64,000 nt of DNA from Vallicoccus soli. Lineage in GTDB: Bacteria; Actinomycetota; Actinomycetes; Motilibacterales; Motilibacteraceae. Under the pieces are notes generated by a model that was not told the DNA's origin, did not search any database, and was given only the letters and a program-made list of their open reading frames with translations. Location: NCBI RefSeq assembly GCF_003594885.1, contig NZ_QZEZ01000007.1, positions 62,001 to 126,000 of the forward strand, read 5' to 3'. Positions within the stretch are counted from its first letter, which is position 1. Each line of letters starts with the position of its first letter. Position numbers and translations under genes: made by a program. Positions 1 to 64,000 of this stretch are shown here, one piece after another.

Positions 1-84
1 CCCGACCGGCGTGGCCGCCCAGTCCACCCGGGCCATGAGGGCGCCGGCGGCCCCGCCGCCCGCGAAGAGCCCGTCCCCCGCCAC
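1..84 (-). CDS. Start of a PAS/GAF-type signalling protein (partial, runs off the left edge)
   Basis: Only the first 28 codons are inside the window. An AGGAGG-like ribosome site (reverse complement of 91-97) lies six bases before the GTG at 84; a second GTG at 87 is closer to the site and less likely. The reading begins VAGDGLFAGGGAAGALMARV and continues DWAATPVG. From family knowledge, the pattern 'FAGGG..GALMR..DWAATPLG' is a common N-terminus of actinobacterial PAS/GAF sensor kinases and SpoIIE-type phosphatases. The catalytic part lies outside the window, so the output domain is unknown. It is read in the same direction as the downstream-facing TetR gene, 43 bases away. Confidence 0.5.
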   Translation of the reverse strand, partial: MAGDGLFAGGGAAGALMARVDWAATPVG

Positions 85-127
85 CACGGTCCTCCTCGCG
101 ACGCCGCCCCGACGACCGGGACGGGCG

Positions 128-715
128 TCATCGTGCCACCCGGCCCCCCGGCCCGCCCGGCGGGCGCAGCCCCCCGGCGAGCAGGTCGACGAGCCGCTCG
201 AAGCTCTCGTCGCGGTCGAGCGGGAGGCCGTACCCCCCGGCGGCCTCGAGCGCGCAGAAGCCGTGCAGCGCGGCCCGCACGGCCCGGACGGCGTGGACGG
301 CGTCGTCGCCCTCGAGGCCCCAGCCGCGCAGGACGGCGGTGAGCACGCCGACGAGGTCCGCGGCGGCGGCGGTGAGCTCCTCGTCGTCCGCGGCGGGGGC
401 ACGCTGCAGCGCCTCGTACGTCCCGGGGTGGTCACGCGCCCAGGCCCGGTACGCCCGCGCCACGGCGCGGAGCGCGTCGGGGCCGCTGCGCCCCACGGCC
501 GCCTCGCGCAGGGCCGCGGCGAGCCCGCGCAGGCCGGCGAGCGCGACCCGCCGGCGCAGGTCGGGGAGGCCGTCGACGTGCTTGTAGAGCGAGGGGACCC
601 GCACGCCGAGCTGCTCGGCGACCGTGGCGAGGGTGGTGGCGGCCCACCCGGCCGCGTCGGCCCGGGCCGCGGCCGCGGCCACGACCCGCTCGGGGGTCAG
701 CCCCGCGCGCGGCAT
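128..715 (-). CDS. TetR/AcrR family transcriptional regulator
   Basis: A 195-residue repressor-like protein. Residues about 8-55 form the TetR helix-turn-helix (TPERVV..AAARADAAGW, then LATVAEQLGVRVPSLYKHV). The remainder resembles the WHG-type ligand domain (RAYRAWARDHPGTYEAL). The start ATG at 715 overlaps the stop of the upstream alpha/beta hydrolase by ATGA, so the two genes are translationally coupled and share one promoter. A palindrome with GGCTAA/TTAGCC arms at 1539-1555 covers that promoter, so I infer autoregulation together with the hydrolase. The ligand is unknown. Family assignment is firm; the regulated target is inferred from position. Confidence 0.85.
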   Translation of the reverse strand: MPRAGLTPERVVAAAAARADAAGWAATTLATVAEQLGVRVPSLYKHVDGLPDLRRRVALAGLRGLAAALREAAVGRSGPDALRAVARAYRAWARDHPGTYEALQRAPAADDEELTAAAADLVGVLTAVLRGWGLEGDDAVHAVRAVRAALHGFCALEAAGGYGLPLDRDESFERLVDLLAGGLRPPGGPGGRVAR

Positions 716-1518
716 CAGGCGACCGCCGCGCGGCGGGCGAGCGCCAGCACGGCGGGCGTGACGACGTCGGGGCGCTCGAGGTGCGGGTAGTGCCCGGCGC
801 CGTCGACGAGCAGCACGTCCGCCGGCCCGCCGAGCGCCGCGGCGGTGCGCCGCGCCTCCTCGGCGGGGTCGGCGAAGTCGGGGTCCTGGCATCCCACGAC
901 GACGAGGGCCGGCGCCCGCACGTCGCCGAGCACGGCCTCCGACGCCGCGTGGCCGGCCCGCGCCATCGCCGCGACGGCCGCCCAGCGCCCGGGCTCGCGC
1001 AGGTTCGCGGCCAGGGCGCGGCGGTGCTCGGCGAGGTCGTCGGGGCGGGTGCCGTAGAGCGAGGGGACGTACGCCGACCACAGCGGGCGGCCCAGCGGGG
1101 TGCGGGCCACGAGCCACGCCGCCGCGCGCTGGCCCCGGGTGCGCGGCACGTCGCGCACGAACGCGCCGCTGAGCACCAGCCCGGCGACGAGGTCCGGGCG
1201 CCGGGCCGCGGCGACGACCGCCGCGCCGCCGGAGTAGCTGCTGCCCACGAGGACGGCCGGGCCGCCGAGCTCCTCGACCAGGGCGAGGAGGTCGCCGGCG
1301 ACCGCGGTGGTGCTGACGTCGTCCCAACCGGTGCTGGCGTCGCCGTGGCCGCGCAGGTCGAGCGCGGCGACGCGGTGCCCCGCGGCGCGCAGGGCGGGCG
1401 CGAGGCGCCGGTACGTGCCGCGCAGGTCGCCCATCCCGTGGGCGAGGACGACGAGCGGGCCGTCGCCGGCCACGTCGTACCCGAGCGTGCCGCCGGGCCG
1501 GTGCAGGGTGCCGAGCAC
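715..1518 (-). CDS. Alpha/beta hydrolase
   Basis: A 267-residue alpha/beta-fold hydrolase. It shows the oxyanion-side motif HGMGD (residues about 26-30), a nucleophile elbow GSSYSGG and a C-terminal catalytic histidine in GAGHYPHLERP. The start is GTG at 1518, preceded by AGGAGG five bases upstream; an upstream in-frame ATG at 1584 would run through the promoter/operator and is rejected. It is the first gene of a two-gene operon with the TetR regulator and is probably induced by a molecule that regulator binds. Substrate cannot be told from sequence; esterase, lactonase or C-C hydrolase are all possible. The fold assignment is secure. Confidence 0.85.
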   Translation of the reverse strand: MLGTLHRPGGTLGYDVAGDGPLVVLAHGMGDLRGTYRRLAPALRAAGHRVAALDLRGHGDASTGWDDVSTTAVAGDLLALVEELGGPAVLVGSSYSGGAAVVAAARRPDLVAGLVLSGAFVRDVPRTRGQRAAAWLVARTPLGRPLWSAYVPSLYGTRPDDLAEHRRALAANLREPGRWAAVAAMARAGHAASEAVLGDVRAPALVVVGCQDPDFADPAEEARRTAAALGGPADVLLVDGAGHYPHLERPDVVTPAVLALARRAAVA

Positions 1519-1538
1519 GGGAACCTCCTGAGCCTGTG

Positions 1539-1555
1539 GGCTAAGTACATTAGCC
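1539..1555 (-). promoter_or_regulatory. Operator-like palindrome over the hydrolase-tetR promoter
   Basis: Perfect 6-bp arms GGCTAA and TTAGCC separated by five bases. On the minus strand the right half contains TAATGT (1547-1552), a good -10 hexamer, followed about 28 bases later by the GTG start at 1518 with its AGGAGG. A TetR dimer bound here would block this -10 box. It is AT-rich compared with everything around it. Binding is inferred. Confidence 0.6.
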
Positions 1556-1616
1556 AGCATGCACCCGCCCGTACCGTCCGTCAAGGCCGGCGACGCCCGC
1601 AGGGCCCGCCCGCCCC

Positions 1617-1622
1617 TAGGCT
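1617..1622 (+). promoter_or_regulatory. Leaderless-type -10 box (TAGGCT) for the HAD phosphatase
   Basis: TAGGCT lies exactly six bases before the ATG at 1629, and no Shine-Dalgarno sequence is present. Transcription would start at or next to the start codon. The same arrangement recurs at several genes in this window. No clear -35 box. Confidence 0.5.
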
Positions 1623-1628
1623 CGCGCC

Positions 1629-2408
1629 ATGACCGAGCGCCGCGAGACGGAGTGCTGGCTCACCGACATGGACGGCGTGCTCGTCCACGAGGGGCAGGCC
1701 CTGCGCGGGGCCGCCGAGTTCCTGCAGCGCCTGGTCGACCGCGAGCGGCGCTTCCTCGTCCTCACCAACAACTCGATCTTCACCCCGCGCGACCTCAGCG
1801 CGCGGCTGGCCCGCAGCGGCCTGCTCGTGCCGGAGGAGGCCATCTGGACCTCCGCGCTGGCGACCGCCACCTTCCTCGCCGACCAGGCGCCCGGGGCGTC
1901 CTGCTACGTCATCGGCGAGGCCGGGCTCACCACCGCGCTGCACGAGGCCGGGTTCGTCATGACCGACACCGACCCGGACTACGTCGTCCTCGGGGAGACC
2001 CGCACCTACTCCTTCGAGGCCATCACCCGGGCCGTGCGGCTCGTCGGCGCCGGCGCCCGCTTCATCGCGACCAACCCCGACGCGACCGGGCCGTCCGCGG
2101 AGGGCCCGCTGCCCGCGACCGGCGCCATCGCCGCGATGATCACCCGCGCGACCGGGGCGGAGCCGTACTTCGTCGGCAAGCCCAACCCGATGATGTTCCG
2201 CAGCGCGATGAACCGGATCGACGCGCACTCGGAGACCACGACCATGGTCGGCGACCGGATGGACACCGACATCGTCGCCGGCATCGAGGCCGGCCTGCAG
2301 ACCGTGCTCGTCCTCAGCGGGTCGACGCGCCGCGACCAGGTCGAGCGGTTCCCGTTCCGCCCGAGCATGCTCCTGGAGTCGATCGCCGATCTCGTCGAGC
2401 ACGTCTGA
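1629..2408 (+). CDS. HAD-IIA family sugar/nucleotide phosphatase (NagD-like)
   Basis: A 259-residue haloacid-dehalogenase hydrolase. Motif I is TDMDGVLVHEG near residue 13 (nucleophile Asp and acid/base Asp), motif II is LTNNS near residue 49, the lysine of motif III sits in GKPNPMMF, and motif IV is GDRMDTDIVAG. The layout matches HAD subclass IIA enzymes, which dephosphorylate small sugar or nucleotide phosphates such as NMP, phosphoglycolate or pyridoxal phosphate. The start ATG at 1629 has no ribosome site but has a TAGGCT -10 box six bases upstream. It stands alone, divergent from the hydrolase-tetR operon. Exact substrate unknown. Confidence 0.85.
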   Translation: MTERRETECWLTDMDGVLVHEGQALRGAAEFLQRLVDRERRFLVLTNNSIFTPRDLSARLARSGLLVPEEAIWTSALATATFLADQAPGASCYVIGEAGLTTALHEAGFVMTDTDPDYVVLGETRTYSFEAITRAVRLVGAGARFIATNPDATGPSAEGPLPATGAIAAMITRATGAEPYFVGKPNPMMFRSAMNRIDAHSETTTMVGDRMDTDIVAGIEAGLQTVLVLSGSTRRDQVERFPFRPSMLLESIADLVEHV

Positions 2409-2515
2409 GCGCCCGTCGTCGGGGCTGACCGGGGTGCGGGGGTGGGGCTAGCCTCACCCCCGGGACGCCCGCCCGCCGGATGGGCGGGCCCGCCCGCGCG
2501 GAGGACGGTGACGGC

Positions 2516-3802
2516 ATGACCTCGACGACCCTCCCGCGCGGCGACCTGCGCAGCCCCGCCCCCGGTGCCGGACCGGAGCGCTCCTGGTGGTGGGACAGCG
2601 CCTACCTCCTGGCCGCCTTCCCGCTCGCCGTCACCTCCTTCTCCGTGCTCGTCACCGGCGTGGCCGCCTCGGCCGGCCTCCTCGTCACCCTCCTCGGCGT
2701 GCCGCTCGGCGTGCTCACCCTGCTGGCGGCGCGCTGGTTCGCGGTCGCCCAGCGGTGGGGCCTGCGGGCGGCGGGGCACGACGCGCCCGAGCCCCCGTAC
2801 GCCCCCCTGCGCCTCGGCACCCTGCGCGGCTGGGTCGAGCCGCTGCGCGAGGGGCAGCTGTGGCGCGACCTGCTGCACGGCCTGGTGTCGTCCCCGCTCG
2901 CCACGGTCACCTGGAGCGTGCTCGTGACGTGGTGGGCCGGGGCGCTGGGCGGGCTGACGTACCCGCTGTGGGTCTGGGCCGTGCCCCAGGACGGCGAGAC
3001 GCTCTTCGAGCTGCTCGGCCTGCCGACGGCGCTGGAGCAGGTCGCGTACGTGCTGCTCGGCGCCCTGTTCGCCGTCAGCCTGCCGGTGGTCTCCCGCGGG
3101 CTCGCGACGGCGCACGCCGCCCTCGGGCGGACGCTGCTCACGGGGCAGGGCGCGGCCGAGCTGCAGCGCCGGCTGCGCCAGGTGTCCGCGAGCCGCGACT
3201 CGGCCGTGCAGGCCGAGGCCTCGGCCATGCGCCGGCTCGAGCGCGACCTGCACGACGGGCCGCAGCAGCGCCTCGTGCGGCTCACCATGGACCTCAGCGC
3301 CGCCCAGCGCCGGCTCGAGAGCGACCCGGAGACCGCCAAGCCGCTCGTCGCCGAGGCGCTCGCCCAGACCCGCGAGGCGCTCGGCGAGCTGCGGGCGCTC
3401 TCGCGCGGCATCGCCCCGCCGATCCTCACCGACCGCGGGCTCCCGGCGGCGCTCGCCGCCGTGGCCTCGCGCTGCACCGTGCCGGTCGACCTCGACGTGC
3501 GCCTCGCCGAGGGCGAGCGCCTGCCCGCGCACGTGGAGAGCGGCGCGTACTTCGTCGTGACCGAGGCGCTCACCAACGTCGCCAAGCACAGCGGCGCGAC
3601 GGCGGCCCGGGTGCGGGTCGACCGCTCCGGCGGCTGGCTGCGCATCGTCGTCGAGGACGACGGGCACGGCGGCGCGCACGCGGCGAAGGGGCACGGGCTG
3701 GCCGGGCTCGTCGAGCGCACCGCGGCGCTCGAGGGCGGGCTCGACGTCGACAGCCCGCCCGGCGGGCCCACCGTCCTGCGCGCGGTGCTGCCGTGCGGGT
3801 GA
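2516..3802 (+). CDS. NarL/DesK-class sensor histidine kinase with putative sensor domain
   Basis: A 428-residue membrane sensor kinase. Residues about 20-195 hold four hydrophobic segments of the actinobacterial 'putative sensor' type. Then comes a HisKA_3 dimerisation domain with the phosphoacceptor His246 in RDLHDGPQQRL, and an HATPase_c domain with an N-box (EALTNVAKHSGA) and a G-box (VVEDDGHGG, GHGLAGLVERT). Start ATG 2516 follows a GGAGGA site; an upstream in-frame ATG at 2480 lacks one. The partner response regulator starts 25 bases downstream. The signal is unknown; such pairs often watch the membrane. Confidence 0.9.
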   Translation: MTSTTLPRGDLRSPAPGAGPERSWWWDSAYLLAAFPLAVTSFSVLVTGVAASAGLLVTLLGVPLGVLTLLAARWFAVAQRWGLRAAGHDAPEPPYAPLRLGTLRGWVEPLREGQLWRDLLHGLVSSPLATVTWSVLVTWWAGALGGLTYPLWVWAVPQDGETLFELLGLPTALEQVAYVLLGALFAVSLPVVSRGLATAHAALGRTLLTGQGAAELQRRLRQVSASRDSAVQAEASAMRRLERDLHDGPQQRLVRLTMDLSAAQRRLESDPETAKPLVAEALAQTREALGELRALSRGIAPPILTDRGLPAALAAVASRCTVPVDLDVRLAEGERLPAHVESGAYFVVTEALTNVAKHSGATAARVRVDRSGGWLRIVVEDDGHGGAHAAKGHGLAGLVERTAALEGGLDVDSPPGGPTVLRAVLPCG

Positions 3803-3827
3803 GGGCGCTGCCGCGGGGGCCGCGGGC

Positions 3828-4469
3828 GTGAGGGTGGTGCTGGCCGAGGACTCGGTGCTGCTGCGCGAGGGCCTGGTGCGCCTCCTCGAGGAGGCCGGCT
3901 GCGCCGTCGTCGCGGCCGTGGGCGACGGCCCCTCCCTCGTCCGGGCGGTGCGCGAGCACCGCCCGGACGTCGCCGTCGTCGACGTGCGCATGCCGCCGAC
4001 GCACACCGACGAGGGCCTGCGCGCCGCGCTCGAGGCGCGCGCCGCGGTGCCCGGCACGGGGGTGCTGGTGCTGTCGCAGTACGTCGAGGAGGCGTACGCC
4101 CGCGACCTGCTCGGCGACCGCGCGGGCGGCGTCGGCTACCTGCTCAAGGACCGGGTCAGCGCCCTCGACGAGCTCGCGGACGCCGTGGAGCGGGTCGCCG
4201 CCGGGGGCACCGTGCTCGACCCCGACGTCGTGGCCCAGCTCTTCGCCCGCTCGCGCCGCGACCCGCTGGAGGCGCTCTCGCCGCGGGAGCGGGAGGTGCT
4301 CGGGCTCATGGCCGAGGGCCGCACGAACCGGGCCGTCGCCCGGCACCTCGGGGTGAGCGACGGCGCGGTCGAGAAGCACGTCTCGTCGATCTTCACCAAG
4401 CTCGACCTGCTGCCGAGCGACGACGACCACCGCCGGGTGCTCGCCGTGCTGCTGTGGCTGGCCGGCTGA
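3828..4469 (+). CDS. NarL/LuxR-family response regulator
   Basis: A 213-residue regulator beginning at GTG 3828. The receiver domain has acidic residues in VVLAEDS, the phosphorylatable Asp52 in VVDVRMPP and Lys in YLLKDRV. The C-terminal LuxR-type helix-turn-helix (LSPREREVLGLMAEGRTN, then VEKHVSSIFTKL) binds DNA. Its place directly after the histidine kinase makes it that kinase's cognate partner. The C-terminus has the PSDDDHRRVLAVLLWL extension usual in the actinobacterial subgroup. Target genes unknown. Confidence 0.9.
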   Translation: MRVVLAEDSVLLREGLVRLLEEAGCAVVAAVGDGPSLVRAVREHRPDVAVVDVRMPPTHTDEGLRAALEARAAVPGTGVLVLSQYVEEAYARDLLGDRAGGVGYLLKDRVSALDELADAVERVAAGGTVLDPDVVAQLFARSRRDPLEALSPREREVLGLMAEGRTNRAVARHLGVSDGAVEKHVSSIFTKLDLLPSDDDHRRVLAVLLWLAG

Positions 4470-4472
4470 GCC

Positions 4473-5204
4473 TCAGCGCGAGGGCGGCGACGGGCCGTCG
4501 GGCTGCCCCGTGGTGCCGCCGACACCCTCCACGACCTGCTGCGCGAGGTCCCGGAGCTTGACGTTGCGGCCCTGGGAGGCGCGTCGCAGGATGCCGAAGG
4601 CCTCCTCGGCGCCGCACCGGTTCTGGGCCATGATCACGCCCTTGGCCTGCTCGATCACCGCCCGGCTGGCCATCGCGGCCTGCATGTCGGAGGCGAGCTT
4701 GGCGATGTCGGTGTAGGCCACCGCGTTGGCCACCGCCACGGCGAGGTGCGCCGCGAGCTCGCGGGCCACCTCCTCGCTGCGCTCGGTGAACGCCGCCGGC
4801 CGCCGGCTGTAGCAGTTGAGCGCCCCCACGACCTCGCACTGCAGCGGCAGCGGCACCGACATCGAGCTCAGGACGCCGGCCTCGACGGCGCGGGGGGCGT
4901 AGTCCGGCCAGCGGGTCTCGGTGCGCATGTCCGGCACGTGCAGCACCGTGCCGGAGGTGCCGGCGTCGATGCAGGGGCCGTAGCCCGCGCCGTACTGCAG
5001 CTCGTCGGCCGCGAGCGCCATCTCGCCCGCGTGGGCCGCGGTCCACGGCCGGTCCTGCCGCACGAGCGTCAGGGACACCTCGTCGGCGCCCTCCACCACC
5101 TCGTTCGCGATCCGCACGATCCGCTGCAGCACCTCGTCGAGGGACGCGCCGCCGAGCTCGACGGCGAGGAGCGACGTGAGGACGTCGGGGGGCAGCAGGC
5201 TCAC
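4473..5204 (-). CDS. GAF-ANTAR domain protein (RNA-binding antiterminator type)
   Basis: A 243-residue protein. An N-terminal GAF domain (residues about 20-165, with the typical CPYG-like region replaced by GYGPCIDAGTSGTVLHV) is followed by an ANTAR domain (about 170-225) with the conserved VIEQAKGVIMA motif. From family knowledge, ANTAR proteins bind paired RNA hexaloops and prevent transcription termination when the sensory domain is triggered. The gene ends three bases from the stop of the convergent response regulator. Start GTG 5204 has no ribosome site but a TAGGCT -10 box seven bases upstream. The GAF ligand is unknown. Confidence 0.88.
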   Translation of the reverse strand: MSLLPPDVLTSLLAVELGGASLDEVLQRIVRIANEVVEGADEVSLTLVRQDRPWTAAHAGEMALAADELQYGAGYGPCIDAGTSGTVLHVPDMRTETRWPDYAPRAVEAGVLSSMSVPLPLQCEVVGALNCYSRRPAAFTERSEEVARELAAHLAVAVANAVAYTDIAKLASDMQAAMASRAVIEQAKGVIMAQNRCGAEEAFGILRRASQGRNVKLRDLAQQVVEGVGGTTGQPDGPSPPSR

Positions 5205-5211
5205 CCCGGGG

Positions 5212-5217
5212 AGCCTA
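5212..5217 (-). promoter_or_regulatory. Leaderless-type -10 box (TAGGCT) for the GAF-ANTAR gene
   Basis: TAGGCT on the minus strand, seven bases before the GTG start at 5204, without a Shine-Dalgarno sequence between. Matches the pattern at 1617, 35672 and 49290. Confidence 0.5.
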
Positions 5218-5251
5218 GCCGCCGCCGGCCCCCGCGCCCCCCGGGCGCGGA

Positions 5252-5284
5252 CGGGCCCCCGCCGCGGGGAGCGGCGGGGGCCCG
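5252..5284 (-). terminator. Intrinsic-type hairpin after the 5'-nucleotidase gene
   Basis: A perfect 14-bp stem (CGGGCCCCCGCCGC and its complement) with a five-base loop (5266-5270), 49 bases past the nucleotidase stop. There is no T-run, as is usual for actinobacterial terminators. Confidence 0.65.
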
Positions 5285-5289
5285 GTGGC

Positions 5290-5332
5290 CCTGCTGCGTG
5301 CTGCTGGTGCTGCTGTGCTGCTGCCGTGCTGC
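5290..5332. repeat. CTG-rich simple repeat in the 3' leader of the nucleotidase transcript
   Basis: Imperfect CTGCTG runs broken by GTG/CGTG between the nucleotidase stop codon and its terminator hairpin. It is low-complexity and untranslated; nothing more can be said. Confidence 0.5.
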
Positions 5333-7099
5333 TCAGCCCGCGGGGCGCACCCGGTCGGTCGCCGGGGCGGTGACGCCGGGGTTGGCCGCGAGGTAGTCGG
5401 TGAACGCGTCGAGGTCGACGGCGCCGTACACCCGGTCCTCGCCCTCGGTGAGGGTCGTGAAGCCGTCCCCGCCGTCGGCGAGGAAGTTGTTGACCGTCAC
5501 CCGGTACGAGGCGGCCGGGTCCACCGGCTCGCCGGCGATGCGGACGTCGCTCACGGTGCCGTCCGCCGCGAGGGCGTAGGTGAGGGTGGAGGAGGGCTGC
5601 AGCAGCCGGCCGGTCTCCTCCTGCTGCTCGAGCACGGCGACGAGCTCCTCGCCCGTCATCGTCTGGGTGACGAGGACGTTGCCGAACGGCTGGACCGTGA
5701 AGGCCTCGCGGTAGGTGACGACGCCCGGCGCCTCGCCGTCCGCGGACTCGGCCGCGACGAGGTCGGCGCGCACGCCGCCCGGGTTCATGAGCGCGACCTG
5801 CGCGCCCTCGTCCTGCGTGGCCGCGAGCTGCGCGTCGGCGATGAGGTCGCCGAGCGGCGTCTCGCCCTCGGCGTCGGCGGCGCGGGTGATGTCGCCGCCG
5901 ATGGTGCCGACCTCGCGCCCGGCGATCGGGGCGATGGCCTCGGCGTACTTGGCGATGAGGCGGGTGGTGGCGCGGTCCGGGCGGACGTCGCGCGTGACCG
6001 GGTGGTTCAGCGCCTCGGTGAGCGGGCGCACGACGTCGTTCGCGCGGCGGTCGATCGTCAGGTCGATCTCGGAGACGATGCGCCCGTTCGCGGCGCCCTG
6101 CACGACCGGGCGGCTGCGCCCGTCCGGGCCCTGCACGACGCAGTTGTACTGCTGGTGCGAGTGGCCGGTGAAGACCGCGTCCACCTCCGCCGCGGCGAGG
6201 CGGGCGATGGTGCCCGCGGCGCCCGGCAGGGTCGAGCAGGTGTTGAGGGCCACGCCCGTGCTGTCGCCCTGGTGGAGCAGGAGCACCTGCGCCTCGACCC
6301 CGCGGCGCGCGAGCTCCTTCGAGGCCTTGGCGATGGCCGCGACCTCGTCGGTGAACTGCAGCCCGGCGATCGCGGACGCCGAGACGATGGTCGGCGTCTC
6401 CTTGAGCGGCACCCCGATGAAGCCGACCTTGACGCCCTTCGGGAAGCGCTTGACCGCGGAGGCCGGCATGACCAGCCGCCCGGTGTCCTCGTCGACGACG
6501 TTCGCCGAGAGGTAGGTGAAGTCGGCGCCGGCGAAGCCGTCGCCGCCGAAGCAGCCCTCGGTCGGGTGGCAGCCGCCGTCCTGGATGCGGCGCAGCTCCG
6601 CGAGGCCCTCGTCGTACTCGTGGTTGCCCGTCGAGGAGGCGAACAGGCCCAGGCCGTTGAGGAACTCGACGGTCGGCTCGTCCTTCGCCGCGGCGGAGAG
6701 GAACGGCGTGCCGCCGATGTTGTCGCCGGCGGAAACGAAGACCGAGTAGTCCTGGTCGCGGTCCCGCCGCAGCTGCTTGACGTGCGTCGCGAGGTACTCC
6801 GCGCCGCCGACCGGCTCGAGCGTCTGGGGGGTCTGCCCGTCGGGGCCGAGGACGGTCAGGCGCGAGCTCGACCCGGTGGGGGGCTCGAGCTGGCCGTGGA
6901 AGTCGTTGATCCCGAGGATCTGGACCGTCGCGTAGCGGTCGTACCCGGCGCCCTGCGCCCCGGCGGGCGCGCCGGACGGGGCGGCCGAGGCGGGGGCGGC
7001 GGCCAGCGGGGCGAGCAGGGCCGCGCCGGCCGCCAGGACGGCGGCCCGGCGGACGGCGCGGGCGGGACGCGCGGCGCGTCCCTGACGTGCGGAGGGCAT
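5333..7099 (-). CDS. Secreted bifunctional UDP-sugar hydrolase/5'-nucleotidase
   Basis: A 588-residue exported phosphoesterase. Residues 1-37 form a signal peptide (arginine-rich start, AAVLAAGAALLAPLAAA, then APASAA). The metallophosphatase domain follows: ILGINDFHG, SAGDNIGG, STGNHEYDEG and TGHSHQQY are the metal-binding motifs. The C-terminal 5'-nucleotidase substrate domain runs from about residue 370 (AREVGTIGGD) to the end. It should hydrolyse extracellular nucleotides to nucleosides and phosphate. Start ATG 7099 is chosen because the signal peptide begins there; the open frame continues upstream to 8488 only because stops are rare at this GC content. A promoter-like TTGGTA-N18-TACCGT precedes it. 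Confidence 0.9.
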   Translation of the reverse strand: MPSARQGRAARPARAVRRAAVLAAGAALLAPLAAAPASAAPSGAPAGAQGAGYDRYATVQILGINDFHGQLEPPTGSSSRLTVLGPDGQTPQTLEPVGGAEYLATHVKQLRRDRDQDYSVFVSAGDNIGGTPFLSAAAKDEPTVEFLNGLGLFASSTGNHEYDEGLAELRRIQDGGCHPTEGCFGGDGFAGADFTYLSANVVDEDTGRLVMPASAVKRFPKGVKVGFIGVPLKETPTIVSASAIAGLQFTDEVAAIAKASKELARRGVEAQVLLLHQGDSTGVALNTCSTLPGAAGTIARLAAAEVDAVFTGHSHQQYNCVVQGPDGRSRPVVQGAANGRIVSEIDLTIDRRANDVVRPLTEALNHPVTRDVRPDRATTRLIAKYAEAIAPIAGREVGTIGGDITRAADAEGETPLGDLIADAQLAATQDEGAQVALMNPGGVRADLVAAESADGEAPGVVTYREAFTVQPFGNVLVTQTMTGEELVAVLEQQEETGRLLQPSSTLTYALAADGTVSDVRIAGEPVDPAASYRVTVNNFLADGGDGFTTLTEGEDRVYGAVDLDAFTDYLAANPGVTAPATDRVRPAG

Positions 7100-7131
7100 G
7101 GTGCTCCCGTGGTCGAGGTGCTGACCGCGGG

Positions 7132-7161
7132 ACGGTAACCCGCCGCCGGGGCCCCTACCAA
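7132..7161 (-). promoter_or_regulatory. Candidate promoter of the 5'-nucleotidase gene
   Basis: On the minus strand, TTGGTA (7156-7161) and TACCGT (7132-7137) are separated by 18 bases. A leader of about 25 bases with a GGGAG site follows before ATG 7099. Confidence 0.5.
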
Positions 7162-7215
7162 GGGGTGCCACCGGATCGCCACCGCCCCTTCCGCCGCGGC
7201 GCCACCCGGCGGGGG

Positions 7216-8154
7216 TCAGACCGTGACCGCCGCCGGCTGCGCGAGCCCCGCGACGACCTCGGCGAGCACCGCGTCGGCGTCCTCGTGCGGCACCTGGCAG
7301 GTGCCCGCGGCGAGGTGGCCGCCGCCGCCGTACCGCAGGCAGACCGCGCCCACGTCGACCGGCGAGCTGCGGTCGATGATCGACTTGCCCACCGCGAGCA
7401 CGGTGTTCTGCTTCTGCTTGCCCCAGAGGACGTGCACCGAGACGCGGGCCTGGGGGAAGAGCGCGTACACGACGAACCGGTTGCCGGCGTGCACGACCTC
7501 CTCGCCGCGCAGGTCGACCACGACGACGTCGCCGACGACGCGGCTGACCCGCCAGAGCTGGGCGACGAACGCGTCGTGCTGGGCGCGGTAGAGCTGCGCG
7601 CGCTCGGCGACGTCCGGCAGCGCCAGGATGGCCTCGACGTCCTGGTGCTCGATGACGGCGTCGATGAGCTGCATCATCAGCTGGTAGTTCGAGATGCGGA
7701 AGTCGCGGAAGCGGCCGAGGCCGGTGCGGCTGTCCATGAGGAAGTTGAGCAGGGTCCAGCCGGTCGGGGCGAGGACCTCGTGCAGCTGGTACTGCGCGGA
7801 GTCCGCGCGGTCGACCGCCTCCATGAGCTCGGCCGAGACCTGCGGGAACGTGGCCGCGCCGCCGAAGTGGTCGTAGACCACCCGCGCCGCGGACGGGGCG
7901 TGCACGTCGATGACGTGGTTGGCGGCGCCGCCGCCGGTGCGCAGGCCCTCGGAGTGGTGGTGGTCGAAGACCGTGTGCGCCGCGGGCGCGTACGGCAGGT
8001 TCGTGAGGATGTCGCGGTCCGTGATCTCCACGGTGCCGTCCTGGACGTCCTTGGGGTGCACGAAGGTGATCTCGTCGATCAGCCCGAGGTGGCGGAGCAG
8101 GACCGCGCAGACGAGCCCGTCGAAGTCGGACCGCGTCACGAGGCGGTGGGTCAC
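7216..8154 (-). CDS. DHH-family phosphoesterase (exopolyphosphatase-like)
   Basis: A 312-residue DHH/DHHA1-type protein. The N-terminus has the metal motif RSDFDGLVCAVLL, and the signature DHHHSEG lies near residue 63. The C-terminal part carries the DHHA1-like glycine motif RYGGGGHLAAGTCQV. Family members cleave phosphodiester or pyrophosphate bonds (oligoribonucleotides, cyclic dinucleotides, polyphosphate, pAp). The 'exopolyphosphatase' name is inherited from annotation practice and is not proven here. Start ATG 8154 has GGAGG before it. It stands alone, divergent from the large secreted protein. Confidence 0.82.
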   Translation of the reverse strand: MTHRLVTRSDFDGLVCAVLLRHLGLIDEITFVHPKDVQDGTVEITDRDILTNLPYAPAAHTVFDHHHSEGLRTGGGAANHVIDVHAPSAARVVYDHFGGAATFPQVSAELMEAVDRADSAQYQLHEVLAPTGWTLLNFLMDSRTGLGRFRDFRISNYQLMMQLIDAVIEHQDVEAILALPDVAERAQLYRAQHDAFVAQLWRVSRVVGDVVVVDLRGEEVVHAGNRFVVYALFPQARVSVHVLWGKQKQNTVLAVGKSIIDRSSPVDVGAVCLRYGGGGHLAAGTCQVPHEDADAVLAEVVAGLAQPAAVTV

Positions 8155-8472
8155 GGGGGTCCTCCCGGTGCGGTGGTGCCGCCCGGGCTGGACGGCGTCC
8201 GTCCCATCGGCAGCCCGGCGGCCCGGCTTGAGCCGCGGCGAGCCGGCGCGCGGGCGGGCCCGCGGGCCGCGCTGCGCCCGTCCTGCCCCGGTCTGGGCAC
8301 CGCCTGATCGTGCCGTGCTCCGAAAGCACAGTCGGGCTTCGACCTTTCACGGGACGAAGTCCTTCCTCGGGCGGTCCCAAGGCCCTAGCGTCCTCCCCGA
8401 ACACCGACCCCCGGGGGAGGAGCGCCGTCCGCGACGCCGCGGCCGCACCCGGGGACACGCTCGAGGAGGAGC
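8155..8472. other. Divergent intergenic region, 318 bp
   Basis: No coding capacity recognised. It holds the upstream regions of the DHH gene (minus) and of the large secreted protein (plus). A TAGCGT -10-like box at 8386-8391 leaves a leader of about 75 bases before ATG 8473. A short hairpin GTGCT-ccgaa-AGCAC lies at 8315-8329. No tRNA or riboswitch fold recognised. Confidence 0.5.
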
Positions 8473-11400
8473 ATGCGATCCACCGCACGAGGACGCGGTA
8501 CGAGGGGGGCGGTGGGCCTGCTCGGGCTCGCGCTGCTCGGCACCTCGGCCACCGCCGTCCTGCCGACCGCCGCGCAGGCGGCGGGCAGCGCCGCGCTCGA
8601 CCGGCCGGCCGCGTCGGCCCCGGGGGCCGCCGCCGCGGCCGACCTGCCGGACCAGGAGCCGGGGGTGACCCTGCGGACGTACCAGCTGGGCCAAGCCCTG
8701 GACAGGCTGTGCGTCCTCAAGGACGGCCAGACCCCCAACGTCGACAAGCGGATGCCGGTCGTCGACTGGACGACGGCCGAGCAGTTCGGCGCCGAGGACA
8801 ACTTCGTCTCCGAGGTGCGGGGCAACCTGCACGTGCCCGCGGACGGCGAGTACGCCTTCCGCCTCGTCAGCGACGACGGCTCGCGCCTGTCGATCGACGG
8901 GCAGGTCGTGGTCGACCACGACGGCCTGCACGGGGCGGAGCCCAAGGACGGGACCACCACCCTCACCGCCGGGCCCCACGCGCTGGCGATCGACTTCTTC
9001 GAGGCCGGGTACGGCCAGCAGCTCACCCTGCAGTGGCGCCCGCCCGGCGCCGCGGGCTTCACCCTCGTCCCCGAGTCCGCCCTGAGCACCGACGCCGGCG
9101 TCGTGCGGGTCGTCGCGCCCGGGACGAAGTACTGCGAGGGCGCCACCGACACCGCCGGCGACGGCCTGCGCCTCGACGCGGTCAACCCGATGTACGACCT
9201 GCTCGACCTGCGGCCCGGCGGCTTCGAGCCCATGGTCGCGGCGATGGAGTTCGTCGGCGACGACCTCTACGTCGTCACCTCGGGCGCGGTGAGCCCCGCG
9301 GGCCCGCCGGAGGACCCCACGCCGGGCGAGGTGTTCCTCCTCGAGGGCGCGGCGACCGCGGACAGCCCCGACGACGTCGTGCCGGTGAAGGTCGCCAGCG
9401 ACCTGCTCAACCCGATGGGCATCGACCACGTCGACGGCTCGCTCTACCTCTCCGAGCGGGACCGGCTGACGAAGCTGGTGCCGGACGGCGACGACCCGGA
9501 CGAGCTGCTCGACCACGAGACCGTCGCCGAGTGGCCGTACGGCGGGAACTTCCACGAGTTCGCGTTCGGCCTCGAGCACGACGCGGAGAGCTTCTACGTC
9601 AGCCTGTCGGTCGCCATCGACTTCGGCGGCGCCACGACGAACCCGCAGCCGGGCGGGCCGGACCGCGGCACGACGATCAAGGTCGACCGCGACACGGGGG
9701 AGATCACGTACGTCGCCGGCGGCCTGCGCACGCCGAACGGCATGGGCTGGGGCCCGGGCGGCGAGCTCTTCGTCATGGACAACCAGGGCGGCTGGCTGCC
9801 GTCCTCGAAGATGGTCCGGATCGAGCAGGACCGCTTCTTCAACCACTACCAGAACCCGGCCGGGAGGTTCGAGTCCCAGCCGGTCACCCCGCCGGTGCTG
9901 TGGCTGCCGCAGAACGAGATCGGCAACTCCCCGAGCAACCCGGTGATGCTGCAGGAGGGCCCGTTCGCCGGGCAGATGGTCTTCGGCGACGTCACCTACG
10001 GCGGCCTGCAGCGCGCGTACCTGGAGAAGGTCGGCGACGACTACCAGGGCGCGGTGTTCCGGCACTCCGCGGGCCTCGAGGCGGGCATCAACCGCACCGT
10101 CCTCGGCCCCGACGGGTCCCTCTACGTCGGCGGCATCGGCGAGGCCGGCAACTGGAGCGAGCCGGGCAAGCTCAAGTACGGCCTGCAGAAGCTGCGGCCG
10201 AACGGCACGAGCGTCTTCGACATCCAGAAGGTCGAGGTCACCGAGACCGGCTTCGACCTGACGTACACCGAGCCGCTGTCCGACGACACGGTCGACGGCA
10301 TCGCCGGCGCCTACCGCGCCCAGCACTGGCGCTACGTGCCGACGCCCGCGTACGGCGGCCCGAAGGTCGACGAGGAGGTCCTGCCGGTGACGGCGGCCCG
10401 CGTCTCGGCCGACCGGCGCACGGTGTCGATCGACGTCGAGGGCCTCGAGCCCGGCCGCGTCGTGCACCTGCGCTCGCCGCGCTCCTTCACCTCGCAGGAC
10501 GGCGAGGAGCTGTGGAGCACCGAGGCCTGGTACACGCTGAACACGCTGCCCGGCTACGTGCCGCCGCCGGACCTCGGCTACTACGAGGCCGAGGAGGCCG
10601 CCCTCGCCGGCGGCGCGGGCGTCACCACCGAGCACAACGGCTACTCCGGCGCCGGCTTCGTCGACGGCTTCCTCAACCCCGGCGCCTCGGTGACGTTCAC
10701 GGCGAAGGCCGAGCGGGGCGGCGTGCAGCCGGTCCACCTGCGCTACGCGAACGGCCCCAACCCGTTCACGGGCACCAAGACCGTCTCGGTCGTCGTCAAC
10801 GGCACCGAGGTGGAGCCGTGGGCGCTGCCCAGCACCCGGGACTGGCAGGCGTGGGGGGTCGCCACCCGCCAGCTCGACCTGCGGGAGGGCACCAACACGA
10901 TCACCGTCCGCTTCGACCAGGGCGACGACGGCAACGTGAACCTCGACGCCCTGCGCGTCGGCGCCACCCTGGACACCTGCGCCCCGACGCCGGCCGAGGC
11001 GGGCTGGACCAGCCTCTTCGACGGCACGCTGGCCAGCTTCACCGCCTGGCGGCACGCGGGCGACGGCTCCTTCGGGCGCCAGGACGACTGCACCCTGCGC
11101 ACCAGCGGCGGCCTCGGCCTGCTCTGGTACGAGCCGCAGGAGTTCGAGGACTACGCGCTGCGGCTGGACTGGAAGCTCGTCAAGGACGACAACGGCGGCG
11201 TCTTCGTCGGCTTCCCGAACCCCGGCGAGGACCCGTGGGTCGCGGTCGACCAGGGCTACGAGGTGCAGATCGACGCCACCGACGCGGACGACCGCACCAC
11301 CGGCGCCATCTACACGTTCCAGGGCGCGGACCTCGCCAAGGTCGAGGAGGCGCTCGAGCCCGTCGGCCGGTGGAACGCGTACGAGATCCGGGTCGAGGGC

Positions 11401-12624
11401 CAGCGCATCCAGGTGCTGCTCAACGGCGTGCTGGTCAACGACTTCACCAGCACCGACCCCGCGCGCGACCTCGCGGGCTTCGTCGGCGTCCAGAACCACG
11501 GGGGCGGCGAGACGGTCTCCTACCGCAACATCCGCATCCAGCCGCTCGGCGACGCCGACGTGACGGCGCCGACGGTGTCGGTCGCCACCGCGCCGGCGGA
11601 GCCCACCGGCACGGGCGGCTGGTGGACCGGGCCGGTGACGGTGACCGCCACGGCGCAGGACGCGGTGGACCCGTCGCCCGCGCTCGAGGTGTCGACCGAC
11701 GGCACCACCTGGGCGCCGTACGCCCCCGTCGAGGTCACCGAGGACGGCGAGCGCACGCTCCGGTTCCGGGCGACGGACAGCGCGGGCAACGTCTCCGAGC
11801 CCGAGCAGGTCGTCGTCAAGGTCGACCGGACCGCGCCGGTCGCCGCGCTCGTCGGCGGCCCGAGCGGCACGGTGCCGGCCGGGCAGGTCCCGGCCGCGCC
11901 GACCTGCGAGGCGTCGGACGCGACCAGCGGGCTCGCCGGCTGCGAGGTCACCGGCTACAGCACCGAGGTCGGCCAGCACGTCCTGCGGGCCACGGCGACC
12001 GACCGGGCCGGGCTCACCACGACGGTGACCCGCGCCTACGCGGTCGCGGCGGTGGGCGGCCTGCCGGCCGCGCCGACCAAGGTCAAGGCCGTCGCGGCCG
12101 ACGGGTCCGCGCGGGTCACCTGGGCGGCGCCGAAGCACCGGGGCGGCTTCACGGTCACCGCCACCCCGGGCGGGGCGACCTGCACCAGCCCGTCCGCGCG
12201 CACCTGCGTGGTCACCGGCCTGGTCAACGGCACCTCGTACACCTTCACGGTGGTCGCGAACAGCCCGGCCGGCCCCTCGGCGCCGTCGGCTCCGTCGGTC
12301 CCGGTCACGCCGTCGTGGCGCCCGGGCACCCCCGGCAAGGTCTCGCTCGCCGTGTCGGCGAAGGCGTCCTGCGCCGGCGGCCGGGCCGTGCTCGCGGTCC
12401 ACGTCGTCAACAAGGAGGCCGTCAAGGCCGACGTGCGGATCACCACCCCGCTCGGCGAGGTCAAGGTGACCGGTCTCGCGCCGGGCGCCGCGCACCAGCA
12501 GCGGTTCCGCGGGACGTCGGCGACCCTCGCCGGCGGCACCGCGAGCATCGCGGGCTACACCTGGCGCGGCGGCACGGGGCACTACGCCGTCTACCAGGCC
12601 GGCTACGCCGGGACCGCCTGCTGA
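8473..12624 (+). CDS. Large secreted multidomain carbohydrate-active protein (PA14, sorbosone-dehydrogenase-like propeller, CBM, DUF1080, FN3)
   Basis: 1,383 residues. A signal peptide covers 1-37 (…LLGTSATAVLPTAAQAAG). A PA14 sugar-binding domain spans about 65-205 (VSDDGSRLSIDGQVVVDHDG). A six-bladed propeller like soluble glucose/sorbosone dehydrogenases spans about 245-580 (LLNPMGIDHVDGSLY, TPNGMGWGPGGELFVMDNQG). A CBM6/35-like domain spans about 700-835 (YYEAEEAALAGG). A 3-keto-disaccharide hydrolase domain (DUF1080) spans about 844-1025 (WTSLFDGTLASF, DNGGVFVGFPNPG). Two Ig-like/OmpL47-like modules follow to about 1193, then FN3 at about 1197-1280 and a small C-terminal domain. I infer extracellular oxidation or breakdown of a polysaccharide or glycoside. 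Start ATG 8473 has GAGGAG. No cell-wall anchor is seen. A strong hairpin follows. Confidence 0.85.
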   Translation: MRSTARGRGTRGAVGLLGLALLGTSATAVLPTAAQAAGSAALDRPAASAPGAAAAADLPDQEPGVTLRTYQLGQALDRLCVLKDGQTPNVDKRMPVVDWTTAEQFGAEDNFVSEVRGNLHVPADGEYAFRLVSDDGSRLSIDGQVVVDHDGLHGAEPKDGTTTLTAGPHALAIDFFEAGYGQQLTLQWRPPGAAGFTLVPESALSTDAGVVRVVAPGTKYCEGATDTAGDGLRLDAVNPMYDLLDLRPGGFEPMVAAMEFVGDDLYVVTSGAVSPAGPPEDPTPGEVFLLEGAATADSPDDVVPVKVASDLLNPMGIDHVDGSLYLSERDRLTKLVPDGDDPDELLDHETVAEWPYGGNFHEFAFGLEHDAESFYVSLSVAIDFGGATTNPQPGGPDRGTTIKVDRDTGEITYVAGGLRTPNGMGWGPGGELFVMDNQGGWLPSSKMVRIEQDRFFNHYQNPAGRFESQPVTPPVLWLPQNEIGNSPSNPVMLQEGPFAGQMVFGDVTYGGLQRAYLEKVGDDYQGAVFRHSAGLEAGINRTVLGPDGSLYVGGIGEAGNWSEPGKLKYGLQKLRPNGTSVFDIQKVEVTETGFDLTYTEPLSDDTVDGIAGAYRAQHWRYVPTPAYGGPKVDEEVLPVTAARVSADRRTVSIDVEGLEPGRVVHLRSPRSFTSQDGEELWSTEAWYTLNTLPGYVPPPDLGYYEAEEAALAGGAGVTTEHNGYSGAGFVDGFLNPGASVTFTAKAERGGVQPVHLRYANGPNPFTGTKTVSVVVNGTEVEPWALPSTRDWQAWGVATRQLDLREGTNTITVRFDQGDDGNVNLDALRVGATLDTCAPTPAEAGWTSLFDGTLASFTAWRHAGDGSFGRQDDCTLRTSGGLGLLWYEPQEFEDYALRLDWKLVKDDNGGVFVGFPNPGEDPWVAVDQGYEVQIDATDADDRTTGAIYTFQGADLAKVEEALEPVGRWNAYEIRVEGQRIQVLLNGVLVNDFTSTDPARDLAGFVGVQNHGGGETVSYRNIRIQPLGDADVTAPTVSVATAPAEPTGTGGWWTGPVTVTATAQDAVDPSPALEVSTDGTTWAPYAPVEVTEDGERTLRFRATDSAGNVSEPEQVVVKVDRTAPVAALVGGPSGTVPAGQVPAAPTCEASDATSGLAGCEVTGYSTEVGQHVLRATATDRAGLTTTVTRAYAVAAVGGLPAAPTKVKAVAADGSARVTWAAPKHRGGFTVTATPGGATCTSPSARTCVVTGLVNGTSYTFTVVANSPAGPSAPSAPSVPVTPSWRPGTPGKVSLAVSAKASCAGGRAVLAVHVVNKEAVKADVRITTPLGEVKVTGLAPGAAHQQRFRGTSATLAGGTASIAGYTWRGGTGHYAVYQAGYAGTAC

Positions 12625-12644
12625 CGCGGTCCCCGCGCGGGTGA

Positions 12645-12683
12645 GGGGAGCCCGGGACCGGCCGCGCCGGTCCCGGGCTCCTC
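12645..12683 (+). terminator. Terminator hairpin after the large secreted protein
   Basis: A perfect 15-bp stem (12647-12661 with 12667-12681, GGAGCCCGGGACCGG) closes a five-base loop CCGCG; G-U and G-C pairs extend it outward. It starts 23 bases after the stop codon. No T-run. Confidence 0.75.
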
Positions 12684-12812
12684 GCGTCCGGGCCCGCCCG
12701 CCCCGGCGCCCCCCGGGCCGCTGCGCCGTCCCGGGCCGGCCGGCGGGGTTCGGGCCGCCCGTCGCGGGCACGACCGCACGGCACACGGAGGCGACGAGCG
12801 GAGGTCGGGACG

Positions 12813-13277
12813 ATGGCGGACGGTCCACGGACGGACGAGCACGGGGCGCAGGGGCAGGGCGCGGTCGTGGAGCTGCGCGAGGAGCGCGCGGTCGTCGACG
12901 TGACCCGGGTGCCGGCCGAGCGGGTGCGCTGGGGCAAGCGCGTCGTCGTCGAGGAGCGGACCGTCGTCGTGCGCCTGCGGCGCGAGGAGTTCTTCCTCGA
13001 GCGCGAGCGGCTCGACGGCGGCCGCACCGCGGGGGAGGCGCTCCCGGGCGCCGGGCAGGGCGCCGACGAGGGCCCGCGCGGCGGCGAGCTGGTCCTGCAC
13101 GAGGAGCGCGCCGAGGTCGTCGTCACCACCGTCCCCGTCGAGCGGGTCCGCGTCGCCGTGGACCGGCAGGTGGTGGACTCCCGGCTCGAGGTGGAGCTGC
13201 GCCGCGAGGAGGCCGAGCTCGTCGAGGACGGGCTCGTGGACGGGCCGGACGCCGTACGGGGCGGCGGGACCCGCTGA
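12813..13277 (+). CDS. DUF2382 (YsnF/AvaK) stress-response domain protein
   Basis: A 154-residue acidic, highly charged protein. Two related halves, about residues 12-58 (VVELREERAVVDVTRVPAER) and 88-140 (LVLHEERAEVVVTTVPVERV), match the duplicated beta-strand pattern of DUF2382, found in YsnF-like stress proteins. A linker rich in Gly/Ala separates them. Molecular function is unknown. The stop codon lies inside the loop of a perfect 16-bp hairpin that also serves the convergent ABC exporter operon. Confidence 0.75.
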   Translation: MADGPRTDEHGAQGQGAVVELREERAVVDVTRVPAERVRWGKRVVVEERTVVVRLRREEFFLERERLDGGRTAGEALPGAGQGADEGPRGGELVLHEERAEVVVTTVPVERVRVAVDRQVVDSRLEVELRREEAELVEDGLVDGPDAVRGGGTR

Positions 13278-13293
13278 GGGTCCCGCCGCCCCG
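13257..13293. terminator. Bidirectional terminator with a stop codon in its loop
   Basis: A perfect 16-bp stem, 13257-13272 paired with 13278-13293, with loop GCTGA. The TGA of the DUF2382 gene (13275-13277) forms the end of the loop, so the last coding codons are the left arm. The convergent ABC permease gene ends at 13328 and can use the same hairpin. Confidence 0.75.
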
Positions 13294-13327
13294 CCCCGCG
13301 CCCCGCGCCCCCGCGGGGGCGGGCCGG

Positions 13328-14611
13328 CTAGCGGTCGCGGCCCGCGGCGGCCCAGGCCCCGCGCCAGGACGAGCGCGTGCGCGTCTGCAGCAGCGAGCCC
13401 TGGTAGAGCCGCGCCGCCAGCGCCACGAGCAGCACCGCGGTGAGCGCCACGAGCCCGGCCGAGGCCACGCCCTCCCACCAGGCCGCGTCCCCGGTGAGCA
13501 GCCGGCGCGGCATGGTGAACGGCGCCGAGAACGGCACCCAGGAGGCGACCACGAGCGCGGGGCCCGTGGCGTACACCGCGACGAAGAACGGCACGAGCAC
13601 GACCGCCTGCAGCGGCAGCGTCGTGGACTGCAGGTCCTCCTGGCGCGAGGCCAGCGCGCCCGCCGCCGCCCAGACGCAGGCGAGCATGAGGAAGCCGAGC
13701 AGGAAGAAGACGAGGAACCACGGCGACGAGGTCGCGATGAGCGACACGAGCTCGCCCTGCCCGGCCACCGAGGCGGCGAGCATGCCGACGCCGACGAGCA
13801 GCACGAGCTGGGCGACGGCGAGCACCGTGTTGCCGAGGACCTTGCCCGCGAGCAGCGCGCGCATCGGCACCGCCGCCACGAGCAGCTCGACCACCCGGCT
13901 CTGCTTCTCCTCGGTGACGCTCTGGGCGATGCCCATGCCGAAGAGGAACACCGAGTAGAACAGCAGCACCGAGAACGCGATCGACAGCACGAGGGCGCGG
14001 CCCTCCTCGCCGTCCGGGTCGAGCAGCCGCTCGCCGACGGGGGTGCCGGCGAGCAGCTCCTGGCGCTCCTGGGCGGACGCGCCGAGGTCCTGCAGGCCCG
14101 CGTCGAGCTGGGCGGTGGCGACCGCCTGGCGCAGCAGGGTCGCCGCGCCGTCGGGGACGGCGGTGTCGCCGACGAGCTCGTACGAGCCCCCGCCGCCCGC
14201 CGGCAGCAGCGCCACGTCGGCGTCGCCCTCGTCGAGCGCCGCCTCCGCGGCGCGGGCGTCCGCGGCGTCCACGACGGTGAAGCGCGGGTCGGCGTCCTCG
14301 CCCTCGGGGGCTGCGGCGGCCGAGGCCGCGTCCGCCGCCTCGACGGCGGCGCGCCCGCCCGCGTCGGTCACCGCGACCTCGTACCGCTCGGGGCCCCCGC
14401 CCCCGATGAGGGCCTGGATGCCGATCCCCCCGACGATGATGACGAGGGTGAAGGCCAGCGAGGCGAGGAAGGCCTTGTCCCGCAGCTTGGCGGCGACCTC
14501 CCGCTCGGCGACGATGCGCACGGCGCGCGAGCCGCTGCCGCGGCCCCCGGGGGCCGGGGGCCGGGGGGCGGTGCCGCCCGCGGTGCCCGTGGCGGTGGCG
14601 GTGGTGGTCAT
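13328..14611 (-). CDS. ABC-2 type exporter permease (NatB-like)
   Basis: A 427-residue membrane protein. A cytoplasmic start (AVRIVAEREVAAKLRDKAFL) leads into TM1 (FTLVIIVGGIGIQALI), a large extracytoplasmic loop of about 150 residues, then five more hydrophobic segments, including FSVLLFYSVFLFGMGIAQ and VEEKQSRVVELL between segments. This is the layout of NatB/ABC-2 permeases that export ions, lipids or peptides. ATG 14611 overlaps the stop of the ATPase gene (ATGA). Downstream of the same strand lie the NarL-type regulator and kinase genes, which may control it. Substrate unknown. Confidence 0.85.
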   Translation of the reverse strand: MTTTATATGTAGGTAPRPPAPGGRGSGSRAVRIVAEREVAAKLRDKAFLASLAFTLVIIVGGIGIQALIGGGGPERYEVAVTDAGGRAAVEAADAASAAAAPEGEDADPRFTVVDAADARAAEAALDEGDADVALLPAGGGGSYELVGDTAVPDGAATLLRQAVATAQLDAGLQDLGASAQERQELLAGTPVGERLLDPDGEEGRALVLSIAFSVLLFYSVFLFGMGIAQSVTEEKQSRVVELLVAAVPMRALLAGKVLGNTVLAVAQLVLLVGVGMLAASVAGQGELVSLIATSSPWFLVFFLLGFLMLACVWAAAGALASRQEDLQSTTLPLQAVVLVPFFVAVYATGPALVVASWVPFSAPFTMPRRLLTGDAAWWEGVASAGLVALTAVLLVALAARLYQGSLLQTRTRSSWRGAWAAAGRDR

Positions 14612-15519
14612 CGGACGACCTCCCGGAAGAGCTCGGCGAGGGTGGGGACGACGGGGGTGAACTCGCGGACGGTGCCGGCCTCGAGCGCCCGGCGCAGCAG
14701 CTCCTGCTCCTGCGCGCGCAGGACCCCGGGGTCCGCGTCGGTGAGGGTCGGCAGCTCCACGAGCGCGCGGGGGCCGTCGACGTCGAGGACGTCGAGCCCG
14801 GGCACCCCCCGGAGCCAGCCGGCGTCGGGCTCGACCGTGAGGCGGTAGCGGGCGCGGGCGTGCGCGCGGCGCAGGCCCTGCGCGTCGCCCGCGGCGACGA
14901 CCCGCCCGCTGTCGACGATGACCACCTCGTCGCAGAGCCGCTCGACGAGCTCGAGCTGGTGGCTGGAGAACAGCACCGGCACGCCCGCCGCGGCCCGCTC
15001 GCGCAGGATGCCCGCCATCGCGTCGACCGCCAGCGGGTCCAGGCCGCTGAACGGCTCGTCGAGCACGAGCAGCACCGGGTCGTGGACCAGCGCGGCGGCC
15101 ACCTGCACGCGCTGCTGGTTGCCCAGGCTGAGGGCGTCGAGCTTGTCGCCGGCGCGCTCGCCGAGCCCGAGGGCCTCCAGCAGCTCCTCCGCGCGGCGCC
15201 GCGCCTCGGCGTCGTCGACGCCGTGCAGCCGGGCGAGGAAGACGAGCTGGTCGCGCAGCGGCATCTTGGGGTAGAGCCCGCGCTCCTCCGGCATGTAGCC
15301 GAAGCCCTGGCGCACCGCGAGGTCCAGGGGGGCGCCCTCCCAGCGCACCTCGCCGGAGTCCGCGCCGGTGACGCCGAGGACGATCCGCATCGTCGTCGTC
15401 TTGCCCGCGCCGTTGGCGCCGACGAAGCCGGTCATCGTGCCGGGGCGCACCCGGAAGGACACCCGGTCGAGGGCGGTCACCTCCCCGAACCGCTTGCTCA
15501 CCTGGTCGAGCTCGAGCAC
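14608..15519 (-). CDS. ABC transporter ATP-binding protein (NatA-like)
   Basis: A 303-residue ATPase. Walker A is GANGAGKTT near residue 37, the Q-loop lies in GYMPEERGLYPKM, the signature LSLGNQQRV near residue 130, Walker B LLVLDEPFSGLD, and the switch His in FSSHQLELVE. The PEERGLYPKM sequence and the DUF4162-like C-terminal domain are typical of NatA-type exporters. Start GTG 15519 has AGGAGG five bases upstream; the longer frame to 15543 would place the ribosome site inside the gene. It is the first gene of the exporter pair; a TAGCGT -10-like box sits at 15571-15576. Confidence 0.9.
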   Translation of the reverse strand: MLELDQVSKRFGEVTALDRVSFRVRPGTMTGFVGANGAGKTTTMRIVLGVTGADSGEVRWEGAPLDLAVRQGFGYMPEERGLYPKMPLRDQLVFLARLHGVDDAEARRRAEELLEALGLGERAGDKLDALSLGNQQRVQVAAALVHDPVLLVLDEPFSGLDPLAVDAMAGILRERAAAGVPVLFSSHQLELVERLCDEVVIVDSGRVVAAGDAQGLRRAHARARYRLTVEPDAGWLRGVPGLDVLDVDGPRALVELPTLTDADPGVLRAQEQELLRRALEAGTVREFTPVVPTLAELFREVVR

Positions 15520-15623
15520 CGCTCCTCCTCGCGTCGTCCGCACGCCGCGGGTCCGTCCGCAGCACCCCCGACGCTAGGCGCGGGCCCCCTCCCGGGCGTC
15601 CGCCCGCGGGATGGACCTCGGGG

Positions 15624-16310
15624 TCATCCCGGGGGATGACCCCCGTCCGCCGCGCCGGGCGCGACGAGTCCGGTCTCGTACGCGAAGACCACCGCCTGGA
15701 CCCGGTCACGCAGCCCGAGCTTGGTGAGCAGGCGCGAGACGTGGGTCTTCACGGTCGCCTCGCCGAGCACGAGCAGCGCGGCGATCTCGGCGTTGGTGCA
15801 GCCGCGCGCGACGTGCACGAGGACCTCGCGCTCGCGCTCTGTCAGCCGCTCGTGCAGGTCGGGGCGGGCCGCGCGCCCGGGCCGGCCGGCGAACCGCTCG
15901 ATGACCCGGCGGGTGACCGCCGGTGCCAGCAGCGCCTCGCCGCGCGCGACGACGCGCACCGCCGCGACGAGGTCCTCGGGCACCGCGTTCTTGAGCAGGA
16001 AGCCGCTGGCGCCCGCCTCCAGCGCGGCGAACAGGTAGTCGTCGCGGTCGAACGTCGTGAGCACGATGACCGCGCACCCGGGGTCCTGCACGACCTGGCG
16101 GGTGGCGGCGAGGCCGTCGGTGCCGGGCATCTGCACGTCCATGAGCACCACGTCGGGGCGCAGCGCGCGGGCGGCGGCGACGGCCTGGTCGCCGTCGGCG
16201 GCCTCCCCGACGACCTCGAGGTCGTCCTCGGTGCCGAGGATCATCCGGAAGCCGGCGCGCACGAGGTCCTGGTCGTCCGCGAGGAGGACGCGCACGGGGG
16301 CGGGGCTCAC
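15624..16310 (-). CDS. NarL/LuxR-family response regulator
   Basis: A 228-residue two-domain regulator. The receiver domain has VLLADDQ, phospho-acceptor Asp58 in VVLMDVQMPG, Thr in VIVLTTFD and Lys in GFLLKNAV. The LuxR helix-turn-helix is LTEREREVLVHVARGCTN with ATVKTHVSRLLTKLGL. Start GTG 16310 overlaps the stop of the histidine kinase (GTGA), so kinase and regulator are co-translated. It lies just upstream, on the same strand, of the NatAB-like exporter, which is its most likely target by position. Confidence 0.92.
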   Translation of the reverse strand: MSPAPVRVLLADDQDLVRAGFRMILGTEDDLEVVGEAADGDQAVAAARALRPDVVLMDVQMPGTDGLAATRQVVQDPGCAVIVLTTFDRDDYLFAALEAGASGFLLKNAVPEDLVAAVRVVARGEALLAPAVTRRVIERFAGRPGRAARPDLHERLTEREREVLVHVARGCTNAEIAALLVLGEATVKTHVSRLLTKLGLRDRVQAVVFAYETGLVAPGAADGGHPPG

Positions 16311-17650
16311 GGGACCACCGCCGGAGCGGCCGGGGCGGTCCCCGGCCCGCCGGAGCCCTCGGGGGGCGCGGCGAACCGGGCGCGCACCCGCCACCCGCCC
16401 TCGGGGCGGGGCCCCACCTCGAGCTGCCCGTCGTGCAGCCCGACGCGCTCGCGCATCCCCACCAGCCCCAGCCCGGAGCCCTCCGGCCGGCGCCGGGTGG
16501 GCACCGTGGGGCGCCCGTCGTCGACGACCTCCACCTCGAGCTCGTCGGCGAGCCACCGCACGCGCACCAGGGCGTGCCGGGCGGCCGCGTGCTTGACGAC
16601 GTTCGTCAGCGCCTCCTGCACCACGCGGTAGGCCGAGACCGAGACCGACGGGGGCACCGGGCGCGGCGCCCCCACCACCGCCAGCTCCACGTCGACGGCG
16701 CCGGCGCTGCGCGCCACGAGGTCGGGCAGCCGCTCCAGCCCCGGGGCCGGCTCGACGCCGCCCTCCGAGCGCAGGACGCCCAGCAGGCGGCGCATCTCCT
16801 CCACCGCGGCGCGGCTGCTGCGCTCGATGAGGCCGATGGTCTCGCGGGCGCGCTCCGGGTCGCGGTCGAGCACCCGCCGCGCGGCGCCGGCCTGCACGCC
16901 CATGACGCTCACGTGGTGCGCGACGACGTCGTGCAGCTCGCGGGCGATGCGCAGCCGCTCCTCCAGCACGGCCCGCCGCTCGCTGCGCTCGCGGGTCGCC
17001 CGCAGCTCGTCGGCGACCGCCGTCAGCTCGGCCCGCTGCCGTGCCGAGCGCCAGGCCGCGTCGCCGAAGACCCAGGCGGCGGAGAAGTACGCGACGTTGA
17101 GCAGCAGGCCGTACGCGACCGACGCGGTGAGCGGCGGCAGCGCGCCGCGCTGCTCCCCGGACAGGTCGAGCGACGCCTCGGCCCAGGCGGTCTGGGACAG
17201 CGCGATCCCGAACCAGCAGAACATGGCGACCACGACGACCACCCGGGTCGCCAGGCCCGCGCGCCGGTCGCGGGCCCAGGCGCCGGCGGTGTAGAGCGCG
17301 GAGAAGAGGGCGACCGAGGTCATCGTGCCCTCGGGGACGTACCGGGCCTGCAGGGCGATGAAGACCGTGGCGACGACCGCGAGCACCGTGAGCGGCGCCC
17401 GCCGCCGCACGCAGAGCGGCAGGCAGACCGCGAGCACCCACGCCGTCTGCTCGGCGGTGGAGGGGTAGGGGCCGAACTCCACGCCGGTGCTGCGCGCCAG
17501 CTCCAGCGACACCTGCCCGCCCGCGGCCACGAGCAGGCCGAGGATGACGTCGGCGCGCTGCTCGGCCCGCGTCGGGCCCGGCCGCCGCCACTCCCCGTCG
17601 CCGGTGCCGTCCTCCCGCGCCCGCAGCGCGTCCACGTCGCGACCGTCCAC
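16307..17650 (-). CDS. DesK/NarL-class sensor histidine kinase
   Basis: A 447-residue membrane kinase. About five hydrophobic segments cover residues 35-165. A coiled region leads to HisKA_3 with His240 in RIARELHDVVAHHVSVMG. The ATPase domain follows (VVQEALTNVVKHAAARHA, VDDGRPT, GSGLGLVGMRERVGL). This is the MacS/DesK-like architecture seen beside exporters. Start GTG 17650 lacks a ribosome site but has TAGGGT six bases upstream (17657-17662), so the transcript is probably leaderless. The gene is coupled to its response regulator by GTGA. Confidence 0.9.
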   Translation of the reverse strand: MDGRDVDALRAREDGTGDGEWRRPGPTRAEQRADVILGLLVAAGGQVSLELARSTGVEFGPYPSTAEQTAWVLAVCLPLCVRRRAPLTVLAVVATVFIALQARYVPEGTMTSVALFSALYTAGAWARDRRAGLATRVVVVVAMFCWFGIALSQTAWAEASLDLSGEQRGALPPLTASVAYGLLLNVAYFSAAWVFGDAAWRSARQRAELTAVADELRATRERSERRAVLEERLRIARELHDVVAHHVSVMGVQAGAARRVLDRDPERARETIGLIERSSRAAVEEMRRLLGVLRSEGGVEPAPGLERLPDLVARSAGAVDVELAVVGAPRPVPPSVSVSAYRVVQEALTNVVKHAAARHALVRVRWLADELEVEVVDDGRPTVPTRRRPEGSGLGLVGMRERVGLHDGQLEVGPRPEGGWRVRARFAAPPEGSGGPGTAPAAPAVVP

Positions 17651-17656
17651 GCCCCG

Positions 17657-17662
17657 ACCCTA
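17657..17662 (-). promoter_or_regulatory. Leaderless-type -10 box (TAGGGT) for the kinase-regulator operon
   Basis: TAGGGT on the minus strand, six bases before the GTG at 17650. It overlaps the stop codon of the upstream GGDEF-EAL gene (17660-17662), so the promoter is embedded in that gene's end. Confidence 0.5.
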
Positions 17663-20026
17663 GGGCCGGGCCGCCCCCACGGGCGCCGGGGCGAGCAGCG
17701 CGGGGACCTCGGCGGCGGGCACGGCGCGGGAGTACCACCAGCCCTGGGCGTGCGTCGCGCCGAGCCGCGCCAGCTCCGGGAGCAGGGCGGCGTCCTCCAC
17801 GCCCTCCGCGACGACGTCGAGCCCCAGGTCGCGGCCGACCCGGACGATGGCGCGCAGGAGGGAGGAGAGCTGGGGGTCGGCGCCGTAGGCCTGCACGTAG
17901 GAGCGGTCCACCTTGAGCACGTCGAGGGGGAGCCGGCGCAGGTGCCCGATCGAGGTGAACCCGGTGCCGAAGTCGTCGAGGGCGACCCGCACACCGCGCC
18001 CGCGCAGCCGCGCCAGCGTCTCGCGCGCCTGCGCCTCGTCGGCCAGCAGCGCGCTCTCGGTGACCTCCAGGGCGAGCAGCTCCGCGGGCAGGCGCGCCGC
18101 CGCGAGCGCCGCACCGACGACGTCGTCGAGGTCGCCGGTGGCGAGCTGCAGCGCGCTGAGGTTGACCGCGACGCGGACCGGCGTCCCCGCGGCCCGCCAC
18201 CGGGCGGCCTGGTGGCAGGCCCGGCGCAGCACCCAGCGGTCCAGCGCGACGACGGCGCCGGTCTCCTCGGCAACGGGCACGAACTCCCCGGGCGGCACGA
18301 GCGCGCCGTCGCGGCGCCAGCGCACCAGCGCCTCGACGGCGTCGACGGCCACCACCTCGCCGCCCGGGCCCAGCGTCGCCAGGGGCTGGTAGTGCAGCTC
18401 GAGCTCGTCGCCCTCGAGGGCCTCGCGCAGCGCCCGCGCCACCTCGTCGCGGCGCACGACCGCGGCGTGCAGGTCGGGGTGGTAGACGTGGGCCTGGTCC
18501 TTGCCGAGCTCCTTGGCGCGGTACATGGCCAGGTCGGCGTCGCGCAGCACCTCGGCCGGGTCCGCGCCGGGGGCGACGACCGCCACGCCCGCGCTGGCGC
18601 TGAGGACGGGGCGCAGGCCCCCCACGTCGTACGGGGCGGCGAGCGCCCGGACGAGCCGCGCGGCGACCTCCGCGGCGGCCGGCTCGGGGGCGCGGGCGAG
18701 CAGCACGGCGAACTCGTCGCCGCCGAAGCGGGCCACGACGTCCCCGCGCACCTCCCGGCGCAGCCGCTGCGCCGCCTCGACGAGCAGCCGGTCGCCCACG
18801 TCGTGCCCGGCGAGGTCGTTGACCTCCTTGAAGCCGTCGAGGTCGAGGAACACCACGGCGCCGGGGACCCGGTGGTCGGCCGCCGCGCCCTGCAGGGCCT
18901 CGACGAAGGCGGCCCGGTTGGCCAGGCCGGTCAGGGCGTCGGTGCTGGCGCTGCGCTCCAGGGCGAGCGCGGCCTCCCGGCCCTCCAGGCCCGTGAGGAG
19001 GAGGCGCAGCACGACCGCCGCCGAGAGCATCACGGCCATGACGAGCTCCAGCGGCTGCAGGGTCCCCCCGCCGAGCCCGGTGGCCAGCACCTCGACGATC
19101 ACGGAGACGACGAGCACCCAGGTCATGGCGGGCGTGGCGCCCGCACCCACCCCGCCGCCCGCGCCGCCGCGGGTGCGGGTGATGGGGCGGAACAGGTCCG
19201 AGCCCCAGCGGCTCGCGAGGGCCACGACGACCAGGAGCAGGCCGCCGAGGACGTAGCCGGCGGACGCGAGCGGGTCGCGGTCCGCGGCGGCGTACGGGCC
19301 CCGGGCGATCGCGCCGGCGAGCATGAGGTCGGCGAAGCTGATGCCGACGAGCGCCACCGCGCCCAGGAGGAGCACGCCGCGGTCGCGCCGCACGCCGAGC
19401 CGGGCCGAGGTGAGGCACGCCCCGAGGAGCACGAGGTCGGCGGCGACCATGAGCAGCCCGGTGAGGTAGGTCGCGAACTGCTCGCCGTCGAAGGGCGGCC
19501 CCGCCGGGACGTCGTCCCACGCGAGCAGCCCGGCGGCGAGGGCGCCCACCACGCCGTCGAGGGCGGCGCGGGCGAGCACGACCCGGCTCCGCCCGACCCG
19601 GGGGAGCCGGAAGACCACGAGCATGGCGCAGGCGTACGGCACCACGGCGAAGCTGCCGACGACCGCGGGCAGCACGTCGAGGTGCTCCGGCAGCGCGCGC
19701 GCCGCGAGCCAGCAGCCGGTGCTCGCCGCGCCGACGAGCAGGGTCACCGAGCAGGCCCGCCAGGGCCAGCGGGCCGCGCCCTCGGTCCGCGCCCCGGCGG
19801 CCCAAGCGGCGCCCGCGGCCGCGCACCAGGTCAGGACCACGACGAGGGCGCTGCCGCCCCCGCGCAGGTGCTCGCGGGTGGCGGGGGCGAGGCAGGCGGC
19901 CGCGTACGCGGAGGTGAGGAGCACGGCGAGGAGCGCCCCCGCGGCCAGGCGCAGCCCGGCGCGGGGCGCCGGCGCAGGGACGGGCTCCACGTCCCCCTCA
20001 TCGGCCGGCCGGCGGGCGATCTTCAC
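17660..20026 (-). CDS. Membrane GGDEF-EAL protein (cyclic di-GMP synthesis/breakdown)
   Basis: 788 residues. About nine hydrophobic segments occupy residues 25-325. The diguanylate cyclase domain follows with an intact active site (RFGGDEFAVLL). Then comes an EAL phosphodiesterase domain with EALVRW, NLSALQL, DDFGTGFTSI, KVDRSYV and VAEGVEDAALL, so both catalytic signatures are present. It should set local c-di-GMP levels. Start is uncertain: GTG 20026 is the longest sensible choice; GTG 19990 has a GAGGGGG just two bases before it. Its stop overlaps the promoter of the next operon. It is divergent from the SGNH hydrolase gene. Confidence 0.88.
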   Translation of the reverse strand: MKIARRPADEGDVEPVPAPAPRAGLRLAAGALLAVLLTSAYAAACLAPATREHLRGGGSALVVVLTWCAAAGAAWAAGARTEGAARWPWRACSVTLLVGAASTGCWLAARALPEHLDVLPAVVGSFAVVPYACAMLVVFRLPRVGRSRVVLARAALDGVVGALAAGLLAWDDVPAGPPFDGEQFATYLTGLLMVAADLVLLGACLTSARLGVRRDRGVLLLGAVALVGISFADLMLAGAIARGPYAAADRDPLASAGYVLGGLLLVVVALASRWGSDLFRPITRTRGGAGGGVGAGATPAMTWVLVVSVIVEVLATGLGGGTLQPLELVMAVMLSAAVVLRLLLTGLEGREAALALERSASTDALTGLANRAAFVEALQGAAADHRVPGAVVFLDLDGFKEVNDLAGHDVGDRLLVEAAQRLRREVRGDVVARFGGDEFAVLLARAPEPAAAEVAARLVRALAAPYDVGGLRPVLSASAGVAVVAPGADPAEVLRDADLAMYRAKELGKDQAHVYHPDLHAAVVRRDEVARALREALEGDELELHYQPLATLGPGGEVVAVDAVEALVRWRRDGALVPPGEFVPVAEETGAVVALDRWVLRRACHQAARWRAAGTPVRVAVNLSALQLATGDLDDVVGAALAAARLPAELLALEVTESALLADEAQARETLARLRGRGVRVALDDFGTGFTSIGHLRRLPLDVLKVDRSYVQAYGADPQLSSLLRAIVRVGRDLGLDVVAEGVEDAALLPELARLGATHAQGWWYSRAVPAAEVPALLAPAPVGAARP

Positions 20027-20047
20027 GCCCCGGGGCAGACTGGCCGG

Positions 20048-20881
20048 GTGACGCGCACCGCCCCGCTCCCGCCCCCCGGCGGCTGGACCCGGTACGTCGC
20101 CCTCGGCGACTCGTTCACCGAGGGGCTCAGCGACCCCGCCGAGGACGGGAGGGGCTACCGCGGCTGGGCGGACCGGCTGGCCGGGCACCTCGACGCGCAC
20201 GCGCGGGCGCGGGGCGGGCCGGGCACCGGGTACGCCAACCTCGCCGTGCGCGGCCGCCTGCTCGGCGCCGTGCTCGACGAGCAGCTGCCCGTGGCCCTGG
20301 CGAGCGGCGCGGACCTGGTGAGCCTCGTCGCCGGCGGCAACGACGTGCTGCGTCCCGGCAGCGACGTGGACGCCCTCGCCGAGGCGGTGGAGACCGCCGT
20401 CGCCGCCCTGCGCGCCACGGGCGCCGACGTGCTCCTCGCCACCGGCGCCGACCCGCGCGACTCGCCCGTCGTGCGCCGCACGCGGGGGCGGGCGGCGACG
20501 TACAACGCGCACCTGTGGTCCGTCGCGGCCCGGCACGGCTGCGCGGTCGTGGACCTGTGGGGCATGCGCGCGCTGCGGGACTGGCGCATGTGGGCCGAGG
20601 ACCGCATCCACCTGGCGCCCGAGGGGCACCGGAGGGTCGCGCTGCAGGCCGCCGCGGCGCTCGGGCTCGACGTGCCGGACGACGGCTGGCGCGAGCCGCT
20701 GCCGCCCGTGCCGCCGCGACCCCGGCTCGAGGGGGCCCGCGAGGACGCGCGCTGGGCCCGGGAGCACCTCGTGCCGTGGGTACGGCGCCGCCTCGCCGGA
20801 CGCTCGTCGGGGGACGGCCTGGCCCCGAAGCGGCCGGTGCCGCAGGACTGGTCGCGCCCGGCGCTGGACGTGCGGGACTGA
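20048..20881 (+). CDS. SGNH/GDSL-family hydrolase
   Basis: A 277-residue esterase/lipase-fold protein. Block I is ALGDSFTEG (nucleophile Ser), block II has the Gly in NLAVRGR, block III is GGNDVLRPG, and block V is DRIHLAPEGHRRVA (catalytic Asp and His). No signal peptide, so it is likely cytoplasmic. GTG 20048 has a CAGACT hexamer six bases upstream and no ribosome site. The glycosylase gene begins one base after its stop, so they form an operon. Substrate unknown. Confidence 0.85.
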   Translation: MTRTAPLPPPGGWTRYVALGDSFTEGLSDPAEDGRGYRGWADRLAGHLDAHARARGGPGTGYANLAVRGRLLGAVLDEQLPVALASGADLVSLVAGGNDVLRPGSDVDALAEAVETAVAALRATGADVLLATGADPRDSPVVRRTRGRAATYNAHLWSVAARHGCAVVDLWGMRALRDWRMWAEDRIHLAPEGHRRVALQAAAALGLDVPDDGWREPLPPVPPRPRLEGAREDARWAREHLVPWVRRRLAGRSSGDGLAPKRPVPQDWSRPALDVRD

Positions 20882-20882
20882 C

Positions 20883-21734
20883 GTGCCGGAGGGCGACAGC
20901 GTCTGGCGCACGGCCCGCACCCTCGACGCGGTCGCCGGGCGTCGGGTCCTGCGCGGCGACCTGCGCGTGCCCCGGCACGCGACCGCGGACCTGGCCGGCG
21001 CCACGGTGCTCGGCACCGGCACCCACGGCAAGCACCTGCTGACCCGCTTCGACGACGGGCGGACCCTGCACACGCACCTGCGCATGGACGGGTCGTGGTC
21101 GGTGCTCGGCCCGGGCAAGCGGCTCCCCGGCCGGCTGCTGCCGGACCTGCGGGTGCTCCTCGCCGTCGACGACGGCCGCACGGCCTGCGGGCTGCGCCTG
21201 CCCGTGGTCGAGCTGCTGCGCACCGCGGACGAGGCCGAGGTCGTCGGCCACCTCGGTCCGGACCCCCTGCGCGAGGACTGGGACGAGGACGAGGCGGTGC
21301 GCCGGCTCACCGCGCGCCCGGAGCGCCCGGTCAAGGCGGCCCTGCTCGACCAGCGGCTCATGGCCGGGATCGGCAACCTCTGGGCGGACGAGACGTGCTT
21401 CCTGCGCGGCACCTCCCCGTGGACCCCCGTCGGCGAGGTCGACGTGCGCGGCGCGGTGCGCCTCGCGGCACGGATGCTGCGGGCCTCGATCGCCGACCCG
21501 CGCGCCCACCAGGTCACCACCGGTGACCCCCGTCCGGGCCGGGACCACTGGGTCGTCGGCCGGGCGCACGAGCCGTGCCGCCGCTGCGGCACCCCGGTGC
21601 GCGTCGTCGCCGAGGTGCCGGGCGACGCCGAGCGCCGCCGCACCTGGTGGTGCCCGCACTGCCAGCCCGGCCCGGGCCCCGACGCCCTGCAGGCCCGCAG
21701 CGCCGCCCGGTCCGTCCGGGGCCTCGGCTGCTGA
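20883..21734 (+). CDS. Fpg/Nei-family DNA glycosylase (endonuclease VIII type)
   Basis: A 283-residue base-excision repair enzyme. The N-terminus MPEGDSVWRTAR provides the catalytic Pro2/Glu3 after Met removal. HGKHLL supplies the conserved lysine. The helix-two-turn-helix contains LLDQRLMAGIGNLWADE, and the C-terminal zinc finger has CRRCG…CPHC. The P-E-G-D start fits Nei rather than Fpg (PELPEV), so it should excise oxidised pyrimidines. Start GTG 20883 follows one base after the SGNH hydrolase stop. Confidence 0.9.
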   Translation: MPEGDSVWRTARTLDAVAGRRVLRGDLRVPRHATADLAGATVLGTGTHGKHLLTRFDDGRTLHTHLRMDGSWSVLGPGKRLPGRLLPDLRVLLAVDDGRTACGLRLPVVELLRTADEAEVVGHLGPDPLREDWDEDEAVRRLTARPERPVKAALLDQRLMAGIGNLWADETCFLRGTSPWTPVGEVDVRGAVRLAARMLRASIADPRAHQVTTGDPRPGRDHWVVGRAHEPCRRCGTPVRVVAEVPGDAERRRTWWCPHCQPGPGPDALQARSAARSVRGLGC

Positions 21735-21746
21735 GGGCGCGCGGGG

Positions 21747-22595
21747 TCAGGCGTCGCGGCGGGCGGTGACGGCGGCCGCCGCCGCGAGGGCGGCCGCGAC
21801 GTAGGCGCCCAGCACCGCGAGCCCCGCGGCGGGGGGCAGGTAGCCGGGGCGCTCCTGCAGCTGCGTCACCGCCTGGCCGGCCTGGCTCGGCAGCCACGGG
21901 CCGACCGCGTCCGCCACGCCCGCCGGGAGCAGGCCGACGAGCACCGGCAGGAGGAACAGCACGACGGTGAGCACGACGACGGCCGCCGCGGAGGAGCGCA
22001 GGAGCGCCCCCGCGGCCAGGCCCAGCAGGGCCACCAGGACGAGGTAGGCGCAGGTGCCGAGGACGGCCGCCGGGACGCCGGGAGCGGTCGGCGCGAGGCC
22101 CAGCCCCTGGCGGTCGAGCAGGGCGAGCCCGAGCACCGCGCTCGCCGAGGTGGCGAGGAGGACCACCGGAGCGGTGAGGGCGACGAGCAGCAGCGCCTTG
22201 CCCGCGAGCAGCGCGCCGCGCTGGGGCACCGCGGTGAGGGTGACCGTGACCAGCCGGGACCCGTGCTCGGCCGTGACGAGCAGCGCGCCCAGCACGCCCA
22301 GCGCCACCTGCCCCATGAAGACGCCGCTCAGGGCCTCGGCCACCGGCTCGAGGGCCGCCCGCTCGGCCGGGGTCAGCGCGGACGCGTCCGCGGCGCCGGT
22401 GATGGCGGCGGCGATGCCGACCATGATCGCGGCGAAGCTGCCGAGGGCCGCCCAGGTCGAGGGCACGGAGCGGGCCTTGACCCACTCGGCGGCGACGACC
22501 CGGCGCAGCTGGGCCGGGCGCCCGCCGCCGGCAGCGCGGGCGAGCGCGGCGGCGTACGGCTGCGCGGGGCGCCCGGGCGCGGACGGCGCGCTCAC
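21747..22595 (-). CDS. ABC-2 type transporter permease
   Basis: A 282-residue membrane protein with six hydrophobic segments, beginning after RRVVAAEWVKARSVPSTWAAL, the usual pre-TM1 sequence of this family. TM1 is LGSFAAIMVGIAAAI and the last is GLAVLGAYVAAALAAAAAV. GTG 22595 overlaps the stop of the ATPase gene (GTGA). Together they make a complete small exporter; antibiotic or peptide export is typical, but the substrate cannot be told. Ends tail-to-tail 12 bases from the glycosylase gene. Confidence 0.85.
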   Translation of the reverse strand: MSAPSAPGRPAQPYAAALARAAGGGRPAQLRRVVAAEWVKARSVPSTWAALGSFAAIMVGIAAAITGAADASALTPAERAALEPVAEALSGVFMGQVALGVLGALLVTAEHGSRLVTVTLTAVPQRGALLAGKALLLVALTAPVVLLATSASAVLGLALLDRQGLGLAPTAPGVPAAVLGTCAYLVLVALLGLAAGALLRSSAAAVVVLTVVLFLLPVLVGLLPAGVADAVGPWLPSQAGQAVTQLQERPGYLPPAAGLAVLGAYVAAALAAAAAVTARRDA

Positions 22596-23551
22596 GCCGC
22601 GGCCCGGGCGCCGGCCCGCGGCCCCCGCGGCGCCTCGGGCGCCCGGCCGGGCGCCCCCCGGAACTGCACCGCGCCGCGGGTCAGCCGGAGGTACGCCTCC
22701 TCCAGCGTCGCCCGCTGCGGCGACAACTCGAGCAGCGTGACCCGGTGGGCCGCGGCGATCTCCCCGACCTCGTCCGTGCGGGTCCCCCGGACCCGGACCA
22801 CCTCGCCGCCCTCGGCCCGGGCCGACAGCCCGCGGGCCCGCAGCAGCGTCGCGAAGGCGCCGGCGTCGGGGGTGCGCACGAGCACCCCGCCCTCGTCCGC
22901 GGCCTCGACGACCGCGCGCACCGTGGTCTGGGCGACGAGCCGGCCGCGGCCCACGACGACGAGGTCCTCGGCGGTCACCGCCATCTCGCTCATGAGGTGC
23001 GACGAGAGCAGCACCGTGCGCCCCTCGGCGGCCAGGCCGCGCAGCAGCTCGCGGATCCAGATGATGCCGTCGGGGTCCAGGCCGTTGACGGGCTCGTCGA
23101 GCACGAGCACCGGGGGGTCGCCGAGCAGCGCCGCCGCGATCCCGAGGCGCTGCGCCATGCCGAGGCTGTAGCCGCCCGCCGGGCGCTCGGCCACCGCCTC
23201 CAGCCCGCAGAGCCCGAGGACCTCGTCGACCCGCCGGGCGCTGATGCCGTTGCTCCGGGCCAGGGCCAGCAGGTGCGGTCGCGCGCCGCGCCGCGGCGCC
23301 ACGGCGCGCGCGTCCAGGAGCGCGCCGACGAGGTGCAGGGGCGCGCGGAGCGACGCGTACGGCACCCCCGCGACGAGCGCGGTCCCGCGGTCGGGCCGGT
23401 CCAGGCCCAGGAGCACGCGCAGCGACGTGGACTTCCCGGCGCCGTTCGGCCCCAGGAACCCGGTGACCACCCCGGGGCGGGCGGTGAGCGTCAGTCCGTC
23501 CACCGCGACGTGGTCGCCGTAGCGCTTGACGACGTCCTCCAGCACGATCAC
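22592..23551 (-). CDS. ABC transporter ATP-binding protein
   Basis: A 319-residue ATPase. Walker A is GPNGAGKSTSL near residue 36, the signature YSLGMAQRLG, Walker B VLVLDEPVNGLD, and the switch LSSHLMSEMA. The early sequence VVKRYGDHVAVDGLTL and the DGIIWIRELLR region are typical of BcrA/antibiotic-type exporters. GTG 23551 has GGAGG upstream. An AT-rich patch with TTATGT on the minus strand (23589-23594) is the likely -10 box. Pairs with the downstream permease. Confidence 0.9.
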   Translation of the reverse strand: MIVLEDVVKRYGDHVAVDGLTLTARPGVVTGFLGPNGAGKSTSLRVLLGLDRPDRGTALVAGVPYASLRAPLHLVGALLDARAVAPRRGARPHLLALARSNGISARRVDEVLGLCGLEAVAERPAGGYSLGMAQRLGIAAALLGDPPVLVLDEPVNGLDPDGIIWIRELLRGLAAEGRTVLLSSHLMSEMAVTAEDLVVVGRGRLVAQTTVRAVVEAADEGGVLVRTPDAGAFATLLRARGLSARAEGGEVVRVRGTRTDEVGEIAAAHRVTLLELSPQRATLEEAYLRLTRGAVQFRGAPGRAPEAPRGPRAGARAAA

Positions 23552-23620
23552 GGCGCCTCCCGCAGCCCGAGGTGCTTCGACGATGGAAACATAAGCGCCC
23601 CGGGGGTCGAGCGCCAGCGG

Positions 23621-24103
23621 TCAGAGGGCGGGGCCGCCCCGCCGGGCGAGCACCTCGCGGGCGCGGTCGGCCTCCGCCCAGGTGCACACCACGTCGTACT
23701 TGCTGCTCACGATCTTGCTCGTCGAGGTGAAGTCGCGGCGCCCGCCGGACAGGGCGTGCCCGACGAAGCCGAAGACCGCGCCGAACACCAGGCCGTACAG
23801 CACCGCCGCGGCGATGAGGCCGAGGTCGCTCGTCTCGCTCGAGGAGAACAGCGACAGCAGCAGGCCGACGAAGAGCCCGAACCAGGCGCCGCTGCCGGCG
23901 CCGGCCAGCGCGGCCCGCCCGCGGGTGAGCCGCCCCCGCACCCGCTCCACCATCCGCAGGTCGGACCCCACGATGCTCACGTGCTGGACGGGGAACTCCT
24001 GGTCGGACAGGAAGTCGACGGCGGTCTGGGCCTCGAGGTAGGTGTCGAACGTCCCCACCACCTGGCCGCGCGGGATGTCGGAGTAGAGCTCCTGGGCGGA
24101 CAT
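23621..24103 (-). CDS. General stress protein 17M-like membrane protein
   Basis: 160 residues. The N-terminal part (GQVVGTFDTYLEAQTAVDFL and VSIVGSDLRMVER) matches the ferredoxin-like fold of the general-stress-protein family. Two hydrophobic segments, about 72-92 (GAWFGLFVGLLLSLF) and 98-122 (GLIAAAVLYGLVFGAVFGFV), are followed by a basic C-terminal tail. Function in stress is not known. Start ATG 24103 has GGAGG. Upstream lie three 11-bp direct repeats at 24138-24170, which could be an operator. Confidence 0.8.
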   Translation of the reverse strand: MSAQELYSDIPRGQVVGTFDTYLEAQTAVDFLSDQEFPVQHVSIVGSDLRMVERVRGRLTRGRAALAGAGSGAWFGLFVGLLLSLFSSSETSDLGLIAAAVLYGLVFGAVFGFVGHALSGGRRDFTSTSKIVSSKYDVVCTWAEADRAREVLARRGGPAL

Positions 24104-24121
24104 GCGTGACCCTCCTGGTCG

Positions 24122-24230
24122 GTCGTCGTGCGGTGGCCGTGCCGTCGTCGTGCCGTCGTCGTGCCGTCGTGCGGGGTGGTCGCCGGCATGGGCGCGCCCC
24201 TGACCGGGCAACGCAGGACCGCACGACGAC
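24122..24230. promoter_or_regulatory. 11-bp direct repeats framed by a 12-bp inverted repeat, between divergent stress genes
   Basis: Three identical 11-bp units CGTGCCGTCGT fill 24138-24170. GTCGTCGTGCGG (24122-24133) recurs inverted at 24219-24230. The 11-bp period is close to one helical turn, so repeated sites would face the same side of the DNA. The region separates the stress-protein gene (minus) from the 69-residue gene (plus). A regulatory role is inferred. Confidence 0.45.
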
Positions 24231-24253
24231 GATCCCCGACGGGAGGAGCCACC

Positions 24254-24463
24254 ATGCAGATCGACAAGGCCCAGATCCTCGAGCTGCTGCGCGGGCAGGG
24301 CGACGAGCAGAGGGCCCAGCAGGCCGACCAGGAGCTGCCGCAGCAGGTCGACACCGACCAGCACGGCGACCTGCTCTCGCGCCTGGGCATCAGCCCGCAG
24401 GACCTGATCGCGCGCTTCGCCGGCGGCGGCGGGGGCGGCGGCCTCGGCGGCCTGCTCGGCTGA
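24254..24463 (+). CDS. Small conserved-looking hypothetical protein, 69 aa
   Basis: A short acidic protein: MQIDKAQILELLRGQGDEQ, then QQADQELPQQVDTDQH, then LLSRLGISPQDLIARF, ending in a glycine-rich tail GGGGGGGLGGLLG. No membrane segment or metal motif. A strong GGAGGAG site seven bases before ATG 24254 supports expression. Similar small proteins with the LLRGQGD…QELP…VDT pattern occur in actinomycetes as hypotheticals, as far as I recall. Function unknown; its divergent neighbour is a stress protein. Confidence 0.72.
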   Translation: MQIDKAQILELLRGQGDEQRAQQADQELPQQVDTDQHGDLLSRLGISPQDLIARFAGGGGGGGLGGLLG

Positions 24464-24537
24464 CCCGGCGCTCGCGCCGGGACCCCGCGGCGGCGCGCGG
24501 GGTTTCGGCGGGGCCCCGCCGGGCGACCCTGGGGGGC

Positions 24538-25023
24538 ATGCACCTCGTGAAGCGGTTCGCCGCGACCATCGGCGGCGTGGCGCTCCTGGCGGTCGGCGCG
24601 GCCATGATGGTCCTGCCGGGCCCCGGCATCCTGCTCATCGTCGCCGGGCTGGCCGTCCTCGCCACCGAGTACGTGTGGGCCCGGCGCCTGCTCGTCAAGG
24701 CCCGCGAGCAGGCCGAGAAGGTGCAGGAGGCCGCCGTGGCCTCGCCGCTGCGCACCGCCGGCAGCGTCCTCTTCGCCGTCGGCATGGTCGTGGTCGGCGT
24801 GCTCATGCTCGTCGTGGACGACGTCGCGTGGCCGTTCCTGGCCTCGCTGCTCGACCGCGTCTGGGGCCCGGTGACCGGCGGCATCCTCGTCGTGACGGGC
24901 CTGGTGCTCGTCACGACCACCTGGATCACGGTCCGCACCGCCCGCGGCGAGGAGACCACCCACACCCAGGGCCGCGTCCCCGGGGCGGACAGCCGCGGCG
25001 CGACGCGCTTCCAGGCGTCCTGA
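24538..25023 (+). CDS. PGPGW/TIGR02611-type small membrane protein
   Basis: 161 residues. Residues 8-50 hold the motif MMVLPGPGILLIVAGLAVLATEY, the PGPGxxxxxxGLxxLAxE signature of putative transmembrane proteins in this family. A cytoplasmic charged stretch follows, then two further hydrophobic segments (SVLFAVGMVVVGVLMLVV and GGILVVTGLVLVTTTWI). The hydrophilic tail has no motif. ATG 24538 lacks a clear ribosome site and has GACCCT seven bases upstream. Function unknown. Confidence 0.8.
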   Translation: MHLVKRFAATIGGVALLAVGAAMMVLPGPGILLIVAGLAVLATEYVWARRLLVKAREQAEKVQEAAVASPLRTAGSVLFAVGMVVVGVLMLVVDDVAWPFLASLLDRVWGPVTGGILVVTGLVLVTTTWITVRTARGEETTHTQGRVPGADSRGATRFQAS

Positions 25024-25126
25024 CCGGTCCCCGCCCCCGGCTGCGCCGCCGCCCGGGCGCGCCCGCACCCGGTGCCCGTGGTGGACTGCGGGGGGACGGC
25101 GCGCGGGCGCCGGGCGAGGGGGACCC

Positions 25127-26419
25127 GTGGAGCTGACCAACTGGGCGGGCAACGTCGCGTTCGGCGCGCGCCGGCTGCACCGGCCCGCCTCGCTCGAGGA
25201 GCTGCGCGACGTCGTGGCCACCGCCTCGTCGGCGGGGGAGCCGGTGCGCGTCCTCGGCACCGGGCACTCGTTCAACCGGGTCGCCGACACCGACGGGCAC
25301 CTCGTGTCGGTCGCCGACCTGCCGCGCGAGGTGGACGTCGACCGCGCCGCGGGCTCGGTGCGGGTCAGCGGCGGCACCCGCTACGGCGAGCTGGGGGCCC
25401 ACCTGCAGGCCGCGGGCCTCGCCCTGCACAACCTCGGCTCCCTGCCGCACATCAGCGTCGCGGGGGCCTGCGCCACCGGCACGCACGGCTCGGGGGTCCG
25501 CAACCGCAACCTGCCGAGCGCGGTACGGGCCGTGGAGCTCGTCACCGCCGGCGGCGAGGTCGTCGTCCGCCGCCGCGGCGAGCCCGGCTTCGAGGGCGCG
25601 GTCCTCGCGCTGGGCGCGCTGGGGGTGGTGACCGCGCTCGAGCTGGACGTGCAGCCCTCGTACGACGTGCGCCAGGTCGTCCACGACGACCTGCCCCTCG
25701 CCGCGCTCGAGGAGGACCTCGACGGGGTGATGGGGGCGGCGTACAGCGTCAGCCTCTTCACCGACTGGCAGGACCGCGACGGGCGGGGCCCCTTGCTGCA
25801 GGCGTGGCTCAAGGCGCGCGACGGCGAGGAGCTGCCGGGGGCCGCCTGGCGCGGGTCGCGCCGCGCCGACGGCCCGCGGCACCCGGTGCCGGGCGTCGCG
25901 ACCGACCCGGCGACGGAGCAGGGCGCCGTGCCGGGGCCCTGGAACGCGCGGCTGCCGCACTTCCGCCTGGAGTTCGTGCCGAGCAACGGCGAGGAGCTGC
26001 AGTCCGAGTGGTTCGTCGAGCGCGGCCACGGCATCGAGGCGCTGCGCGCGCTGCTGCCGCTCGCGGACCGGCTGGCCCCGGTGCTCATGATCAGCGAGCT
26101 GCGGACCGTCGCCGCCGACGACCTCTGGCTCAGCCCCTCGTACGAGCGGGACTGCCTCGCGCTGCACTTCACCTGGCACCTCGACACCCCGGCCGTGCTG
26201 CCGGTCGTCGCGGCCGTGGAGGAGGCGCTGGCGCCGTTCGCGGCCCGACCGCACTGGGGCAAGGTCTTCACCGCCGGCGGGCCCGAGGTGGGCGCGCTCT
26301 ACCCGCGGCTGGACGACGCGCGCCGACTCGCCGCCGAGCTCGACCCGCGCGGGACGTTCCGCAACGAGCTCGTGGACCGCTACGTGCCGCGCTGGGCGGC
26401 GGCGACGGCGCCCGCCTGA
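25127..26419 (+). CDS. FAD-dependent alditol oxidase-like protein
   Basis: A 430-residue vanillyl-alcohol-oxidase-fold flavoprotein. The N-terminal FAD domain starts NWAGNVAFGARRLHRP; VLGTGHSFN contains the histidine that covalently binds FAD in alditol oxidase (AldO). The second FAD motif is ISVAGACATGTHGSG. The C-terminal ALO-type substrate domain ends in HWGKVFTAGG and LDPRGTFRNELVDRYV. It should oxidise polyols such as xylitol or sorbitol to aldoses with H2O2 release; L-gulono- or arabinono-lactone oxidation is the alternative. GTG 25127 follows GAGGGGGAC. Its last 40 bases overlap the convergent GAF-EAL gene. Confidence 0.87.
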   Translation: MELTNWAGNVAFGARRLHRPASLEELRDVVATASSAGEPVRVLGTGHSFNRVADTDGHLVSVADLPREVDVDRAAGSVRVSGGTRYGELGAHLQAAGLALHNLGSLPHISVAGACATGTHGSGVRNRNLPSAVRAVELVTAGGEVVVRRRGEPGFEGAVLALGALGVVTALELDVQPSYDVRQVVHDDLPLAALEEDLDGVMGAAYSVSLFTDWQDRDGRGPLLQAWLKARDGEELPGAAWRGSRRADGPRHPVPGVATDPATEQGAVPGPWNARLPHFRLEFVPSNGEELQSEWFVERGHGIEALRALLPLADRLAPVLMISELRTVAADDLWLSPSYERDCLALHFTWHLDTPAVLPVVAAVEEALAPFAARPHWGKVFTAGGPEVGALYPRLDDARRLAAELDPRGTFRNELVDRYVPRWAAATAPA

Positions 26420-27627
26420 GCCCGGGGCCCGGGCACCGCGGCGGCGGCCGGCGGGTAGCGGTCGGCCATCGCCCCCGGCGGGCCGGGGCGGCCGTAGTGC
26501 CAGCCCTGCGCGAGGTCCACCCTGCAGCCGAGGAGCGCGGCGGCGTCCTCCGGGCCCTCGACCCCCTCGGCGACGACCTGCGCGCCGCTGCCGTGCGCGA
26601 AGTCGCCGAGCGAGGTGACGAGGGTCCGCAGCACCGGGTCGCCGGCGACGCCGTCGACGATGCTGCGGTCGAGCTTGATGACGTCCGGCGCGGTCAGCAC
26701 GATGTGGCGCAGCGAGGAGAAGCCGGTGCCGACGTCGTCGATCGCCAGGCGCATCCCGCGCGCCCGCAGCGGCCCGAGCACCGCGTGCAGGGCCTCGTAG
26801 TCCTCGACCGGGTCGTGCTCGCACAGCTCGAGCAGGACGCGCTCGAGCGGCAGCCGCCCCAGCAGGGCCGACGCCCCGGGCGTGACGAGCGTGCCGGGGC
26901 TGATGTTCATCGAGACGTAGCCCGGCACGACCTCGAGGTGGTCCGCGGCTCGCTCCAGCGCGAGCAGCTCGAGCTGGTCGCCGAGGCCGAGCTCGTGGGC
27001 CTGGGCGAAGACGACGTCGGGGGTGAGCCCCCAGGCGCGCGGGAAGCGGCTCAGCGCCTCGGCGCCGGCCCGCACGCCCGTGCCGAGGTGCACGATCGGC
27101 TGCAGGACGACCTCGGGGCCGCCCGCGTCCATGACCGGGCCGAGCCGGCCCATGACCTCGCCGCGGCGGGCGCGCTCGGTGACCTCGGGCTCGACGACCA
27201 CCGCGGCGGCCTGCGCGAGCACCTCCATGAGGGCCTTGTCGCGCTTGCCGAGCCGGTGGTCGGTGGTGAGCGAGGCGGTGCAGAAGGTGCCGTACAGCGA
27301 GCCGTCGCTGAGCGTCACCGGCACGGTCACGAAGCTCCGGATGCGGGGGAAGCGGGCCGCCGGCAGCTCCATCGCGGCCGGGTGCTCGCGCAGGTCGGTC
27401 ATCACGGCCGGCAGCCGCCCGTCGAGGACGGCCTGGCACAGCGTCCGCTCGCGGGCCTGCTGGTAGCCCTCCTGGAACAGCAGCGGCACGCTCGACTCCA
27501 CGACCTCCAGCGTCTGCGTGCCCCCCTCCATGCGGCTGAGGAAGGCCACGCTGACGCCGAGCGACTCCTTCGCGGTGCGGAGGAGGTCGGCGAGCTGCTG
27601 CTCGACGTCGGTGCGCTGCCTGGCCAC
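26380..27627 (-). CDS. GAF-EAL protein (c-di-GMP phosphodiesterase type)
   Basis: 415 residues. A GAF domain covers about 10-165 (LGVSVAFLSRMEGGTQTLEV, SFVTVPVTLSDGSLYGTFC). The EAL domain covers about 185-395 with EALSRF, SMNISPGTL, LCEHDPVEDY, DDVGTGFSSLRH, KLDRSIVDG and VAEGVEGPED, so the metal ligands look complete. No membrane segment, so a soluble sensor-phosphodiesterase is likely. Start GTG 27627 is chosen because the GAF domain begins there; the longer frame to 27714 has no domain content. The 3' end overlaps the AldO-like gene by 40 bases, tail to tail. Confidence 0.85.
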   Translation of the reverse strand: MARQRTDVEQQLADLLRTAKESLGVSVAFLSRMEGGTQTLEVVESSVPLLFQEGYQQARERTLCQAVLDGRLPAVMTDLREHPAAMELPAARFPRIRSFVTVPVTLSDGSLYGTFCTASLTTDHRLGKRDKALMEVLAQAAAVVVEPEVTERARRGEVMGRLGPVMDAGGPEVVLQPIVHLGTGVRAGAEALSRFPRAWGLTPDVVFAQAHELGLGDQLELLALERAADHLEVVPGYVSMNISPGTLVTPGASALLGRLPLERVLLELCEHDPVEDYEALHAVLGPLRARGMRLAIDDVGTGFSSLRHIVLTAPDVIKLDRSIVDGVAGDPVLRTLVTSLGDFAHGSGAQVVAEGVEGPEDAAALLGCRVDLAQGWHYGRPGPPGAMADRYPPAAAAVPGPRAQAGAVAAAQRGT

Positions 27628-27731
27628 ACCGGAGCATCGGCACGCCGCACCCCGGGCTGGAGGGGGCCGTCCGGGGGTATGCGCACGGGCGGCGCGGCCC
27701 GGACGGGGCCGCACGACGAGCGAGGAGACGC

Positions 27732-28046
27732 ATGAGCACCGTGCACGAGGTCTGCCCGGCCGACGCCCTGCCCCCCGGCGAGGTGGCGGTGGTCGAGGGC
27801 ACCCCCGACGGGCGCGTGGCGGTGTTCAACGTCGACGGCGAGCTGTACGGCCTCGAGGACCGCTGCTCCCACCAGCAGGCGTGGCTCTCCGAGGGGTACG
27901 TCGAGGACTGCGCCGTCGAGTGCCCCCTGCACGCGGCGATGTTCGACCTGCGCACCGGGGAGCCGAGCGGCCTGCCCGCGACGAAGCCGGTGCGCACCTA
28001 CCGGGCGTACGTCGAGGGCGGCACCGTCAAGGTCGAGGTCCCCTGA
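27732..28046 (+). CDS. Rieske-type [2Fe-2S] ferredoxin subunit
   Basis: A 104-residue soluble Rieske protein. The cluster ligands are in CSHQQAWL (Cys-X-His) and CPLHAAMFD (Cys-X2-His), about 18 residues apart, with the flanking VFNVDGELYGLEDRC and YVEGGTVKVEVP strands. It matches the electron-transfer component of non-haem iron dioxygenases, or the NirD/sulfur-transfer ferredoxins. No oxygenase or reductase gene is adjacent, so its partner must be encoded elsewhere. ATG 27732 follows GAGGAG. Confidence 0.88.
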   Translation: MSTVHEVCPADALPPGEVAVVEGTPDGRVAVFNVDGELYGLEDRCSHQQAWLSEGYVEDCAVECPLHAAMFDLRTGEPSGLPATKPVRTYRAYVEGGTVKVEVP

Positions 28047-28057
28047 CCCCTGCCCCG

Positions 28058-28113
28058 CCGTGGTCGTGCGGTGGTGGCGGCCTCGGCCTGCCGCGATCGT
28101 GCGGTGATGGCGG
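28058..28113. repeat. 23-bp imperfect direct repeat (GATCGTGCGG type) after the Rieske gene
   Basis: Two 23-bp copies at 28058-28080 and 28091-28113 differ at three positions. The core, GATCGTGCGG, resembles the GATCATGCG(C)GG core of the repeat cluster at 30853-30923 and 53401-53580. Confidence 0.5.
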
Positions 28114-28186
28114 CGCGCGGAAGCTGTCGGACCCCCTGCCTAGCCTCCTCAGCGGCCGGAGGGCGACGGGACGCTGGGGAGGCGGC

Positions 28187-29032
28187 GTGGACGCGACGAC
28201 GCTGGTGCTCGGGGCGACGGGGACGACGGGGCGGCGGGTGCGCGCCGCCCTGGAGCGCCGGGGGGTGCCGCTGCGCGCGGCGTCGCGCCACGGTCCGGTG
28301 CGCTTCGACTGGGGCGACCGGACGACGTGGGACGCGGCGCTCGGGGGCGCGACGAGGCTGTGGCTCATGGCGCCCGACGGCGTGCCGGTCGACCCGGCGC
28401 TCGTCGAGCTCGCCGCGCGCCGCGGGGTGCGCCGGGTGGTGCTGCTCTCGAGCAGCGCGGTCGAGGAGATGGGCGACGCCCGGTTGCTGGCCGCCGAGGC
28501 CGCGGTGCGCGGGGCCGGCGTGCCGTGGACGGTGCTGCGCGCGGACTGGTTCGACCAGGACTTCTCCGAGGGGTTCCTGGCCCCGGGGGTCGCGGCCGGG
28601 GAGGTGGCCCTGCCCCTCGGCGACCTGCGCCAGGCGTGGGTGGACGTCGCCGACGTCGCGGAGGTGGGGGCCGCGCTGCTCGCCGGCGACGCGCGCGACG
28701 GGGCGCACGAGGGGGAGGTGCTCGAGGTCCGCGGCCCGCAGGCGCTGACCCTCGCCGAGTGCGTGCACGAGGTGGCGGTCGCCGCCGGGCGCCCGGTGCG
28801 CGCGGTGACCGACCCGGGGGCGTACGTCGCCGGCCTCGAGGCGGTCGGCGTCCCGCGGGAGGAGGCCCAGGGGGCGTTGGCGGCCTTCGCCGCCCTCGTC
28901 GCCCGCGGCGACGACCCCGACGGGGACGACCTCGTGGCGCGCGTCACCGGCCGACCGGCGCGGTCCTTCCGGGACTGGGCGCGCGCCGCCGCCGCGGAGG
29001 GGGCGTGGCAGGCGCCGGGACCTCCGGCCTAG
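28187..29032 (+). CDS. NmrA-like NAD(P)-binding atypical short-chain dehydrogenase
   Basis: 281 residues with a Rossmann fold. The dinucleotide motif is [13 protein letters not shown] at the N-terminus, and the central strand carries [14 protein letters not shown]. There is no Tyr-X3-Lys catalytic pair at the usual place, as is common in NmrA/azoreductase-like proteins. Substrate-side sequence [13 protein letters not shown] resembles the NAD(P)H-quinone/azo reductase group. It may act as a redox sensor or reductase. GTG 28187 has GGGGAGG, with a TAGCCT -10-like box at 28141-28146. Confidence 0.82.
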
Positions 29033-29137
29033 CCCGGGGAGGTGGACCTGGCGGCCGCGGCTCCGGACCGGGGTGCGCGGGCGCCGAGGAACCTGGTGGA
29101 GGGCGCCACGGGTGCGCCCACGACCGGAAGGACCCCC

Positions 29138-30160
29138 GTGCCCCGCAGCGCCACCACCCGCAGCGCCACCGCGCGCCTCGCCGCCGCCGTCCTGGCCGGA
29201 GCGGTCCTCGTCCCGGTCGCCGGCGCGCTCCCGGCGGGGGCGGCCTCCGACGCGCCCGCGTCCCGCAGCGCCGCCGCCGGGCCGGCAGCGGGGCCGGAGC
29301 CCGCAGCGGGGCGGAAGCCCGCGCCGAAGCCCAAGCCGGCGCCGAAGCCCAAGCCGGCGCCGAAGCCCAAGCCGGCGCCGAAGCCCAAGCCGGCGCCGAA
29401 GCCCAAGCCGGCGCCGAAGCCCAAGCCGGCGCCGAAGCCCAAGCCGGCGCCGAAGCCCAAGCCGGCGCCGAAGCCCAAGCCGGCGCCGAAGCCCAAGCCG
29501 GCGCCGAAGCCCAAGCCGGCGCCGAAGCCCAAGCCGGCGCCGAAGCCCAAGCCGGCGCCGAAGCCCAAGCCGGCGCCGAAGCCCAAGCCGGCGCCGAAGC
29601 CCAAGCCGGCGCCGAAGCCCAAGCCGGCGCCGAAGCCCAAGCCGGCGCCGAAGCCCAAGCCGGCGCCGAAGCCCAAGCCGGCGCCGAAGCCCAAGCCGGC
29701 GCCGAAGCCCAAGCCGGCGCCGAAGCCCAAGCCGGCGCCGAAGCCCAAGCCGGCGCCGAAGCCCAAGCCCGCACCGGTCGCGGTGGTGCGCACCGGTGAC
29801 GTGGTGGCGGTGGACGCCGCGGCCGGCACGCTGACCCTGCTCGTCCGCGGCGGCACCGAGAAGGACCTGCGCGGGCGGACCGTCGTCGTCGATGTGCCGG
29901 CGGGCGTGCCGGTGCTGCGCAACGACGTCGCGGCCGGGCTGGCCGACCTGCGCGTCGGCGACGAGGTCGCCGTCAAGGCGCGTCGTACCGGCACCACCGT
30001 CGTGGTGCAGCGGGTCAGCGCCGAGGGCCCGGAGGACGTCGTCGAGCCCGAGCCCGAGCCGACCGTCGAGCCGACCCCGGAGCCGACCGTCGAGCCGGCG
30101 CCGGCGCCGGAGCCGACCGTCGAGCCGGAGCCCGCGCCGGAGCCCACCCCCGCCCCCTGA
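29138..30160 (+). CDS. Secreted lysine/proline repeat protein (25 x APKPKP)
   Basis: 340 residues. A signal peptide covers about 1-38 ([20 protein letters not shown], ending ALPAGAAS). A basic stretch of 25 tandem APKPKP hexapeptides spans residues 62-211 and contributes 50 lysines. An about 80-residue beta-rich domain follows ([40 protein letters not shown]), resembling DUF5666/OB-like folds. The protein ends in an acidic Pro/Glu tail ([14 protein letters not shown]). GTG 29138 with GGAAGGA is preferred over GTG 29042, which would put 32 residues before the signal. PK repeats of this kind often span the cell wall; no LPXTG is seen. Function unknown. Confidence 0.8.
29321..29770 (+). repeat. 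Tandem array of 25 x 18 bp inside the Lys/Pro-rich gene
   Basis: The unit GCGCCGAAGCCCAAGCCG repeats 25 times without gaps. Units 1-24 are identical at every base, including silent positions; only the last base of unit 25 differs (C for G). Such uniformity indicates recent expansion or homogenisation. Confidence 0.97.
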
Positions 30161-30228
30161 CGCGCGCCGGTGCCGGAGCCCTGCCCCCCGGCCCGTTTCC
30201 GGCACCCCTGCGCCGGGGACCGGGGGGC

Positions 30229-30498
30229 ATGGCGGTCTGCGAGGTGTGCGGGAACGACTACCGGCTGGCCTTCGAGGTCCACGCGGCCGGGGCGGTGCAC
30301 GTCTTCGACTCGTTCGAGTGCGCGGCGCACCGGCTCGCCCCGCGCTGCGAGCGGTGCGGCGTCACCGTGCTCGGCCACGGCGTGGAGGCGGACGGCGTCT
30401 TCTACTGCTCGGCCCACTGCGGCCGCCAGGGCGGGCGCCCGAGCGGCGCGGGCCTCGTCGACGCCTCGGGGGAGGCGCCGGTCCTCGACGGGTCCTGA
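30229..30498 (+). CDS. Small cysteine-rich metal-binding protein (prokaryotic-metallothionein-like)
   Basis: 89 residues. Cysteines occur as CEVCG near residue 4, FECAAH near 31, CERCG near 43 and YCSAHC near 62, giving two CxxC pairs plus Cys/His sets that look like a two-site zinc ribbon. The order C-x2-C…F-x-C-x2-H…C-x2-C…C-x2-HC is seen in actinobacterial proteins often labelled prokaryotic metallothionein. I am sure of metal binding, less of the label. The tail is disordered. ATG 30229 has a purine-rich GGGGGG before it. Confidence 0.75.
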   Translation: MAVCEVCGNDYRLAFEVHAAGAVHVFDSFECAAHRLAPRCERCGVTVLGHGVEADGVFYCSAHCGRQGGRPSGAGLVDASGEAPVLDGS

Positions 30499-30584
30499 GC
30501 GGCCCTTGCCGAGGCGCGGAGCGGCGGGCAGGCTGCCCCGCGCGGCCGCGGCGCACCGCCCGGCCGGGCCCCGAGGAGGACCTG

Positions 30585-30830
30585 GTGGACGAGTCGGACA
30601 TCCTGGCGCGCGTGCGGGCGCTCGTCGACGAGGAGCACGCCCTGCGCGAGCGCCTCGCGGCCGGCGAGCTGACCGACGCGGAGGAGCACGCGGCCCTCGG
30701 CCGCGCCGAGGAGGAGCTCGACCGGTGCTGGGACCTCCTGCGCCAGCGCCGCGCCCGGCGCGAGTTCGGCGAGGACCCCGCCGCCGCGACCCCCCGCCCC
30801 GCCTCCACCGTCGAGGGCTACCTCCAGTAG
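30585..30830 (+). CDS. DUF2630 family protein
   Basis: 81 residues, almost entirely alpha-helical. It matches the DUF2630 pattern: ILARVRALVDEEHALRERLA, then EEELDRCWDLLRQRRARREF and the C-terminal VEGYLQ. The family is common and single-copy in actinomycetes; function unknown. Start GTG 30585 has GAGGAGG upstream. A cluster of GATC-core repeats follows. Confidence 0.88.
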   Translation: MDESDILARVRALVDEEHALRERLAAGELTDAEEHAALGRAEEELDRCWDLLRQRRARREFGEDPAAATPRPASTVEGYLQ

Positions 30831-30852
30831 GCGCCCCGTCCTCCCGGCGACC

Positions 30853-30923
30853 GCATGATCGCCGCCGGGCAGGTGCATGGTCGCGGCGGGTCGGGGCGCA
30901 TCTTCTGCCGCGATCATGCGCGG
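30853..30923. repeat. Cluster of three GCATGATCG-type repeats between convergent genes
   Basis: GCATGATCGCCGCCGGG (30853-30869) and TGCATGGTCGCGGCGGG (30874-30890) are direct copies; GCCGCGATCATGCGCGG (30907-30923) is inverted. The direct and inverted copies could fold together as a hairpin between the DUF2630 gene and oleD, serving as a terminator. Same family as 53401-53580. Confidence 0.6.
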
Positions 30924-30953
30924 AGGGCGCTCGCGCGTCGGGGGGGTGGGCCG

Positions 30954-31964
30954 TCAGGTGCCGAGGGCGGCGCGCAGGCGCCGTACGCCCTCCTCGACGC
31001 CGACCTGCGGGGACCAGCGCAGGTCCCGGCGGGCGGCGGTGAGGTCGAACCAGTGGTCGGTGGCGAGCTGGGTGGCGAGGAAGCGGGTGAGCGGGGGCTC
31101 GTCGGCCCGCCCGAGCAGCGACCAGACGCCCTCGACGGCGGCGCCGGCGCCGTACGCCAGGGGGTAGGGGACCGAGCGGCGCACCGGCGGCAGCCCGTGG
31201 GCGTCGAGGATCCGCCCGACGACGTCGGCGACGGGCCGGGGGTCACCGGCCGAGACGAAGTACGCGCGCCCGCCGCAGGCCGGGTCGTCCTCGCCGAGCC
31301 GGTCGAGCGCCGCGAGGTGCGCGGCGGCGGCGTCCTCGACGTACGTGGTGTCGACGACCGCCCCGCCGCCGCCGACGAGCCACAGCCGCCCCCGCCGGGC
31401 CCGGTCGACGATGCGCGCGGTGAGCTGGGTGTCGCCGGGGCCCCAGACCAGGTGCGGGCGCAGCGCCACCGTGCGCAGCACCCCGTCCCCGCCCCGCAGC
31501 GGCGTGCGGTCCGCGGCGAGGGCCAGCCGCTCCGCGGCCGCCTTGGTGCGCGGGTACGGGGTCTCGTAGCGCCGCGCGTACGGCAGCGACTCGTTCCCGC
31601 CGCGGATGCTCCCCCCGGCGTGGACGACGCTGGGCGTCGAGGTGTGCACGAGCCGCGGGACGCCCAGCGCCACGCACGCCTGCACCACCCGGAGCGTGCC
31701 GGTGACGTTGGCCCGGTGGTAGTCGGCCTGGCGCCCGCCCATGCCGGCCTTCGCGGCGACGTGCAGGACGGCGTCGCAGCCGGCGACGGCGTCGCGCACC
31801 GCCGCGGGGTCGGCGACGTCGCCGCGGCGCGCGTCGACGCCGAGCCGTGCGAGCCACGGGTACGACCCCCGCGCGAGCACCCGCACCGCGTCGCCCCGCG
31901 CCGCGAGCGCGCGGACGACGGCGGAGCCGAGGAACCCGCCCCCGCCGGTGACGAGGACCCTCAC
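30954..31964 (-). CDS. oleD: OleD: NAD(P)H-dependent 2-alkyl-3-ketoacid reductase
   Basis: 336 residues, extended short-chain dehydrogenase. The cofactor motif is VLVTGGGGFLGSAV, and the catalytic pair is Tyr-X3-Lys in TPYPRTKAAAE with the upstream Ser/Thr in HTSTPSVV. Sequence such as LRPHLVWGPGDTQL and YFVSAGDPRPV is typical of the 3-beta-HSD-like group that includes OleD. OleD reduces the 2-alkyl-3-ketoacid made by OleA to the beta-hydroxy acid. GTG 31964 overlaps the oleC stop (GTGA). Last gene of the oleABCD operon. Confidence 0.88.
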   Translation of the reverse strand: MRVLVTGGGGFLGSAVVRALAARGDAVRVLARGSYPWLARLGVDARRGDVADPAAVRDAVAGCDAVLHVAAKAGMGGRQADYHRANVTGTLRVVQACVALGVPRLVHTSTPSVVHAGGSIRGGNESLPYARRYETPYPRTKAAAERLALAADRTPLRGGDGVLRTVALRPHLVWGPGDTQLTARIVDRARRGRLWLVGGGGAVVDTTYVEDAAAAHLAALDRLGEDDPACGGRAYFVSAGDPRPVADVVGRILDAHGLPPVRRSVPYPLAYGAGAAVEGVWSLLGRADEPPLTRFLATQLATDHWFDLTAARRDLRWSPQVGVEEGVRRLRAALGT

Positions 31965-33580
31965 CGCAGCCGGCCCGCGGCCCAGCGCGCGAGGGCTGGG
32001 CGGTCGATCTTCGCGTTGTGCCGGATGTCCACCGGGAAGCGCTTGCCGTAGAAGAGCACGGTCCGGACCCGCTCGGTCACCGGTGAGGACGCCGCGAGGT
32101 CGAGCACCTCGCGGGCGAGCGCGTCGGAGGCGCGGTGGCCCGGCTCGAGCTCGAGCACCGCGACGGGCCGCTGGGCCCCCGGCTCGCCGACGCCGACGAG
32201 CGCGCTCCGTCGCACGGCGGGATGCGCGTCGAGGCGCACCTCCACCGGCACCGGCCAGAGCGTGCCGCCCGCCGCCCGCACCCGGTGCGCCGCCCGCCCG
32301 GCGAACCAGAGCCGCCCCTCGTCGTCGAGCCAGCCCGCGTCGCCCATGCGGTGCGCGAGCCGGCCGTCCCAGCGGGTCTTGGCGAGCGCGGTCTGGACGG
32401 GGCGCTCGGCGTACCGCTCGGTGACGTTGGGCCCGCGCACGACGACCTCGCCGACCTGCCCCGCCGGGAGCAGGTCCTCGGCGCGCAGCGCGGGCAGCTC
32501 GCCGTCGACGACCCGCACGACGGCGAGGTCGACGCCGGGCACCGGCCGCCCGACGCAGATCCCGACGGCGCCGGAGCGCCGCAGCCGCAGCACCTCGTCG
32601 CTGCCGACGTCGGTGACGGGGAGGGCCTCGGTGGCGCCGTACGGGGAGTGCACCTGCGCGCCGTCCGGCAGCATCGCGAGGGTGCGGCGCTGCACCTCCG
32701 GCGTCACCGGGGAGCCGGCCGACACCACGCGGGTGAGCGAGGCGGGGAAGCGCTTGCCGGTCTCGGCGCCCCAGCGGCTCACGGTGTCGAGCAGCGCCGG
32801 CGAGCCGAACATCACCGTGGCGCCGGCGTGCTCGGCGGCGGCGAGCACCTGGCGCGGGTCCACGTCCGCCGGTCGGGTCGGGTCCATCCGCGGGACGATC
32901 GTCGAGATGCCGAGCAGCGGCCCGAACAGCGCGAACGGCGGGAACGTCGCGAGGCTGACGTCGCCCGGGCCGAGGCCCCACAGCTCGCGCAGCAGCGCGA
33001 CCTGGGCGAGGAACTGCGGGTGGCGGTACTCCACGCCCTTGGGGACCCCCGTGCTGCCGGTGGTGAAGAGCACCGCGGCCGGGTCCTGCGCGGGGGGTGG
33101 CGCGAAGGGCAGCCGCCGCACCCCCTCGGCCTCCACCTCGGCGAGCGTCGCCCCGCCGCCGGGCACCCGCCGCCCGACCGTCACCGACCGGCGGACCGTC
33201 GGGCACCAGCGCAGCGCCCGGCGCGCGACCTGCGCGCGGGGGATGCCCACGAACGCCTCGGGGCGCACCTCGCCGAGGCAGCGGCCGAGGTTCGCCGTGC
33301 CGATCCCGGGGTCGACGAGCACCGGCACGGCGCCCGCGCGCAGCAGGCCGAAGGCGAGCGCGAAGAAGTCCTCGCCGGGAGGCACGAGCATCGCCGTGCG
33401 GGTGCCGGGGCCGATCCCGTACGCGCTCAGCCCCGCCGCCAGCGCGTCGGCGCGGGCGTCGAGGCCGGCGTACGTCGTGGCGCGGAAGCCGCTGCGCCCG
33501 GCCGGCACCCACGCGGCGACGGCGCCGGGGGTCGTACGCGCCGCCTCGGCCAGCGCGCCCGCGAGGTCGCGGGCGCTCAC
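31961..33580 (-). CDS. oleC: OleC: AMP-forming beta-lactone synthetase
   Basis: 539 residues of the ANL adenylating superfamily. The P-loop-like motif is LFTTGSTGVPKGVEYRH, A5 is SPYGATEALPV, A7 is HRMGDAGWLDDEG, and the C-terminal lysine lies in IRHNAKIDRPAL. In the Ole pathway OleC uses ATP to close the beta-hydroxy acid to a beta-lactone. The GSTGVPKGVEYRH and FPPFALFGP sequences are characteristic of OleC-type ligases. GTG 33580 overlaps the oleB stop. It is not fused to OleB here. Confidence 0.88.
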   Translation of the reverse strand: MSARDLAGALAEAARTTPGAVAAWVPAGRSGFRATTYAGLDARADALAAGLSAYGIGPGTRTAMLVPPGEDFFALAFGLLRAGAVPVLVDPGIGTANLGRCLGEVRPEAFVGIPRAQVARRALRWCPTVRRSVTVGRRVPGGGATLAEVEAEGVRRLPFAPPPAQDPAAVLFTTGSTGVPKGVEYRHPQFLAQVALLRELWGLGPGDVSLATFPPFALFGPLLGISTIVPRMDPTRPADVDPRQVLAAAEHAGATVMFGSPALLDTVSRWGAETGKRFPASLTRVVSAGSPVTPEVQRRTLAMLPDGAQVHSPYGATEALPVTDVGSDEVLRLRRSGAVGICVGRPVPGVDLAVVRVVDGELPALRAEDLLPAGQVGEVVVRGPNVTERYAERPVQTALAKTRWDGRLAHRMGDAGWLDDEGRLWFAGRAAHRVRAAGGTLWPVPVEVRLDAHPAVRRSALVGVGEPGAQRPVAVLELEPGHRASDALAREVLDLAASSPVTERVRTVLFYGKRFPVDIRHNAKIDRPALARWAAGRLR

Positions 33581-34464
33581 GTGCGGTCCAGCAGGTCGAG
33601 CACGCGCGGGACCACGACCTCCCGGGCGTCCTCGAGGACGAAGTGCCCGGCGTCCTCGTACGCGTGGACCTCGGCCGAGGGCACCAGCTCGCGCCAGCGC
33701 TCGAGGATGCGCGCGTCGAGCACCGGGTCGCGCAGCCCCCACAGCACGAGGACCGGCACCTGCGCGAGCAGCCCCGGCAGGGCCCGCTCCGTCGCGGCGA
33801 GCAGGGCGTGCGCCGGGGCCGAGGGCGAGGCCGGCACGTCCTGCACGAAGCGCAGCACCGCGAGCCGGCGCGCGGGGGAGTCGTACGGCGCGAGGTAGCC
33901 GCGGCGCACCTGGCGCGGCATCCGGTGCACGACGCCGAGGTGCACGGCCCCGCGCACGAAGGCGTTGCCGAGCAGGACGGCCCCGTCGCCGGCGTACGGC
34001 ACCCGCGCCGCCCGCAGGTGCCACGGCAGGCCGGCGCCGGGGGGCAGGGGGAACGCGGCGGTGTTGAGCAGGACCACGCGGCGCACCCGCTCGGGGTGGC
34101 GCACGGCCCAGGCGAGCGCGATCGCGCCGCCCCAGTCGTGGACCACGAGCGTCAGCGGGCCGTCGGGCAGCACGGCGTCGACGAAGCCGCCGAGGTCCTC
34201 GACCCGCCGCTCGTACGTGAAGGGGTAGTCGCCCGCCGCCGGGCGCGCGCTGCGGCCCATCCCCACGTGGTCGGGGACGACGGCGCGGTGCCCGTGCGCG
34301 GCGACCGCCGCGGCGAGGTGCCGGTAGTGGTACGACCAGGACGGGTTGCCGTGCACCATGAGCACCGGCTCGCCGGCGCCCTCGTCGAGGTACGCGACGT
34401 CCTGGCCCCCCACGGTCACGTGGCGGGCGTCCGGGAGGTCGGGGAGGCGGAGGTCCGCCCTCAC
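33577..34464 (-). CDS. oleB: OleB: alpha/beta hydrolase, beta-lactone decarboxylase
   Basis: 295 residues, haloalkane-dehalogenase-like. HGNPSWSYHYR supplies the oxyanion HGNPxxS motif, the nucleophile is Asp110 in VVHDWGGAIA, and the catalytic His is in DAGHFVLEDA. Asp in place of Ser fits OleB, which decarboxylates cis-beta-lactones to cis-olefins. Position between oleA and oleC and GTGA overlaps on both sides support the assignment. GTG 34464 is the coupled start. Confidence 0.87.
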   Translation of the reverse strand: MRADLRLPDLPDARHVTVGGQDVAYLDEGAGEPVLMVHGNPSWSYHYRHLAAAVAAHGHRAVVPDHVGMGRSARPAAGDYPFTYERRVEDLGGFVDAVLPDGPLTLVVHDWGGAIALAWAVRHPERVRRVVLLNTAAFPLPPGAGLPWHLRAARVPYAGDGAVLLGNAFVRGAVHLGVVHRMPRQVRRGYLAPYDSPARRLAVLRFVQDVPASPSAPAHALLAATERALPGLLAQVPVLVLWGLRDPVLDARILERWRELVPSAEVHAYEDAGHFVLEDAREVVVPRVLDLLDRT

Positions 34465-35489
34465 CAGTGCACTTCCGCGGCGCAGGCGTTGAGCCCGCTG
34501 CCGATGCCCATGAGGACCGCCTTGTCGCCGCGGCGCAGCCGGCCCTCCTCCGCCGCCTTGGACAGCACGTACGGCACGGAGGCCGGCCCCATGTTGCCGT
34601 GCTCGGGGAAGATCAGCGGCACGCGCTGCGGGTCGATGCCGAGGGTGTCGCAGACCGCGCGGGTGTGGACGAGGCTCACCTGGTGCAGGGCGTAGAGGTC
34701 GAAGCCGTCCGGGTCCCACCCGTACGCGTCCACGGCCTCCTTCCACGTGAGGTGGCCCAGCTCGATGCCGGCGTCGAGCAGCCCGCGCAGGTCGGTGAGC
34801 ATCTCGTGGGCGTGGCCGGTGCACAGGTGCGCGTGCTGCGTGCTCGCCCGGCTCAGACCGCCGAGGTACGCGTGCCCGTCGTCGACCGTGCCCTTGCGGG
34901 ACAGCACCATGGCCACCGCGCCGGAGCCGAGCGTCAGCGTCGCGAACTGCTCGCGCAGGACCTCCGGGGTGCCCTTGGTGAGCAGCCGCTCGATGGTCGA
35001 CTCGACGACGAAGCGGCTGCTCTCGGCGTTGACGACGATCCCGTGGTCGATCTCGCCGCGCTCGATCATCGTCGAGACCAGGTTCATCCCGTTGACGAAG
35101 CCCAGGCAGGCGTTGCCCAGGTCGAAGTTCATGGCGGTCGTGGGCAGGCCGAGCTTGCCGTGCACGATGCTCGCGGTCGACGGCTCGAGGAAGTCGCGGC
35201 TCACCGAGGTGTTGACGAGCATGCCGAGCTGCTCGGCGGGGACGCCGCTGCGCTCGATCGCGCGGCGCCCGGCCTCGGCGGCGGGGTCGCTCGGCGGCGT
35301 GCCCTCGTCCCAGACGCGGCGCTGGCTGATGCCGACGAGGCGCCCGAGCAGGCCGCGGCCCACCCCGAGCCGCTTCATCGCCGGCGCCAGCCGGTCCTCG
35401 ATGGCCTCGGAGGTGAGGACCTGCGGGGCGTCCAGGTGCGCCAGCCCGCTGATGACGACGTCGCTGTAGCGCTGTCCTGCGTTCGGCAC
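34461..35489 (-). CDS. oleA: OleA: thiolase-fold acyl-CoA condensing enzyme
   Basis: 342 residues, KAS III-like. Catalytic Cys128 lies in GNACLGFVNG, His in YALHQVS and Asn in EHGNMGPAS. The sequence FLEPSTASIVHGKLGL contains the glutamate that in OleA projects from the partner subunit and starts the non-decarboxylative Claisen condensation of two fatty acyl-CoAs. It is the first gene of oleABCD. Start GTG 35489 has a weak GGGG site; a TACGCT -10 box at 35560-35565 gives a leader of about 65 bases that contains an inverted repeat. Confidence 0.9.
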   Translation of the reverse strand: MPNAGQRYSDVVISGLAHLDAPQVLTSEAIEDRLAPAMKRLGVGRGLLGRLVGISQRRVWDEGTPPSDPAAEAGRRAIERSGVPAEQLGMLVNTSVSRDFLEPSTASIVHGKLGLPTTAMNFDLGNACLGFVNGMNLVSTMIERGEIDHGIVVNAESSRFVVESTIERLLTKGTPEVLREQFATLTLGSGAVAMVLSRKGTVDDGHAYLGGLSRASTQHAHLCTGHAHEMLTDLRGLLDAGIELGHLTWKEAVDAYGWDPDGFDLYALHQVSLVHTRAVCDTLGIDPQRVPLIFPEHGNMGPASVPYVLSKAAEEGRLRRGDKAVLMGIGSGLNACAAEVHW

Positions 35490-35516
35490 CCGCGGTCCCC
35501 TGTCACCTGGTCATCG

Positions 35517-35532
35517 GCGCTGGCGTCAGCGC
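35517..35532 (-). promoter_or_regulatory. Inverted repeat in the oleA leader
   Basis: Arms GCGCTG/CAGCGC with a four-base centre, about 28 bases before the oleA start and downstream of the TACGCT -10 box (35560-35565). It could be an operator or a leader hairpin. Confidence 0.35.
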
Positions 35533-35671
35533 TCGTCGTCAGCACCCCTCGAGCGCCCCAGCGTATGCGAGCAGCGCGCCGGGGCGTCCCGACGCGGTAC
35601 CCGCCCCGGCGCCGCCGCAACCGGTCCCCCCGCCCTCCCGCGCCCGCCACGCGCTCGTCGGGGTCCCGCCC

Positions 35672-35677
35672 TAGGCT
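35672..35677 (+). promoter_or_regulatory. Leaderless-type -10 box (TAGGCT) for the aminotransferase
   Basis: TAGGCT six bases before GTG 35684, no Shine-Dalgarno sequence. Identical spacing to the HAD gene at 1617. Confidence 0.5.
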
Positions 35678-35683
35678 GCGCCC

Positions 35684-36772
35684 GTGACGGACGCCACCCC
35701 TGCCGCCGCCCCCTCCACCCCGCGCCTGCGCGCGGCGCTCGACGCCGTGCCCGCGTACGTGCCCGGCCGGACCGCCGCGGGCGAGGTGCTGTGGAAGGCG
35801 TCGTCCAACGAGAACCCGTACCCGCCGCTGCCGGGGGTCCTCGAGGCCGTCGGGCGCGAGGTCGCGGCCATGAACCGCTACCCCGACATGACCGCGGGGG
35901 CGCTCGTGCAGGAGCTGTCCCGCCGCTTCGACGTGCCGCCGGAGCACCTGGCCACCGGCACCGGCAGCGTGGGCGTGCTCCAGCAGGTCGTGCAGGCCAC
36001 CGCCGGGCCGGGCGACGAGGTCGTCTTCGCCTGGCGCTCCTTCGAGGCGTACCCGATCGTCGTCGGCATCGCGGGGGCCACCGCCGTGCGGGTGCCGCTC
36101 ACCGCCACCGAGGAGCACGACCTCGACGCCATGGCCGAGGCGATCACGGACCGTACGCGCCTCGTGCTCGTCTGCTCGCCGAACAACCCGACCGGCCCGG
36201 CGGTCCGGCGGGCCGCCCTCGAGCGCTTCCTCGACCGGGTGCCGCCGGACGTCCTCGTCGTGCTCGACGAGGCGTACCGCGAGTTCGTGCGCGACCCGGA
36301 GGTGCCGGACGGGGTCGAGCTGCACCGCGACCGCCCCGGCCTGTGCGTGCTGCGGACGTTCTCGAAGGCGTACGGCCTCGCCGGCCTGCGGGTCGGCTTC
36401 GCGGTGGCCCACCCGCCGGTCGCCGAGGCGCTGCGCAAGACGGCGGTGCCCTTCGGCGTCAGCGGGCCGGCGCAGGTGGCCGCGATCGCGTCCCTGCGCT
36501 CGGAGGAGGCGCTGGCGGAGCGGGTCGAGGCGCTCGTGCAGGAGCGGGCGCGGGTCGTGGCGGCGCTGCGCGCCCAGGGCTGGGACCCGCCCGCGAGCGA
36601 GGCGAACTTCGTCTGGCTGCGGCTCGGGGAGCGCACGGGGGAGTTCGCGGCCGCCTGCGAGCGGGCGGGGGTCGTCGTGCGCCCGTTCGCGGGCGAGGGC
36701 GCGCGGGTCACCGTCGCCGAGCCCGAGGCGAACGACGCGTGGCTCGCGGTGGCGGCGACGTTCGTCCCCTGA
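35684..36772 (+). CDS. HisC-like pyridoxal-phosphate aminotransferase
   Basis: 362 residues, fold-type I class II aminotransferase. Substrate-contact sequence SSNENPYPP, cofactor residues NNPTG and DEAYREF, and the Schiff-base lysine in [15 protein letters not shown] are all present. It could act on histidinol phosphate or, as for actinobacterial 'Pat' proteins, on aromatic amino acids (phenylpyruvate). No his-operon genes are nearby, so the aromatic role is at least as likely. GTG 35684 appears leaderless. Divergent from oleABCD. Confidence 0.85.
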
Positions 36773-36857
36773 CGCCGCTCACGGGGAGGGATGGGGTCGT
36801 CGCCAGGGGGTAGTCGCTGGGTCACGATCACCCGTCCGCCGTACGGGGGACGACGCC

Positions 36858-36884
36858 GCGCAGCCCTGTGGTCACGGGCTGCGC
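36858..36884. terminator. Hairpin between the aminotransferase and SpoIIE-phosphatase genes
   Basis: Arms GCGCAGCCC/GGGCTGCGC with a nine-base loop, 85 bases after the aminotransferase stop. It also sits just before a TACAGT -10-like box (36890-36895), so it may instead be an operator for the next gene. Confidence 0.4.
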
Positions 36885-36895
36885 CGCCCTACAGT
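36867..36895 (+). promoter_or_regulatory. Candidate promoter of the SpoIIE-type phosphatase gene
   Basis: TGTGGT-N17-TACAGT, with a leader of about 45 bases before ATG 36945. The -35 is weak; the -10 is good. Confidence 0.4.
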
Positions 36896-36944
36896 GGGGC
36901 CGCGCGGAAGGACCGCCGCGGTGTGCGAGGGGGAAGCGGACCGC

Positions 36945-39158
36945 ATGGACACGCCCGCCACGGCGACCCGGCGCGCGCCGGGCACCGCGGCCGAGCGCCT
37001 GGCCGTCGTGCTGCGCGTCGCCCGCCGGCTCGCGGCGGTGCACGACGAGGCCGAGGCCGCCCGGACGCTGGTCGCGGCGGTCCGCGACCTGCTCGCGGCG
37101 CGCACCGGGTTCGCCTACCTCGATCGCGGCGACCGGCTCGAGATCGTCGCCGAGGAGGGGGGCGAGCCGGGCGCGGCGCAGCGCTGGGGCGCCCTGCCGC
37201 TGGACGTCGACCTGCCCGTGACCCGCGCCGTCCGCGAGCGCGCGGTGCTGCACCTGCCGGACCTCGCCACCCGCGACGCGCTGTTCCCGCACCTCGCCGG
37301 CACCCCGCTCGCGGCCGCCGGCTGGGTCGTCCTGCCCCTGCTCGTCGACGGCGCCGAGGGCGCCGAGCGCTGCCTCGGTGCCCTCGCGGTCGGCTGGACC
37401 GACCCGCACCCGCTCGACGAGGACGAGCGGGGCTTCCTCGAGGCGCTCGCCAGCCACGGCGCCCAGGCCCTGGACCGGGCGCGGCTGTGGGCCGCGGAGC
37501 GGGCGGCGCGCCGCTCCGCCGAGCGCACCGCCGAGCGGCTGCGCCTGCAGCAGCGGCTCTCCGCACGGCTCACGGAGGCGCACGACGTCGGCGCCGTCAC
37601 CGCGACCGCCCTCGCGCACGTGCGCGACGCGCTCGGCGCCGCCGGCGCCTCGCTCCTGCAGGTCGACCAGCGCCGCGGCGAGCTGGTCCGGCTGGGCGCC
37701 GCGGGGGTGCCGACGCTGCCCGGCGCCGACGGTGCCGCGCTGCCGCTGGCGGCGCCGTCGCCGCAGTCCGACGCGGTGCGCCGCCGGGCGCCCGTCGTGC
37801 TCGCCGACGCGGCCGAGCGGGCCGCGCGCTACCCCCTGCACGCGGGCGGGGTGGCCGGGGAGGGGCTGGTGTGCGTGCCGCTCGTCCTCGAGGGGCGCGC
37901 GCGGGGCGCGCTGAGCGTCGTCCTGGCCGGGCCCTGCACGTGGGGCGAGGACGAGCTGCGCCACCTCGAGGCCGTCGCGGCCCAGTGCGCGCAGGCCCTC
38001 GAGCGCGCCCGGCTCTTCGAGCACACCCGCTGGGTGGCCTCGACGCTGCAGCGCAGCCTGCTGCCCGCGCGGCTCCCCGCGCTGCCGGGCCTGCAGGTCG
38101 CGGTGCGCTACCGCCCGGTCAGCCGGCGCGCGGAGGTGGGCGGTGACTTCTACGACGTCTTCCGCATCGCCCCGGGGCGCTTCGGCCTGGTCATCGGCGA
38201 CGTCTCCGGCAAGGGCGTTCCCGCGGCCACCCTCACCGCGATGGCCCGCTACACCGTGCGCGCCGCCGCCCGGCGCGAGACCGGGCCGGCGGAGGTGCTG
38301 GGCGTGCTCAACGAGGCGATCCTCGAGGCGGGGGAGGAGGACGACCGGTTCGCCACGGTCGCGTACCTCGACGTCGAGCCGGTCGAGGGCGGCGCCCGCG
38401 TGCGGCTGTGCGTGGGCGGGCACCCCCTGCCCGTGCTGCGGCGCGCCGGCGGCGGCGTGGGGCCGGTCGGCCGCCCCGGGATGGCGCTGGGGCTCCTGCC
38501 GGTGCCCGACGTCGACGACGTGGAGATCGTGCTCGGGGCCGGCGACGCCCTCGCGCTCTTCACCGACGGCGTCGTGGAGGCCCGCGACGCGTCCGGGGCG
38601 TTCGACGACGACCTGCCCGAGCGGGTGCTGCGCGGCGTGCCGGCCGGCGCCGACGCCGAGGAGGTCGCCGACCGGCTCGAACGGGCCGCCCTCGACTTCC
38701 AGTCCGGCGCTCCGCGCGACGACATCGCGGTGCTCGTGCTGCGCGTGCCGTCGGCGACCGACGCGGTGTGGGCCCGCGGCTCCGCGGCCCTCACCCTCGA
38801 CGGCGACCCCACGTCGCCCGCGCTCGCCCGGCGGATGGTCCGGGCGTTCCTGCGCGCGCACGGGCTCGACGCGGTCGACGAGGTCGCCACCTTGCTCACG
38901 AGCGAGGTCGTCACCAACGCCGTGGTGCACGCGCGCACCGCGGTGGGGCTGCGGGTGCACGCGGCCGCCGACCGCGTGCGCGTCGAGGTCAGCGACGGGT
39001 CGCGCCGGCGGCCGGTGCGCCGCGAGCTCGACACCGAGGCCACGGGCGGGCGGGGCCTGCTCCTGCTGGACCGGCTCGCGACGACGTGGGACGTGCGGCG
39101 CACCGGCGACGGCAAGACCGTCTGGTTCGAGCTCGAGGCGCCGCCCGCGGACGGCTGA
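36945..39158 (+). CDS. GAF-GAF-SpoIIE phosphatase with C-terminal anti-sigma-type ATPase domain
   Basis: 737 residues. Two GAF domains (about 20-185 and 205-365) sense an unknown signal. A PP2C/SpoIIE domain (about 385-600) has metal-binding aspartates in EVGGDFYDVF and VIGDVSGKGVPAA, and DDIAVLVLRV at its end. A C-terminal HATPase_c_2 domain (about 620-735) has TSEVVTNAVVHA and GGRGLLLLDRLATTW, as in RsbW-like anti-sigma kinases. The combination suggests one protein that both dephosphorylates an anti-anti-sigma factor and acts as switch kinase. No STAS or sigma gene is adjacent. ATG 36945 has GAGGGGGA about ten bases upstream. Confidence 0.88.
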   Translation: MDTPATATRRAPGTAAERLAVVLRVARRLAAVHDEAEAARTLVAAVRDLLAARTGFAYLDRGDRLEIVAEEGGEPGAAQRWGALPLDVDLPVTRAVRERAVLHLPDLATRDALFPHLAGTPLAAAGWVVLPLLVDGAEGAERCLGALAVGWTDPHPLDEDERGFLEALASHGAQALDRARLWAAERAARRSAERTAERLRLQQRLSARLTEAHDVGAVTATALAHVRDALGAAGASLLQVDQRRGELVRLGAAGVPTLPGADGAALPLAAPSPQSDAVRRRAPVVLADAAERAARYPLHAGGVAGEGLVCVPLVLEGRARGALSVVLAGPCTWGEDELRHLEAVAAQCAQALERARLFEHTRWVASTLQRSLLPARLPALPGLQVAVRYRPVSRRAEVGGDFYDVFRIAPGRFGLVIGDVSGKGVPAATLTAMARYTVRAAARRETGPAEVLGVLNEAILEAGEEDDRFATVAYLDVEPVEGGARVRLCVGGHPLPVLRRAGGGVGPVGRPGMALGLLPVPDVDDVEIVLGAGDALALFTDGVVEARDASGAFDDDLPERVLRGVPAGADAEEVADRLERAALDFQSGAPRDDIAVLVLRVPSATDAVWARGSAALTLDGDPTSPALARRMVRAFLRAHGLDAVDEVATLLTSEVVTNAVVHARTAVGLRVHAAADRVRVEVSDGSRRRPVRRELDTEATGGRGLLLLDRLATTWDVRRTGDGKTVWFELEAPPADG

Positions 39159-39198
39159 CCCCCGTACGCCCCCCGCGCGGTCCCCGCGGCGCCGTCGC

Positions 39199-39244
39199 CC
39201 GGACGGCCCCGTCCGCAGGTCCCGGACGGCCCCGTCCGCAGGTC
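39199..39244. repeat. Two perfect 23-bp tandem repeats with internal palindrome
   Basis: The 23-bp unit (39199-39221 and 39222-39244) contains GGACGG-CC-CCGTCC. A degenerate third copy follows up to about 39270. It lies between the SpoIIE-phosphatase and the Pro/Ala-rich protein genes. Confidence 0.8.
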
Positions 39245-39326
39245 CCTGCCGCACCGGCCCGCAGGTCCCGGTCCTCACCCGGACGGAGACCTCAAGCCGG
39301 GCGGGCGCGGTGCCGAAGGTACCGGC

Positions 39327-40364
39327 ATGAGGACCCCGTACCGCCCGTCCCGCCCCGCCGCGCGGGGCGACGAGCGCGGGGGCGCGCCCGCCGCGGCCCC
39401 GCGCCCCGGCGAGCCCGCCGACGTGCTGCCCGCCGGCGCGGGGCTGCGCGACCTCGGGTCCGACCTGGCCCGCGCCACCCTCGCCGGTCTCGCCGCCGCG
39501 GCCCTGGCGGTCGCCGGCGTCGCCGGCGTCGGGCAGCTCGGCGGCGCCCCCGGCCCCCGCGGGTCCGCCGGGGCCGCCGCGGCGCCGTACGCCGCCGGGC
39601 CCGGCCCCGCCCCGGCCCCGCCCGCGCCGCTCGACCTGCGCCCCGCGCCCTCGCCGACGGACGGCGCGACCAGCCCGGCCGGCGCCCCCGCCGCGACCGG
39701 TGCGGCCGGTGCGAGCGGCGCCCCGACCGCGGTCCTCGACCTGCCCGGGGCGGCGCAGGGCCGCGGGGTCCTGCGGCGCGGCGCACCGCTCGGGGTGGAC
39801 CCGGTGCCCGGCGCCGACCGACGGGCGGAGGCGCCCGGCGCCCCCGGGGGCGCCCCGGCCCCGCGCGACGGTGCCCCCGCCCAGCCGCTGCCGGGCGGCG
39901 ACGGGCCCGGCTCCCCGGTCGGGGACGACGACTTCGTCGTCGACGCCGGCGACGTGGTGACCCCCGTGCCGACCCCGCGCCCGACGCAGGAGCCCGCGCC
40001 GTCCACGCCGTCCACGCCGTCCGCGCCGTCCACGCCGCCGCCCGTCGTGGAGGCGCCCGGCGACCCGGCTCCCACCGACCCCGCCACGGGCACGCCCGAC
40101 CCGGGCAGCCAGGCGCCGGACCCGCAGCCGAGCCCCGAGCCGCAGCCCGTGCAGACCCCGCCGCCCGTCGTCGTCGACCCGCCGACCGCGACGGGCCCGG
40201 GGACGGTGCCCCCGACGGCGCAGCCCCCGGCGTCGACCCCCGACCGCGCGCCCGACGGGGCCCCCGCGGGCGCCGCGGAGCAGGGCGCGCCGGCCGCGCC
40301 GGCCGCGCCGGCCGCGCCCGCCGGGGAGCCGCCCGCGGCGCCGGAGCCCGCCGCCGCCCCGTGA
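39327..40364 (+). CDS. Proline/alanine-rich membrane-anchored protein of unknown function
   Basis: 345 residues. A charged cytoplasmic head of about 45 residues is followed by one hydrophobic segment (ATLAGLAAAALAVAGVAGVG). The rest, about 270 residues, is Pro/Ala/Gly/Asp-rich and certainly disordered (TPSTPSAPSTPPPVVEAPGD, PAAPAAPAAPAGEPPAAP). One short ordered-looking stretch is DDFVVDAGDVVTPVP. No catalytic motif. Probably an extracellular, wall-spanning or spacer protein. The coding call rests on codon-position GC and the TM segment; composition this biased lowers certainty. A long terminator follows. Confidence 0.65.
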   Translation: MRTPYRPSRPAARGDERGGAPAAAPRPGEPADVLPAGAGLRDLGSDLARATLAGLAAAALAVAGVAGVGQLGGAPGPRGSAGAAAAPYAAGPGPAPAPPAPLDLRPAPSPTDGATSPAGAPAATGAAGASGAPTAVLDLPGAAQGRGVLRRGAPLGVDPVPGADRRAEAPGAPGGAPAPRDGAPAQPLPGGDGPGSPVGDDDFVVDAGDVVTPVPTPRPTQEPAPSTPSTPSAPSTPPPVVEAPGDPAPTDPATGTPDPGSQAPDPQPSPEPQPVQTPPPVVVDPPTATGPGTVPPTAQPPASTPDRAPDGAPAGAAEQGAPAAPAAPAAPAGEPPAAPEPAAAP

Positions 40365-40406
40365 CCCGCCGCGGGTCCGCCCCCGACGTGCCCCCGACGG
40401 GCCCCC

Positions 40407-40461
40407 GACGCGCGAGCGCCCGCCCGCCCCCTCGACGGGGCCGGGCGGGCGCTCGCGCGTC
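40407..40461. terminator. Long bidirectional terminator between convergent genes
   Basis: A perfect 20-bp stem (40407-40426 with 40442-40461) continues after one mismatch by four more pairs, with a small loop. It lies 43 bases after the Pro/Ala-rich gene and nine bases from the end of the convergent M23 peptidase gene. Confidence 0.8.
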
Positions 40462-40469
40462 CTGGCGGG

Positions 40470-41669
40470 TCAGCGCAGGTAGGGCTCCGGGTCGACGTAC
40501 TCGCCGTCGACCAGCACCTCGAAGTGCAGGTGGCAGCCGGTGGAGTAGCCGGTCGTGCCGATCTCGCCGATGACCTGGCCCTGGGCGACGCTCTGCCCGG
40601 TGGCGGTCTGCAGGCCCTGCTGGTGGCTGTACGCCGTCGCGAGGCGCCGGCCGCCGACGACCCCGTGGTCGATGACGGTGCGGTAGCCGTAGCCGCTCGC
40701 GTACTCCGCCTCGACGACGCGCCCGGCCTGCGCGGCGAGGATCGGCGTGCCGCAGGAGTTGGCGATGTCCATGCCGGTGTGGAGCTTGTGCACCCCGGTG
40801 ATGGGGTGGGTGCGCATGCCGTAGGGCGAGGTGAAGCTGCCCTCGGCGGGCACGACCAGGCCGGAGCCGGACACCGGCGGCACCCCGGTCGCGGCCATGG
40901 TGGCCAGGCGCTCCTTGAGCGCGGCGGCCTCGTCCTGCATCGCGCGGTACTGCGCCTCGTCGAGCCGCTTCGTGGCCTCGGCGCGGGCGACGGCCTCGGC
41001 CCGCACGGCGACGAGGGCGGTGACGCGGTCGCGGCTGCGGCTGGCGCGGGTGACGAGGGAGCGCTCGCGCTCGACGACCGCCTCGGCGGCGGCCTCGCGG
41101 CGCTGCACCTCCGAGCGCGCGGCGGACAGGGCTGCCTCGTGCTCGGCGAGGCGCGCGCGCTGGGCGTCGAGGTGCGCGATCTGGTCCGACTGGCGCTGGG
41201 ACACCTCGCTCGTCAGGGCGACGGCGGCGGCGAGCTCCTGCGCGTCGCGCGCCCCGAGGGCGACCGAGAGCTGGCGGGCGGGACCGTCGAGGCCCTGCAC
41301 GTACACCTCGTGGGCCAGGGCGGCGGCGGTGCGCTCGGCCTCGGCCAGGGCGGCGCGGGTGCGCGCGACCTGCGCGGTGGCGGCCCGCTCGGCACGCTGG
41401 GCGCGCACGAGCTCGGCGGCGACGGCGCGCTCGCGGGCCTGGGCGCCGCGCAGCGCGCGGGTCGCCCGCTCCAGCTCGGCCTGCGCCCGCGGGAGCGCGG
41501 CCTGGGCCTGCGCGAGGCGGTCGCGCGCGTCGCCGACGGCGGCGCGCGAGCGCTCCACGGCGACGGCCCCGCGCTCGTCGGCCGCGGCGAGGGGTGCACC
41601 GGCGACGACGGGGAAGAGGGACGCGGACAGGGCTGCGCACGCAGCGAGGACGACGGGACGTGCTCGCAC
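40470..41669 (-). CDS. Secreted M23 peptidase with coiled-coil (cell-wall hydrolase)
   Basis: 399 residues. A signal peptide covers about 1-32 (VVLAACAALSASLFPVVAG, ending APLAAA). A long coiled coil spans about 35-255 (Ala/Arg/Glu heptads). A C-terminal LytM/M23 domain follows with the zinc motifs HTGMDIA (H-x3-D) and HLHFE (H-x-H), plus the GSFTSPYGMRTHPITG entry sequence. Both zinc sites are intact, so it should cut peptidoglycan crosslinks rather than be an EnvC-like activator. GTG 41669 has GAGGAG; the longer frame lacks a signal at its start. Confidence 0.9.
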   Translation of the reverse strand: MRARPVVLAACAALSASLFPVVAGAPLAAADERGAVAVERSRAAVGDARDRLAQAQAALPRAQAELERATRALRGAQARERAVAAELVRAQRAERAATAQVARTRAALAEAERTAAALAHEVYVQGLDGPARQLSVALGARDAQELAAAVALTSEVSQRQSDQIAHLDAQRARLAEHEAALSAARSEVQRREAAAEAVVERERSLVTRASRSRDRVTALVAVRAEAVARAEATKRLDEAQYRAMQDEAAALKERLATMAATGVPPVSGSGLVVPAEGSFTSPYGMRTHPITGVHKLHTGMDIANSCGTPILAAQAGRVVEAEYASGYGYRTVIDHGVVGGRRLATAYSHQQGLQTATGQSVAQGQVIGEIGTTGYSTGCHLHFEVLVDGEYVDPEPYLR

Positions 41670-42175
41670 GGGCGGCAGCTCCTCGGGGTCGCGGTCGGCG
41701 CGCGCCGTCAAGGCGGCGCGCCGTTCGGGGGACGCTGGGAAACTACCTGCCGGGGCACCAAGCGGCGGTAAAGCGGCGGCGATCCTGTGGACGGGACCGC
41801 CCGTCGGGCCCCGCCGCCGGCACGCACCGCCAGCGTCCCGTCGCGCAGCGTCCCGACGCCGGGCCGGCCCACCCCGCACCGCCGCCGGGGCACCGCTGCG
41901 CCGCGTCCCCGCAGGTCACGCCCCGGTCACGCCGGGGCCACCCGGGCGCCGCCCGCCGTCCCCCGGGCCCGCCGGGCCCGCCGGGCCCCCGCTCCTACCC
42001 CCGGACCGGTACGTTGTCCCGCACGGGCCTGTGAGTCGCACCACAGGGGCGTCCCACGGGGCCCGGACGGGCACCGGAGCCCCCCACCTCGGGGCGCCGC
42101 GGGCCCGTCGCCGGCCGCACCCGCCGGCGCCCGGGGACCCCGGGCGGGCGGGACGTGACGAGGACAGGAGCGCCC
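41670..42175. other. Divergent intergenic region, 506 bp
   Basis: No convincing gene: all open frames are biased-composition shadows. It contains a direct repeat AAGCGGCGG near 41758-41780, a GGGCCCGCC-type 9-bp run near 41965-41992, and an inverted repeat CCTGTG-N8-CACAGG at 42028-42047 upstream of the dehydrogenase operon that could be an operator. I looked for a c-di-AMP (ydaO) riboswitch before the M23 gene and did not recognise one. Confidence 0.5.
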
Positions 42176-43348
42176 GTGACCGACACCGTCGTCGGCGCGG
42201 CGGGCGCCCGGGCGCACCCCGGGACCGCCGCGCAGGCCCCCACCCCCGACGTGCCCGGGGAGGTCGCCGGCCCCGAGCTCGTGCAGCTGCTGACGCCCGA
42301 GGGCGAGCGGGTGCACCACCCGCGCTACGACCTCGAGACCACGCCCGAGGAGCTGCGCTCCCTCTACCGCGACCTCGTCCTCGTGCGCCGGGTCGACGTG
42401 GAGGCCACCGCCCTGCAGCGCCAGGGCGAGCTCGGCATCTGGGCCAGCCTGCTCGGCCAGGAGGCGGCCCAGGTCGGCTCGGGCCGCGCGCTGCTGGCGC
42501 GGGACCACGCGTTCCCGACCTACCGCGAGCACGGCGTCGCCTGGACGCGCGGGGTCGACCCGCTCCAGCTGCTCGGCCTCTTCCGCGGGGTGAACCACGG
42601 CGGCTGGGACCCGGCCGAGCACGGCTTCCACCTCTACACGATCGTCATCGGCGCCCAGACGCTGCACGCCACCGGCTACGCGATGGGGATGCAGCGCGAC
42701 GGCGCCGAGGCGGCCACCATCGCGTACTTCGGCGACGGCGCCTCCAGCCAGGGCGACGTCAACGAGGCCTTCACCTTCGCCAGCGTCACCTCGGCCCCGG
42801 TCGTGTTCTTCTGCCAGAACAACCACTGGGCGATCTCCGAGCCGCTGGAGCGCCAGACCCGCATCCCGCTCTACCAGCGCGCGCTCGGCTTCGGCTTCCC
42901 CGGCGTGCGGGTCGACGGCAACGACGTGCTCGCGTGCCTCGCCGTGACCCGCGACGCCCTGCGCACCGCGCGCGAGGGCGGCGGCCCGACGCTCGTCGAG
43001 GCCTACACGTACCGGATGGGCGCGCACACGACCTCCGACGACCCGACCCGCTACCGCATCGCCAGCGAGGTCGAGCAGTGGAAGCTCAAGGACCCGCTCG
43101 AGCGGCTCAAGGCGCACCTCGTGCGGGGCGGCTGGGCCGACCAGGCCTTCCTCGACGACCTCGACCGGGAGGCCGAGGCGCTGGCCGTACGGCTGCGCGA
43201 GGGCTGCCGCGCGCTGCCCGACCCGCCGCCCACGGCGATGTTCGACCACGTGTACGCCGAGCCCCACCCGCTCCTCGCGGAGGAGCGGGCCGGGATGGTC
43301 GACTACCTCGCCTCGTTCGAGGACGCTCCCGAGGGGGCCGCGCGATGA
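42176..43348 (+). CDS. pdhA: 2-oxoacid dehydrogenase E1 alpha subunit (pyruvate/branched-chain type)
   Basis: 390 residues. The thiamine diphosphate motif is GDGASSQGDVNEAFTF…FFCQNN. The phosphorylation-loop region is YRMGAHTTSDDPTRYR. With E1 beta it decarboxylates a 2-oxoacid and transfers the acyl group to lipoyl-E2. The N-terminus ELVQLLTPEGERVHHPRYDL is usual for actinobacterial proteins called PdhA, though this lineage also contains the branched-chain enzymes, so substrate is open. GTG 42176 has AGGAGC; GTG 42155 is an alternative. First gene of a three-gene operon lacking E3. Confidence 0.88.
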   Translation: MTDTVVGAAGARAHPGTAAQAPTPDVPGEVAGPELVQLLTPEGERVHHPRYDLETTPEELRSLYRDLVLVRRVDVEATALQRQGELGIWASLLGQEAAQVGSGRALLARDHAFPTYREHGVAWTRGVDPLQLLGLFRGVNHGGWDPAEHGFHLYTIVIGAQTLHATGYAMGMQRDGAEAATIAYFGDGASSQGDVNEAFTFASVTSAPVVFFCQNNHWAISEPLERQTRIPLYQRALGFGFPGVRVDGNDVLACLAVTRDALRTAREGGGPTLVEAYTYRMGAHTTSDDPTRYRIASEVEQWKLKDPLERLKAHLVRGGWADQAFLDDLDREAEALAVRLREGCRALPDPPPTAMFDHVYAEPHPLLAEERAGMVDYLASFEDAPEGAAR

Positions 43349-44328
43349 CCACCACGACGCTCGCGAAGGCGCTCAACGGCGGGCTGCGCCGCGCCATGGA
43401 CGCCGACCCCAAGGTCCTCGTCATGGGCGAGGACGTCGGCAAGCTCGGCGGCGTCTTCCGGGTCACCGACGGCCTGCAGAAGGACTTCGGCGAGGACCGG
43501 GTCATCGACACCCCGCTCGCCGAGTCCGGCATCGTCGGCACGGCGATCGGCCTGGCCCTGCGCGGCTACCGCCCCGTGGTGGAGATCCAGTTCGACGGCT
43601 TCGTCTACCCGGCGTTCGACCAGATCGTCAGCCAGCTGGCCAAGATGCGCGCCCGCTCGCTGGGCGCGGTGTCCCTGCCGGTCGTCGTGCGGATCCCCGT
43701 CGGCGGCGGGATCGGCGCCGTCGAGCACCACAGCGAGTCCAACGAGGCGTACTTCGCCCACACCGCCGGCCTGCGCGTCGTCGCCTGCTCGACCCCGGAC
43801 GACGCGTACTGGATGGTGCAGCAGGCCGTGGCCTGCGAGGACCCGGTGCTGCTCTACGAGCCCAAGCGGCGCTACTGGGACAAGGGCGAGGTCGACGAGG
43901 CGCGCGCCTGGGACGACCTCACGCCGCTGCACGCGGCGCGGGTGCTGCGCGAGGGCACCGACGTCACCGTCGCCGCGTACGGCCCGACGGTCCGCACGGC
44001 GCTCGACGCCGCGGCGGCCGCCGAGCGGGAGGGGACGTCCCTCGAGGTGCTCGACCTGCGCTCGCTGTCCCCGCTCGACCTCGGCGCGCTCGAGGCGTCG
44101 GTCGCGCGCACCGGGCGGCTCGTCGTCGTCCACGAGGCGCCGACCTTCCTCGGCCTCGGCGCCGAGGTGGCGGCCCGGGTGACCGAGCGCTGCTTCTACC
44201 GGCTCGAGGCGCCCGTGCTGCGCGTCGGCGGCTACGACGTGCCGTACCCGCCGAGCCGCCTCGAGGACGCCTTCCTGCCCGACCTCGACCGCGTCCTCGA
44301 CGCCGTCGACCGCTCGCTCGCCTTCTGA
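43345..44328 (+). CDS. 2-oxoacid dehydrogenase E1 beta subunit
   Basis: 327 residues. VLVMGEDVGKLGGVFRVTDG, DTPLAESGIVGTAIGLAL and the C-terminal transketolase domain (VLDLRSLSPLD, VVHEAPTFLGLGAEVAA) match the E1 beta family. It binds thiamine diphosphate together with E1 alpha at the subunit interface. ATG 43345 overlaps the E1 alpha stop (ATGA), giving coupled 1:1 synthesis. The E2 gene begins 17 bases downstream. Confidence 0.92.
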   Translation: MTTTTLAKALNGGLRRAMDADPKVLVMGEDVGKLGGVFRVTDGLQKDFGEDRVIDTPLAESGIVGTAIGLALRGYRPVVEIQFDGFVYPAFDQIVSQLAKMRARSLGAVSLPVVVRIPVGGGIGAVEHHSESNEAYFAHTAGLRVVACSTPDDAYWMVQQAVACEDPVLLYEPKRRYWDKGEVDEARAWDDLTPLHAARVLREGTDVTVAAYGPTVRTALDAAAAAEREGTSLEVLDLRSLSPLDLGALEASVARTGRLVVVHEAPTFLGLGAEVAARVTERCFYRLEAPVLRVGGYDVPYPPSRLEDAFLPDLDRVLDAVDRSLAF

Positions 44329-44345
44329 GGACCCGAGGACCTGAC

Positions 44346-45767
44346 GTGCCCGAGATCAAGCAGTTCCGCCTGCCCGACGTCGGCGAGGGCCTCACCGAGG
44401 CCGAGATCGTGTCGTGGAAGGTCAAGGAGGGCGACGCCGTCGCCGTCAACGACGTCATCGTCGAGATCGAGACCGCGAAGTCGCTCGTCGAGCTGCCGTG
44501 CCCGTACGCCGGCGTCGTCGCCGAGCTGCTCGTGCCCGAGGGCACCACGGCCGACGTCGGCGCGCCGATCATCGCCGTCGACGTGGCCGTCGGGGCGTCC
44601 GCGCCGCCCGTGCAGGCGACCTCCTCGCTCGCCGAGGACCTGGTGCCCACGCCGCCGCCGGTCACCGAGGAGGCGCCGGCGCGCCAGCCCGTGCTCGTCG
44701 GGTACGGCCCCCGCGCCGCCGCCACCGCGCGCCGGCCCCGGCGCGGGCGCCCCGACCCGTCCGGCGCGGCGCCGGTCCAGCAGGCGCTGCACGGCGCGTT
44801 CGTGCCCTCGCCCTCGCCCGCCCCCGCGCAGGCCCCCGGGCCCGTCCCGGCGGCGGTGCTCGCCAAGCCCCCCGTGCGCCGCCTGGCCAAGGAGCTGGGC
44901 GTCGACCTCGCGACCGTGGACCCCACCGGTCCCGGCCGGGTCGTCACCCGCGCCGACGTCGAGGCCGCCGCGGCCGCCGCAGCCCCCGGCCGTGATCATG
45001 CAGCTCCCGGGCGTGATCATGCAGATCCCGGCCGCGATCATGCAGTGCCCGGACGTGACCATGCGCCCGCCGGCGCGGTGCGCATCCCGGTCAAGGGCGT
45101 GCGCAAGGCGACCGCGCGGGCGATGGTCGCGAGCGCCTTCACCGCGCCGCACGTCACCGAGTGGGTCGAGGTCGACGTCACCCGGACGCTCAAGCTCGTG
45201 CGCCGGCTCAAGGAGGACCCCGCGCTCGCGGGCCTGCGGGTCGGCCCGCTGCTGCTCGTCGCGCGGGCCTTCGTCCTCGCGCTGCGCCGGCACCCCGAGG
45301 CCAACGCGTCGTGGGACGAGGACGCGCAGGAGATCGTCCTGCACCCCGCGGTGCACCTCGGCATCGCCGCGGCGACCCCGCGCGGGCTCGTCGTGCCGAA
45401 CGTCAAGGGCGCCGATGCCCTGGCCCTGCCGGACCTGGCCCGGGCGCTGGACGAGCTCGTCCGCACCGCGCGCGCGGGCCGTACGCAGCCCGCCGACCTG
45501 CAGGGCGGCACCGCGACGATCACCAACGTCGGCGTCTTCGGCGTCGACGGCGGCACCCCGATCCTCAACCCCGGGGAGTCGGTGATCCTCGCCGTCGGCG
45601 CGGTCCGCGAGAAGCCGTGGGTGCACAAGGGCAGGGTCCGCCCGCGCTCGGTGCTCCAGCTGTCGCTGAGCTTCGACCACCGCCTCGTCGACGGCGAGCT
45701 GGGCTCGAAGCTCCTCGCCGACGTGGCGCGGGTGCTCGAGGACCCGTCGTACGCCCTCGCCCTCTGA
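44346..45767 (+). CDS. 2-oxoacid dehydrogenase E2 (dihydrolipoamide acyltransferase) with a repeat-derived linker
   Basis: 473 residues. The lipoyl domain covers 1-80 with the lipoylated Lys45 in IEIETAKSLVELP. A Pro/Ala linker follows, then the E1/E3-binding domain at about 176-212 (VRRLAKELGVDLATVDPTGP). The second linker is unusual: residues 214-241 are four heptads PGRDHA(A/D/V/P) encoded by four 21-bp tandem repeats. The catalytic domain follows from about 247 with SFDHRLVDGELG (His and Asp of the active site) near the C-terminus. GTG 44346 has GAGGA upstream. No lipoamide dehydrogenase (E3) gene follows. Confidence 0.92.
   Translation: MPEIKQFRLPDVGEGLTEAEIVSWKVKEGDAVAVNDVIVEIETAKSLVELPCPYAGVVAELLVPEGTTADVGAPIIAVDVAVGASAPPVQATSSLAEDLVPTPPPVTEEAPARQPVLVGYGPRAAATARRPRRGRPDPSGAAPVQQALHGAFVPSPSPAPAQAPGPVPAAVLAKPPVRRLAKELGVDLATVDPTGPGRVVTRADVEAAAAAAAPGRDHAAPGRDHADPGRDHAVPGRDHAPAGAVRIPVKGVRKATARAMVASAFTAPHVTEWVEVDVTRTLKLVRRLKEDPALAGLRVGPLLLVARAFVLALRRHPEANASWDEDAQEIVLHPAVHLGIAAATPRGLVVPNVKGADALALPDLARALDELVRTARAGRTQPADLQGGTATITNVGVFGVDGGTPILNPGESVILAVGAVREKPWVHKGRVRPRSVLQLSLSFDHRLVDGELGSKLLADVARVLEDPSYALAL
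44985..45068 (+). repeat. Four 21-bp tandem repeats with GATCATGC core inside the E2 gene
   Basis: Units start at 44985, 45006, 45027 and 45048. The conserved core is GTGATCATGCAG; the fourth unit reads GTGACCATGC. On the minus strand each unit reads TGCATGATCACGGCCGGG, close to the intergenic GCATGATCGCCGCCGGG at 30853. 21 bp keeps the frame, giving PGRDHA heptads. Confidence 0.9.
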
Positions 45768-45784
45768 CCCGCGGCGGGTCACCG

Positions 45785-45833
45785 CCGCGACCACGCGGAG
45801 CACCCCGACGGGTCGCTTGCGTGGTCAGCGCGG
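45785..45833. terminator. Imperfect hairpin between convergent E2 and PKD-protein genes
   Basis: CCGCG-ACCACGC (45785-45796) pairs with GCGTGGT-cag-CGCGG (45819-45833), with one three-base bulge. The arm CCGCGACCACGCGG resembles the GATCATGC repeat family with C/T changes. Confidence 0.5.
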
Positions 45834-45842
45834 CTGCCGCGC

Positions 45843-48710
45843 TCAGGTGCGCGGGCGCAGCACCGCCGTCCAGGCGACCGCCTTGGCCGAGGCGGAGTCG
45901 GCGACGGCGGTGAGGCCGCCCGCGGTGCCGGCGGGGACCGGGGCGCCGCTGTCGGCGACGAGGCTCGTCACCCGGCCCGAGCCGTCGGTGACCAGCTCGC
46001 TGCGCTCCTGCGTACCGGCCGGCGCGGTCCACCCGGTCGTGGCGCTGGACTTGTCGGCCCAGCCGGACACCACCCAGCTGCCGGTGGTCGCCGGGAGCGC
46101 GGGGGCGGCGTGCTCGGCCCGCGACGCGGTCTCCGCGACGGCCGCGAAGGCCGGCGGCGCCGCCTCGGCGCCGGTGTACGCGAGCACCGCCAGCGTCGCC
46201 TTGGCGCGTGCGTCGAGCGCGACCGAGACGGTGCGCCCGGCGTCGCCGTCCTCGGCGACGGCGTGCCACACGAAGGTGTGCAGCTCGCCGCGGGCGCCGA
46301 CGGCGTCGCCCAGCAGCGTCCAGCCGCGCAGCCCGGCGGGGGCGGCGGGGACGCGGTCGGCGGCCACCGACAGGCTGAGCAGCAGGGCGTCCCCGGCGCG
46401 CACGCCGTCCGGGACCGGCGCGCCGAGGGTGACGGCGTTGCCGCTCGTGCCCGTGGCGCCGACGAACCCGACCTCGGCCTGCGCCGGCGGGGCCTGCACG
46501 ACGACGGTCGTCTCCGTGGTCGCCGTGGCGCCGCGGTCGTCGGTCACCGTGAGGCGGACCGTCCAGGTGCCGTCGGCATACGCGCGGGTCGCGGTCGGCC
46601 CGCTGGCGGTGGTGCCGTCCCCGAGGTCCCAGGCGTACGACACCACGGTGCCGTCGGCGTCGCTGGACCCGGAGGCGTCGAAGGTGCAGGCGCCGCTGGG
46701 GTCGCACTGCTGCGCGACCTGCGCGACGGGGGCGGCGTTCGGCACGGGGGCCAGCGCCTCGGAGGAGGCGAAGAGCGCGCGGGTGCGCCAGGTGCCGTCG
46801 GCGACGACGGTGCGCGCCGCGCCGGCGGGGCGGCCCGCCACGAGCGGGACCGCGCGCAGGTGCCCGTCCACGCTGGAGCCCCAGAGCAGCTCGCCGCCGG
46901 CGACCGCGAGGCCCGCGGCGCCGGTGAAGCCGGTCGTCGCGGCGACCAGCTCCTGCGCCCCCGGCACCTCCCCGTCGAGGGTGAAGTAGCGGTAGTAGAG
47001 CGCCGCGCTGCCCGAGCGGGTGTAGTAGACGCGGCCGGTGCCGGCGTCGTACGCCATGCCGGTGACGCCGCTGATCGTCCACGGGATCTTCGCGCCGTTG
47101 TCGGGGTCGTTGCGCAGGTCGACGTCGCGTGCCGGGCCGAGCCCGTCCGTCGTCAGCGCGCGAGCGACGAGCCGGCCGTCGGACTGGCCGAGGTAGAGCT
47201 GCCCGCCGGCCACGAACGCGCCGCGCGCGGCGCCCCAGTCGAGGTCGGCCGGGACGGGCACGACGGTGGCCGGCCCTGCGGCGGTGCCGTCGAAGGGGCG
47301 GGCCGCGAGGCCCGCGGGGACGGCGCCGGCGGCGGCGGTGCGCCCGGCGTAGAGGGTGGTGGGCAGCGTGGTCGCGGCCTGCGCGCGCGGGACGTACCCG
47401 CCCTCGAGCGGGAGGAAGGCCACCCGGCCGTGGTACTCGCCGCCGAGCCGGTCGGTGTCGCTGCCGACCCAGAGGCCCTGCTCGGTCGCGTGCAGCGCCT
47501 CGGCGCCGACCCCGCGGGTGCGGCCCGGGTTCCACGCCAGCGGCAGGCCGTTGACGGGGTCGAGCGCGGCGACGCCCTCGCGGGCCACCGCGCCGGGGCC
47601 GGCCTGGTTGCTCTGGAACGGGTTGTTCATCCACCGCATGTGGCCGCCGACGTAGACGACGCTGCCGGTGACCTCGACGCCGTAGAGGGTGTCGCCGCCG
47701 GTGTAGTCCACCCAGGCGGGGTCCTGCCCGGCGGTGGTCGGCGCGGTGTCCCAGCGGGCCGCGGTGTCGCAGAGCGTGCCCGTGGACTGGCCGCCGTCGA
47801 ACGCGCCGGTGGTGGTGACGACGAAGTACGAGCCGTCGGGCGCGTAGTCGACGTCGCGCATGTAGGTGTCGAAGGCCTTCGACGCGCAGGGGCGGGTGTA
47901 GCGGGTGGTCGCCCAGGGGGAGAGGGCCGCGGGCCCGTCGGCGGGCAGCGCCACCCGGGCGATCTGGCGCCGCGCCTCGCCGGCGACGGTCGAGAAGTTG
48001 CCGACCGCGACGAGCTCGCTGCCGTCGTGCGCGACGTCGAAGCGCTGGATGTTCGTCGTGCCGCTGTTGTGGATGCCGGAGAACGGCACGTCGACCTGCG
48101 GCAGCAGCGCGCCGGTGTCCTTGTCGAGCGCGGCGAGCGCGCCGCGGGGGGTGCCCCCGACCGCGGTGAAGGCGCCCGCGGCGTAGAGGCGCGAGCCGCG
48201 CACCACGACGTCGTTGACCCGGGAGTTCGGCACCCGCGGCTGCCCGGCGGCGAGGCGCCCGTCGAGGGTCAGCTTGGCGAGCCGGCGCTGGGTCGCCCCG
48301 GCGATGCGGGTGAAGGTGCCGCCGACGTAGAGCGACGTGCCGTCGCTGTCGAGGGACTGCACCGCCCCGTCGGGTGCGGGGTCGAAGCCCGGCACGATCG
48401 TGCCGGTGCTCGCGGAGAAGGCGAAGAGCCCGCTGCGGGGGAGCGGGGCGCTGGTGCGCGTCTGCGCCACGCTGGTGAAGCTGCCGCCCACCACGACGAC
48501 GTCGCCCACCTGCACGATCGAGCGCACGGCCCCGTCGAGCACGTGCGGCGTGCTGTCGACCGGGTCGGCGCTCACCACCCCGGTGTGCACGGGGGTCGTC
48601 ACGGCCCCCGCCGGCACCGGCTGCGCCGCGAGGGCGAGCACCGCGGCGCCCGCCGCGAGCACCCCCCGGCGCCATCCCCCTGCGTAGGTCGTCCGCGCGC
48701 GCGTCCCCAT
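45843..48710 (-). CDS. Secreted PKD-domain protein with N-terminal beta-propeller
   Basis: 955 residues. A signal peptide covers about 1-36 (GVLAAGAAVLALAAQPVPAGA). Residues about 60-640 contain repeated motifs of the type VVVGGSFT, LYVGGTFTRIAG, LYAAGAFTAVGG and VYVGGHMRW, as in DUF5122/kelch-like propellers. A PKD domain at about 665-745 has FDASGSSDADGTVVSYAWDLGDG. A C-terminal jelly-roll-like domain of about 200 residues follows. No sortase signal or TM segment at the end. Probably an extracellular adhesion or matrix protein; no catalytic motif recognised. ATG 48710 starts the signal peptide. Confidence 0.85.
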   Translation of the reverse strand: MGTRARTTYAGGWRRGVLAAGAAVLALAAQPVPAGAVTTPVHTGVVSADPVDSTPHVLDGAVRSIVQVGDVVVVGGSFTSVAQTRTSAPLPRSGLFAFSASTGTIVPGFDPAPDGAVQSLDSDGTSLYVGGTFTRIAGATQRRLAKLTLDGRLAAGQPRVPNSRVNDVVVRGSRLYAAGAFTAVGGTPRGALAALDKDTGALLPQVDVPFSGIHNSGTTNIQRFDVAHDGSELVAVGNFSTVAGEARRQIARVALPADGPAALSPWATTRYTRPCASKAFDTYMRDVDYAPDGSYFVVTTTGAFDGGQSTGTLCDTAARWDTAPTTAGQDPAWVDYTGGDTLYGVEVTGSVVYVGGHMRWMNNPFQSNQAGPGAVAREGVAALDPVNGLPLAWNPGRTRGVGAEALHATEQGLWVGSDTDRLGGEYHGRVAFLPLEGGYVPRAQAATTLPTTLYAGRTAAAGAVPAGLAARPFDGTAAGPATVVPVPADLDWGAARGAFVAGGQLYLGQSDGRLVARALTTDGLGPARDVDLRNDPDNGAKIPWTISGVTGMAYDAGTGRVYYTRSGSAALYYRYFTLDGEVPGAQELVAATTGFTGAAGLAVAGGELLWGSSVDGHLRAVPLVAGRPAGAARTVVADGTWRTRALFASSEALAPVPNAAPVAQVAQQCDPSGACTFDASGSSDADGTVVSYAWDLGDGTTASGPTATRAYADGTWTVRLTVTDDRGATATTETTVVVQAPPAQAEVGFVGATGTSGNAVTLGAPVPDGVRAGDALLLSLSVAADRVPAAPAGLRGWTLLGDAVGARGELHTFVWHAVAEDGDAGRTVSVALDARAKATLAVLAYTGAEAAPPAFAAVAETASRAEHAAPALPATTGSWVVSGWADKSSATTGWTAPAGTQERSELVTDGSGRVTSLVADSGAPVPAGTAGGLTAVADSASAKAVAWTAVLRPRT

Positions 48711-48873
48711 CCCAGCCCCCCAGCCGTGTGCAGCGGCGTCGCGCCGGGCCCGTCCGTCGGGGCGCGTGCTGCCGCTCTGCCGGTGACGCTAACCCGCTCC
48801 GCAGCGCTGCGTGACCGCTTCGCCCCCGATCGGCCGCTGTCCGGGCGGGGTCCGTCGCGGAACGTCCGGTATC

Positions 48874-48895
48874 CGGTGACGCTCCGTGGTCACCG
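48874..48895. terminator. Small hairpin at the end of the ankyrin gene
   Basis: Arms CGGTGAC/GTCACCG around an eight-base loop, overlapping the ankyrin-gene stop at 48890. Weak; may be chance. Confidence 0.3.
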
Positions 48896-49282
48896 CGGGG
48901 CCGGCAGCAGGGCCGCCATCTCCGGCAGCTCGAAGAACGCCGCGGTCTGGCGCGCCGACGGGCCGCCGGCGTCGGGGTCCGCCCCGGCCGCGAGGAGCAG
49001 GCGCACCGTCTCCTCGTCGCGGCGGAAGACGGCGGCCGCGAGCGCGGTCTGCCCCCGGTCGTTCGCCCGCGAGTGGTCCGCGCCGTGCGCCAGCAGCGCG
49101 GCGACCGTCGCGGGGTGCGCGTGGTACGCCGCCAGGATGAGCAGCGTGTCGCCCTTGTCGTTGGTGAGGTCGGGGCTCAGCCCGGCGTCGAGGTAGCCGG
49201 CCAGCTCCTCGGTGCCGCCGTGGCGCGCCAGGTCGAACAGCCGGTGCGCGAAGTCCAGGACCTCCGGGTCGAGCTCTGCCAT
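48890..49282 (-). CDS. Ankyrin-repeat protein, 130 aa
   Basis: A small soluble protein with about three ankyrin repeats: LFDLARHGGTEELAGYLDAG, then LTNDKGDTLLILAAYHAHPA, then RANDRGQTALAAAVFRRDEE with LLLAAGADPDAGG. Such proteins mediate protein-protein contacts; the partner is unknown. ATG 49282 is preceded by TAGGCT seven bases away and no ribosome site, so it is probably leaderless. The frame upstream to 49384 has no domain content. Confidence 0.85.
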   Translation of the reverse strand: MAELDPEVLDFAHRLFDLARHGGTEELAGYLDAGLSPDLTNDKGDTLLILAAYHAHPATVAALLAHGADHSRANDRGQTALAAAVFRRDEETVRLLLAAGADPDAGGPSARQTAAFFELPEMAALLPAPR

Positions 49283-49289
49283 GGGCCCG

Positions 49290-49295
49290 AGCCTA
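49290..49295 (-). promoter_or_regulatory. Leaderless-type -10 box (TAGGCT) for the ankyrin gene
   Basis: TAGGCT on the minus strand, seven bases before ATG 49282. Confidence 0.5.
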
Positions 49296-49365
49296 GGCGG
49301 CGGTGCCCGGGCAGGGTCCGGGCGCGGGGTCAAGGCGGGGCGCGCCGGCGCCGACGTACGGGGGC

Positions 49366-49815
49366 ATGGAGCACCCCACCGCACCGGCCCGCCCGCGGCC
49401 CGTCCCCGCCGCCGCGGCCGGCACCCTGCTCGCGGCGCTGCAGGAGGGGCGCCTGCGCGACGCCGGGCACCTCGTGGCCGGCGGGGTCGCCGACGACCCG
49501 GTGCCGGTCCTCGGCACGCTCGCCGCGCGCGCCCTCGACGTCCTCGACCTGCTCGACGCCGCCGGAGCCCCGACGACGGCGAGCGCGCTGGCCCGCACCG
49601 CGGGGCTGCACCGCACGCCGTGGGCCGCCGCGACGCGGCTGTGGGCCCTGGCGCTGCGCGCCGGCAGCCCCGAGGAGGCGTTCGTCAGCGTCGCGGACGA
49701 GGAGGCGGAGCACCACGCGTTCGCGCTGGCGTGCCTCGTCGCCGGGCTGCTCGACCGGTACGCCGGGCTCGTGGGCGCCCCCGAGCCGGACGTGCGCCGC
49801 CTGCTCTGGTCGTGA
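49366..49815 (+). CDS. Hypothetical helical protein, 149 aa
   Basis: Not recognised. After a Pro-rich start it is alpha-helical: LLAALQEGRLRDAGHLVAGG, DVLDLLDAAGAPTTASALAR, TPWAAATRLWALALRAGSP and HHAFALACLVAGLLDRYAGL. The middle part (AAGAPTTASALARTAGL) looks like a winged-helix fragment, but no full DNA-binding motif is visible. ATG 49366 follows GGGGGC. It is divergent from the ankyrin gene and convergent with the MarR gene. Confidence 0.6.
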   Translation: MEHPTAPARPRPVPAAAAGTLLAALQEGRLRDAGHLVAGGVADDPVPVLGTLAARALDVLDLLDAAGAPTTASALARTAGLHRTPWAAATRLWALALRAGSPEEAFVSVADEEAEHHAFALACLVAGLLDRYAGLVGAPEPDVRRLLWS

Positions 49816-49854
49816 CCCCGGGTCCGGCCCGGCCCCCGCGACCCGTACGGGCCC

Positions 49855-50361
49855 TCAGCCCTGGCAGGGGTCGTGGTCGTCGCCCGCGGCGATCGCCGCG
49901 CTGACCCGCCGCGCGACCGACTCCAGGACCGCGACCTCCTCGGGCGAGAGCAGGTCGACGAAGTAGCGGCGCACGGTCTCCACGTGCCCCGGCGCGGACG
50001 CGGTGAGCGCGTCGCGCCCCGCCGCGGTGAGCCGCACCATGGTGCCGCGCGCGTCGGTCTCGCAGTCGAACCGCTCGACGAGCCCGCGCTGCTCCATGCG
50101 CCGCAGCTGGTGCGAGAGCCGGCTGCGGTCCCACCCGGCGTCGCGCCCGAGCTCGCGGGCGCGCAGGACGCCCTCGGGCGCCTCGGACAGCGGGACGAGC
50201 AGCGCGTAGTCGGCGGTCGAGAGCCCGCCCTGGGCGAGCTGGCGGTCGACGACGCCGTCGAGGTCGCGGCGCATCACGAGGTACGCCCGCCACATCCGCG
50301 CCTCGTCCTCGTCCAGCCACCGCACCGCTGCGCCGGCCGCGGCGCGCTCCGTCAGGTCCAC
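49855..50361 (-). CDS. MarR-family transcriptional regulator
   Basis: 168 residues. The winged helix-turn-helix spans about 48-118 (LSTADYALLVPLSEAPEGVL, LGRDAGWDRSRLSHQLRRME, GLVERFDCETDARGTMVRLT). Helical dimerisation ends flank it. GTG 50361 has TACGCT six bases upstream (50368-50373), so it is probably leaderless. It is divergent from yceI; two palindromes GTTGAC-N2-GTCA(A/G)C in the shared region are the likely binding sites, giving autoregulation and control of yceI. The inducer is unknown; quinones or phenolics are usual for the family. Confidence 0.9.
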   Translation of the reverse strand: MDLTERAAAGAAVRWLDEDEARMWRAYLVMRRDLDGVVDRQLAQGGLSTADYALLVPLSEAPEGVLRARELGRDAGWDRSRLSHQLRRMEQRGLVERFDCETDARGTMVRLTAAGRDALTASAPGHVETVRRYFVDLLSPEEVAVLESVARRVSAAIAAGDDHDPCQG

Positions 50362-50382
50362 CCGTCCAGCGTACCCCGGAAT

Positions 50383-50396
50383 GTTGACACGTCAGC
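50383..50396. promoter_or_regulatory. MarR-type operator 1
   Basis: GTTGAC-AC-GTCAGC, one mismatch from a perfect palindrome. It contains the TTGACA -35 box of the yceI promoter and overlaps the -35 region of the marR promoter. Confidence 0.6.
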
Positions 50397-50413
50397 GTGA
50401 GTTCCCGTAGCGT
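50384..50413 (+). promoter_or_regulatory. yceI promoter (TTGACA-N18-TAGCGT)
   Basis: A consensus -35 (50384-50389) and a TAGCGT -10 box (50408-50413) put the start near 50420, inside operator 2. The leader of about 50 bases carries AGGAG before ATG 50469. Confidence 0.65.
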
Positions 50414-50417
50414 CGAT

Positions 50418-50431
50418 GTTGACAGGTCAAC
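50418..50431. promoter_or_regulatory. MarR-type operator 2
   Basis: GTTGAC-AG-GTCAAC is a perfect 14-bp palindrome at the yceI transcription start. It lies 35 bp from operator 1. Confidence 0.65.
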
Positions 50432-50468
50432 AAGACCTGGCCGACCCGCCGCCCCGCAGGAGCCCGCG

Positions 50469-51083
50469 ATGACCCAGACCGCCGTCCCCACCGCCCTCAC
50501 CCCCGCCGAGCTCACCGGCGACTACGTGCTCGACGCGTCGCACAGCCGCATCGGCTTCGTCGCCCGCCACGCCATGGTCACCAAGGTGCGCGGCCAGTTC
50601 ACCGAGTTCGCCGGCGGCGCCCACCTCGACCTCGCGGACCCGACCGCGTCCAGCGCGCACGTCGACATCGAGGTCGCCAGCGTCGACACCCGCAACGAGC
50701 AGCGCGACGGCCACCTGCGCACCAACGAGTTCTTCGACGCGCCGAGCTTCCCGCAGATCACCTTCCGCTCGACCGGCGTCGAGGTCCTCGACGAGAGCAC
50801 CTTCGCCGTCACGGGCGACCTGACCATCAAGGGCACCACCAAGCCGGTCACCGTCGAGTTCGAGTACACCGGCGCCGCGAAGGACCCGTTCGGCAACGTC
50901 CGCGTGGGCTTCGAGGGCCGCGCGAGCCTCAACCGCAGCGACTTCGGCGTGTCCTGGAACGCCGCCCTCGAGACCGGCGGCGTCCTCGTCAGCGAGAAGA
51001 TCGCCCTGGAGTTCGAGCTCTCCGCCATCAAGGTCCAGGTCGAGGCCCCCGCCGAGGTGCCCGCCGAGGCCCCCGAGGCCTGA
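50469..51083 (+). CDS. YceI-family lipocalin-like protein
   Basis: 204 residues. YVLDASHSRIGFVARHAMVT, then FFDAPSFPQITFRSTGVEVL, LTIKGTTKPVTVEFEYTG and RASLNRSDFGVSWN are the standard YceI motifs; the fold is a beta-barrel that binds isoprenoid chains. No signal peptide, so it is cytoplasmic, unlike E. coli YceI. ATG 50469 has AGGAG. It is controlled by the divergent MarR regulator by position. A strong terminator hairpin follows. Confidence 0.9.
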   Translation: MTQTAVPTALTPAELTGDYVLDASHSRIGFVARHAMVTKVRGQFTEFAGGAHLDLADPTASSAHVDIEVASVDTRNEQRDGHLRTNEFFDAPSFPQITFRSTGVEVLDESTFAVTGDLTIKGTTKPVTVEFEYTGAAKDPFGNVRVGFEGRASLNRSDFGVSWNAALETGGVLVSEKIALEFELSAIKVQVEAPAEVPAEAPEA

Positions 51084-51103
51084 GGCCCGAGCACCGCTGC
51101 CGC

Positions 51104-51129
51104 CGGGGGCGCTGCCCGCAGCGCCCCCG
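51104..51129 (+). terminator. Terminator hairpin after yceI
   Basis: A perfect 11-bp stem (51104-51114 with 51119-51129) and a four-base loop, 20 bases past the yceI stop. It separates yceI from the LLM-duo operon. Confidence 0.7.
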
Positions 51130-51194
51130 CGGCGGCCGCCGCCCCACCCGCACCCCACCCCCGTACGACCCCTCCTGAGGATCGAGGACCCGCC

Positions 51195-52307
51195 ATGCAG
51201 TTCGGCGTCTTCACCGTCGGCGACGTCACCCCGGACCCGACCACCGGCCGGACCCCCACCGAGGCCGAGCGCATCAAGGCGATGGTCGCCATCGCCCGCA
51301 AGGCCGAGGAGGTGGGGCTCGACGTCTTCGCGACCGGCGAGCACCACAACCCGCCGTTCGTGCCGTCGTCGCCGACCACCCTGCTCGGCTACGTCGCCGC
51401 CCGCACCGAGCGGCTGCTGCTCTCCACCTCCACGACGCTCATCACCACGAACGACCCGGTGAAGATCGCCGAGGACTACGCGACGCTGCAGCACCTCGCG
51501 GACGGCCGCGTCGACCTCATGCTCGGCCGCGGCAACACCGGCCCGGTCTACCCGTGGTTCGGCAAGGACATCCGCGACGGGCTCGCGCTCGCCGTGGAGA
51601 ACTACGCGCTGCTGCGCCGGCTGTGGCGCGAGGACGTCGTGGACTGGCAGGGCCGGTTCCGCACCCCGCTGCAGTCGTTCACCGCCACGCCGCGCCCGCT
51701 CGACGGCGTGCCGCCCTTCGTGTGGCACGGCTCGATCCGCACCCCGGAGATCGCCGAGCAGGCCGCGTACTACGGCGACGGCTTCTTCCACAACAACATC
51801 TTCTGGCCGGCCGAGCACACCCGGCGGATGGTCGACCTCTACCGTCGCCGCTGGGAGCACTACGGCCACGGCCCCGCCGACACGGCCGTCGTGGGGCTCG
51901 GCGGGCAGGTGTTCATGCGGAGGAACTCGCAGGACGCGGTGCGCGAGTTCCGCCCCTACTTCGACGTCGCCCCGGTCTACGGCCACGGCCCGTCGCTGGA
52001 GGAGTTCTCCGCGGAGACCCCGCTCACCGTCGGCAGCCCGCAGCAGGTCGTCGAGCGGACGCTCGGCTTCCGCGACGTCGTCGGCGACTACCAGCGCCAG
52101 CTGTTCCTCATCGACCACGCCGGGCTGCCCCTGAAGACCGTCCTCGAGCAGATGGACCTGCTCGGCGAGGAGGTCGTCCCGGTCCTGCGGCGCGAGTTCG
52201 CCGCGCTCAAGCCGGCCCACGTGCCGGAGGCACCCACCCACGCGAGCCTGCTCGCGGCCGCCCGCCGCGAGGGCGCGCCCGGTACGGAGGAGGCGCTCGC
52301 CTCGTGA
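51195..52307 (+). CDS. LLM-class flavin-dependent oxidoreductase (CE1758-type)
   Basis: 370 residues, luciferase-like TIM-barrel. It shows VGLDVFATGEHHNPPFVPSS, LSTSTTLITTNDPVKIAEDY, GRVDLMLGRGNTGPVYPWFG and the substrate region FVWHGSIRTPEIAEQAAYYG. The downstream FMN reductase overlaps by GTGA. From family knowledge, this is the CE1758/CE1759 'LLM duo', a monooxygenase and its dedicated FMN reductase; the natural substrate is unknown. ATG 51195 follows GAGGA. Confidence 0.9.
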   Translation: MQFGVFTVGDVTPDPTTGRTPTEAERIKAMVAIARKAEEVGLDVFATGEHHNPPFVPSSPTTLLGYVAARTERLLLSTSTTLITTNDPVKIAEDYATLQHLADGRVDLMLGRGNTGPVYPWFGKDIRDGLALAVENYALLRRLWREDVVDWQGRFRTPLQSFTATPRPLDGVPPFVWHGSIRTPEIAEQAAYYGDGFFHNNIFWPAEHTRRMVDLYRRRWEHYGHGPADTAVVGLGGQVFMRRNSQDAVREFRPYFDVAPVYGHGPSLEEFSAETPLTVGSPQQVVERTLGFRDVVGDYQRQLFLIDHAGLPLKTVLEQMDLLGEEVVPVLRREFAALKPAHVPEAPTHASLLAAARREGAPGTEEALAS

Positions 52308-52921
52308 GCACCCGCACCCTGGTCGTCGTCTCCGGCGGCCTCGGGCAGCCGAGCTCGACCCGGCTGCTCGCCGACCGGCTCACCGCCGCGACCGTCGACG
52401 CCCTGCGCGAGCGGGGCGTCGCGGCCGAGGTGGAGGTCGTGGAGCTGCGCGACGTGGCCCACGAGCTCACCGACCACCTGCTCACCGGCTTCGCCCGCGG
52501 CGACCTGCGCGCCGCGCTCGACGCCGTCGGGCGCGCCGACGGGCTCGTGGCCGTGACCCCGGTCTTCAGCGCGTCCTACAGCGGGCTGTTCAAGACGTTC
52601 TTCGACGTCCTGGAGCCCGGCGCCCTCGACGGCCTGCCGGTGCTGCTCGGCGCCACCGCCGGCACCGCCCGCCACTCGCTGGTCCTGGACCACGCGCTGC
52701 GCCCCCTCATGGCGTACCTGCGCGCCGCGCCCGTCGCCACCGGCGTCTTCGCCGCGTCCGAGGACTGGGCGGGCTCCGACGGCACCACCGGTGAGCTGTC
52801 CGCCCGCGTCGAGCGCGCCGGGCGCGAGCTCGCCGCCGCCGTCGCCGCCCGGGAGCCCGCCGCCGGCCCCGCCGACCCGTTCGAGCTCACCACGGACTTC
52901 TCGGCGCTGCTGCGGGGCTGA
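52304..52921 (+). CDS. NADPH-dependent FMN reductase (CE1759-type)
   Basis: 205 residues with a flavodoxin-like fold. The phosphate loop is VVSGGLGQPSSTRLLA, and the flavin loop is TPVFSASYSGLFKTFFDVLE with GATAGTARHSL. It supplies reduced FMN to the adjacent luciferase-like protein. GTG 52304 overlaps that gene's stop (GTGA). A 690-bp repeat region without genes follows. Confidence 0.9.
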   Translation: MSTRTLVVVSGGLGQPSSTRLLADRLTAATVDALRERGVAAEVEVVELRDVAHELTDHLLTGFARGDLRAALDAVGRADGLVAVTPVFSASYSGLFKTFFDVLEPGALDGLPVLLGATAGTARHSLVLDHALRPLMAYLRAAPVATGVFAASEDWAGSDGTTGELSARVERAGRELAAAVAAREPAAGPADPFELTTDFSALLRG

Positions 52922-52962
52922 GGGGTCCGGGCGCCGCTCCCGACCGCGCACGCCTGCGGGGT

Positions 52963-53068
52963 CGGGAGTGGCGTGGCGTCCGCCGGCTGTCCGGTTCGCG
53001 CACACGACGTGTCGCCGGGAGCGGCGTGGCGTCCGCCGGGTGTCCGGTTCGCGCACACGACGTGTCGC
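52963..53068. repeat. Two 53-bp tandem repeats
   Basis: Copies at 52963-53015 and 53016-53068 differ at two bases. Each contains TGTCCGGTTCGCGCACACG. A 13-base start of a third copy runs into the hairpin at 53075. Confidence 0.9.
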
Positions 53069-53138
53069 CGGGAGCGGCGTGTCCCGGTCGAAGGACCGGG
53101 ACACGCCGTGCGCTGTGTGCGCGAACCGGACACCCGGC
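53035..53138. repeat. Palindromic module: 24-bp inverted arms around a 15-bp hairpin
   Basis: Outer arms 53035-53058 and 53115-53138 are perfect inverted repeats (24 bp). Between them, 53075-53089 pairs perfectly with 53094-53108 around loop GAAG. Left arms belong to the 53-bp tandem repeat. Confidence 0.9.
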
Positions 53139-53179
53139 TCGTGCGCACCGCCCGGGCCCGCCGTCGGACCCCGTACGGC

Positions 53180-53206
53180 GGACCCCGCGGACCCCGCGGA
53201 CCCCGC
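53180..53206. repeat. Three 9-bp tandem repeats (GGACCCCGC)
   Basis: Three exact copies plus five bases of a fourth. Confidence 0.85.
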
Positions 53207-53284
53207 GGACCAGGCGGAGGTCCGGCGGCCGGCCCCGCGTCCGGTACGCGCAGCACGTGCGCCGAGCGGGCGTGGCTCCGCGGT

Positions 53285-53375
53285 CGCCCGGTTCGCGCAC
53301 CCCTAGGGCTGCCGGGAGCGGCGTGTCCCGACCGATGGCCTGGGACACGCCGAGTGCTGCGTGCGCGAAGGGGTC
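53285..53375. repeat. Degenerate second copy of the palindromic module
   Basis: GGCGTGTCCC (53320-53329) and GGGACACGCC (53342-53351) form a 10-bp stem; GGTTCGCGCAC lies upstream and GTGCGCGAA downstream, in the same order as in the 53035-53138 module. Confidence 0.7.
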
Positions 53376-53400
53376 ACGGGGCGAGCGCACCCCCCGCCGT

Positions 53401-53580
53401 GCGCGCATGATCGCCGCAGGGACGGGTGGCGCCGCCGCTCCGCCAGCGTCCGCCATGCGCGCATGATCGCCGCGGGGAGGTGGCGCCGCCGCTCCGCCAG
53501 CCCCCGCCATCCGCGCATGGTCGCCGCGGGGACCGATGGCCCGGTCCCCCGCCAGGCGCGCATGATCGCCGCGGGAGCAC
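53401..53580. repeat. Four GCGCATGATCGCCGCGGG-core repeats at 45-56 bp spacing
   Basis: Copies begin at 53401, 53457, 53511 and 53556, all in the same orientation. The first two share a 50-odd-bp unit (GTGGCGCCGCCGCTCCGCCAG follows the core); the third core reads CATGGTC. Cores related to 30853-30923 and, inverted, to the E2 linker repeat. Confidence 0.85.
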
Positions 53581-53609
53581 GCGCCCCGCACGCCCAGCGC
53601 GCGGCGCCC

Positions 53610-54434
53610 CTACTTCAGCCCGGTGCGGGCGACGCCCTCGACGAGGTACCGCTGGAACACGAGGAACACGACGAGCACCGGCACCGAGGTGAGCAGCGCC
53701 ATGCCGGTGAGGCCGGCGTAGTCGGTGCCGTTCTGGCCCTGGAGGAACGACAGGCCGACGGGGAGCGTGTAGAGGGCCTGCTCGCGCAGCACGATGAGCG
53801 GCCAGGCGAACTCGTTCCAGCGGAACATGAAGGTGAAGACGACGAGCACCGCGACGAGGGGCTTGCACAGCGGCAGCACGACGCTGACGAAGGTGCGCAG
53901 GTTGCCGGCGCCGTCCACGCGGGCGGCCTCGAGCAGCTCGTCGGGGATGCCGAGCATGAACTGGCGGGCCAGGAAGATGCCGAAGGCCTCGGCGGCGCGG
54001 GGGATGATCACGGCCCAGTACGAGTTGAGCCAGCCGAGCTCGGCGACGATCCGGAACTGCGGGATCATGACGACCTGGATCGGGATCATGAGCGTCGAGA
54101 CGATGACGAGGAAGATCGCCCCGCGCCCGGCGAAGCGGTACTTCGCCAGCACGAACCCCGCGGCGAGGTTGAGCGTCACCGACAGCACGCACGCCACGAC
54201 CGCGATGGACAGCGAGTTCACGAGCCACTGGCTGAACGGCAGCGACTGCCACGTCTCCGACAGGTTGGACAGGCGCACCTCGTTGGGGAACGCGGGCGGG
54301 CGGCCACCCGCGAGGTCCTCGCGCGGGGTCACCGCGGTGACCGCCAGCCAGTAGACCGGGAAGAGCATGAAGACGGCGGCGGCGGCGAGGCCGAGGAAGC
54401 GCCCCGCCGTACGGGCCCGCGGGCGCGTGCTCAC
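53610..54434 (-). CDS. Carbohydrate ABC transporter permease (MalG-like)
   Basis: 274 residues with six membrane segments. The cytoplasmic EAA loop is DELLEAARVDGAGNLRTFVS, which contacts the ATPase. TM1 is LGLAAAAVFMLFPVYWLAV, and the sequence SRWN-like FRWNEFAWPLIVL is typical of MalG. GTG 54434 overlaps the stop of the MalF-like gene. Last gene of the importer operon. Confidence 0.92.
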   Translation of the reverse strand: MSTRPRARTAGRFLGLAAAAVFMLFPVYWLAVTAVTPREDLAGGRPPAFPNEVRLSNLSETWQSLPFSQWLVNSLSIAVVACVLSVTLNLAAGFVLAKYRFAGRGAIFLVIVSTLMIPIQVVMIPQFRIVAELGWLNSYWAVIIPRAAEAFGIFLARQFMLGIPDELLEAARVDGAGNLRTFVSVVLPLCKPLVAVLVVFTFMFRWNEFAWPLIVLREQALYTLPVGLSFLQGQNGTDYAGLTGMALLTSVPVLVVFLVFQRYLVEGVARTGLK

Positions 54435-55402
54435 GCCTCGGCCTCCTGGTCCTTGCGGGCCCGCCACCACAGCACGGTGCCGGCGAGCACGAGGACGTAC
54501 ATGACCATGCCGATGGCGGCGCCGAGGCCCTGCTGGCGGGCGCCGAAGCCGACGGCGTAGGCGTACGTGGGCAGGAACTGGGTCGCGTTGCCGGGCCCGC
54601 CGCCGGTCATGACGTAGACCAGGTCGAAGACCTGGAAGCACTCGATGACCATCATGACGACGAGGAAGAAGGTCGTGGGGCGCAGCAGCGGCCAGGTGAC
54701 GTGGCGGAAGCGCTGCCAGCCCGAGGCGCCGTCGAGCGAGGCCGCCTCGTGCAGCTCGCGGGGCACGCCCTGCAGGCCGGCGAGGTAGACGACCATGCAG
54801 AACCCGAGCCGCCCCCACGTGATCATCACGGCGACCGACACGAAGGCGGGGACGGCGCCGGACTGCCAGGCGACGCGCTCGAGGCCGACCGCCTCGAGCA
54901 CCCGGTTCACCACGCCGATGTTCTCGTTGAAGATCCACCGCCCGGCGATCGCGACGACGACGCCGGAGAGGACGTACGGCAGGTAGAAGACGGTGCGGAA
55001 GACCGCCCGGCCGCGGACCGGCTTGTCGAGCAGGACGGCGAGGAGCAGGCCGAGGGCGAGGCTCGCCGGGACGGTGAGGAGCACGAGCACGGCGGTGTTG
55101 ACCACCGAGCGCCAGAACACGGCGTCGCCCGCGAGCTGCTCGTAGTTGCCGAGCCCGACCCACTCGGTGGGCCCGACGCCGGTCGTGCGCGCGAGGCTGA
55201 GCACGAGCGCGGCGCCGAGGGGCAGCAGGAAGAACAGGGCGAAGAGCGCGAGGTTCGGGGCGAGGAGCAGGTACGCCGTCGCGGCGCGCGTGCGCACCCC
55301 CGTCTGCGGCGCCGCCTCGGCCGAGCGCCGCCGCCGGCGCCGCGGCCCGGGGGTGCGGGCGGCGGCGGCCTCGCCGGCGGCGGGCGCTGTCGCGGTGCTC
55401 AC
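54431..55402 (-). CDS. Carbohydrate ABC transporter permease (MalF-like)
   Basis: 323 residues. After a basic cytoplasmic start, six hydrophobic segments begin with YLLLAPNLALFALFFLLPLG. The EAA loop is PRELHEAASLDGASGWQRFR, and FDLVYVMTGGGPGNATQ is the conserved periplasmic/TM sequence of sugar permeases. Starts at GTG 55402, seven bases after the binding-protein stop. Forms the channel with the MalG-like subunit. Confidence 0.92.
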   Translation of the reverse strand: MSTATAPAAGEAAAARTPGPRRRRRRSAEAAPQTGVRTRAATAYLLLAPNLALFALFFLLPLGAALVLSLARTTGVGPTEWVGLGNYEQLAGDAVFWRSVVNTAVLVLLTVPASLALGLLLAVLLDKPVRGRAVFRTVFYLPYVLSGVVVAIAGRWIFNENIGVVNRVLEAVGLERVAWQSGAVPAFVSVAVMITWGRLGFCMVVYLAGLQGVPRELHEAASLDGASGWQRFRHVTWPLLRPTTFFLVVMMVIECFQVFDLVYVMTGGGPGNATQFLPTYAYAVGFGARQQGLGAAIGMVMYVLVLAGTVLWWRARKDQEAEA

Positions 55403-55409
55403 CGGCGCC

Positions 55410-56729
55410 TCACGAGCCGAGGGCGGTCTCGATGTCGCCGCTGAGCCCGGCGAGCACCTCCGAGGTGTCGGCGCCGCCGACGAACGCGGACTCCAGCCGC
55501 TCGACGAGCGCGTTGTTGATGGCGCTGAACTGCGGCACGGTCACCTGCGCCACGAGGTCCTCGGGGATCTGCGTGGCCTGCTGCACGTAGAGCTCCATGA
55601 GGTCCGGGCGCAGCCGGTAGCCGAGGTCGCGGTTCGTCAGCGAGGTGCGGGTCGGCAGCACGGTCGTCGCCGTGCAGAAGGCCTGCATCTGCTCCTCCGA
55701 CGCGAGGAACTGCAGGAACCGCGACGCGGCCTGCGTGTTCGACCCCTCGCGGGTCGCCACGACCGCGTTGCCGCCGAGCTCGGCGGCCGCGCGCTGGTCG
55801 CGCGGCAGGAACGTCCCGGAGTACTCGAAGCCCTGGACGGTCTCCTCGAACGTGGGCAGCAGGAAGTCGCCGGCGTAGACCATGGCGACGGTCTGCGGCG
55901 GGAAGAGCTCGTCGACGTAGGTGCCCTTGGCGGACGTGCTCGGCGGCACCCACCGGTTCGTGAAGAACGAGCGGGTGAATTCCAGCGCCCGGCGCCCCTC
56001 GGGGCTGTCCACGGCCGGCCCGGACAGGTCGTCGGTGAGCAGCCGGCCGCCGGCCTGGTGCAGGAACCCCAGCCACCGGTACGCGCCCCCGAGCTGCCAG
56101 TTGACCCCGACCGGGAACCTGTCCTCCGGCAGGGCGGCGCGCAGCCGGTCGCAGGCGTCGGCGAACTGCTCCCACGTCCACGCCTGGTCCAGCGCCGTCG
56201 GCAGCGGGCCGACGCCGGCCGCCTCGAGCGCGGCGGTGTCCACGAGCACCATCGAGGTGTCGGTGTGGTGCGGGACGCCGAGCACCTGCCCGTCGGGGCC
56301 CTGCACCGCGCGCCACAGCGAGGGGACGAACGCGTCGGCGTACCCCTCCGGCAGGTCGTCGGTGACGTCGAGCAGGACGTCGGCGCCGCTGTAGACGCCG
56401 AGGTCGGTGTAGGTGATGCGGAACAGGTCGGGCGGGCTGCCGCTCTGCAGCCCGGTGTCGATGGTGGTGAGGACCTCGCCGAAGGGGGTCGGCTGCAGGC
56501 GGACCTGCACGCCCTCCTGCTCCTCGAAGGCGTCGGCGACCGCCTGGAAGGCCGCGACCTCCGCGTCGGAGCCCCAGAGCACGAAGTCCAGCGCGCCGCC
56601 GCCCCCGCCGCCGCCGTCCCCGCCGCCGCCGTCGTCGCCGCCGGTCGAGAAGCCGCCGCAGCCCGCGAGGGCCGCACCCGCCCCGGCCGCGCCGGAGAGC
56701 TGGAGGAAACGCCTGCGGTCGAGCGCCAC
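55410..56729 (-). CDS. Sugar ABC transporter substrate-binding lipoprotein
   Basis: 439 residues, cluster-B binding protein. The N-terminus RRRFLQLSGAAGAGAALAGC combines a twin-arginine-like RRRFL with a lipobox LAGC, so it is exported (probably by Tat) and lipid-anchored at Cys23. A Gly/Asp-rich linker leads to the mature domain (LDFVLWGSDAEVAAFQAVAD, YTDLGVYSGADVLLDVTDDL, FLPRDQRAAAELGGNAVVAT). It captures an oligosaccharide or sugar for the two permeases. GTG 56729 is the coherent start. No msiK-like ATPase gene is present in the operon. Confidence 0.9.
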   Translation of the reverse strand: MALDRRRFLQLSGAAGAGAALAGCGGFSTGGDDGGGGDGGGGGGGALDFVLWGSDAEVAAFQAVADAFEEQEGVQVRLQPTPFGEVLTTIDTGLQSGSPPDLFRITYTDLGVYSGADVLLDVTDDLPEGYADAFVPSLWRAVQGPDGQVLGVPHHTDTSMVLVDTAALEAAGVGPLPTALDQAWTWEQFADACDRLRAALPEDRFPVGVNWQLGGAYRWLGFLHQAGGRLLTDDLSGPAVDSPEGRRALEFTRSFFTNRWVPPSTSAKGTYVDELFPPQTVAMVYAGDFLLPTFEETVQGFEYSGTFLPRDQRAAAELGGNAVVATREGSNTQAASRFLQFLASEEQMQAFCTATTVLPTRTSLTNRDLGYRLRPDLMELYVQQATQIPEDLVAQVTVPQFSAINNALVERLESAFVGGADTSEVLAGLSGDIETALGS

Positions 56730-56780
56730 GCCGCACCTCGTCCCGTCGGGCCCGGCGGGAGCGGGCCGTGTGGGGGGACG

Positions 56781-57650
56781 CTACGGCGCGATCACTGCGC
56801 GCGCACCCCGGTCGGCGGACGTGTCGAGCAGGCGGTGCTCGCCCGTGTACGCGTTGAGGCGCCCGTCCCGCACGAACCCGACGAGGGTCATGCCGAGCTC
56901 CTCGGCCAGGTCGACGGCCAGGCTCGACGGCGCCGAGACCGCGGACAGCACGGGCACCCCCGCGACCGCCGCCTTCTGCACGAGCTCGAAGGAGAGCCGC
57001 CCCGAGACCTGCAGGACGGTGCCGGCGAGCGGCAGGCGCCCCTGGCGCACCGCCCAGCCGACGACCTTGTCGACCGCGTTGTGCCGCCCGACGTCCTCGC
57101 GCAGGCACAGCAGCTCGCCGTCGGGGGTGAACAGGCCCGCGGCGTGCAGGCCGCCGGTGCGGTCGAAGACGCGCTGCTGCTCGCGCAGGCGGTCCGGCAG
57201 CGAGGCGAGCACGGCGGGGTCGACGGCGACCGGGTCGGCGGCGAGGTCGTGGGCGACGGCGACCCGTACCGCGTCCAGGCTCGCCTTGCCGCACACCCCG
57301 CACGAGCTCGTCGTGTAGAAGGCGCGCTCGACCGAGGGGTCCGGCGCCGGGGTGCCGGGGGCGAGGTCGGCGTCGACGACGTTGTACGTCCCCCCGCCCG
57401 GCGAGCCGGGCGCGGCGCCGCCGCAGTAGCGCAGGCCGGCCAGGTCGTCGGCCGTGCGCAGCACGCCCTCGGTGGCGAGGAAGCCCGCGACGAGGTCGAA
57501 GTCGTCGCCCGGGGTGCGCATCGTCACCGCCAGCGCGCGCCCGTCGACGCGCACCTCGAGCGGCTCCTCCACGACGAGGGTGTCCGGGCGCCGGGTGCGC
57601 ACCCCGTCGACGACCCGGACGACCGGGCGGCGGGCGGTCACGCGTCCCAT
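56781..57650 (-). CDS. fdhD: FdhD: formate dehydrogenase sulfurtransferase
   Basis: 289 residues. The CxxC motif in TTSSCGVCGKASLD takes part in sulfur transfer from IscS to the molybdenum cofactor of formate dehydrogenase. DEEPLEVRVDG-like EEPLEVRVDGRALAV, GDDFDLVAGFLATEG and EDVGRHNAVDKVVGWA are family signatures. ATG 57650 has AGGAG. It is divergent from fdhA with only 52 bp between the two start codons, so both promoters overlap. Confidence 0.93.
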   Translation of the reverse strand: MGRVTARRPVVRVVDGVRTRRPDTLVVEEPLEVRVDGRALAVTMRTPGDDFDLVAGFLATEGVLRTADDLAGLRYCGGAAPGSPGGGTYNVVDADLAPGTPAPDPSVERAFYTTSSCGVCGKASLDAVRVAVAHDLAADPVAVDPAVLASLPDRLREQQRVFDRTGGLHAAGLFTPDGELLCLREDVGRHNAVDKVVGWAVRQGRLPLAGTVLQVSGRLSFELVQKAAVAGVPVLSAVSAPSSLAVDLAEELGMTLVGFVRDGRLNAYTGEHRLLDTSADRGARAVIAP

Positions 57651-57690
57651 GCGGGCTCCTCGCGGGGTGTTTGGGCTGCCTGGTGTGTGG

Positions 57691-57696
57691 CATTGT
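57691..57696 (+). promoter_or_regulatory. Candidate leaderless -10 box (CATTGT) for fdhA
   Basis: CATTGT lies six bases before ATG 57703 with no Shine-Dalgarno sequence. A TGTTTG 17 bases upstream is a weak -35. Same spacing as other leaderless candidates here. Confidence 0.4.
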
Positions 57697-57702
57697 GCGC
57701 CC

Positions 57703-60700
57703 ATGGGCGTCCGGACGTGGATCGAGGCCTGGCCGGTCTACCGGCAGCTGACGGGGGACGACCCGCTCGGCCGGGGCGCCGCCGCGCAGTCCGGGAGGAC
57801 CAGGCGCCTCGAGCCGCGCACCGCCACCGCCGACCGCGTGGCCAGGTCCGTGTGCCCCTACTGCGCCGTCGGCTGCGGGCAGCGGGTGTACGTCAAGGAC
57901 GAGAAGGTCGTGCAGATCGAGGGCGACCCGGACAGCCCGGTCAGCCGCGGCCGGCTCTGCCCCAAGGGCTCCGCGAGCGAGCAGCTCGTCAACAACCCGC
58001 TGCGCCAGCAGCACGTGCTCTACCGGCGCCCCTACGGCACCGACTGGGAGCGCCTCGACCTCGAGACCGCGATGGACATGGTCGTGGACCGGGTCATCGA
58101 GGCGCGCCGGCGCGGGTGGGAGGACGAGGACGCCGAGGGCCGGCCGCTGCGCCGCACGCGCGGCATCGCCAGCCTCGGCGGGGCGACGCTGGACAACGAG
58201 GAGAACTACCTCATCAAGAAGCTGTTCACGGCCATGGGCGCGATCCAGGTCGAGAACCAGGCCCGCATTTGACACTCCGCCACGGTCCCCGGTCTGGGGG
58301 CCTCGTTCGGGCGCGGCGGCGCCACGGGTCCCCAGCAGGACCTGGCCAACGCGGACTGCATCGTCATCCAGGGCTCGAACATGGCCGAGTGCCACCCGGT
58401 CGGGTTCCAGTGGGTCATGGAGGCGAAGGCGCGCGGGGCCAAGGTCATCCACGTCGACCCGCGCTTCACGCGGACGAGCGCGCTCGCGGACACCTACGTC
58501 CCGGTGCGCTCGGGCACCGACATCGTGCTGATGGGCGCGCTCATCAACCACGTGATGACGAACGAGCTGCACTTCCACGACTACGTCGTCAACTACACCA
58601 ACGCGGCGTCGATCGTGTCCGAGGACTTCGAGGACACCGAGGAGCTCGACGGGCTCTTCTCCGGCTTCGACGACGACACGCGCTCGTACGACACCACCTC
58701 CTGGCAGTACCAGGGGCACGCCGCCGGCGGTGACGCGGACGAGGAGACCGACGAGGACCGCGAGTCCGAGGAGGGCCAGCAGCTCGGGGCCGGCGGTGCC
58801 GCGCTCGACCACCACCAGGTGGAGCGGGACGAGACCCTGCAGCACCCGCGCTGCGTGTGGCAGGTCGTGAAGCGCCACTACGCGCGCTACACCCCGCAGA
58901 TGGTCGAGGAGGTGTGCGGCGTCCCGCAGGACGTCTTCGCCGAGCTCGCCGACGCGTGGACCTCCAACTCGGGCCGCGAGCGCACGACCGCGCTGGTCTA
59001 CAGCGTGGGCTGGACGCAGCGCAGCACCGGCGCGCAGTACATCCGGGCTGGCGCGATCCTGCAGCTGCTGCTGGGCAACATGGGCCGCCCCGGCGGCGGC
59101 ATCCTCGCGCTGCGCGGGCACGCGAGCATCCAGGGGTCCACGGACATCCCCACGCTCTACAACCTGCTGCCCGGCTACCTGCCGATGCCGCACGCGGAGA
59201 AGCACGGGGACCTCGCGACCTACGTGCACGAGATCCGCGGCGACCGGCAGAAGGGGTTCTGGGGGAACGCCGACGCCTACACGGTGAGCCTGCTCAAGGC
59301 GTACTGGGGCGAGCACGCCACCGCCGAGAACGACTTCGCCTTCGACTTCCTGCCGCGCATCGACGGCGACCACGGCACGTACAGCCAGGTCATGGACATG
59401 ATCGAGGGCGGCAAGATCTTCGGCTACTTCATCCTGGGGCAGAACCCCGCGGTGGGGTCGGCGAACGGCCGCGCCCAGCGCCTGGGCATGGCCAACCTCG
59501 ACTGGGTCGTCGTGCGCGACCTCGTGCTCATCGAGAGCGCGACGTTCTGGAAGGACTCCCCGGAGATCGAGACCGGCGAGATCGTGCCGGAGGAGTGCCG
59601 CACCGAGGTGTTCTTCATGCCCGCCGCCACGCACGTGGAGAAGGAGGGCACCTTCACGCAGACGCAGCGCATGCTCCAGTGGCGCGAGAAGGCCGTCGAC
59701 TCCCCGGGCGACTGCACCAGCGAGCTGTGGTTCTTCTACCACCTGGGCCGGCGGATGCGGGAGAAGCTCGCGGGCTCGGACGACCCGCGGGACCGGCCCC
59801 TGCTCGACCTCACCTGGGACTACCCGGTGCACGGCGAGGAGCAGGAGCCGGACGCCGAGACGGTGCTCAAGGAGATCAACGGGTTCGACGTGGCGACGGG
59901 CGCGCCCGTCGACGGCTACCTCGACCTGCGCGCGGACGGCTCCACGGCCAGCGGCTGCTGGATCTACTCCGGCGTCTACAAGGACGGGGTGAACCAGGCC
60001 GCCCGGCGCAAGCCCGGCCGCGAGCAGGACGAGTACGCCCACGAGTGGGGCTGGGCCTGGCCGCTGGACCGCCGGGTCCTCTACAACCGGGCGTCGGCCG
60101 ACCCCGACGGCAGGCCGTGGAGCGAGCGCAAGGCGCTCGTGTGGTGGGACGAGGAGCAGGGCCGCTGGACCGGCAAGGACGTGCCGGACTTCCAGGCGAC
60201 CAAGCACCCGTCGTTCCGCGCCGGGCCCGACGCTGTCGGCCCGGACGCGCTCGACGGCGTCGACCCCTTCGTGATGCAGGCCGACGGCAAGGGCTGGCTC
60301 TACGCGCCGAAGGGCCTGGTCGACGGCCCGCTGCCGACGCACTACGAGCCGGCGGAGTCCCCGTTCCGCAGCGCCCTCTACACCCAGCAGCAGAACCCGT
60401 CGCGCCAGGTGCTGACCCACCGGGTGAACACGCTCAACCCGAGCCCGCCCGAGGGCGGCAGCGGGGTCTTCCCGTACGTGTGGATGACCGCCCGCCTCAC
60501 CGAGCACCACACCGCCGGCGGCATGAGCCGCTTCCTGCCCTACCTGTCGGAGCTGCAGCCGGCGCTGTTCGTGGAGGTGAGCCCCGAGCTCGCCGCCGAG
60601 CGCGGGCTCACGCACCTCGACTGGGCCCACGTGGTCACCTCGCGGGCCGTCGTCGAGGCGCGCGTCCTCGTCACCGACCGGCTCACCCCGCTGCGCGTGC

Positions 60701-61143
60701 AGGGCCGGACGGTGCACCAGGTGTGGCTCCCGTACCACTGGGGCTCGAGCGGCCTCACCACCGGGGACGTCGTCAACGACCTGCCGAGCCTGACGCTCGA
60801 CCCCAACGTGCACATCCAGGAGTGCAAGGCCGGCACGTGCGACGTCCTGCCGGGCCGCCGTCCCCGCGGGGAGGCCATGCTCGACCTCCTCGACGCGTAC
60901 CGGCTGCGGGCGCACGTCACCCGGACCACGGGGACCGTGGCGCGCACGGCGGAGGCGCTCGGCGAGGAGGGGCGCTCGCGCGAGGAGCAGAGCCGGCAGG
61001 GGCAGACGCACATCGCCCGCGACGCGCCCGGCGCCGACCGGGACGACGTGGTGTCCGCCGAGCACCCCGTCGCGGGCCCCGGCCGCGGCGACGGTCCCGT
61101 CACGGGCCAGGACGGGCCGTCCGACGAGCGACAGGAGCACTGA
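57703..61143 (+). CDS. fdhA: Formate dehydrogenase catalytic subunit, selenoprotein (in-frame TGA = Sec190)
   Basis: 1,146 residues when the TGA at 58270-58272 is read as selenocysteine. The [4Fe-4S] site is C52PYC55AVGC59 with C86PKG. Before the TGA comes GAIQVENQARI, after it HSATVPGLGASFGRGGATG, as in FdnG/FdhF, where Sec-His binds the Mo/W-bis-MGD. The second half has molybdopterin-binding motifs (VIQGSNMAECHP, GNMGRPGGGILALRGHASIQ, LGQNPAVGSANG, HVNTLNP-like RVNTLNP). A bacterial SECIS hairpin follows the TGA. It oxidises formate and passes electrons to FdhB. No Tat signal is visible at the N-terminus. An acidic insert occurs near residues 345-365 (DADEETDEDRESEEG). ORF callers will split this gene at 58272 and restart at 58381. 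Confidence 0.93.
58270..58302 (+). promoter_or_regulatory. Selenocysteine codon and bacterial SECIS element
   Basis: Counting U of UGA as 1, G15-G16-U17 is followed by a CCCC/GGGG stem (58287-58290 with 58296-58299) capped by the loop GGUCU at positions 22-26; GG pairs with CC at 58301-58302. U17 and the GGUCU loop sit at the same positions as in E. coli fdhF, where SelB recognises them. Sequence-visible and unlikely by chance. Confidence 0.92.
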
Positions 61144-62217
61144 GTGGTCTCCCCGACCAGCTTCTTCGGCCCCCTCGACCCGGCGCCCGACGCCGGGTGG
61201 ACCGAGCAGCCGCAGCCGCGCAAGGGCTTCTTCACCGACACGTCGGTCTGCATCGGCTGCAAGGCCTGCGAGGTGGCCTGCAAGGAGTGGAACGCGGTCC
61301 CCGAGGACGGGCTGGACCTGCTCGGGATGTCGTACGACAACACGGGGATGCTCGGCGCCGACAGCTGGCGGCACGTGGCGTTCATCGAGCAGCCGCGGCC
61401 CCTCGGGCGCGGGTCGGCCCCGTTCGCCGGCACCCCGACGGGCCCCTCGGGCACGGACGTCGCCGACGCGGTGACCGCGGCCGGCGTCGACGCGCTGGCC
61501 GACGCGAGCCGGATCGGCAGCGCGCAGCCGGGCGGGTTCCCCGTCGTCGACCGCGCCGCGGAGCGGGTGCGCGAGGCCGGGGGGCAGCAGTTCCTCGGGA
61601 TGCCGGGCACCGAGCTGCCCGGGCGCTCCGCCGAGGGCGTGGGCCGCAGCGACGTCCGCTGGCTCATGGCCAGCGACGTCTGCAAGCACTGCACGCACGC
61701 GGCCTGCCTCGACGTCTGCCCGACCGGTGCGCTGTTCCGGACGGAGTTCGGGACCGTCGTGGTGCAGGAGGACGTCTGCAACGGCTGCGGCTACTGCGTC
61801 TCGGCGTGCCCCTACGGCGTCATCGACAAGCGCGAGGGCGACGGCCGGGCGTGGAAGTGCACGCTCTGCTACGACCGCATCGGCGACGGCGGCACCCCGG
61901 CCTGCGCCAAGGCGTGCCCCACCGAGTCGATCCAGTACGGCGACGTCGACGAGCTGCGCGAGCGCGCGGCCCGGCGGGTGGAGCAGCTGCACGCCGCCGG
62001 CGTGGAGGAGGCGCGGCTCTACGGCCACGACCCGCACGACGGCGTCGGCGGCGACGGGGCGTTCTTCCTGCTGCTCGACGAGCCCGAGGTGTACGGCCTG
62101 CCGCCGGACCCGGTCGTCACCACCCGCGACCTCGGGTCCATGTGGAAGCACGCCGGCATGGCCGCCGTCGGCATGCTCGGCGTGGCCCTCGCGGTCTTCG
62201 CCGGGGGTGGCTCGTGA
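61144..62217 (+). CDS. fdhB: Formate dehydrogenase iron-sulfur subunit (FdhB)
   Basis: 357 residues. Ferredoxin-type cysteine sets are CIGCKACEVACKEWN near residue 37, CKHCTHAACLDVCPTGA near 180, CNGCGYCVSACPYG near 210, and CTLCYDRI…CAKACP, enough for four [4Fe-4S] clusters. Compared with FdnH there is an about 90-residue insert between the first and second sets. A single hydrophobic segment near the C-terminus (AAVGMLGVALAVFAGG) anchors it in the membrane. GTG 61144 follows the fdhA stop directly. Carries electrons from FdhA to the membrane subunit. Confidence 0.92.
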   Translation: MVSPTSFFGPLDPAPDAGWTEQPQPRKGFFTDTSVCIGCKACEVACKEWNAVPEDGLDLLGMSYDNTGMLGADSWRHVAFIEQPRPLGRGSAPFAGTPTGPSGTDVADAVTAAGVDALADASRIGSAQPGGFPVVDRAAERVREAGGQQFLGMPGTELPGRSAEGVGRSDVRWLMASDVCKHCTHAACLDVCPTGALFRTEFGTVVVQEDVCNGCGYCVSACPYGVIDKREGDGRAWKCTLCYDRIGDGGTPACAKACPTESIQYGDVDELRERAARRVEQLHAAGVEEARLYGHDPHDGVGGDGAFFLLLDEPEVYGLPPDPVVTTRDLGSMWKHAGMAAVGMLGVALAVFAGGGS

Positions 62218-63308
62218 GCATGGCGCCGGACGACGCCGGGCAGGGCACGCCCGGCACCCTGCGCGGCACGTCGGCGCGCGAGGCGCGGGTGCACGACCAG
62301 GGCCGGGGCGGGGCCCGGCGCGGCAGTGGCGGGGGCGGCGGCGGGCTCGTCGGCGGCGGCGGCCCGCAGGTCCCCGAGGCGGACTTCCGCTCCTACTACG
62401 GCCGGCCGATCCTCAAGGCCCCGGTGTGGGAGTGGGACATCCCCGCGTACCTCTTCACCGGCGGCCTGGCCGGCGGCTCGTCGCTGCTGGCGGCCGGGGC
62501 GTCGGTGACCGGGCGCGACGACCTGCGCCGGGCGACCCGCAGCGCCGCGCTCGTCGGGATCGGGGCGAGCACGTACTTCCTCATCAACGACCTCGGCCGG
62601 CCCGAGCGCTTCTACAACATGCTGCGCATCGTGCGGGTGACCTCGCCGATGTCGGTGGGCACCTGGATCCTCTCGGTGTACGGCCCCGCGGCCGGCGCCG
62701 CCGCTGCGGCCGAGCTCGCGCCGCTGCTGCCCGAGCGCGGCGTCCTGGGCCTGGCCCGGCGGCTCGCCGGGCCCGTCGGGTCGCTCGCCGGCTGGGCCGC
62801 GGCGGCGACGGCGCCGGCGCTCGCGACGTACACGGCGGTGCTGCTCGCCGACACCGCCGCCCCGGCGTGGCACGACGCCCACCGGCTGCTGCCGTTCGTC
62901 TTCGGCGGCAGCGCGCTCGCCAGCGGCGGGGGCGTCGGGATGCTCGCGGCCCCCCTCGCCCAGGCCGGGCCGGCGCGGCGGATGGCGGTCGCCGGCGCCG
63001 CCGTCGAGCTCGTCGCGGAGCGCCTCGTCGAGACCCGCCTCGGCCTGTCCAGCGAGGCCTTCCACGAGGACGCGCCGCGGCGCAAGCTGCGGGCCAGCCA
63101 GGCGCTCACGGTCGCCGGCGCCGTCGGGGCCGTGCTGGGGCGGCGCAGCCGCGTCGTGTCCGCCCTGTCCGGGCTCGCCCTGCTCTCGGGGTCCGCCCTG
63201 ACCCGCTTCGGGGTGTTCGACGCCGGGGTGGCCAGCACGAAGGACCCCCGGTACGTCGTCGTGCCCCAGCGCGAGCGGGTCCGGCGGGGGGAGCCGGTCC
63301 GCGCCTGA
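62214..63308 (+). CDS. NrfD-like membrane subunit of formate dehydrogenase
   Basis: 364 residues. A Gly/Arg-rich cytoplasmic start of about 55 residues precedes SYYGRPILKAPVWEWDIPAY, the usual NrfD entry sequence. About eight hydrophobic segments follow, including YLFTGGLAGGSSLLAAGA, STYFLINDLGRPERFYNML and SVGTWILSVYGPAAGAAA. NrfD-type subunits replace the haem-b FdnI protein and reduce quinone without haem. GTG 62214 overlaps the fdhB stop (GTGA); ATG 62220 is a possible start. Confidence 0.88.
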   Translation: MSMAPDDAGQGTPGTLRGTSAREARVHDQGRGGARRGSGGGGGGLVGGGGPQVPEADFRSYYGRPILKAPVWEWDIPAYLFTGGLAGGSSLLAAGASVTGRDDLRRATRSAALVGIGASTYFLINDLGRPERFYNMLRIVRVTSPMSVGTWILSVYGPAAGAAAAAELAPLLPERGVLGLARRLAGPVGSLAGWAAAATAPALATYTAVLLADTAAPAWHDAHRLLPFVFGGSALASGGGVGMLAAPLAQAGPARRMAVAGAAVELVAERLVETRLGLSSEAFHEDAPRRKLRASQALTVAGAVGAVLGRRSRVVSALSGLALLSGSALTRFGVFDAGVASTKDPRYVVVPQRERVRRGEPVRA

Positions 63309-63336
63309 CCCGCCGGGAGGGCTCCCGCAAAGCGGT

Positions 63337-63348
63337 GGCAGGCCTGCC
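63337..63348. promoter_or_regulatory. 12-bp perfect palindrome before the MMPL gene
   Basis: GGCAGGCCTGCC lies just upstream of a TACGCT -10-like box (63360-63365) and about 45 bases before ATG 63393. An operator is possible; the palindrome is short and GC-rich. Confidence 0.35.
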
Positions 63349-63392
63349 GCGCGCACCCCTACGCTCACGCGCAGCGACGCGGGGAGGCGGCC

Positions 63393-64000
63393 ATGGCCAG
63401 CACCACGACCCAGCACGACACCGGCACGGGCGGTCCCGGCGGCCCGCGCGGACGGCGGGTGCACTGGCGCCGGGCGCTGCTGCCGGCGCTGGTGCTCGGC
63501 GTCTTCCTCCTCGTCGTCGCACCGGTGGCGGGCACCCTCTCGGGCAAGCTGACGAGCGTCACCGAGAACGACCAGGCGGCGTTCCTGCCGGACTCCGCGG
63601 AGTCGACGCGCTCGCTGGAGCTCGAGACGGCGTTCGCCGGCGACCAGGACATCCCGGCGCTGCTGGTGTGGGAGCGCCCGGGCGGGCTGGCGCCGGAGGA
63701 CCTCGCCGCGGTCGAGGAGGCCCTGGCGCGCGTCGCCGCGGTCGACGGGCTCGCGGGGCCGGTCAGCCCGCCGGTGCCCAGCGAGGACGGCGAGGCGGTG
63801 CAGGCGGTCGTCCCGCTGCCCGGGGACAACTCCGCCTTCGAGACCCTGCCCGGGGTCGTCGAGGACATCGCGGCGGCGGCCGCGGTCGACGGCCTGCCGA
63901 GCTACGTGACCGGACCCGGCGGGCAGTTCGCGGACTTCGCCGCCGCCTTCGAGGGCATCGACGGCCGGCTGCTCGTCACCACGGTGAGCGTCGTGCTGGT
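63393..64000 (+). CDS. MMPL/RND-family transporter (partial, runs off the right edge)
   Basis: The first 202 codons are present. A basic cytoplasmic start (GPRGRRVHWRRALLPALV) leads into TM1 (LVLGVFLLVVAPVAG). Then comes the first extracytoplasmic domain (KLTSVTENDQAAFLPDSAES, FAGDQDIPALLVWERPGG, SYVTGPGGQFADFAAAFEG), and the next TM begins LLVTTVSVVLV. The N-D-x-x-x-F-L-P-x-x-A-E-S pattern is typical of actinobacterial MMPL proteins, which export lipids or drugs. ATG 63393 has GGGGAGG. Confidence 0.88.
   Translation, partial: MASTTTQHDTGTGGPGGPRGRRVHWRRALLPALVLGVFLLVVAPVAGTLSGKLTSVTENDQAAFLPDSAESTRSLELETAFAGDQDIPALLVWERPGGLAPEDLAAVEEALARVAAVDGLAGPVSPPVPSEDGEAVQAVVPLPGDNSAFETLPGVVEDIAAAAAVDGLPSYVTGPGGQFADFAAAFEGIDGRLLVTTVSVVL

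Follow-up and report, generated by a model that had tools for sequence, protein, structure and literature searches.

An unfused oleABCD operon in Vallicoccus soli, probably of a lineage separate from the fused oleBC operons of its family

The stretch of Vallicoccus soli DNA analysed here (64,000 nucleotides, hereafter the window) very likely carries an alkene-making oleABCD operon that belongs to an unfused lineage, apart from the oleBC fusion lineage of its family, and that was on balance gained horizontally. The operon is intact and unfused in a family whose members mostly have the fusion, and operons like it are found in further families and classes of actinobacteria. The Ole system is known and its chemistry ordinary; the new point is a modest one, namely that a family with the fusion also contains an unfused lineage placed elsewhere in the genome.

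The four genes are transcribed in the order oleA, oleB, oleC, oleD on the minus strand (35489 to 30954), and all four frames are open, each with a GTG start. The features of the locus are as follows.

34461–35489, minus strand: oleA, 342 aa, putative head-to-head acyl-CoA condensing thiolase, with Glu102, Cys128, His269 and Asn299
33577–34464, minus strand: oleB, 295 aa, alpha/beta hydrolase of the haloalkane-dehalogenase kind, putative beta-lactone decarboxylase, with Asp110 and His274
31961–33580, minus strand: oleC, 539 aa, putative AMP-binding beta-lactone synthetase
30954–31964, minus strand: oleD, 336 aa, putative NAD(P)H-dependent 2-alkyl-3-oxoalkanoate reductase, with Tyr137-x3-Lys141
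34461–34464, minus strand: GTGA overlap of the oleA stop (TGA) and the oleB start (GTG)
33577–33580, minus strand: oleB stop overlapping the oleC start in GTGA, at the boundary where relatives carry the fusion
31961–31964, minus strand: oleC stop overlapping the oleD start in GTGA
35490–35683: intergenic stretch between oleA and a divergent aminotransferase gene, putative promoter site of the operon by its position only

The original prediction of an oleA-oleB-oleC-oleD order joined by three GTGA overlaps is exact in its coordinates, with GTGA at all three junctions, and the four Ole proteins are probably separate chains produced by coupled translation. The aminotransferase gene (histidinol-phosphate type, 35684–36772) is divergent and starts 194 bases upstream of oleA, while a convergent open frame with a DUF2630 domain, ending at 30830, lies downstream of oleD; the operon therefore apparently comprises four genes, and the domain annotation of the locus places no tailoring gene inside it. 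The G+C content of the operon (0.774) equals that of the window (0.771), so its composition gives no sign of a recent gain. Since the oleC frame is open far upstream of its start (883 aa), a hidden oleBC fusion was considered and rejected, as the extended frame overlaps oleB in a different reading frame; oleB and oleC are thus not joined in one frame, as they are in a fusion. Long open frames are common in this 77% GC DNA, with 51 of at least 120 aa over 15 kb.

The proteins match the Ole families to differing degrees. OleA scores above the cut-off of NCBIfam model NF006720 (424.9 bits against 285) and aligns end to end with the solved structure 3row, which heads the group of entries forming its best solved relative; these are listed as 3-oxoacyl-ACP synthase III and we take them to be the OleA of Xanthomonas campestris. 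OleC passes the broader model NF006754 (592.5 bits against a cut-off of 478), and next among its matches comes the olefin beta-lactone synthetase model NF045786, whose cut-off it does not reach (560.9 bits against 900); it is likewise below that of NF045785 (439.6 bits against 850). As these two models take their names from the Xanthomonas and Shewanella enzymes, the shortfall is read as distance from those enzymes. The top match of OleD is the OleD (2-alkyl-3-oxoalkanoate reductase) model NF042422, again below its cut-off (404.2 bits against 580). OleB, a haloalkane-dehalogenase-like hydrolase, falls below every NCBIfam cut-off (best 155.9 bits against 241), and its position in the operon together with its resemblance to the OleB family suggests its function. 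With oleA, oleB, oleC and oleD all present in one cluster, the locus has the gene content that defines an olefin operon.

The active-site residues were compared in an alignment of 18 hand-chosen sequences, some of them missing for individual proteins. In OleA, Glu102, Cys128, His269 and Asn299 are each kept in 17 of 17 rows; by alignment with 3row these presumably correspond to Glu117, Cys143, His285 and Asn315 in X. campestris numbering. The nucleophile of OleB, Asp110, is kept in all 17 rows and His274 in 16, the remaining row (L051) being gapped there, and the protein also carries an HGNP motif. Thr173, Tyr314, Asp414, Arg429 and Lys524 of OleC are conserved in 18 of 18 sequences, and the Tyr-x3-Lys motif of OleD is present in the aligned segments of all 18. 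The catalytic residues that had been picked out beforehand (OleA Cys128, OleB Asp110 and the OleD motif at 137–141) are therefore in place, as is the partner-subunit glutamate of OleA, whose absence had been named as evidence against the reading: Glu102 aligns with the glutamate of 3row. The window OleA also fits the pattern EPxx[AS]x(14,18)DxxNACL given in a published survey (PMC7158056).

The window operon is best read as making alkenes by the established Ole route. In two sources, condensation by OleA, reduction by OleD, beta-lactone formation by OleC and decarboxylation by OleB are described as established steps (PMC7158056, PMC7064751). Here OleA would condense two fatty acyl-CoAs to a beta-keto acid, OleD would reduce this to a beta-hydroxy acid, OleC would close the ring to a beta-lactone and OleB would remove CO2 to leave a long-chain internal alkene. 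Nothing in the sequence of the four genes speaks against this route, and the claim of a complete operon for head-to-head alkenes is borne out, as far as sequence can carry it, by four intact genes, their family matches and the residues kept. The prediction had, however, allowed for an alkene or a beta-lactone, and only the alkene stands as the best reading; oleB lies within the operon, so a beta-lactone end product is less likely. For such a product, as in the lipstatin and nocardiolactone clusters, OleB would have to be inactive or serve another role. OleA, OleC and OleD are common to both pathways, according to PMC7064751, and OleB reaches no curated cut-off; yet oleB sits inside an overlapping operon and retains its aspartate, histidine and HGNP motif, tailoring genes are missing from the operon, and OleA is only 24–31% identical to its counterparts in L037, L039, L164 and L165, four actinobacterial clusters that have an OleA-like protein and no oleB that could be found. 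Closer similarity to beta-lactone enzymes, the other result named in advance as damaging, was thus not seen among these clusters, and we consider a beta-lactone product improbable. That the enzymes are active and form an alkene is inferred, as are the acyl chains they use; the C25–C33 lengths put forward for the alkenes are a guess.

Compared with known systems, the window operon shares with the Xanthomonas-type oleABCD the four enzymes, the gene order and the catalytic residues. Two Lysobacteraceae loci (L084 and L124) have separate oleB and oleC genes, as in the window, and their OleA is 49% identical to the window protein, whereas in L084, L085 and L124 a gap of 514–717 bases lies between oleB and oleC in place of the overlap. 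The oleA-oleBC-oleD operons found in Micrococcales (Micrococcus luteus type) and in the family mates have the pathway and the order of activities in common with the window (PMC7158056, PMC7064751) but join B and C in one protein where the window has two; the M. luteus type is known here by description. The oleACD beta-lactone clusters (lipstatin, nocardiolactone) have similar OleA, OleC and OleD activities (PMC7064751) and lack oleB, which the window operon has together with its nucleophile. The window OleA shares 53–67% identity with the nearest unfused ABCD operons of actinobacteria, 42–51% with fused actinobacterial operons and 33–53% with ABCD operons of other phyla. The same order of separate genes is found in the nearest readable relatives (L050, L051 and L156).

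The distribution of both arrangements was read from the flanks of OleC matches at E 1e-70 in a phylum draw (396 genomes, 22 matches) and a class draw (393 genomes, 41 matches), which had 3 matching genomes in common and so gave 60. In 34 of these oleB and oleC are in one frame with no stop between the matched parts, which agrees with the earlier remark that OleBC is fused in many actinobacteria. The order ABCD with separate genes was found in 8 genomes, the window's included, the order A-C-D-B in 6 and B-A-C-D in 1; oleB was not found in the flanks read in another 6, and a single genome has OleC with a weak OleB match only and no A or D found. The remaining 4 (G403, G112, G148 and G303) have a contig end beside oleC and stand outside the classification. 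None of the best 80 of 544 relatives in an OleC scan was fused, a biased count because the query was built from unfused OleCs. In no genome searched were there two OleC matches at the thresholds used, and hence no carrier of both operon types was seen. The A-C-D-B loci (L158–L163; genomes G413, G506, G521, G468, G499 and G672, family code f90) have a separate oleB downstream of oleD (44–48%) and a distant OleA (27–29%; none found in L162). The B-A-C-D locus (L169, in G626, family code f3) also has a distant OleA (30%), and its OleC is on a long branch. One source reports the oleB-oleC fusion from some actinobacteria, as a rule Micrococcales, and from a single case beyond that phylum (PMC7064751); a 2020 survey places Gram-positive ole clusters only in the order Micrococcales and describes lateral transfer as rare (PMC7158056). 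Our literature search, to which subscription journals were mostly closed, found no paper on unfused oleABCD operons in other actinobacteria.

The family sample consists of five genomes, the window's included. Three of the other four, representing two genera, carry a fused oleBC, its site being conserved; in the fourth neither OleC (1e-60) nor OleA (1e-10) found a match. OleC of the three fused family mates is 42–45% identical to the window OleC, which is closer to those of an Egibacteraceae MAG (64%), a Geodermatophilaceae MAG (60%) and two genomes from other families of the class (63% each). The fused operons of the three relatives share neighbour genes at a site that differs from the window's, and no fused copy was found in the window's genome. 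One of these neighbours has its best match there on contig C6, with no ole match in the 31 kb covered, and a gene from the other side has its best match on contig C5, with no ole match in 20 kb. The aminotransferase gene upstream of oleA is present in all four relatives. It and the fused operon are about 190 kb (G001) or 320 kb (G002) apart or, in G003, on separate contigs, which suggests that the fused operon was not replaced in place. Two genes of the other flank (25127–26419 and the DUF2630 gene) are elsewhere in the relatives, and a comparison with the relatives for an empty site gave no clear insertion at the window operon.

Trees were built from rows hand-picked from 121 loci. Of the 50 rows in the OleC tree, 18 are fused; a branch with support 100 sets these apart from the rest, and the window joins the Egibacteraceae, Geodermatophilaceae, G406 and G403 rows in a group of five (97). 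The OleA tree (44 rows) likewise has its 17 fused rows in one clade (100) and groups the window with three of its companions from the OleC tree (96). Fused and unfused rows are split at 100 in the OleB and OleD trees, where the window is on the unfused side and its smaller group is not starred. The concatenated tree (30 rows under a simpler model, 15 of them, the window among these, of unusual composition) recovers the fused clade at 100/100 and places the window with L050, L051 and L156, unfused operons of scattered actinobacteria, at 100/99. Constraining the window to group with its three family mates is rejected by the AU test (log-likelihood difference 401, p 2.5e-57), whereas constraining it to group with the fused rows as a whole is not (difference 0.34, p 0.49); we read the latter as ambiguity in where the long fused stem attaches.

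As the window is outside the fused clade in all four trees and its operon occupies a different site, the operon is probably a member of a separate unfused lineage and not a broken fusion. Were oleB and oleC products of a split of a fused oleBC inherited within the family, the fusion in three of the four other genomes would be expected, and the AU test does not reject a basal position of the window in the fused clade; but the same test rejects its grouping with the fused family mates, all four proteins are on the unfused side, the operon is at another site, and its nearest relatives, in other families, are likewise unfused. We regard such a split as highly improbable. The unfused operon might instead be an old actinobacterial type kept by descent, the other family members having kept or gained the fused type. 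The clustering of unfused rows from several actinobacterial families and classes fits this, as does the native composition of the operon, although many parallel losses would be needed and no carrier of both types was seen; descent seems possible but rather unlikely. More likely than descent is that the unfused operon was gained horizontally at a new site, with the family's fused copy absent; the direction and time of any such transfer are inferred. We lean slightly towards a broader picture of two actinobacterial olefin systems, an oleBC fusion of single origin and an unfused operon scattered patchily over several families and classes, with the window genome having given up the fused system and taken on the unfused one at a new site.

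Unfused actinobacterial operons would extend the set of probable alkene producers and would supply closely related bacteria with the last two enzymes either tethered or separate. If there are indeed two systems, the lactone synthetase and decarboxylase could be compared in their free and tethered forms as they occur naturally.

Other genes of the window were also noted. Genes for 2-oxo acid dehydrogenase E1/E2 (42155–45767) lie behind the aminotransferase gene (35684–36772) in two of the four relatives too. A supply of branched-chain acyl-CoA by these enzymes was considered and dropped, because E1 alpha scores above the NCBIfam cut-off for pyruvate dehydrogenase. Two minus-strand genes encode cyclic-di-GMP proteins, one with GGDEF and EAL domains (17660–21643) and one with GAF and EAL domains (26380–27714). 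A 1383-aa protein (8473–12624) combines PA14, carbohydrate-binding, 3-keto-disaccharide hydrolase and fibronectin domains, and at 58381–62217 a molybdopterin oxidoreductase gene is followed directly by a gene for a 4Fe-4S protein.

Follow-up and report, generated by a model that had tools for sequence, protein, structure and literature searches.

Organization of the formate dehydrogenase locus

The window analysed here is a 64-kb stretch of DNA corresponding to C7:62001-126000 of the source genome, whose nearest relatives are Kineococcus. It carries an operon encoding the catalytic subunit, the 4Fe-4S subunit and the NrfD-type anchor of a formate dehydrogenase, together with fdhD. The features at the locus are as follows, in window positions:

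56781..57650, minus strand: fdhD, sulfurtransferase for the formate dehydrogenase cofactor, divergent upstream of fdhA (NF001943, 369 bits, residues 19-292)
57703..61143, plus strand: fdhA, formate dehydrogenase alpha (catalytic) subunit, 1,146 residues with a predicted Sec190 (NF041513, 1950.9 bits)
58270..58272, plus strand: in-frame TGA of fdhA, predicted to be decoded as selenocysteine, residue 190
58284..58302, plus strand: predicted bSECIS hairpin in the mRNA, stem GGUCCCC/GGGGGCC, loop GGUCU at 58291-58295, 18 nt after the TGA
61144..62217, plus strand: fdhB, 4Fe-4S dicluster electron-transfer subunit whose C-terminus carries a hydrophobic stretch (matches Fer4_11 and scores under the FDH-beta equivalog cut-off)
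62220..63308, plus strand: nrfD-type membrane anchor subunit (PF03916 NrfD, 62.3 bits; the coordinates give the frame, not the exact start)

The start of fdhD was taken at the ATG at 57650, which is preceded by GAGGAG, in preference to 57704. With mechanical starts, fdhD and fdhA would overlap at a CATG within 57648-57704, and the fdhA start at 57703 lacks a clear ribosome-binding site. Downstream of the operon, a gene encoding an MFS transporter (L010:2558-4054) scored above the cut-off of an L-lactate transporter model and matched oxalate/formate families below theirs.

FdhA contains a [4Fe-4S] motif, a molybdopterin domain and a dinucleotide-binding domain. Its full-length match to NF041513 (formate_DH_Act), the family model of the actinobacterial formate dehydrogenase, extends over residues 6-1067 and exceeds the curated cut-off of 1400, and its score against TIGR01553, the FDH-N alpha subunit, is also above the curated threshold (922.3 versus 814.2 bits). 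The members of NF041513 share the active-site motif UHS with the window protein, from which they show no difference of note. Conservation is poor in the C-terminal tail (about 80 residues), and Kineococcus has a longer one than the other relatives. The initial annotation had placed the protein in the FdnG/FdhF family; profile matches and structure alignment assign it to the FDH-N/Desulfovibrio FdhA type and not to the FdhF type.

FdnG of E. coli is exported by the Tat pathway and works with a cytochrome b gamma subunit. In the window operon, by contrast, the third subunit is the NrfD match, which does not qualify as a cytochrome b556 gamma subunit of the E. coli type, and inspection by eye of the FdhA N-terminus, in the window protein and its relatives, revealed no apparent Tat signal peptide. 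Because of this lack of an apparent signal, the sequence suggests that the active site of the window enzyme may be cytoplasmic.

The operon resembles published actinobacterial clusters. FDH1 of Actinomycetospora chiangmaiensis DSM 45062 consists of a selenocysteine-containing FdhA of 1,078 aa, an FdhB of 362 aa and an FdhC of 366 aa; its cluster includes SelA and SelB, and the proteins were detected in the proteome (PMC7176365). In that organism selD lies under a separate locus number, and the likeness to the window operon is drawn from the description in the paper, not from an alignment (PMC7176365).

A single reading frame runs across the TGA

The frame 57703-61143 translates into 1,146 residues, interrupted only by a TGA at codon 190, between QARI and HSATVPGLGASFGRG. 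As first proposed, this codon falls at the Sec/Cys position of FdnG-type enzymes: it shares an alignment column with the Sec (X) in two solved structures, 1h0h and 1kqf, the latter being E. coli FdnG, and it matches the active-site residue of Desulfovibrio FdhA enzymes named as selenocysteine-containing. When FdnG and cysteine forms were aligned with the read-through product, the Sec/Cys column fell nowhere other than at the TGA codon.

Third-position GC reaches 99.5% on the 5' side of the TGA and 99.1% on the 3' side, and the protein is 80-82% identical to four Kineococcus homologues whether the comparison is made before or after that codon. Since both measures are equal on the two sides, the coding constraint runs across the TGA and the two halves represent a single gene.

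The initial annotation had also anticipated that automatic annotation would break fdhA into two products. The separate open reading frame of 920 residues was indeed recovered at 58381-61143. The 189-residue upstream product holds when counted from the ATG at 57703, whereas the mechanical reading frame begins at an earlier GTG and spans 57454-58272 (272 aa). Simple ORF callers would split the gene in this way. Annotation pipelines do not always do so, since an Arthrobacter homologue with TGA at codon 189 is listed whole, as one CDS of 1,110 residues in an annotated (RefSeq-derived) plasmid record, and NCBIfam holds NF041513 as a dedicated actinobacterial model for this formate dehydrogenase.

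A conserved hairpin follows the TGA

The RNA just 3' of the UGA is predicted to fold into a hairpin of 7 bp with a 5-nt apical loop, GGUCU, at nt 22-26 from the UGA (-14.4 kcal/mol). The published bSECIS model describes an apical loop of 3-9 nt with G at the first two loop positions, an upper stem of 4-16 bp, a distance of 16-37 nt from the UGA and a minimum free energy of -7.5 kcal/mol or lower (PMC13188914), and the window hairpin agrees with it in loop, stem, distance (18 nt) and energy. E. coli fdhF carries GGTCTG at nt 22-27 from its TGA, sharing loop sequence and spacing with the window hairpin.

Folded as a single sequence, the hairpin was no better than its shuffles (z -0.27 and +0.42). 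The region is GC rich, which accounts for these unsupportive scores, and a comparative test was used instead, so that the support for the hairpin is comparative. Across 30 distinct sequences, pairing was kept in 100% of cells, and it fell to 64-69% when the stem partner was slid by one column. Both sides had changed in 8 cells, against 2.3 in shuffles, and the covariation score was 0.259 against 0.162, with 0 of 500 shuffles as high; the changes on both sides occur in only one of the six pairs. Pair 18-30 is C-G in 53 homologues, U-A in 17, U-G in 6, G-U in 3 and G-C in 1, and is never unpaired.

Codon choice within the hairpin agrees, with proline CCC in 80/80 and leucine CTG in 80/80, and the loop glycine is GGT in 75/75, versus 9.6% of the Gly codons in the remainder of these genes; these counts come from related, non-independent sequences and no probability is attached to them. 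A genome scan for TGA-N18-GGTCTG (G000) returned only the fdhA site and one other, at C4:174432-174458, which lacks the stem CCC before the loop.

The codon immediately upstream of the Sec-UGA (58267-58269 in the window) encodes isoleucine, and 77 of 78 homologues have ATT (73) or ATA (4) there; the rest of these genes uses ATC for 2287 of 2339 isoleucines (97.8%). This upstream codon might conceivably form part of the recoding signal in Actinobacteria, a proposal we put forward tentatively and regard as somewhat doubtful. The base before the UGA could weaken release-factor termination or aid SelB-dependent decoding.

The selenocysteine machinery is encoded on the same contig

The absence of selA, selB, selC and selD from the genome had been named as an outcome that would refute the selenoprotein reading. 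Profile and tRNA searches of the genome contigs, with curated cut-offs applied, recovered all four above their cut-offs, on the fdhA contig and 11-17 kb downstream of the TGA (about C7:120270):

C7:131250-132164: selD
C7:133169-134428: selA
C7:135874-135964: tRNA-Sec (selC), anticodon TCA, 74.9 bits
C7:136009 onward: selB

An Rfam scan and ARAGORN gave no match within the 64-kb window, the tRNA-Sec being located outside it.

Distribution of the selenocysteine codon among relatives

FdhA is listed as the most widespread bacterial selenoprotein family in a survey that counted 1276 selenoproteins in 822 organisms (PMC5029168). Among the 80 nearest homologues of the window gene, which come from many genera, the Sec-site codon is TGA in 79 and TAG in one. 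The TAG form belongs to Modestobacter sp. VKM Ac-2982 (L092:10562; L108), which has a tRNA-Sec with a CTA anticodon (Rfam, 64.2 bits) that ARAGORN, going by the anticodon, labels as tRNA-Pyl. UAG-Sec in its family, the Geodermatophilaceae, is already on record, in a passage of PMC5330540 that cites Mukai et al. 2016. An additional in-frame TAG was noticed near the Sec codon in Micromonospora andamanensis and in a Frankiales MAG (L049 near 895, L081), possibly reflecting sequencing error or decay.

A TGA-form fdhA was present in 16 of 60 related genomes. All 16 carry selA, and in 15 a tRNA-Sec scores at least 67.8 bits; the exception, G026, has selA and no tRNA-Sec above the cut-off in an assembly of 280 contigs. 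Cysteine forms were found in 3 of the 60 genomes (TGC, TGC and TGT at the site), with neither selA nor a strong tRNA-Sec. These three (G007, G039 and G040; L101, L103 and L100) have GGG, GGT and GGA at the codon where the Sec forms always have GGT.

Plasmid pYA7-1a of Arthrobacter sp. YA7-1 (L111) carries the same set of genes as the window genome, fdh-4Fe4S-nrfD-selD-selC-selA-selB. The plasmid is typed as conjugative, and its full selenocysteine module and formate dehydrogenase are flanked by an integrase and a Tn3 transposase. It could be a means by which the use of selenocysteine spreads.

Discussion

Judged from its sequence and that of its relatives, fdhA is almost certainly a selenoprotein gene for the catalytic subunit of a membrane-attached formate dehydrogenase of the respiratory type, with UGA190 read as selenocysteine. 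A rival reading takes the TGA as a sequencing error or the mark of a pseudogene, truncating a former cysteine enzyme; in its favour, TGA lies a single base from the TGC and TGT codons of the cysteine forms. This reading is refuted by the conservation of the TGA, which 79 of the 80 nearest homologues share at the equivalent codon, the remaining one having TAG with a matching tRNA; the equal constraint on either side and the conserved hairpin argue against it as well, and we give it practically no weight. Low-level readthrough of UGA does occur in bacteria, and the codon could in principle be decoded without selenium by an ordinary suppressor tRNA or by a near-cognate one, that for Trp or Cys. 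Against such decoding stand the dedicated tRNA-Sec, SelA, SelB and SelD encoded 11-17 kb away and the constant company of selA with TGA forms, which leave it a negligible likelihood.

A further proposal would add to the selenoprotein explanation, not replace it: translation might yield the full Sec protein alongside a 189-residue product ending at the TGA, in a ratio set by selenium supply as a regulatory switch. Some termination does occur at Sec-UGA codons. Formate removal by the related actinobacterium Actinomycetospora chiangmaiensis also depends on selenite (PMC7176365). No sequence feature points to a role for the short product, and we consider a switch of this kind unlikely.

For selenocysteine insertion at codon 190, SelD would supply selenophosphate, SelA would turn Ser-tRNA-Sec into Sec-tRNA-Sec. 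Binding the hairpin with the GGUCU loop immediately 3' of the UGA, SelB would bring the charged tRNA to the codon. Formate would then be oxidised at a Sec-ligated Mo/W centre and the electrons passed to the membrane. By analogy with the family, Sec is presumed to be incorporated and to act as the metal ligand, the active site to face the cytoplasm and the acceptor to be a quinone.

The recognition of fdhA as one recoded gene is thus correct and well supported, and it concerns an ordinary, well-known type of selenoprotein that is not novel; many related soil bacteria have this enzyme along with its selenium machinery. It fixes the annotation of the gene and leaves general knowledge of selenoproteins unchanged. 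The comparative set shows clearly that cysteine forms occur in genomes lacking the selenocysteine machinery, and it adds one more example of UAG-Sec. For the source organism, the genes described here indicate a probable ability to use selenium and to oxidise formate via a molybdenum or tungsten enzyme.

Follow-up and report, generated by a model that had tools for sequence, protein, structure and literature searches.

The formate dehydrogenase locus

The window, a 64,000-nucleotide stretch of DNA from Vallicoccus soli, carries on its forward strand the gene for a formate dehydrogenase (FDH) alpha subunit at positions 57703–61143, with one in-frame UGA at 58270–58272 that we read through as selenocysteine (Sec190). 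The reading frame comprises 1146 codons with the UGA as codon 190, and an ordinary ORF listing splits the gene into two. When we compared the encoded protein with family models, it scored 1950.9 bits against NCBIfam NF041513 (formate_DH_Act), above the curated cut-off of 1400, and 922 bits against TIGR01553, and it contains Pfam molybdopterin oxidoreductase domains. The protein also carries an acidic, low-complexity insertion at residues ~320–375 (window ~58660–58830; DDDTRSYDTTSW...DADEETDEDRESEE).

Upstream and divergent from the FDH gene lies fdhD on the reverse strand (56781–57704), predicted to encode the formate dehydrogenase accessory sulfurtransferase (NF001943, 369 bits). Two forward-strand genes follow the alpha subunit gene. 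The first, at 61144–62217, is assigned to the iron-sulfur (beta) subunit of formate dehydrogenase, its best match being TIGR01582 FDH-beta with 176 bits, under the cut-off of 335. The second, at 62214–63308, probably encodes an NrfD-like membrane subunit, based on a weak TIGR03148 match (E 3.6e-5) that is far under the cut-off.

For comparison we collected 146 selenocysteine (Sec) genes of the same class and 22 cysteine (Cys) homologs, which need no SECIS element; the sequences compared came from the phylum of the window, with three genes of E. coli and a small number of other records in addition.

Structure of the hairpin downstream of the UGA codon

Counting the U of UGA as position 1, the element consists of U17 (58286), the middle base of the GUC codon for Val, an upper stem with CCCC on its 5' side (positions 18–21; 58287–58290) and GGGG on its 3' side (positions 27–30; 58296–58299), and between these the apical loop GGUCU (positions 22–26; 58291–58295), all on the forward strand. 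The initial annotation had described a GC-only stem quite different from that of E. coli fdhF; the stem of E. coli fdnG and fdoG is AGCA/UGCU. It had also named a fold that hides GGUCU as evidence against the element. The minimum-free-energy (MFE) fold of 58270–58310 places GGUCU in a pentaloop at -15.8 kcal/mol, and that of positions 1–40 has -14.4 kcal/mol. The bSECIS model allows a loop of 3–9 nt, an upper stem of 4–16 bp, a G in the first two loop positions, 16–37 nt between the UGA and the apical loop, and an MFE of -7.5 kcal/mol or lower (PMC13188914 Fig. 2). The element lies within all of these bounds, with a loop of 5 nt, four conserved pairs (18–21/27–30; seven pairs in the MFE fold), G22 and G23, a spacing of 18 nt, and both of the MFE values given above. 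Compared with dinucleotide shuffles, the single sequence showed no excess stability (z = -0.30; 74 of 200 shuffles fold as well), and we therefore rejected its fold stability as evidence for a SECIS element. In the 4.04 Mb host genome, TGA-N13-U-N4-RGUYUGG, a loose SECIS pattern, has a single occurrence, at the FDH locus, and its reversed control has none.

The comparative data were more informative. Positions 18 and 30, the third bases of a Val and a Gly codon, vary together in the Sec genes. In the 146 class Sec genes, the combinations were C-G (63), U-A (61), U-G (12), G-U (8) and G-C (1) with one mismatch, so that the two positions pair in 145 of them, by five standard pair types, versus 8 of the 22 Cys genes. 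The Val codon GUU makes up half of the codons at the position-18 site, versus 1.9% elsewhere. When we examined the hairpin alignment of 113 distinct sequences, 95.3% of the cells were paired versus at most 62.5% under a slide control, and two-sided changes were found in 74 cells versus 13.8 in shuffles. Pair 21–27 also covaries, turning to G-C in the wider phylum. In a tree for which the SECIS-coding residues had been masked, we counted at least 37 changes of the 18–30 state; among independent row pairs, G18 tracked C or U at position 30 in 6.8 cases, with 0 in the opposite direction (median p 0.016), and for U18 with A30 the corresponding counts were 5.6 and 0.2 (median p 0.06). Since pair 18–30 covaries strongly, these results confirm that the hairpin is real. 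Pairs 16–32 and 17–31 were discounted as support, the protein setting both sides of them, with A31 in 21 of 22 Cys genes. Pair 15–33 fails in 31 of the 113 distinct sequences, and we thus make no claim for a lower stem.

Relation to the E. coli SECIS elements

The initial annotation had likened the element to that of E. coli fdhF position by position. In fdhF of strain MG1655, U17 and GGUCU indeed stand at the same distances from the UGA as in the window (58286 and 58291–58295). The bases thus coincide, while most of the coincidence comes from protein homology (a Val and a Gly-Leu, see below) and the elements of fdnG and fdoG are nearer.

The kinship was examined using Rfam. At gathering thresholds the whole window gave zero matches. 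A permissive scan of the short region gave a full-length match to SECIS_3 (RF01989) at 58267–58325 on the forward strand with 32.9 bits (E 5e-6), under the gathering score of 63, and no match to SECIS_2 in 58200–58400 up to E 10. Among the E. coli genes, fdhF matches SECIS_2 (RF01988) with 87 bits, whereas fdnG and fdoG match SECIS_3 with 84.3 bits, a score well above that of the window element. With its AGCA-AGUCU-UGCU, the fdnG/fdoG element allows the same stem (18–30, 19–29, 20–28 and 21–27) and the same 5-nt loop, has U17 and G23, U24, C25 and U26 at the same positions, and belongs to the same protein family. It differs from the window element in A22 (G22 in the latter) and in its stem sequence. 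Because of the SECIS_3 match and the shared possible stem and loop, with which the protein family agrees, the sequences point to fdnG/fdoG (SECIS_3), not fdhF (SECIS_2), as the nearest E. coli relative.

We also considered whether the element could be of the fdhF kind, with an upper stem of 3 bp, a loop of 6 nt and U17 as a lone bulge. The loop GGUCU is identical to that of fdhF, while fdnG and fdoG have AGUCU. Yet the covariation of 18–30 calls for a stem of 4 bp and a loop of 5 nt, which fdnG and fdoG can also form, so that stem register and loop size differ from those of fdhF, and Rfam separates the two kinds as described above. In addition, G16 of E. coli can pair with C30 (fdhF) or C31 (fdnG), which leaves U17 bulged, whereas positions 30 and 31 of the window element are both G, G16 pairs with C32, and U17 faces G31. 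Based on these observations, a structure of the fdhF kind seems unlikely.

The actinobacterial selenocysteine FDHs (NF041513; compare A. chiangmaiensis DSM 45062, PMC7176365) belong to the same protein family as the window gene and share the same hairpin among the sequences collected. We found no feature that sets the window element apart from these actinobacterial Sec-FDH SECIS elements, and the core CCC-GGUCU-GGG is the commonest form in the class. The element belongs to a known kind of RNA, of which it is a divergent member, and lies in a known family (NCBIfam formate_DH_Act).

Protein constraint and RNA signal

It is conceivable that the match with fdhF reflects protein homology alone, with the codons for a conserved Val and a conserved Gly-Leu giving U17 and GGNCU and the RNA having no function. 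The second base of the Val codon is U17, the first two bases of the Gly codon are G22 and G23, and those of the Leu codon are C25 and U26. All five of these bases are present in 22 of the 22 Cys homologs, and E. coli fdnG and fdoG have the same bases at the same positions save A22. Since the conserved Val and Gly-Leu dictate them, these five of the six bases matched with E. coli are not evidence for a SECIS element. The sixth base behaves differently. U24 (58293), the only loop base free of protein constraint, occurs without exception in the Sec genes (146 of 146, the codon being GGU or AGU) but in 3 of 22 Cys genes, a contrast that rests on few independent events (four Sec/Cys changes on the tree, with the Cys homologs in few lineages). 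At their other Gly codons, these Sec genes use GGU in about 10% of cases, and the window FDH gene has GGU at 5 of 113 Gly codons. When we resampled synonymous codons with the protein fixed and the codon usage of the gene itself, U24 together with the four-pair stem arose with a probability of ~0.011; as evidence against chance, the comparative data are stronger than these single-sequence data. The signals that separate Sec from Cys genes are therefore U24 and the stem. Based on U24 and on the third-base covariation at positions 18 and 30, protein homology as a full explanation is already refuted and its probability is minimal, although it does account for five of the six bases that match.

A proline at residue 7 of the SECIS-coding stretch occurs only in Sec genes of the class. 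We rejected it as an RNA-driven feature, the Cys homologs being separate lineages and distant Sec genes having Ala or Ser. One Cys homolog, L144 (G036), keeps GGU and still matches SECIS_3 weakly (27.9 bits, E 0.02), and it is possible that this gene carries a relic SECIS element.

The loop itself varies in nature. Among the 146 class Sec genes it reads GGUCU in 109, AGUCU in 23 and AGUUU in 14, varying at positions 22 and 25, while U17, G23, U24 and U26 are invariant; U17 is invariant in the 22 Cys genes as well. These natural loops contradict the earlier view of GGUCU as a recognized unit. The apparent link between A22 and U25 (GGUUU being absent) was not significant in a tree test (median p 0.125). 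When members of the phylum further removed from the class were included (144 distinct sequences), U17 and U26 remained invariant, and seven distant sequences with Ala at residue 8 of the SECIS-coding stretch have lost G23 (GCUUU, GCGUU and GCUCU). The hairpins of these FDH genes (L238, L243, L244, L245, L246, L247 and L256), taken over the first 48 bases from the UGA, fold in another register, and they may be a second type of SECIS element within this gene family.

Decoding of the UGA and the selenocysteine machinery

At the position of the UGA, the homologs aligned here have UGA, in one case UAG, or Cys codons. The UAG occurs in L039 (G389), where it replaces UGA as the Sec codon with the hairpin unchanged (GUG-CCC-GGU-CUG-GGU), which agrees with the known use of UAG for Sec in Geodermatophilaceae (PMC5330540). 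Both Sec and Cys versions of the same formate dehydrogenase are present in genomes G130 and G322.

The absence of a SelB gene had been named in advance as grounds for abandoning the element. The host genome (4.04 Mb, 98.6% complete) encodes selD, selA, tRNA-Sec with a UCA anticodon, and selB in one cluster, ~8–14 kb downstream of the FDH gene. The host SelB contains the GTPase, barrel and C-terminal SelB-wing_3 domains, and its C-terminal part matches winged-helix structures from Moorella and, weakly, from E. coli (1lva, 2uwm, 2ply and 1wsu; 2pjp with E 0.25). Across genomes, Sec FDH and SelB co-occur: 86 of the 87 genomes with a Sec FDH contain the SelB winged helix, versus 3 of 20 with the Cys version only and 18 of 286 with neither, and the single Sec-FDH genome without it is only 63% complete. 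Genomes with the SelB winged helix for which neither a Sec nor a Cys FDH of this family is listed (G005, G043, G107, G150, G306, G353, G376 and others) may hold other selenoproteins. In another actinobacterium with selenocysteine FDHs, formate removal is selenium-dependent and SelA and SelB are expressed (PMC7176365).

The alternative of a genuine stop codon or a sequencing error at the UGA, leaving a pseudogene or two genes, has a negligible probability despite the split gene in standard ORF lists, given that most class homologs of this kind, from many genera, have the same UGA, that others align a Cys there, and that the whole Sec machinery is encoded; judged by this conservation, a sequencing error in particular is very unlikely.

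Based on these observations, the element is almost certainly a bacterial SECIS element in an actinobacterial selenoprotein formate dehydrogenase gene. The reading frame, the hairpin covariation, the Sec-specific U24, the presence of SelB, SelA, SelD and tRNA-Sec, and the co-occurrence with SelB were computed here, and from them we infer insertion of selenocysteine at the UGA (58270–58272). By analogy with E. coli, SelB would bind the hairpin, with U17, G23 and U24 as putative contacts. In the mRNA, positions 18–21 pair with 27–30 and expose the five-base loop, where G23 and U24, together with U26, are fixed. When the ribosome arrives at the UGA, the host SelB, carrying Sec-tRNA-Sec, would be expected to attach to the hairpin by its C-terminal winged-helix domain, and selenocysteine would then be inserted in place of termination.

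Predicted pairing of U17 and possible implications for recognition by SelB

In the E. coli element, U17 must be bulged, and mutations of U17 and G23 abolish readthrough (review, PMC8659212). The arrangement of U17 and base 31 is the sole structural difference from E. coli that we consider of interest. In the window element, U17 is predicted to pair with G31 (58300) with a probability of 0.993 in a fold of the free RNA, where base 31 is also protein-determined. Base 31 of the class Sec genes is A in 84, G in 57 and U in 5, and is never C. Residue 11 of the SECIS-coding stretch is Thr, Ala or Ser, partly for protein reasons, and because this residue is protein-constrained too, the base-31 pattern is not proof of a paired U17 in vivo. 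The predicted fold suggests that a U17 bulge of the E. coli type cannot be assumed for the window element. One possibility, which we hold tentatively and regard as rather doubtful, is that U17 of the actinobacterial FDH SECIS elements lies in U-A, U-G or U/U opposite base 31 with no extruded bulge, and that SelB opens this pair or reads mainly the loop (G23, U24 and U26). If this is true, the natural variants would define a mode of SelB recognition that differs from that of E. coli.

Base-for-base matches between the SECIS elements of homologous selenoproteins need to be corrected for shared protein sequence, and the bases that are still informative after this correction are U24 and the stem. 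The initial annotation had seen in the locus a clean test of the bases read by an actinobacterial SelB. This is true in part: U24 and pair 18–30 can be changed silently, but changes at U17 and G23 alter the enzyme. Enzyme-neutral tests are possible by turning GGU into GGC at U24, and by varying pair 18–30 through the third bases of Val (GUC, GUU or GUG) and Gly (GGG, GGA, GGU or GGC). The best use of the locus would thus be to probe SelB recognition by silent mutations at U24 and at 18–30.
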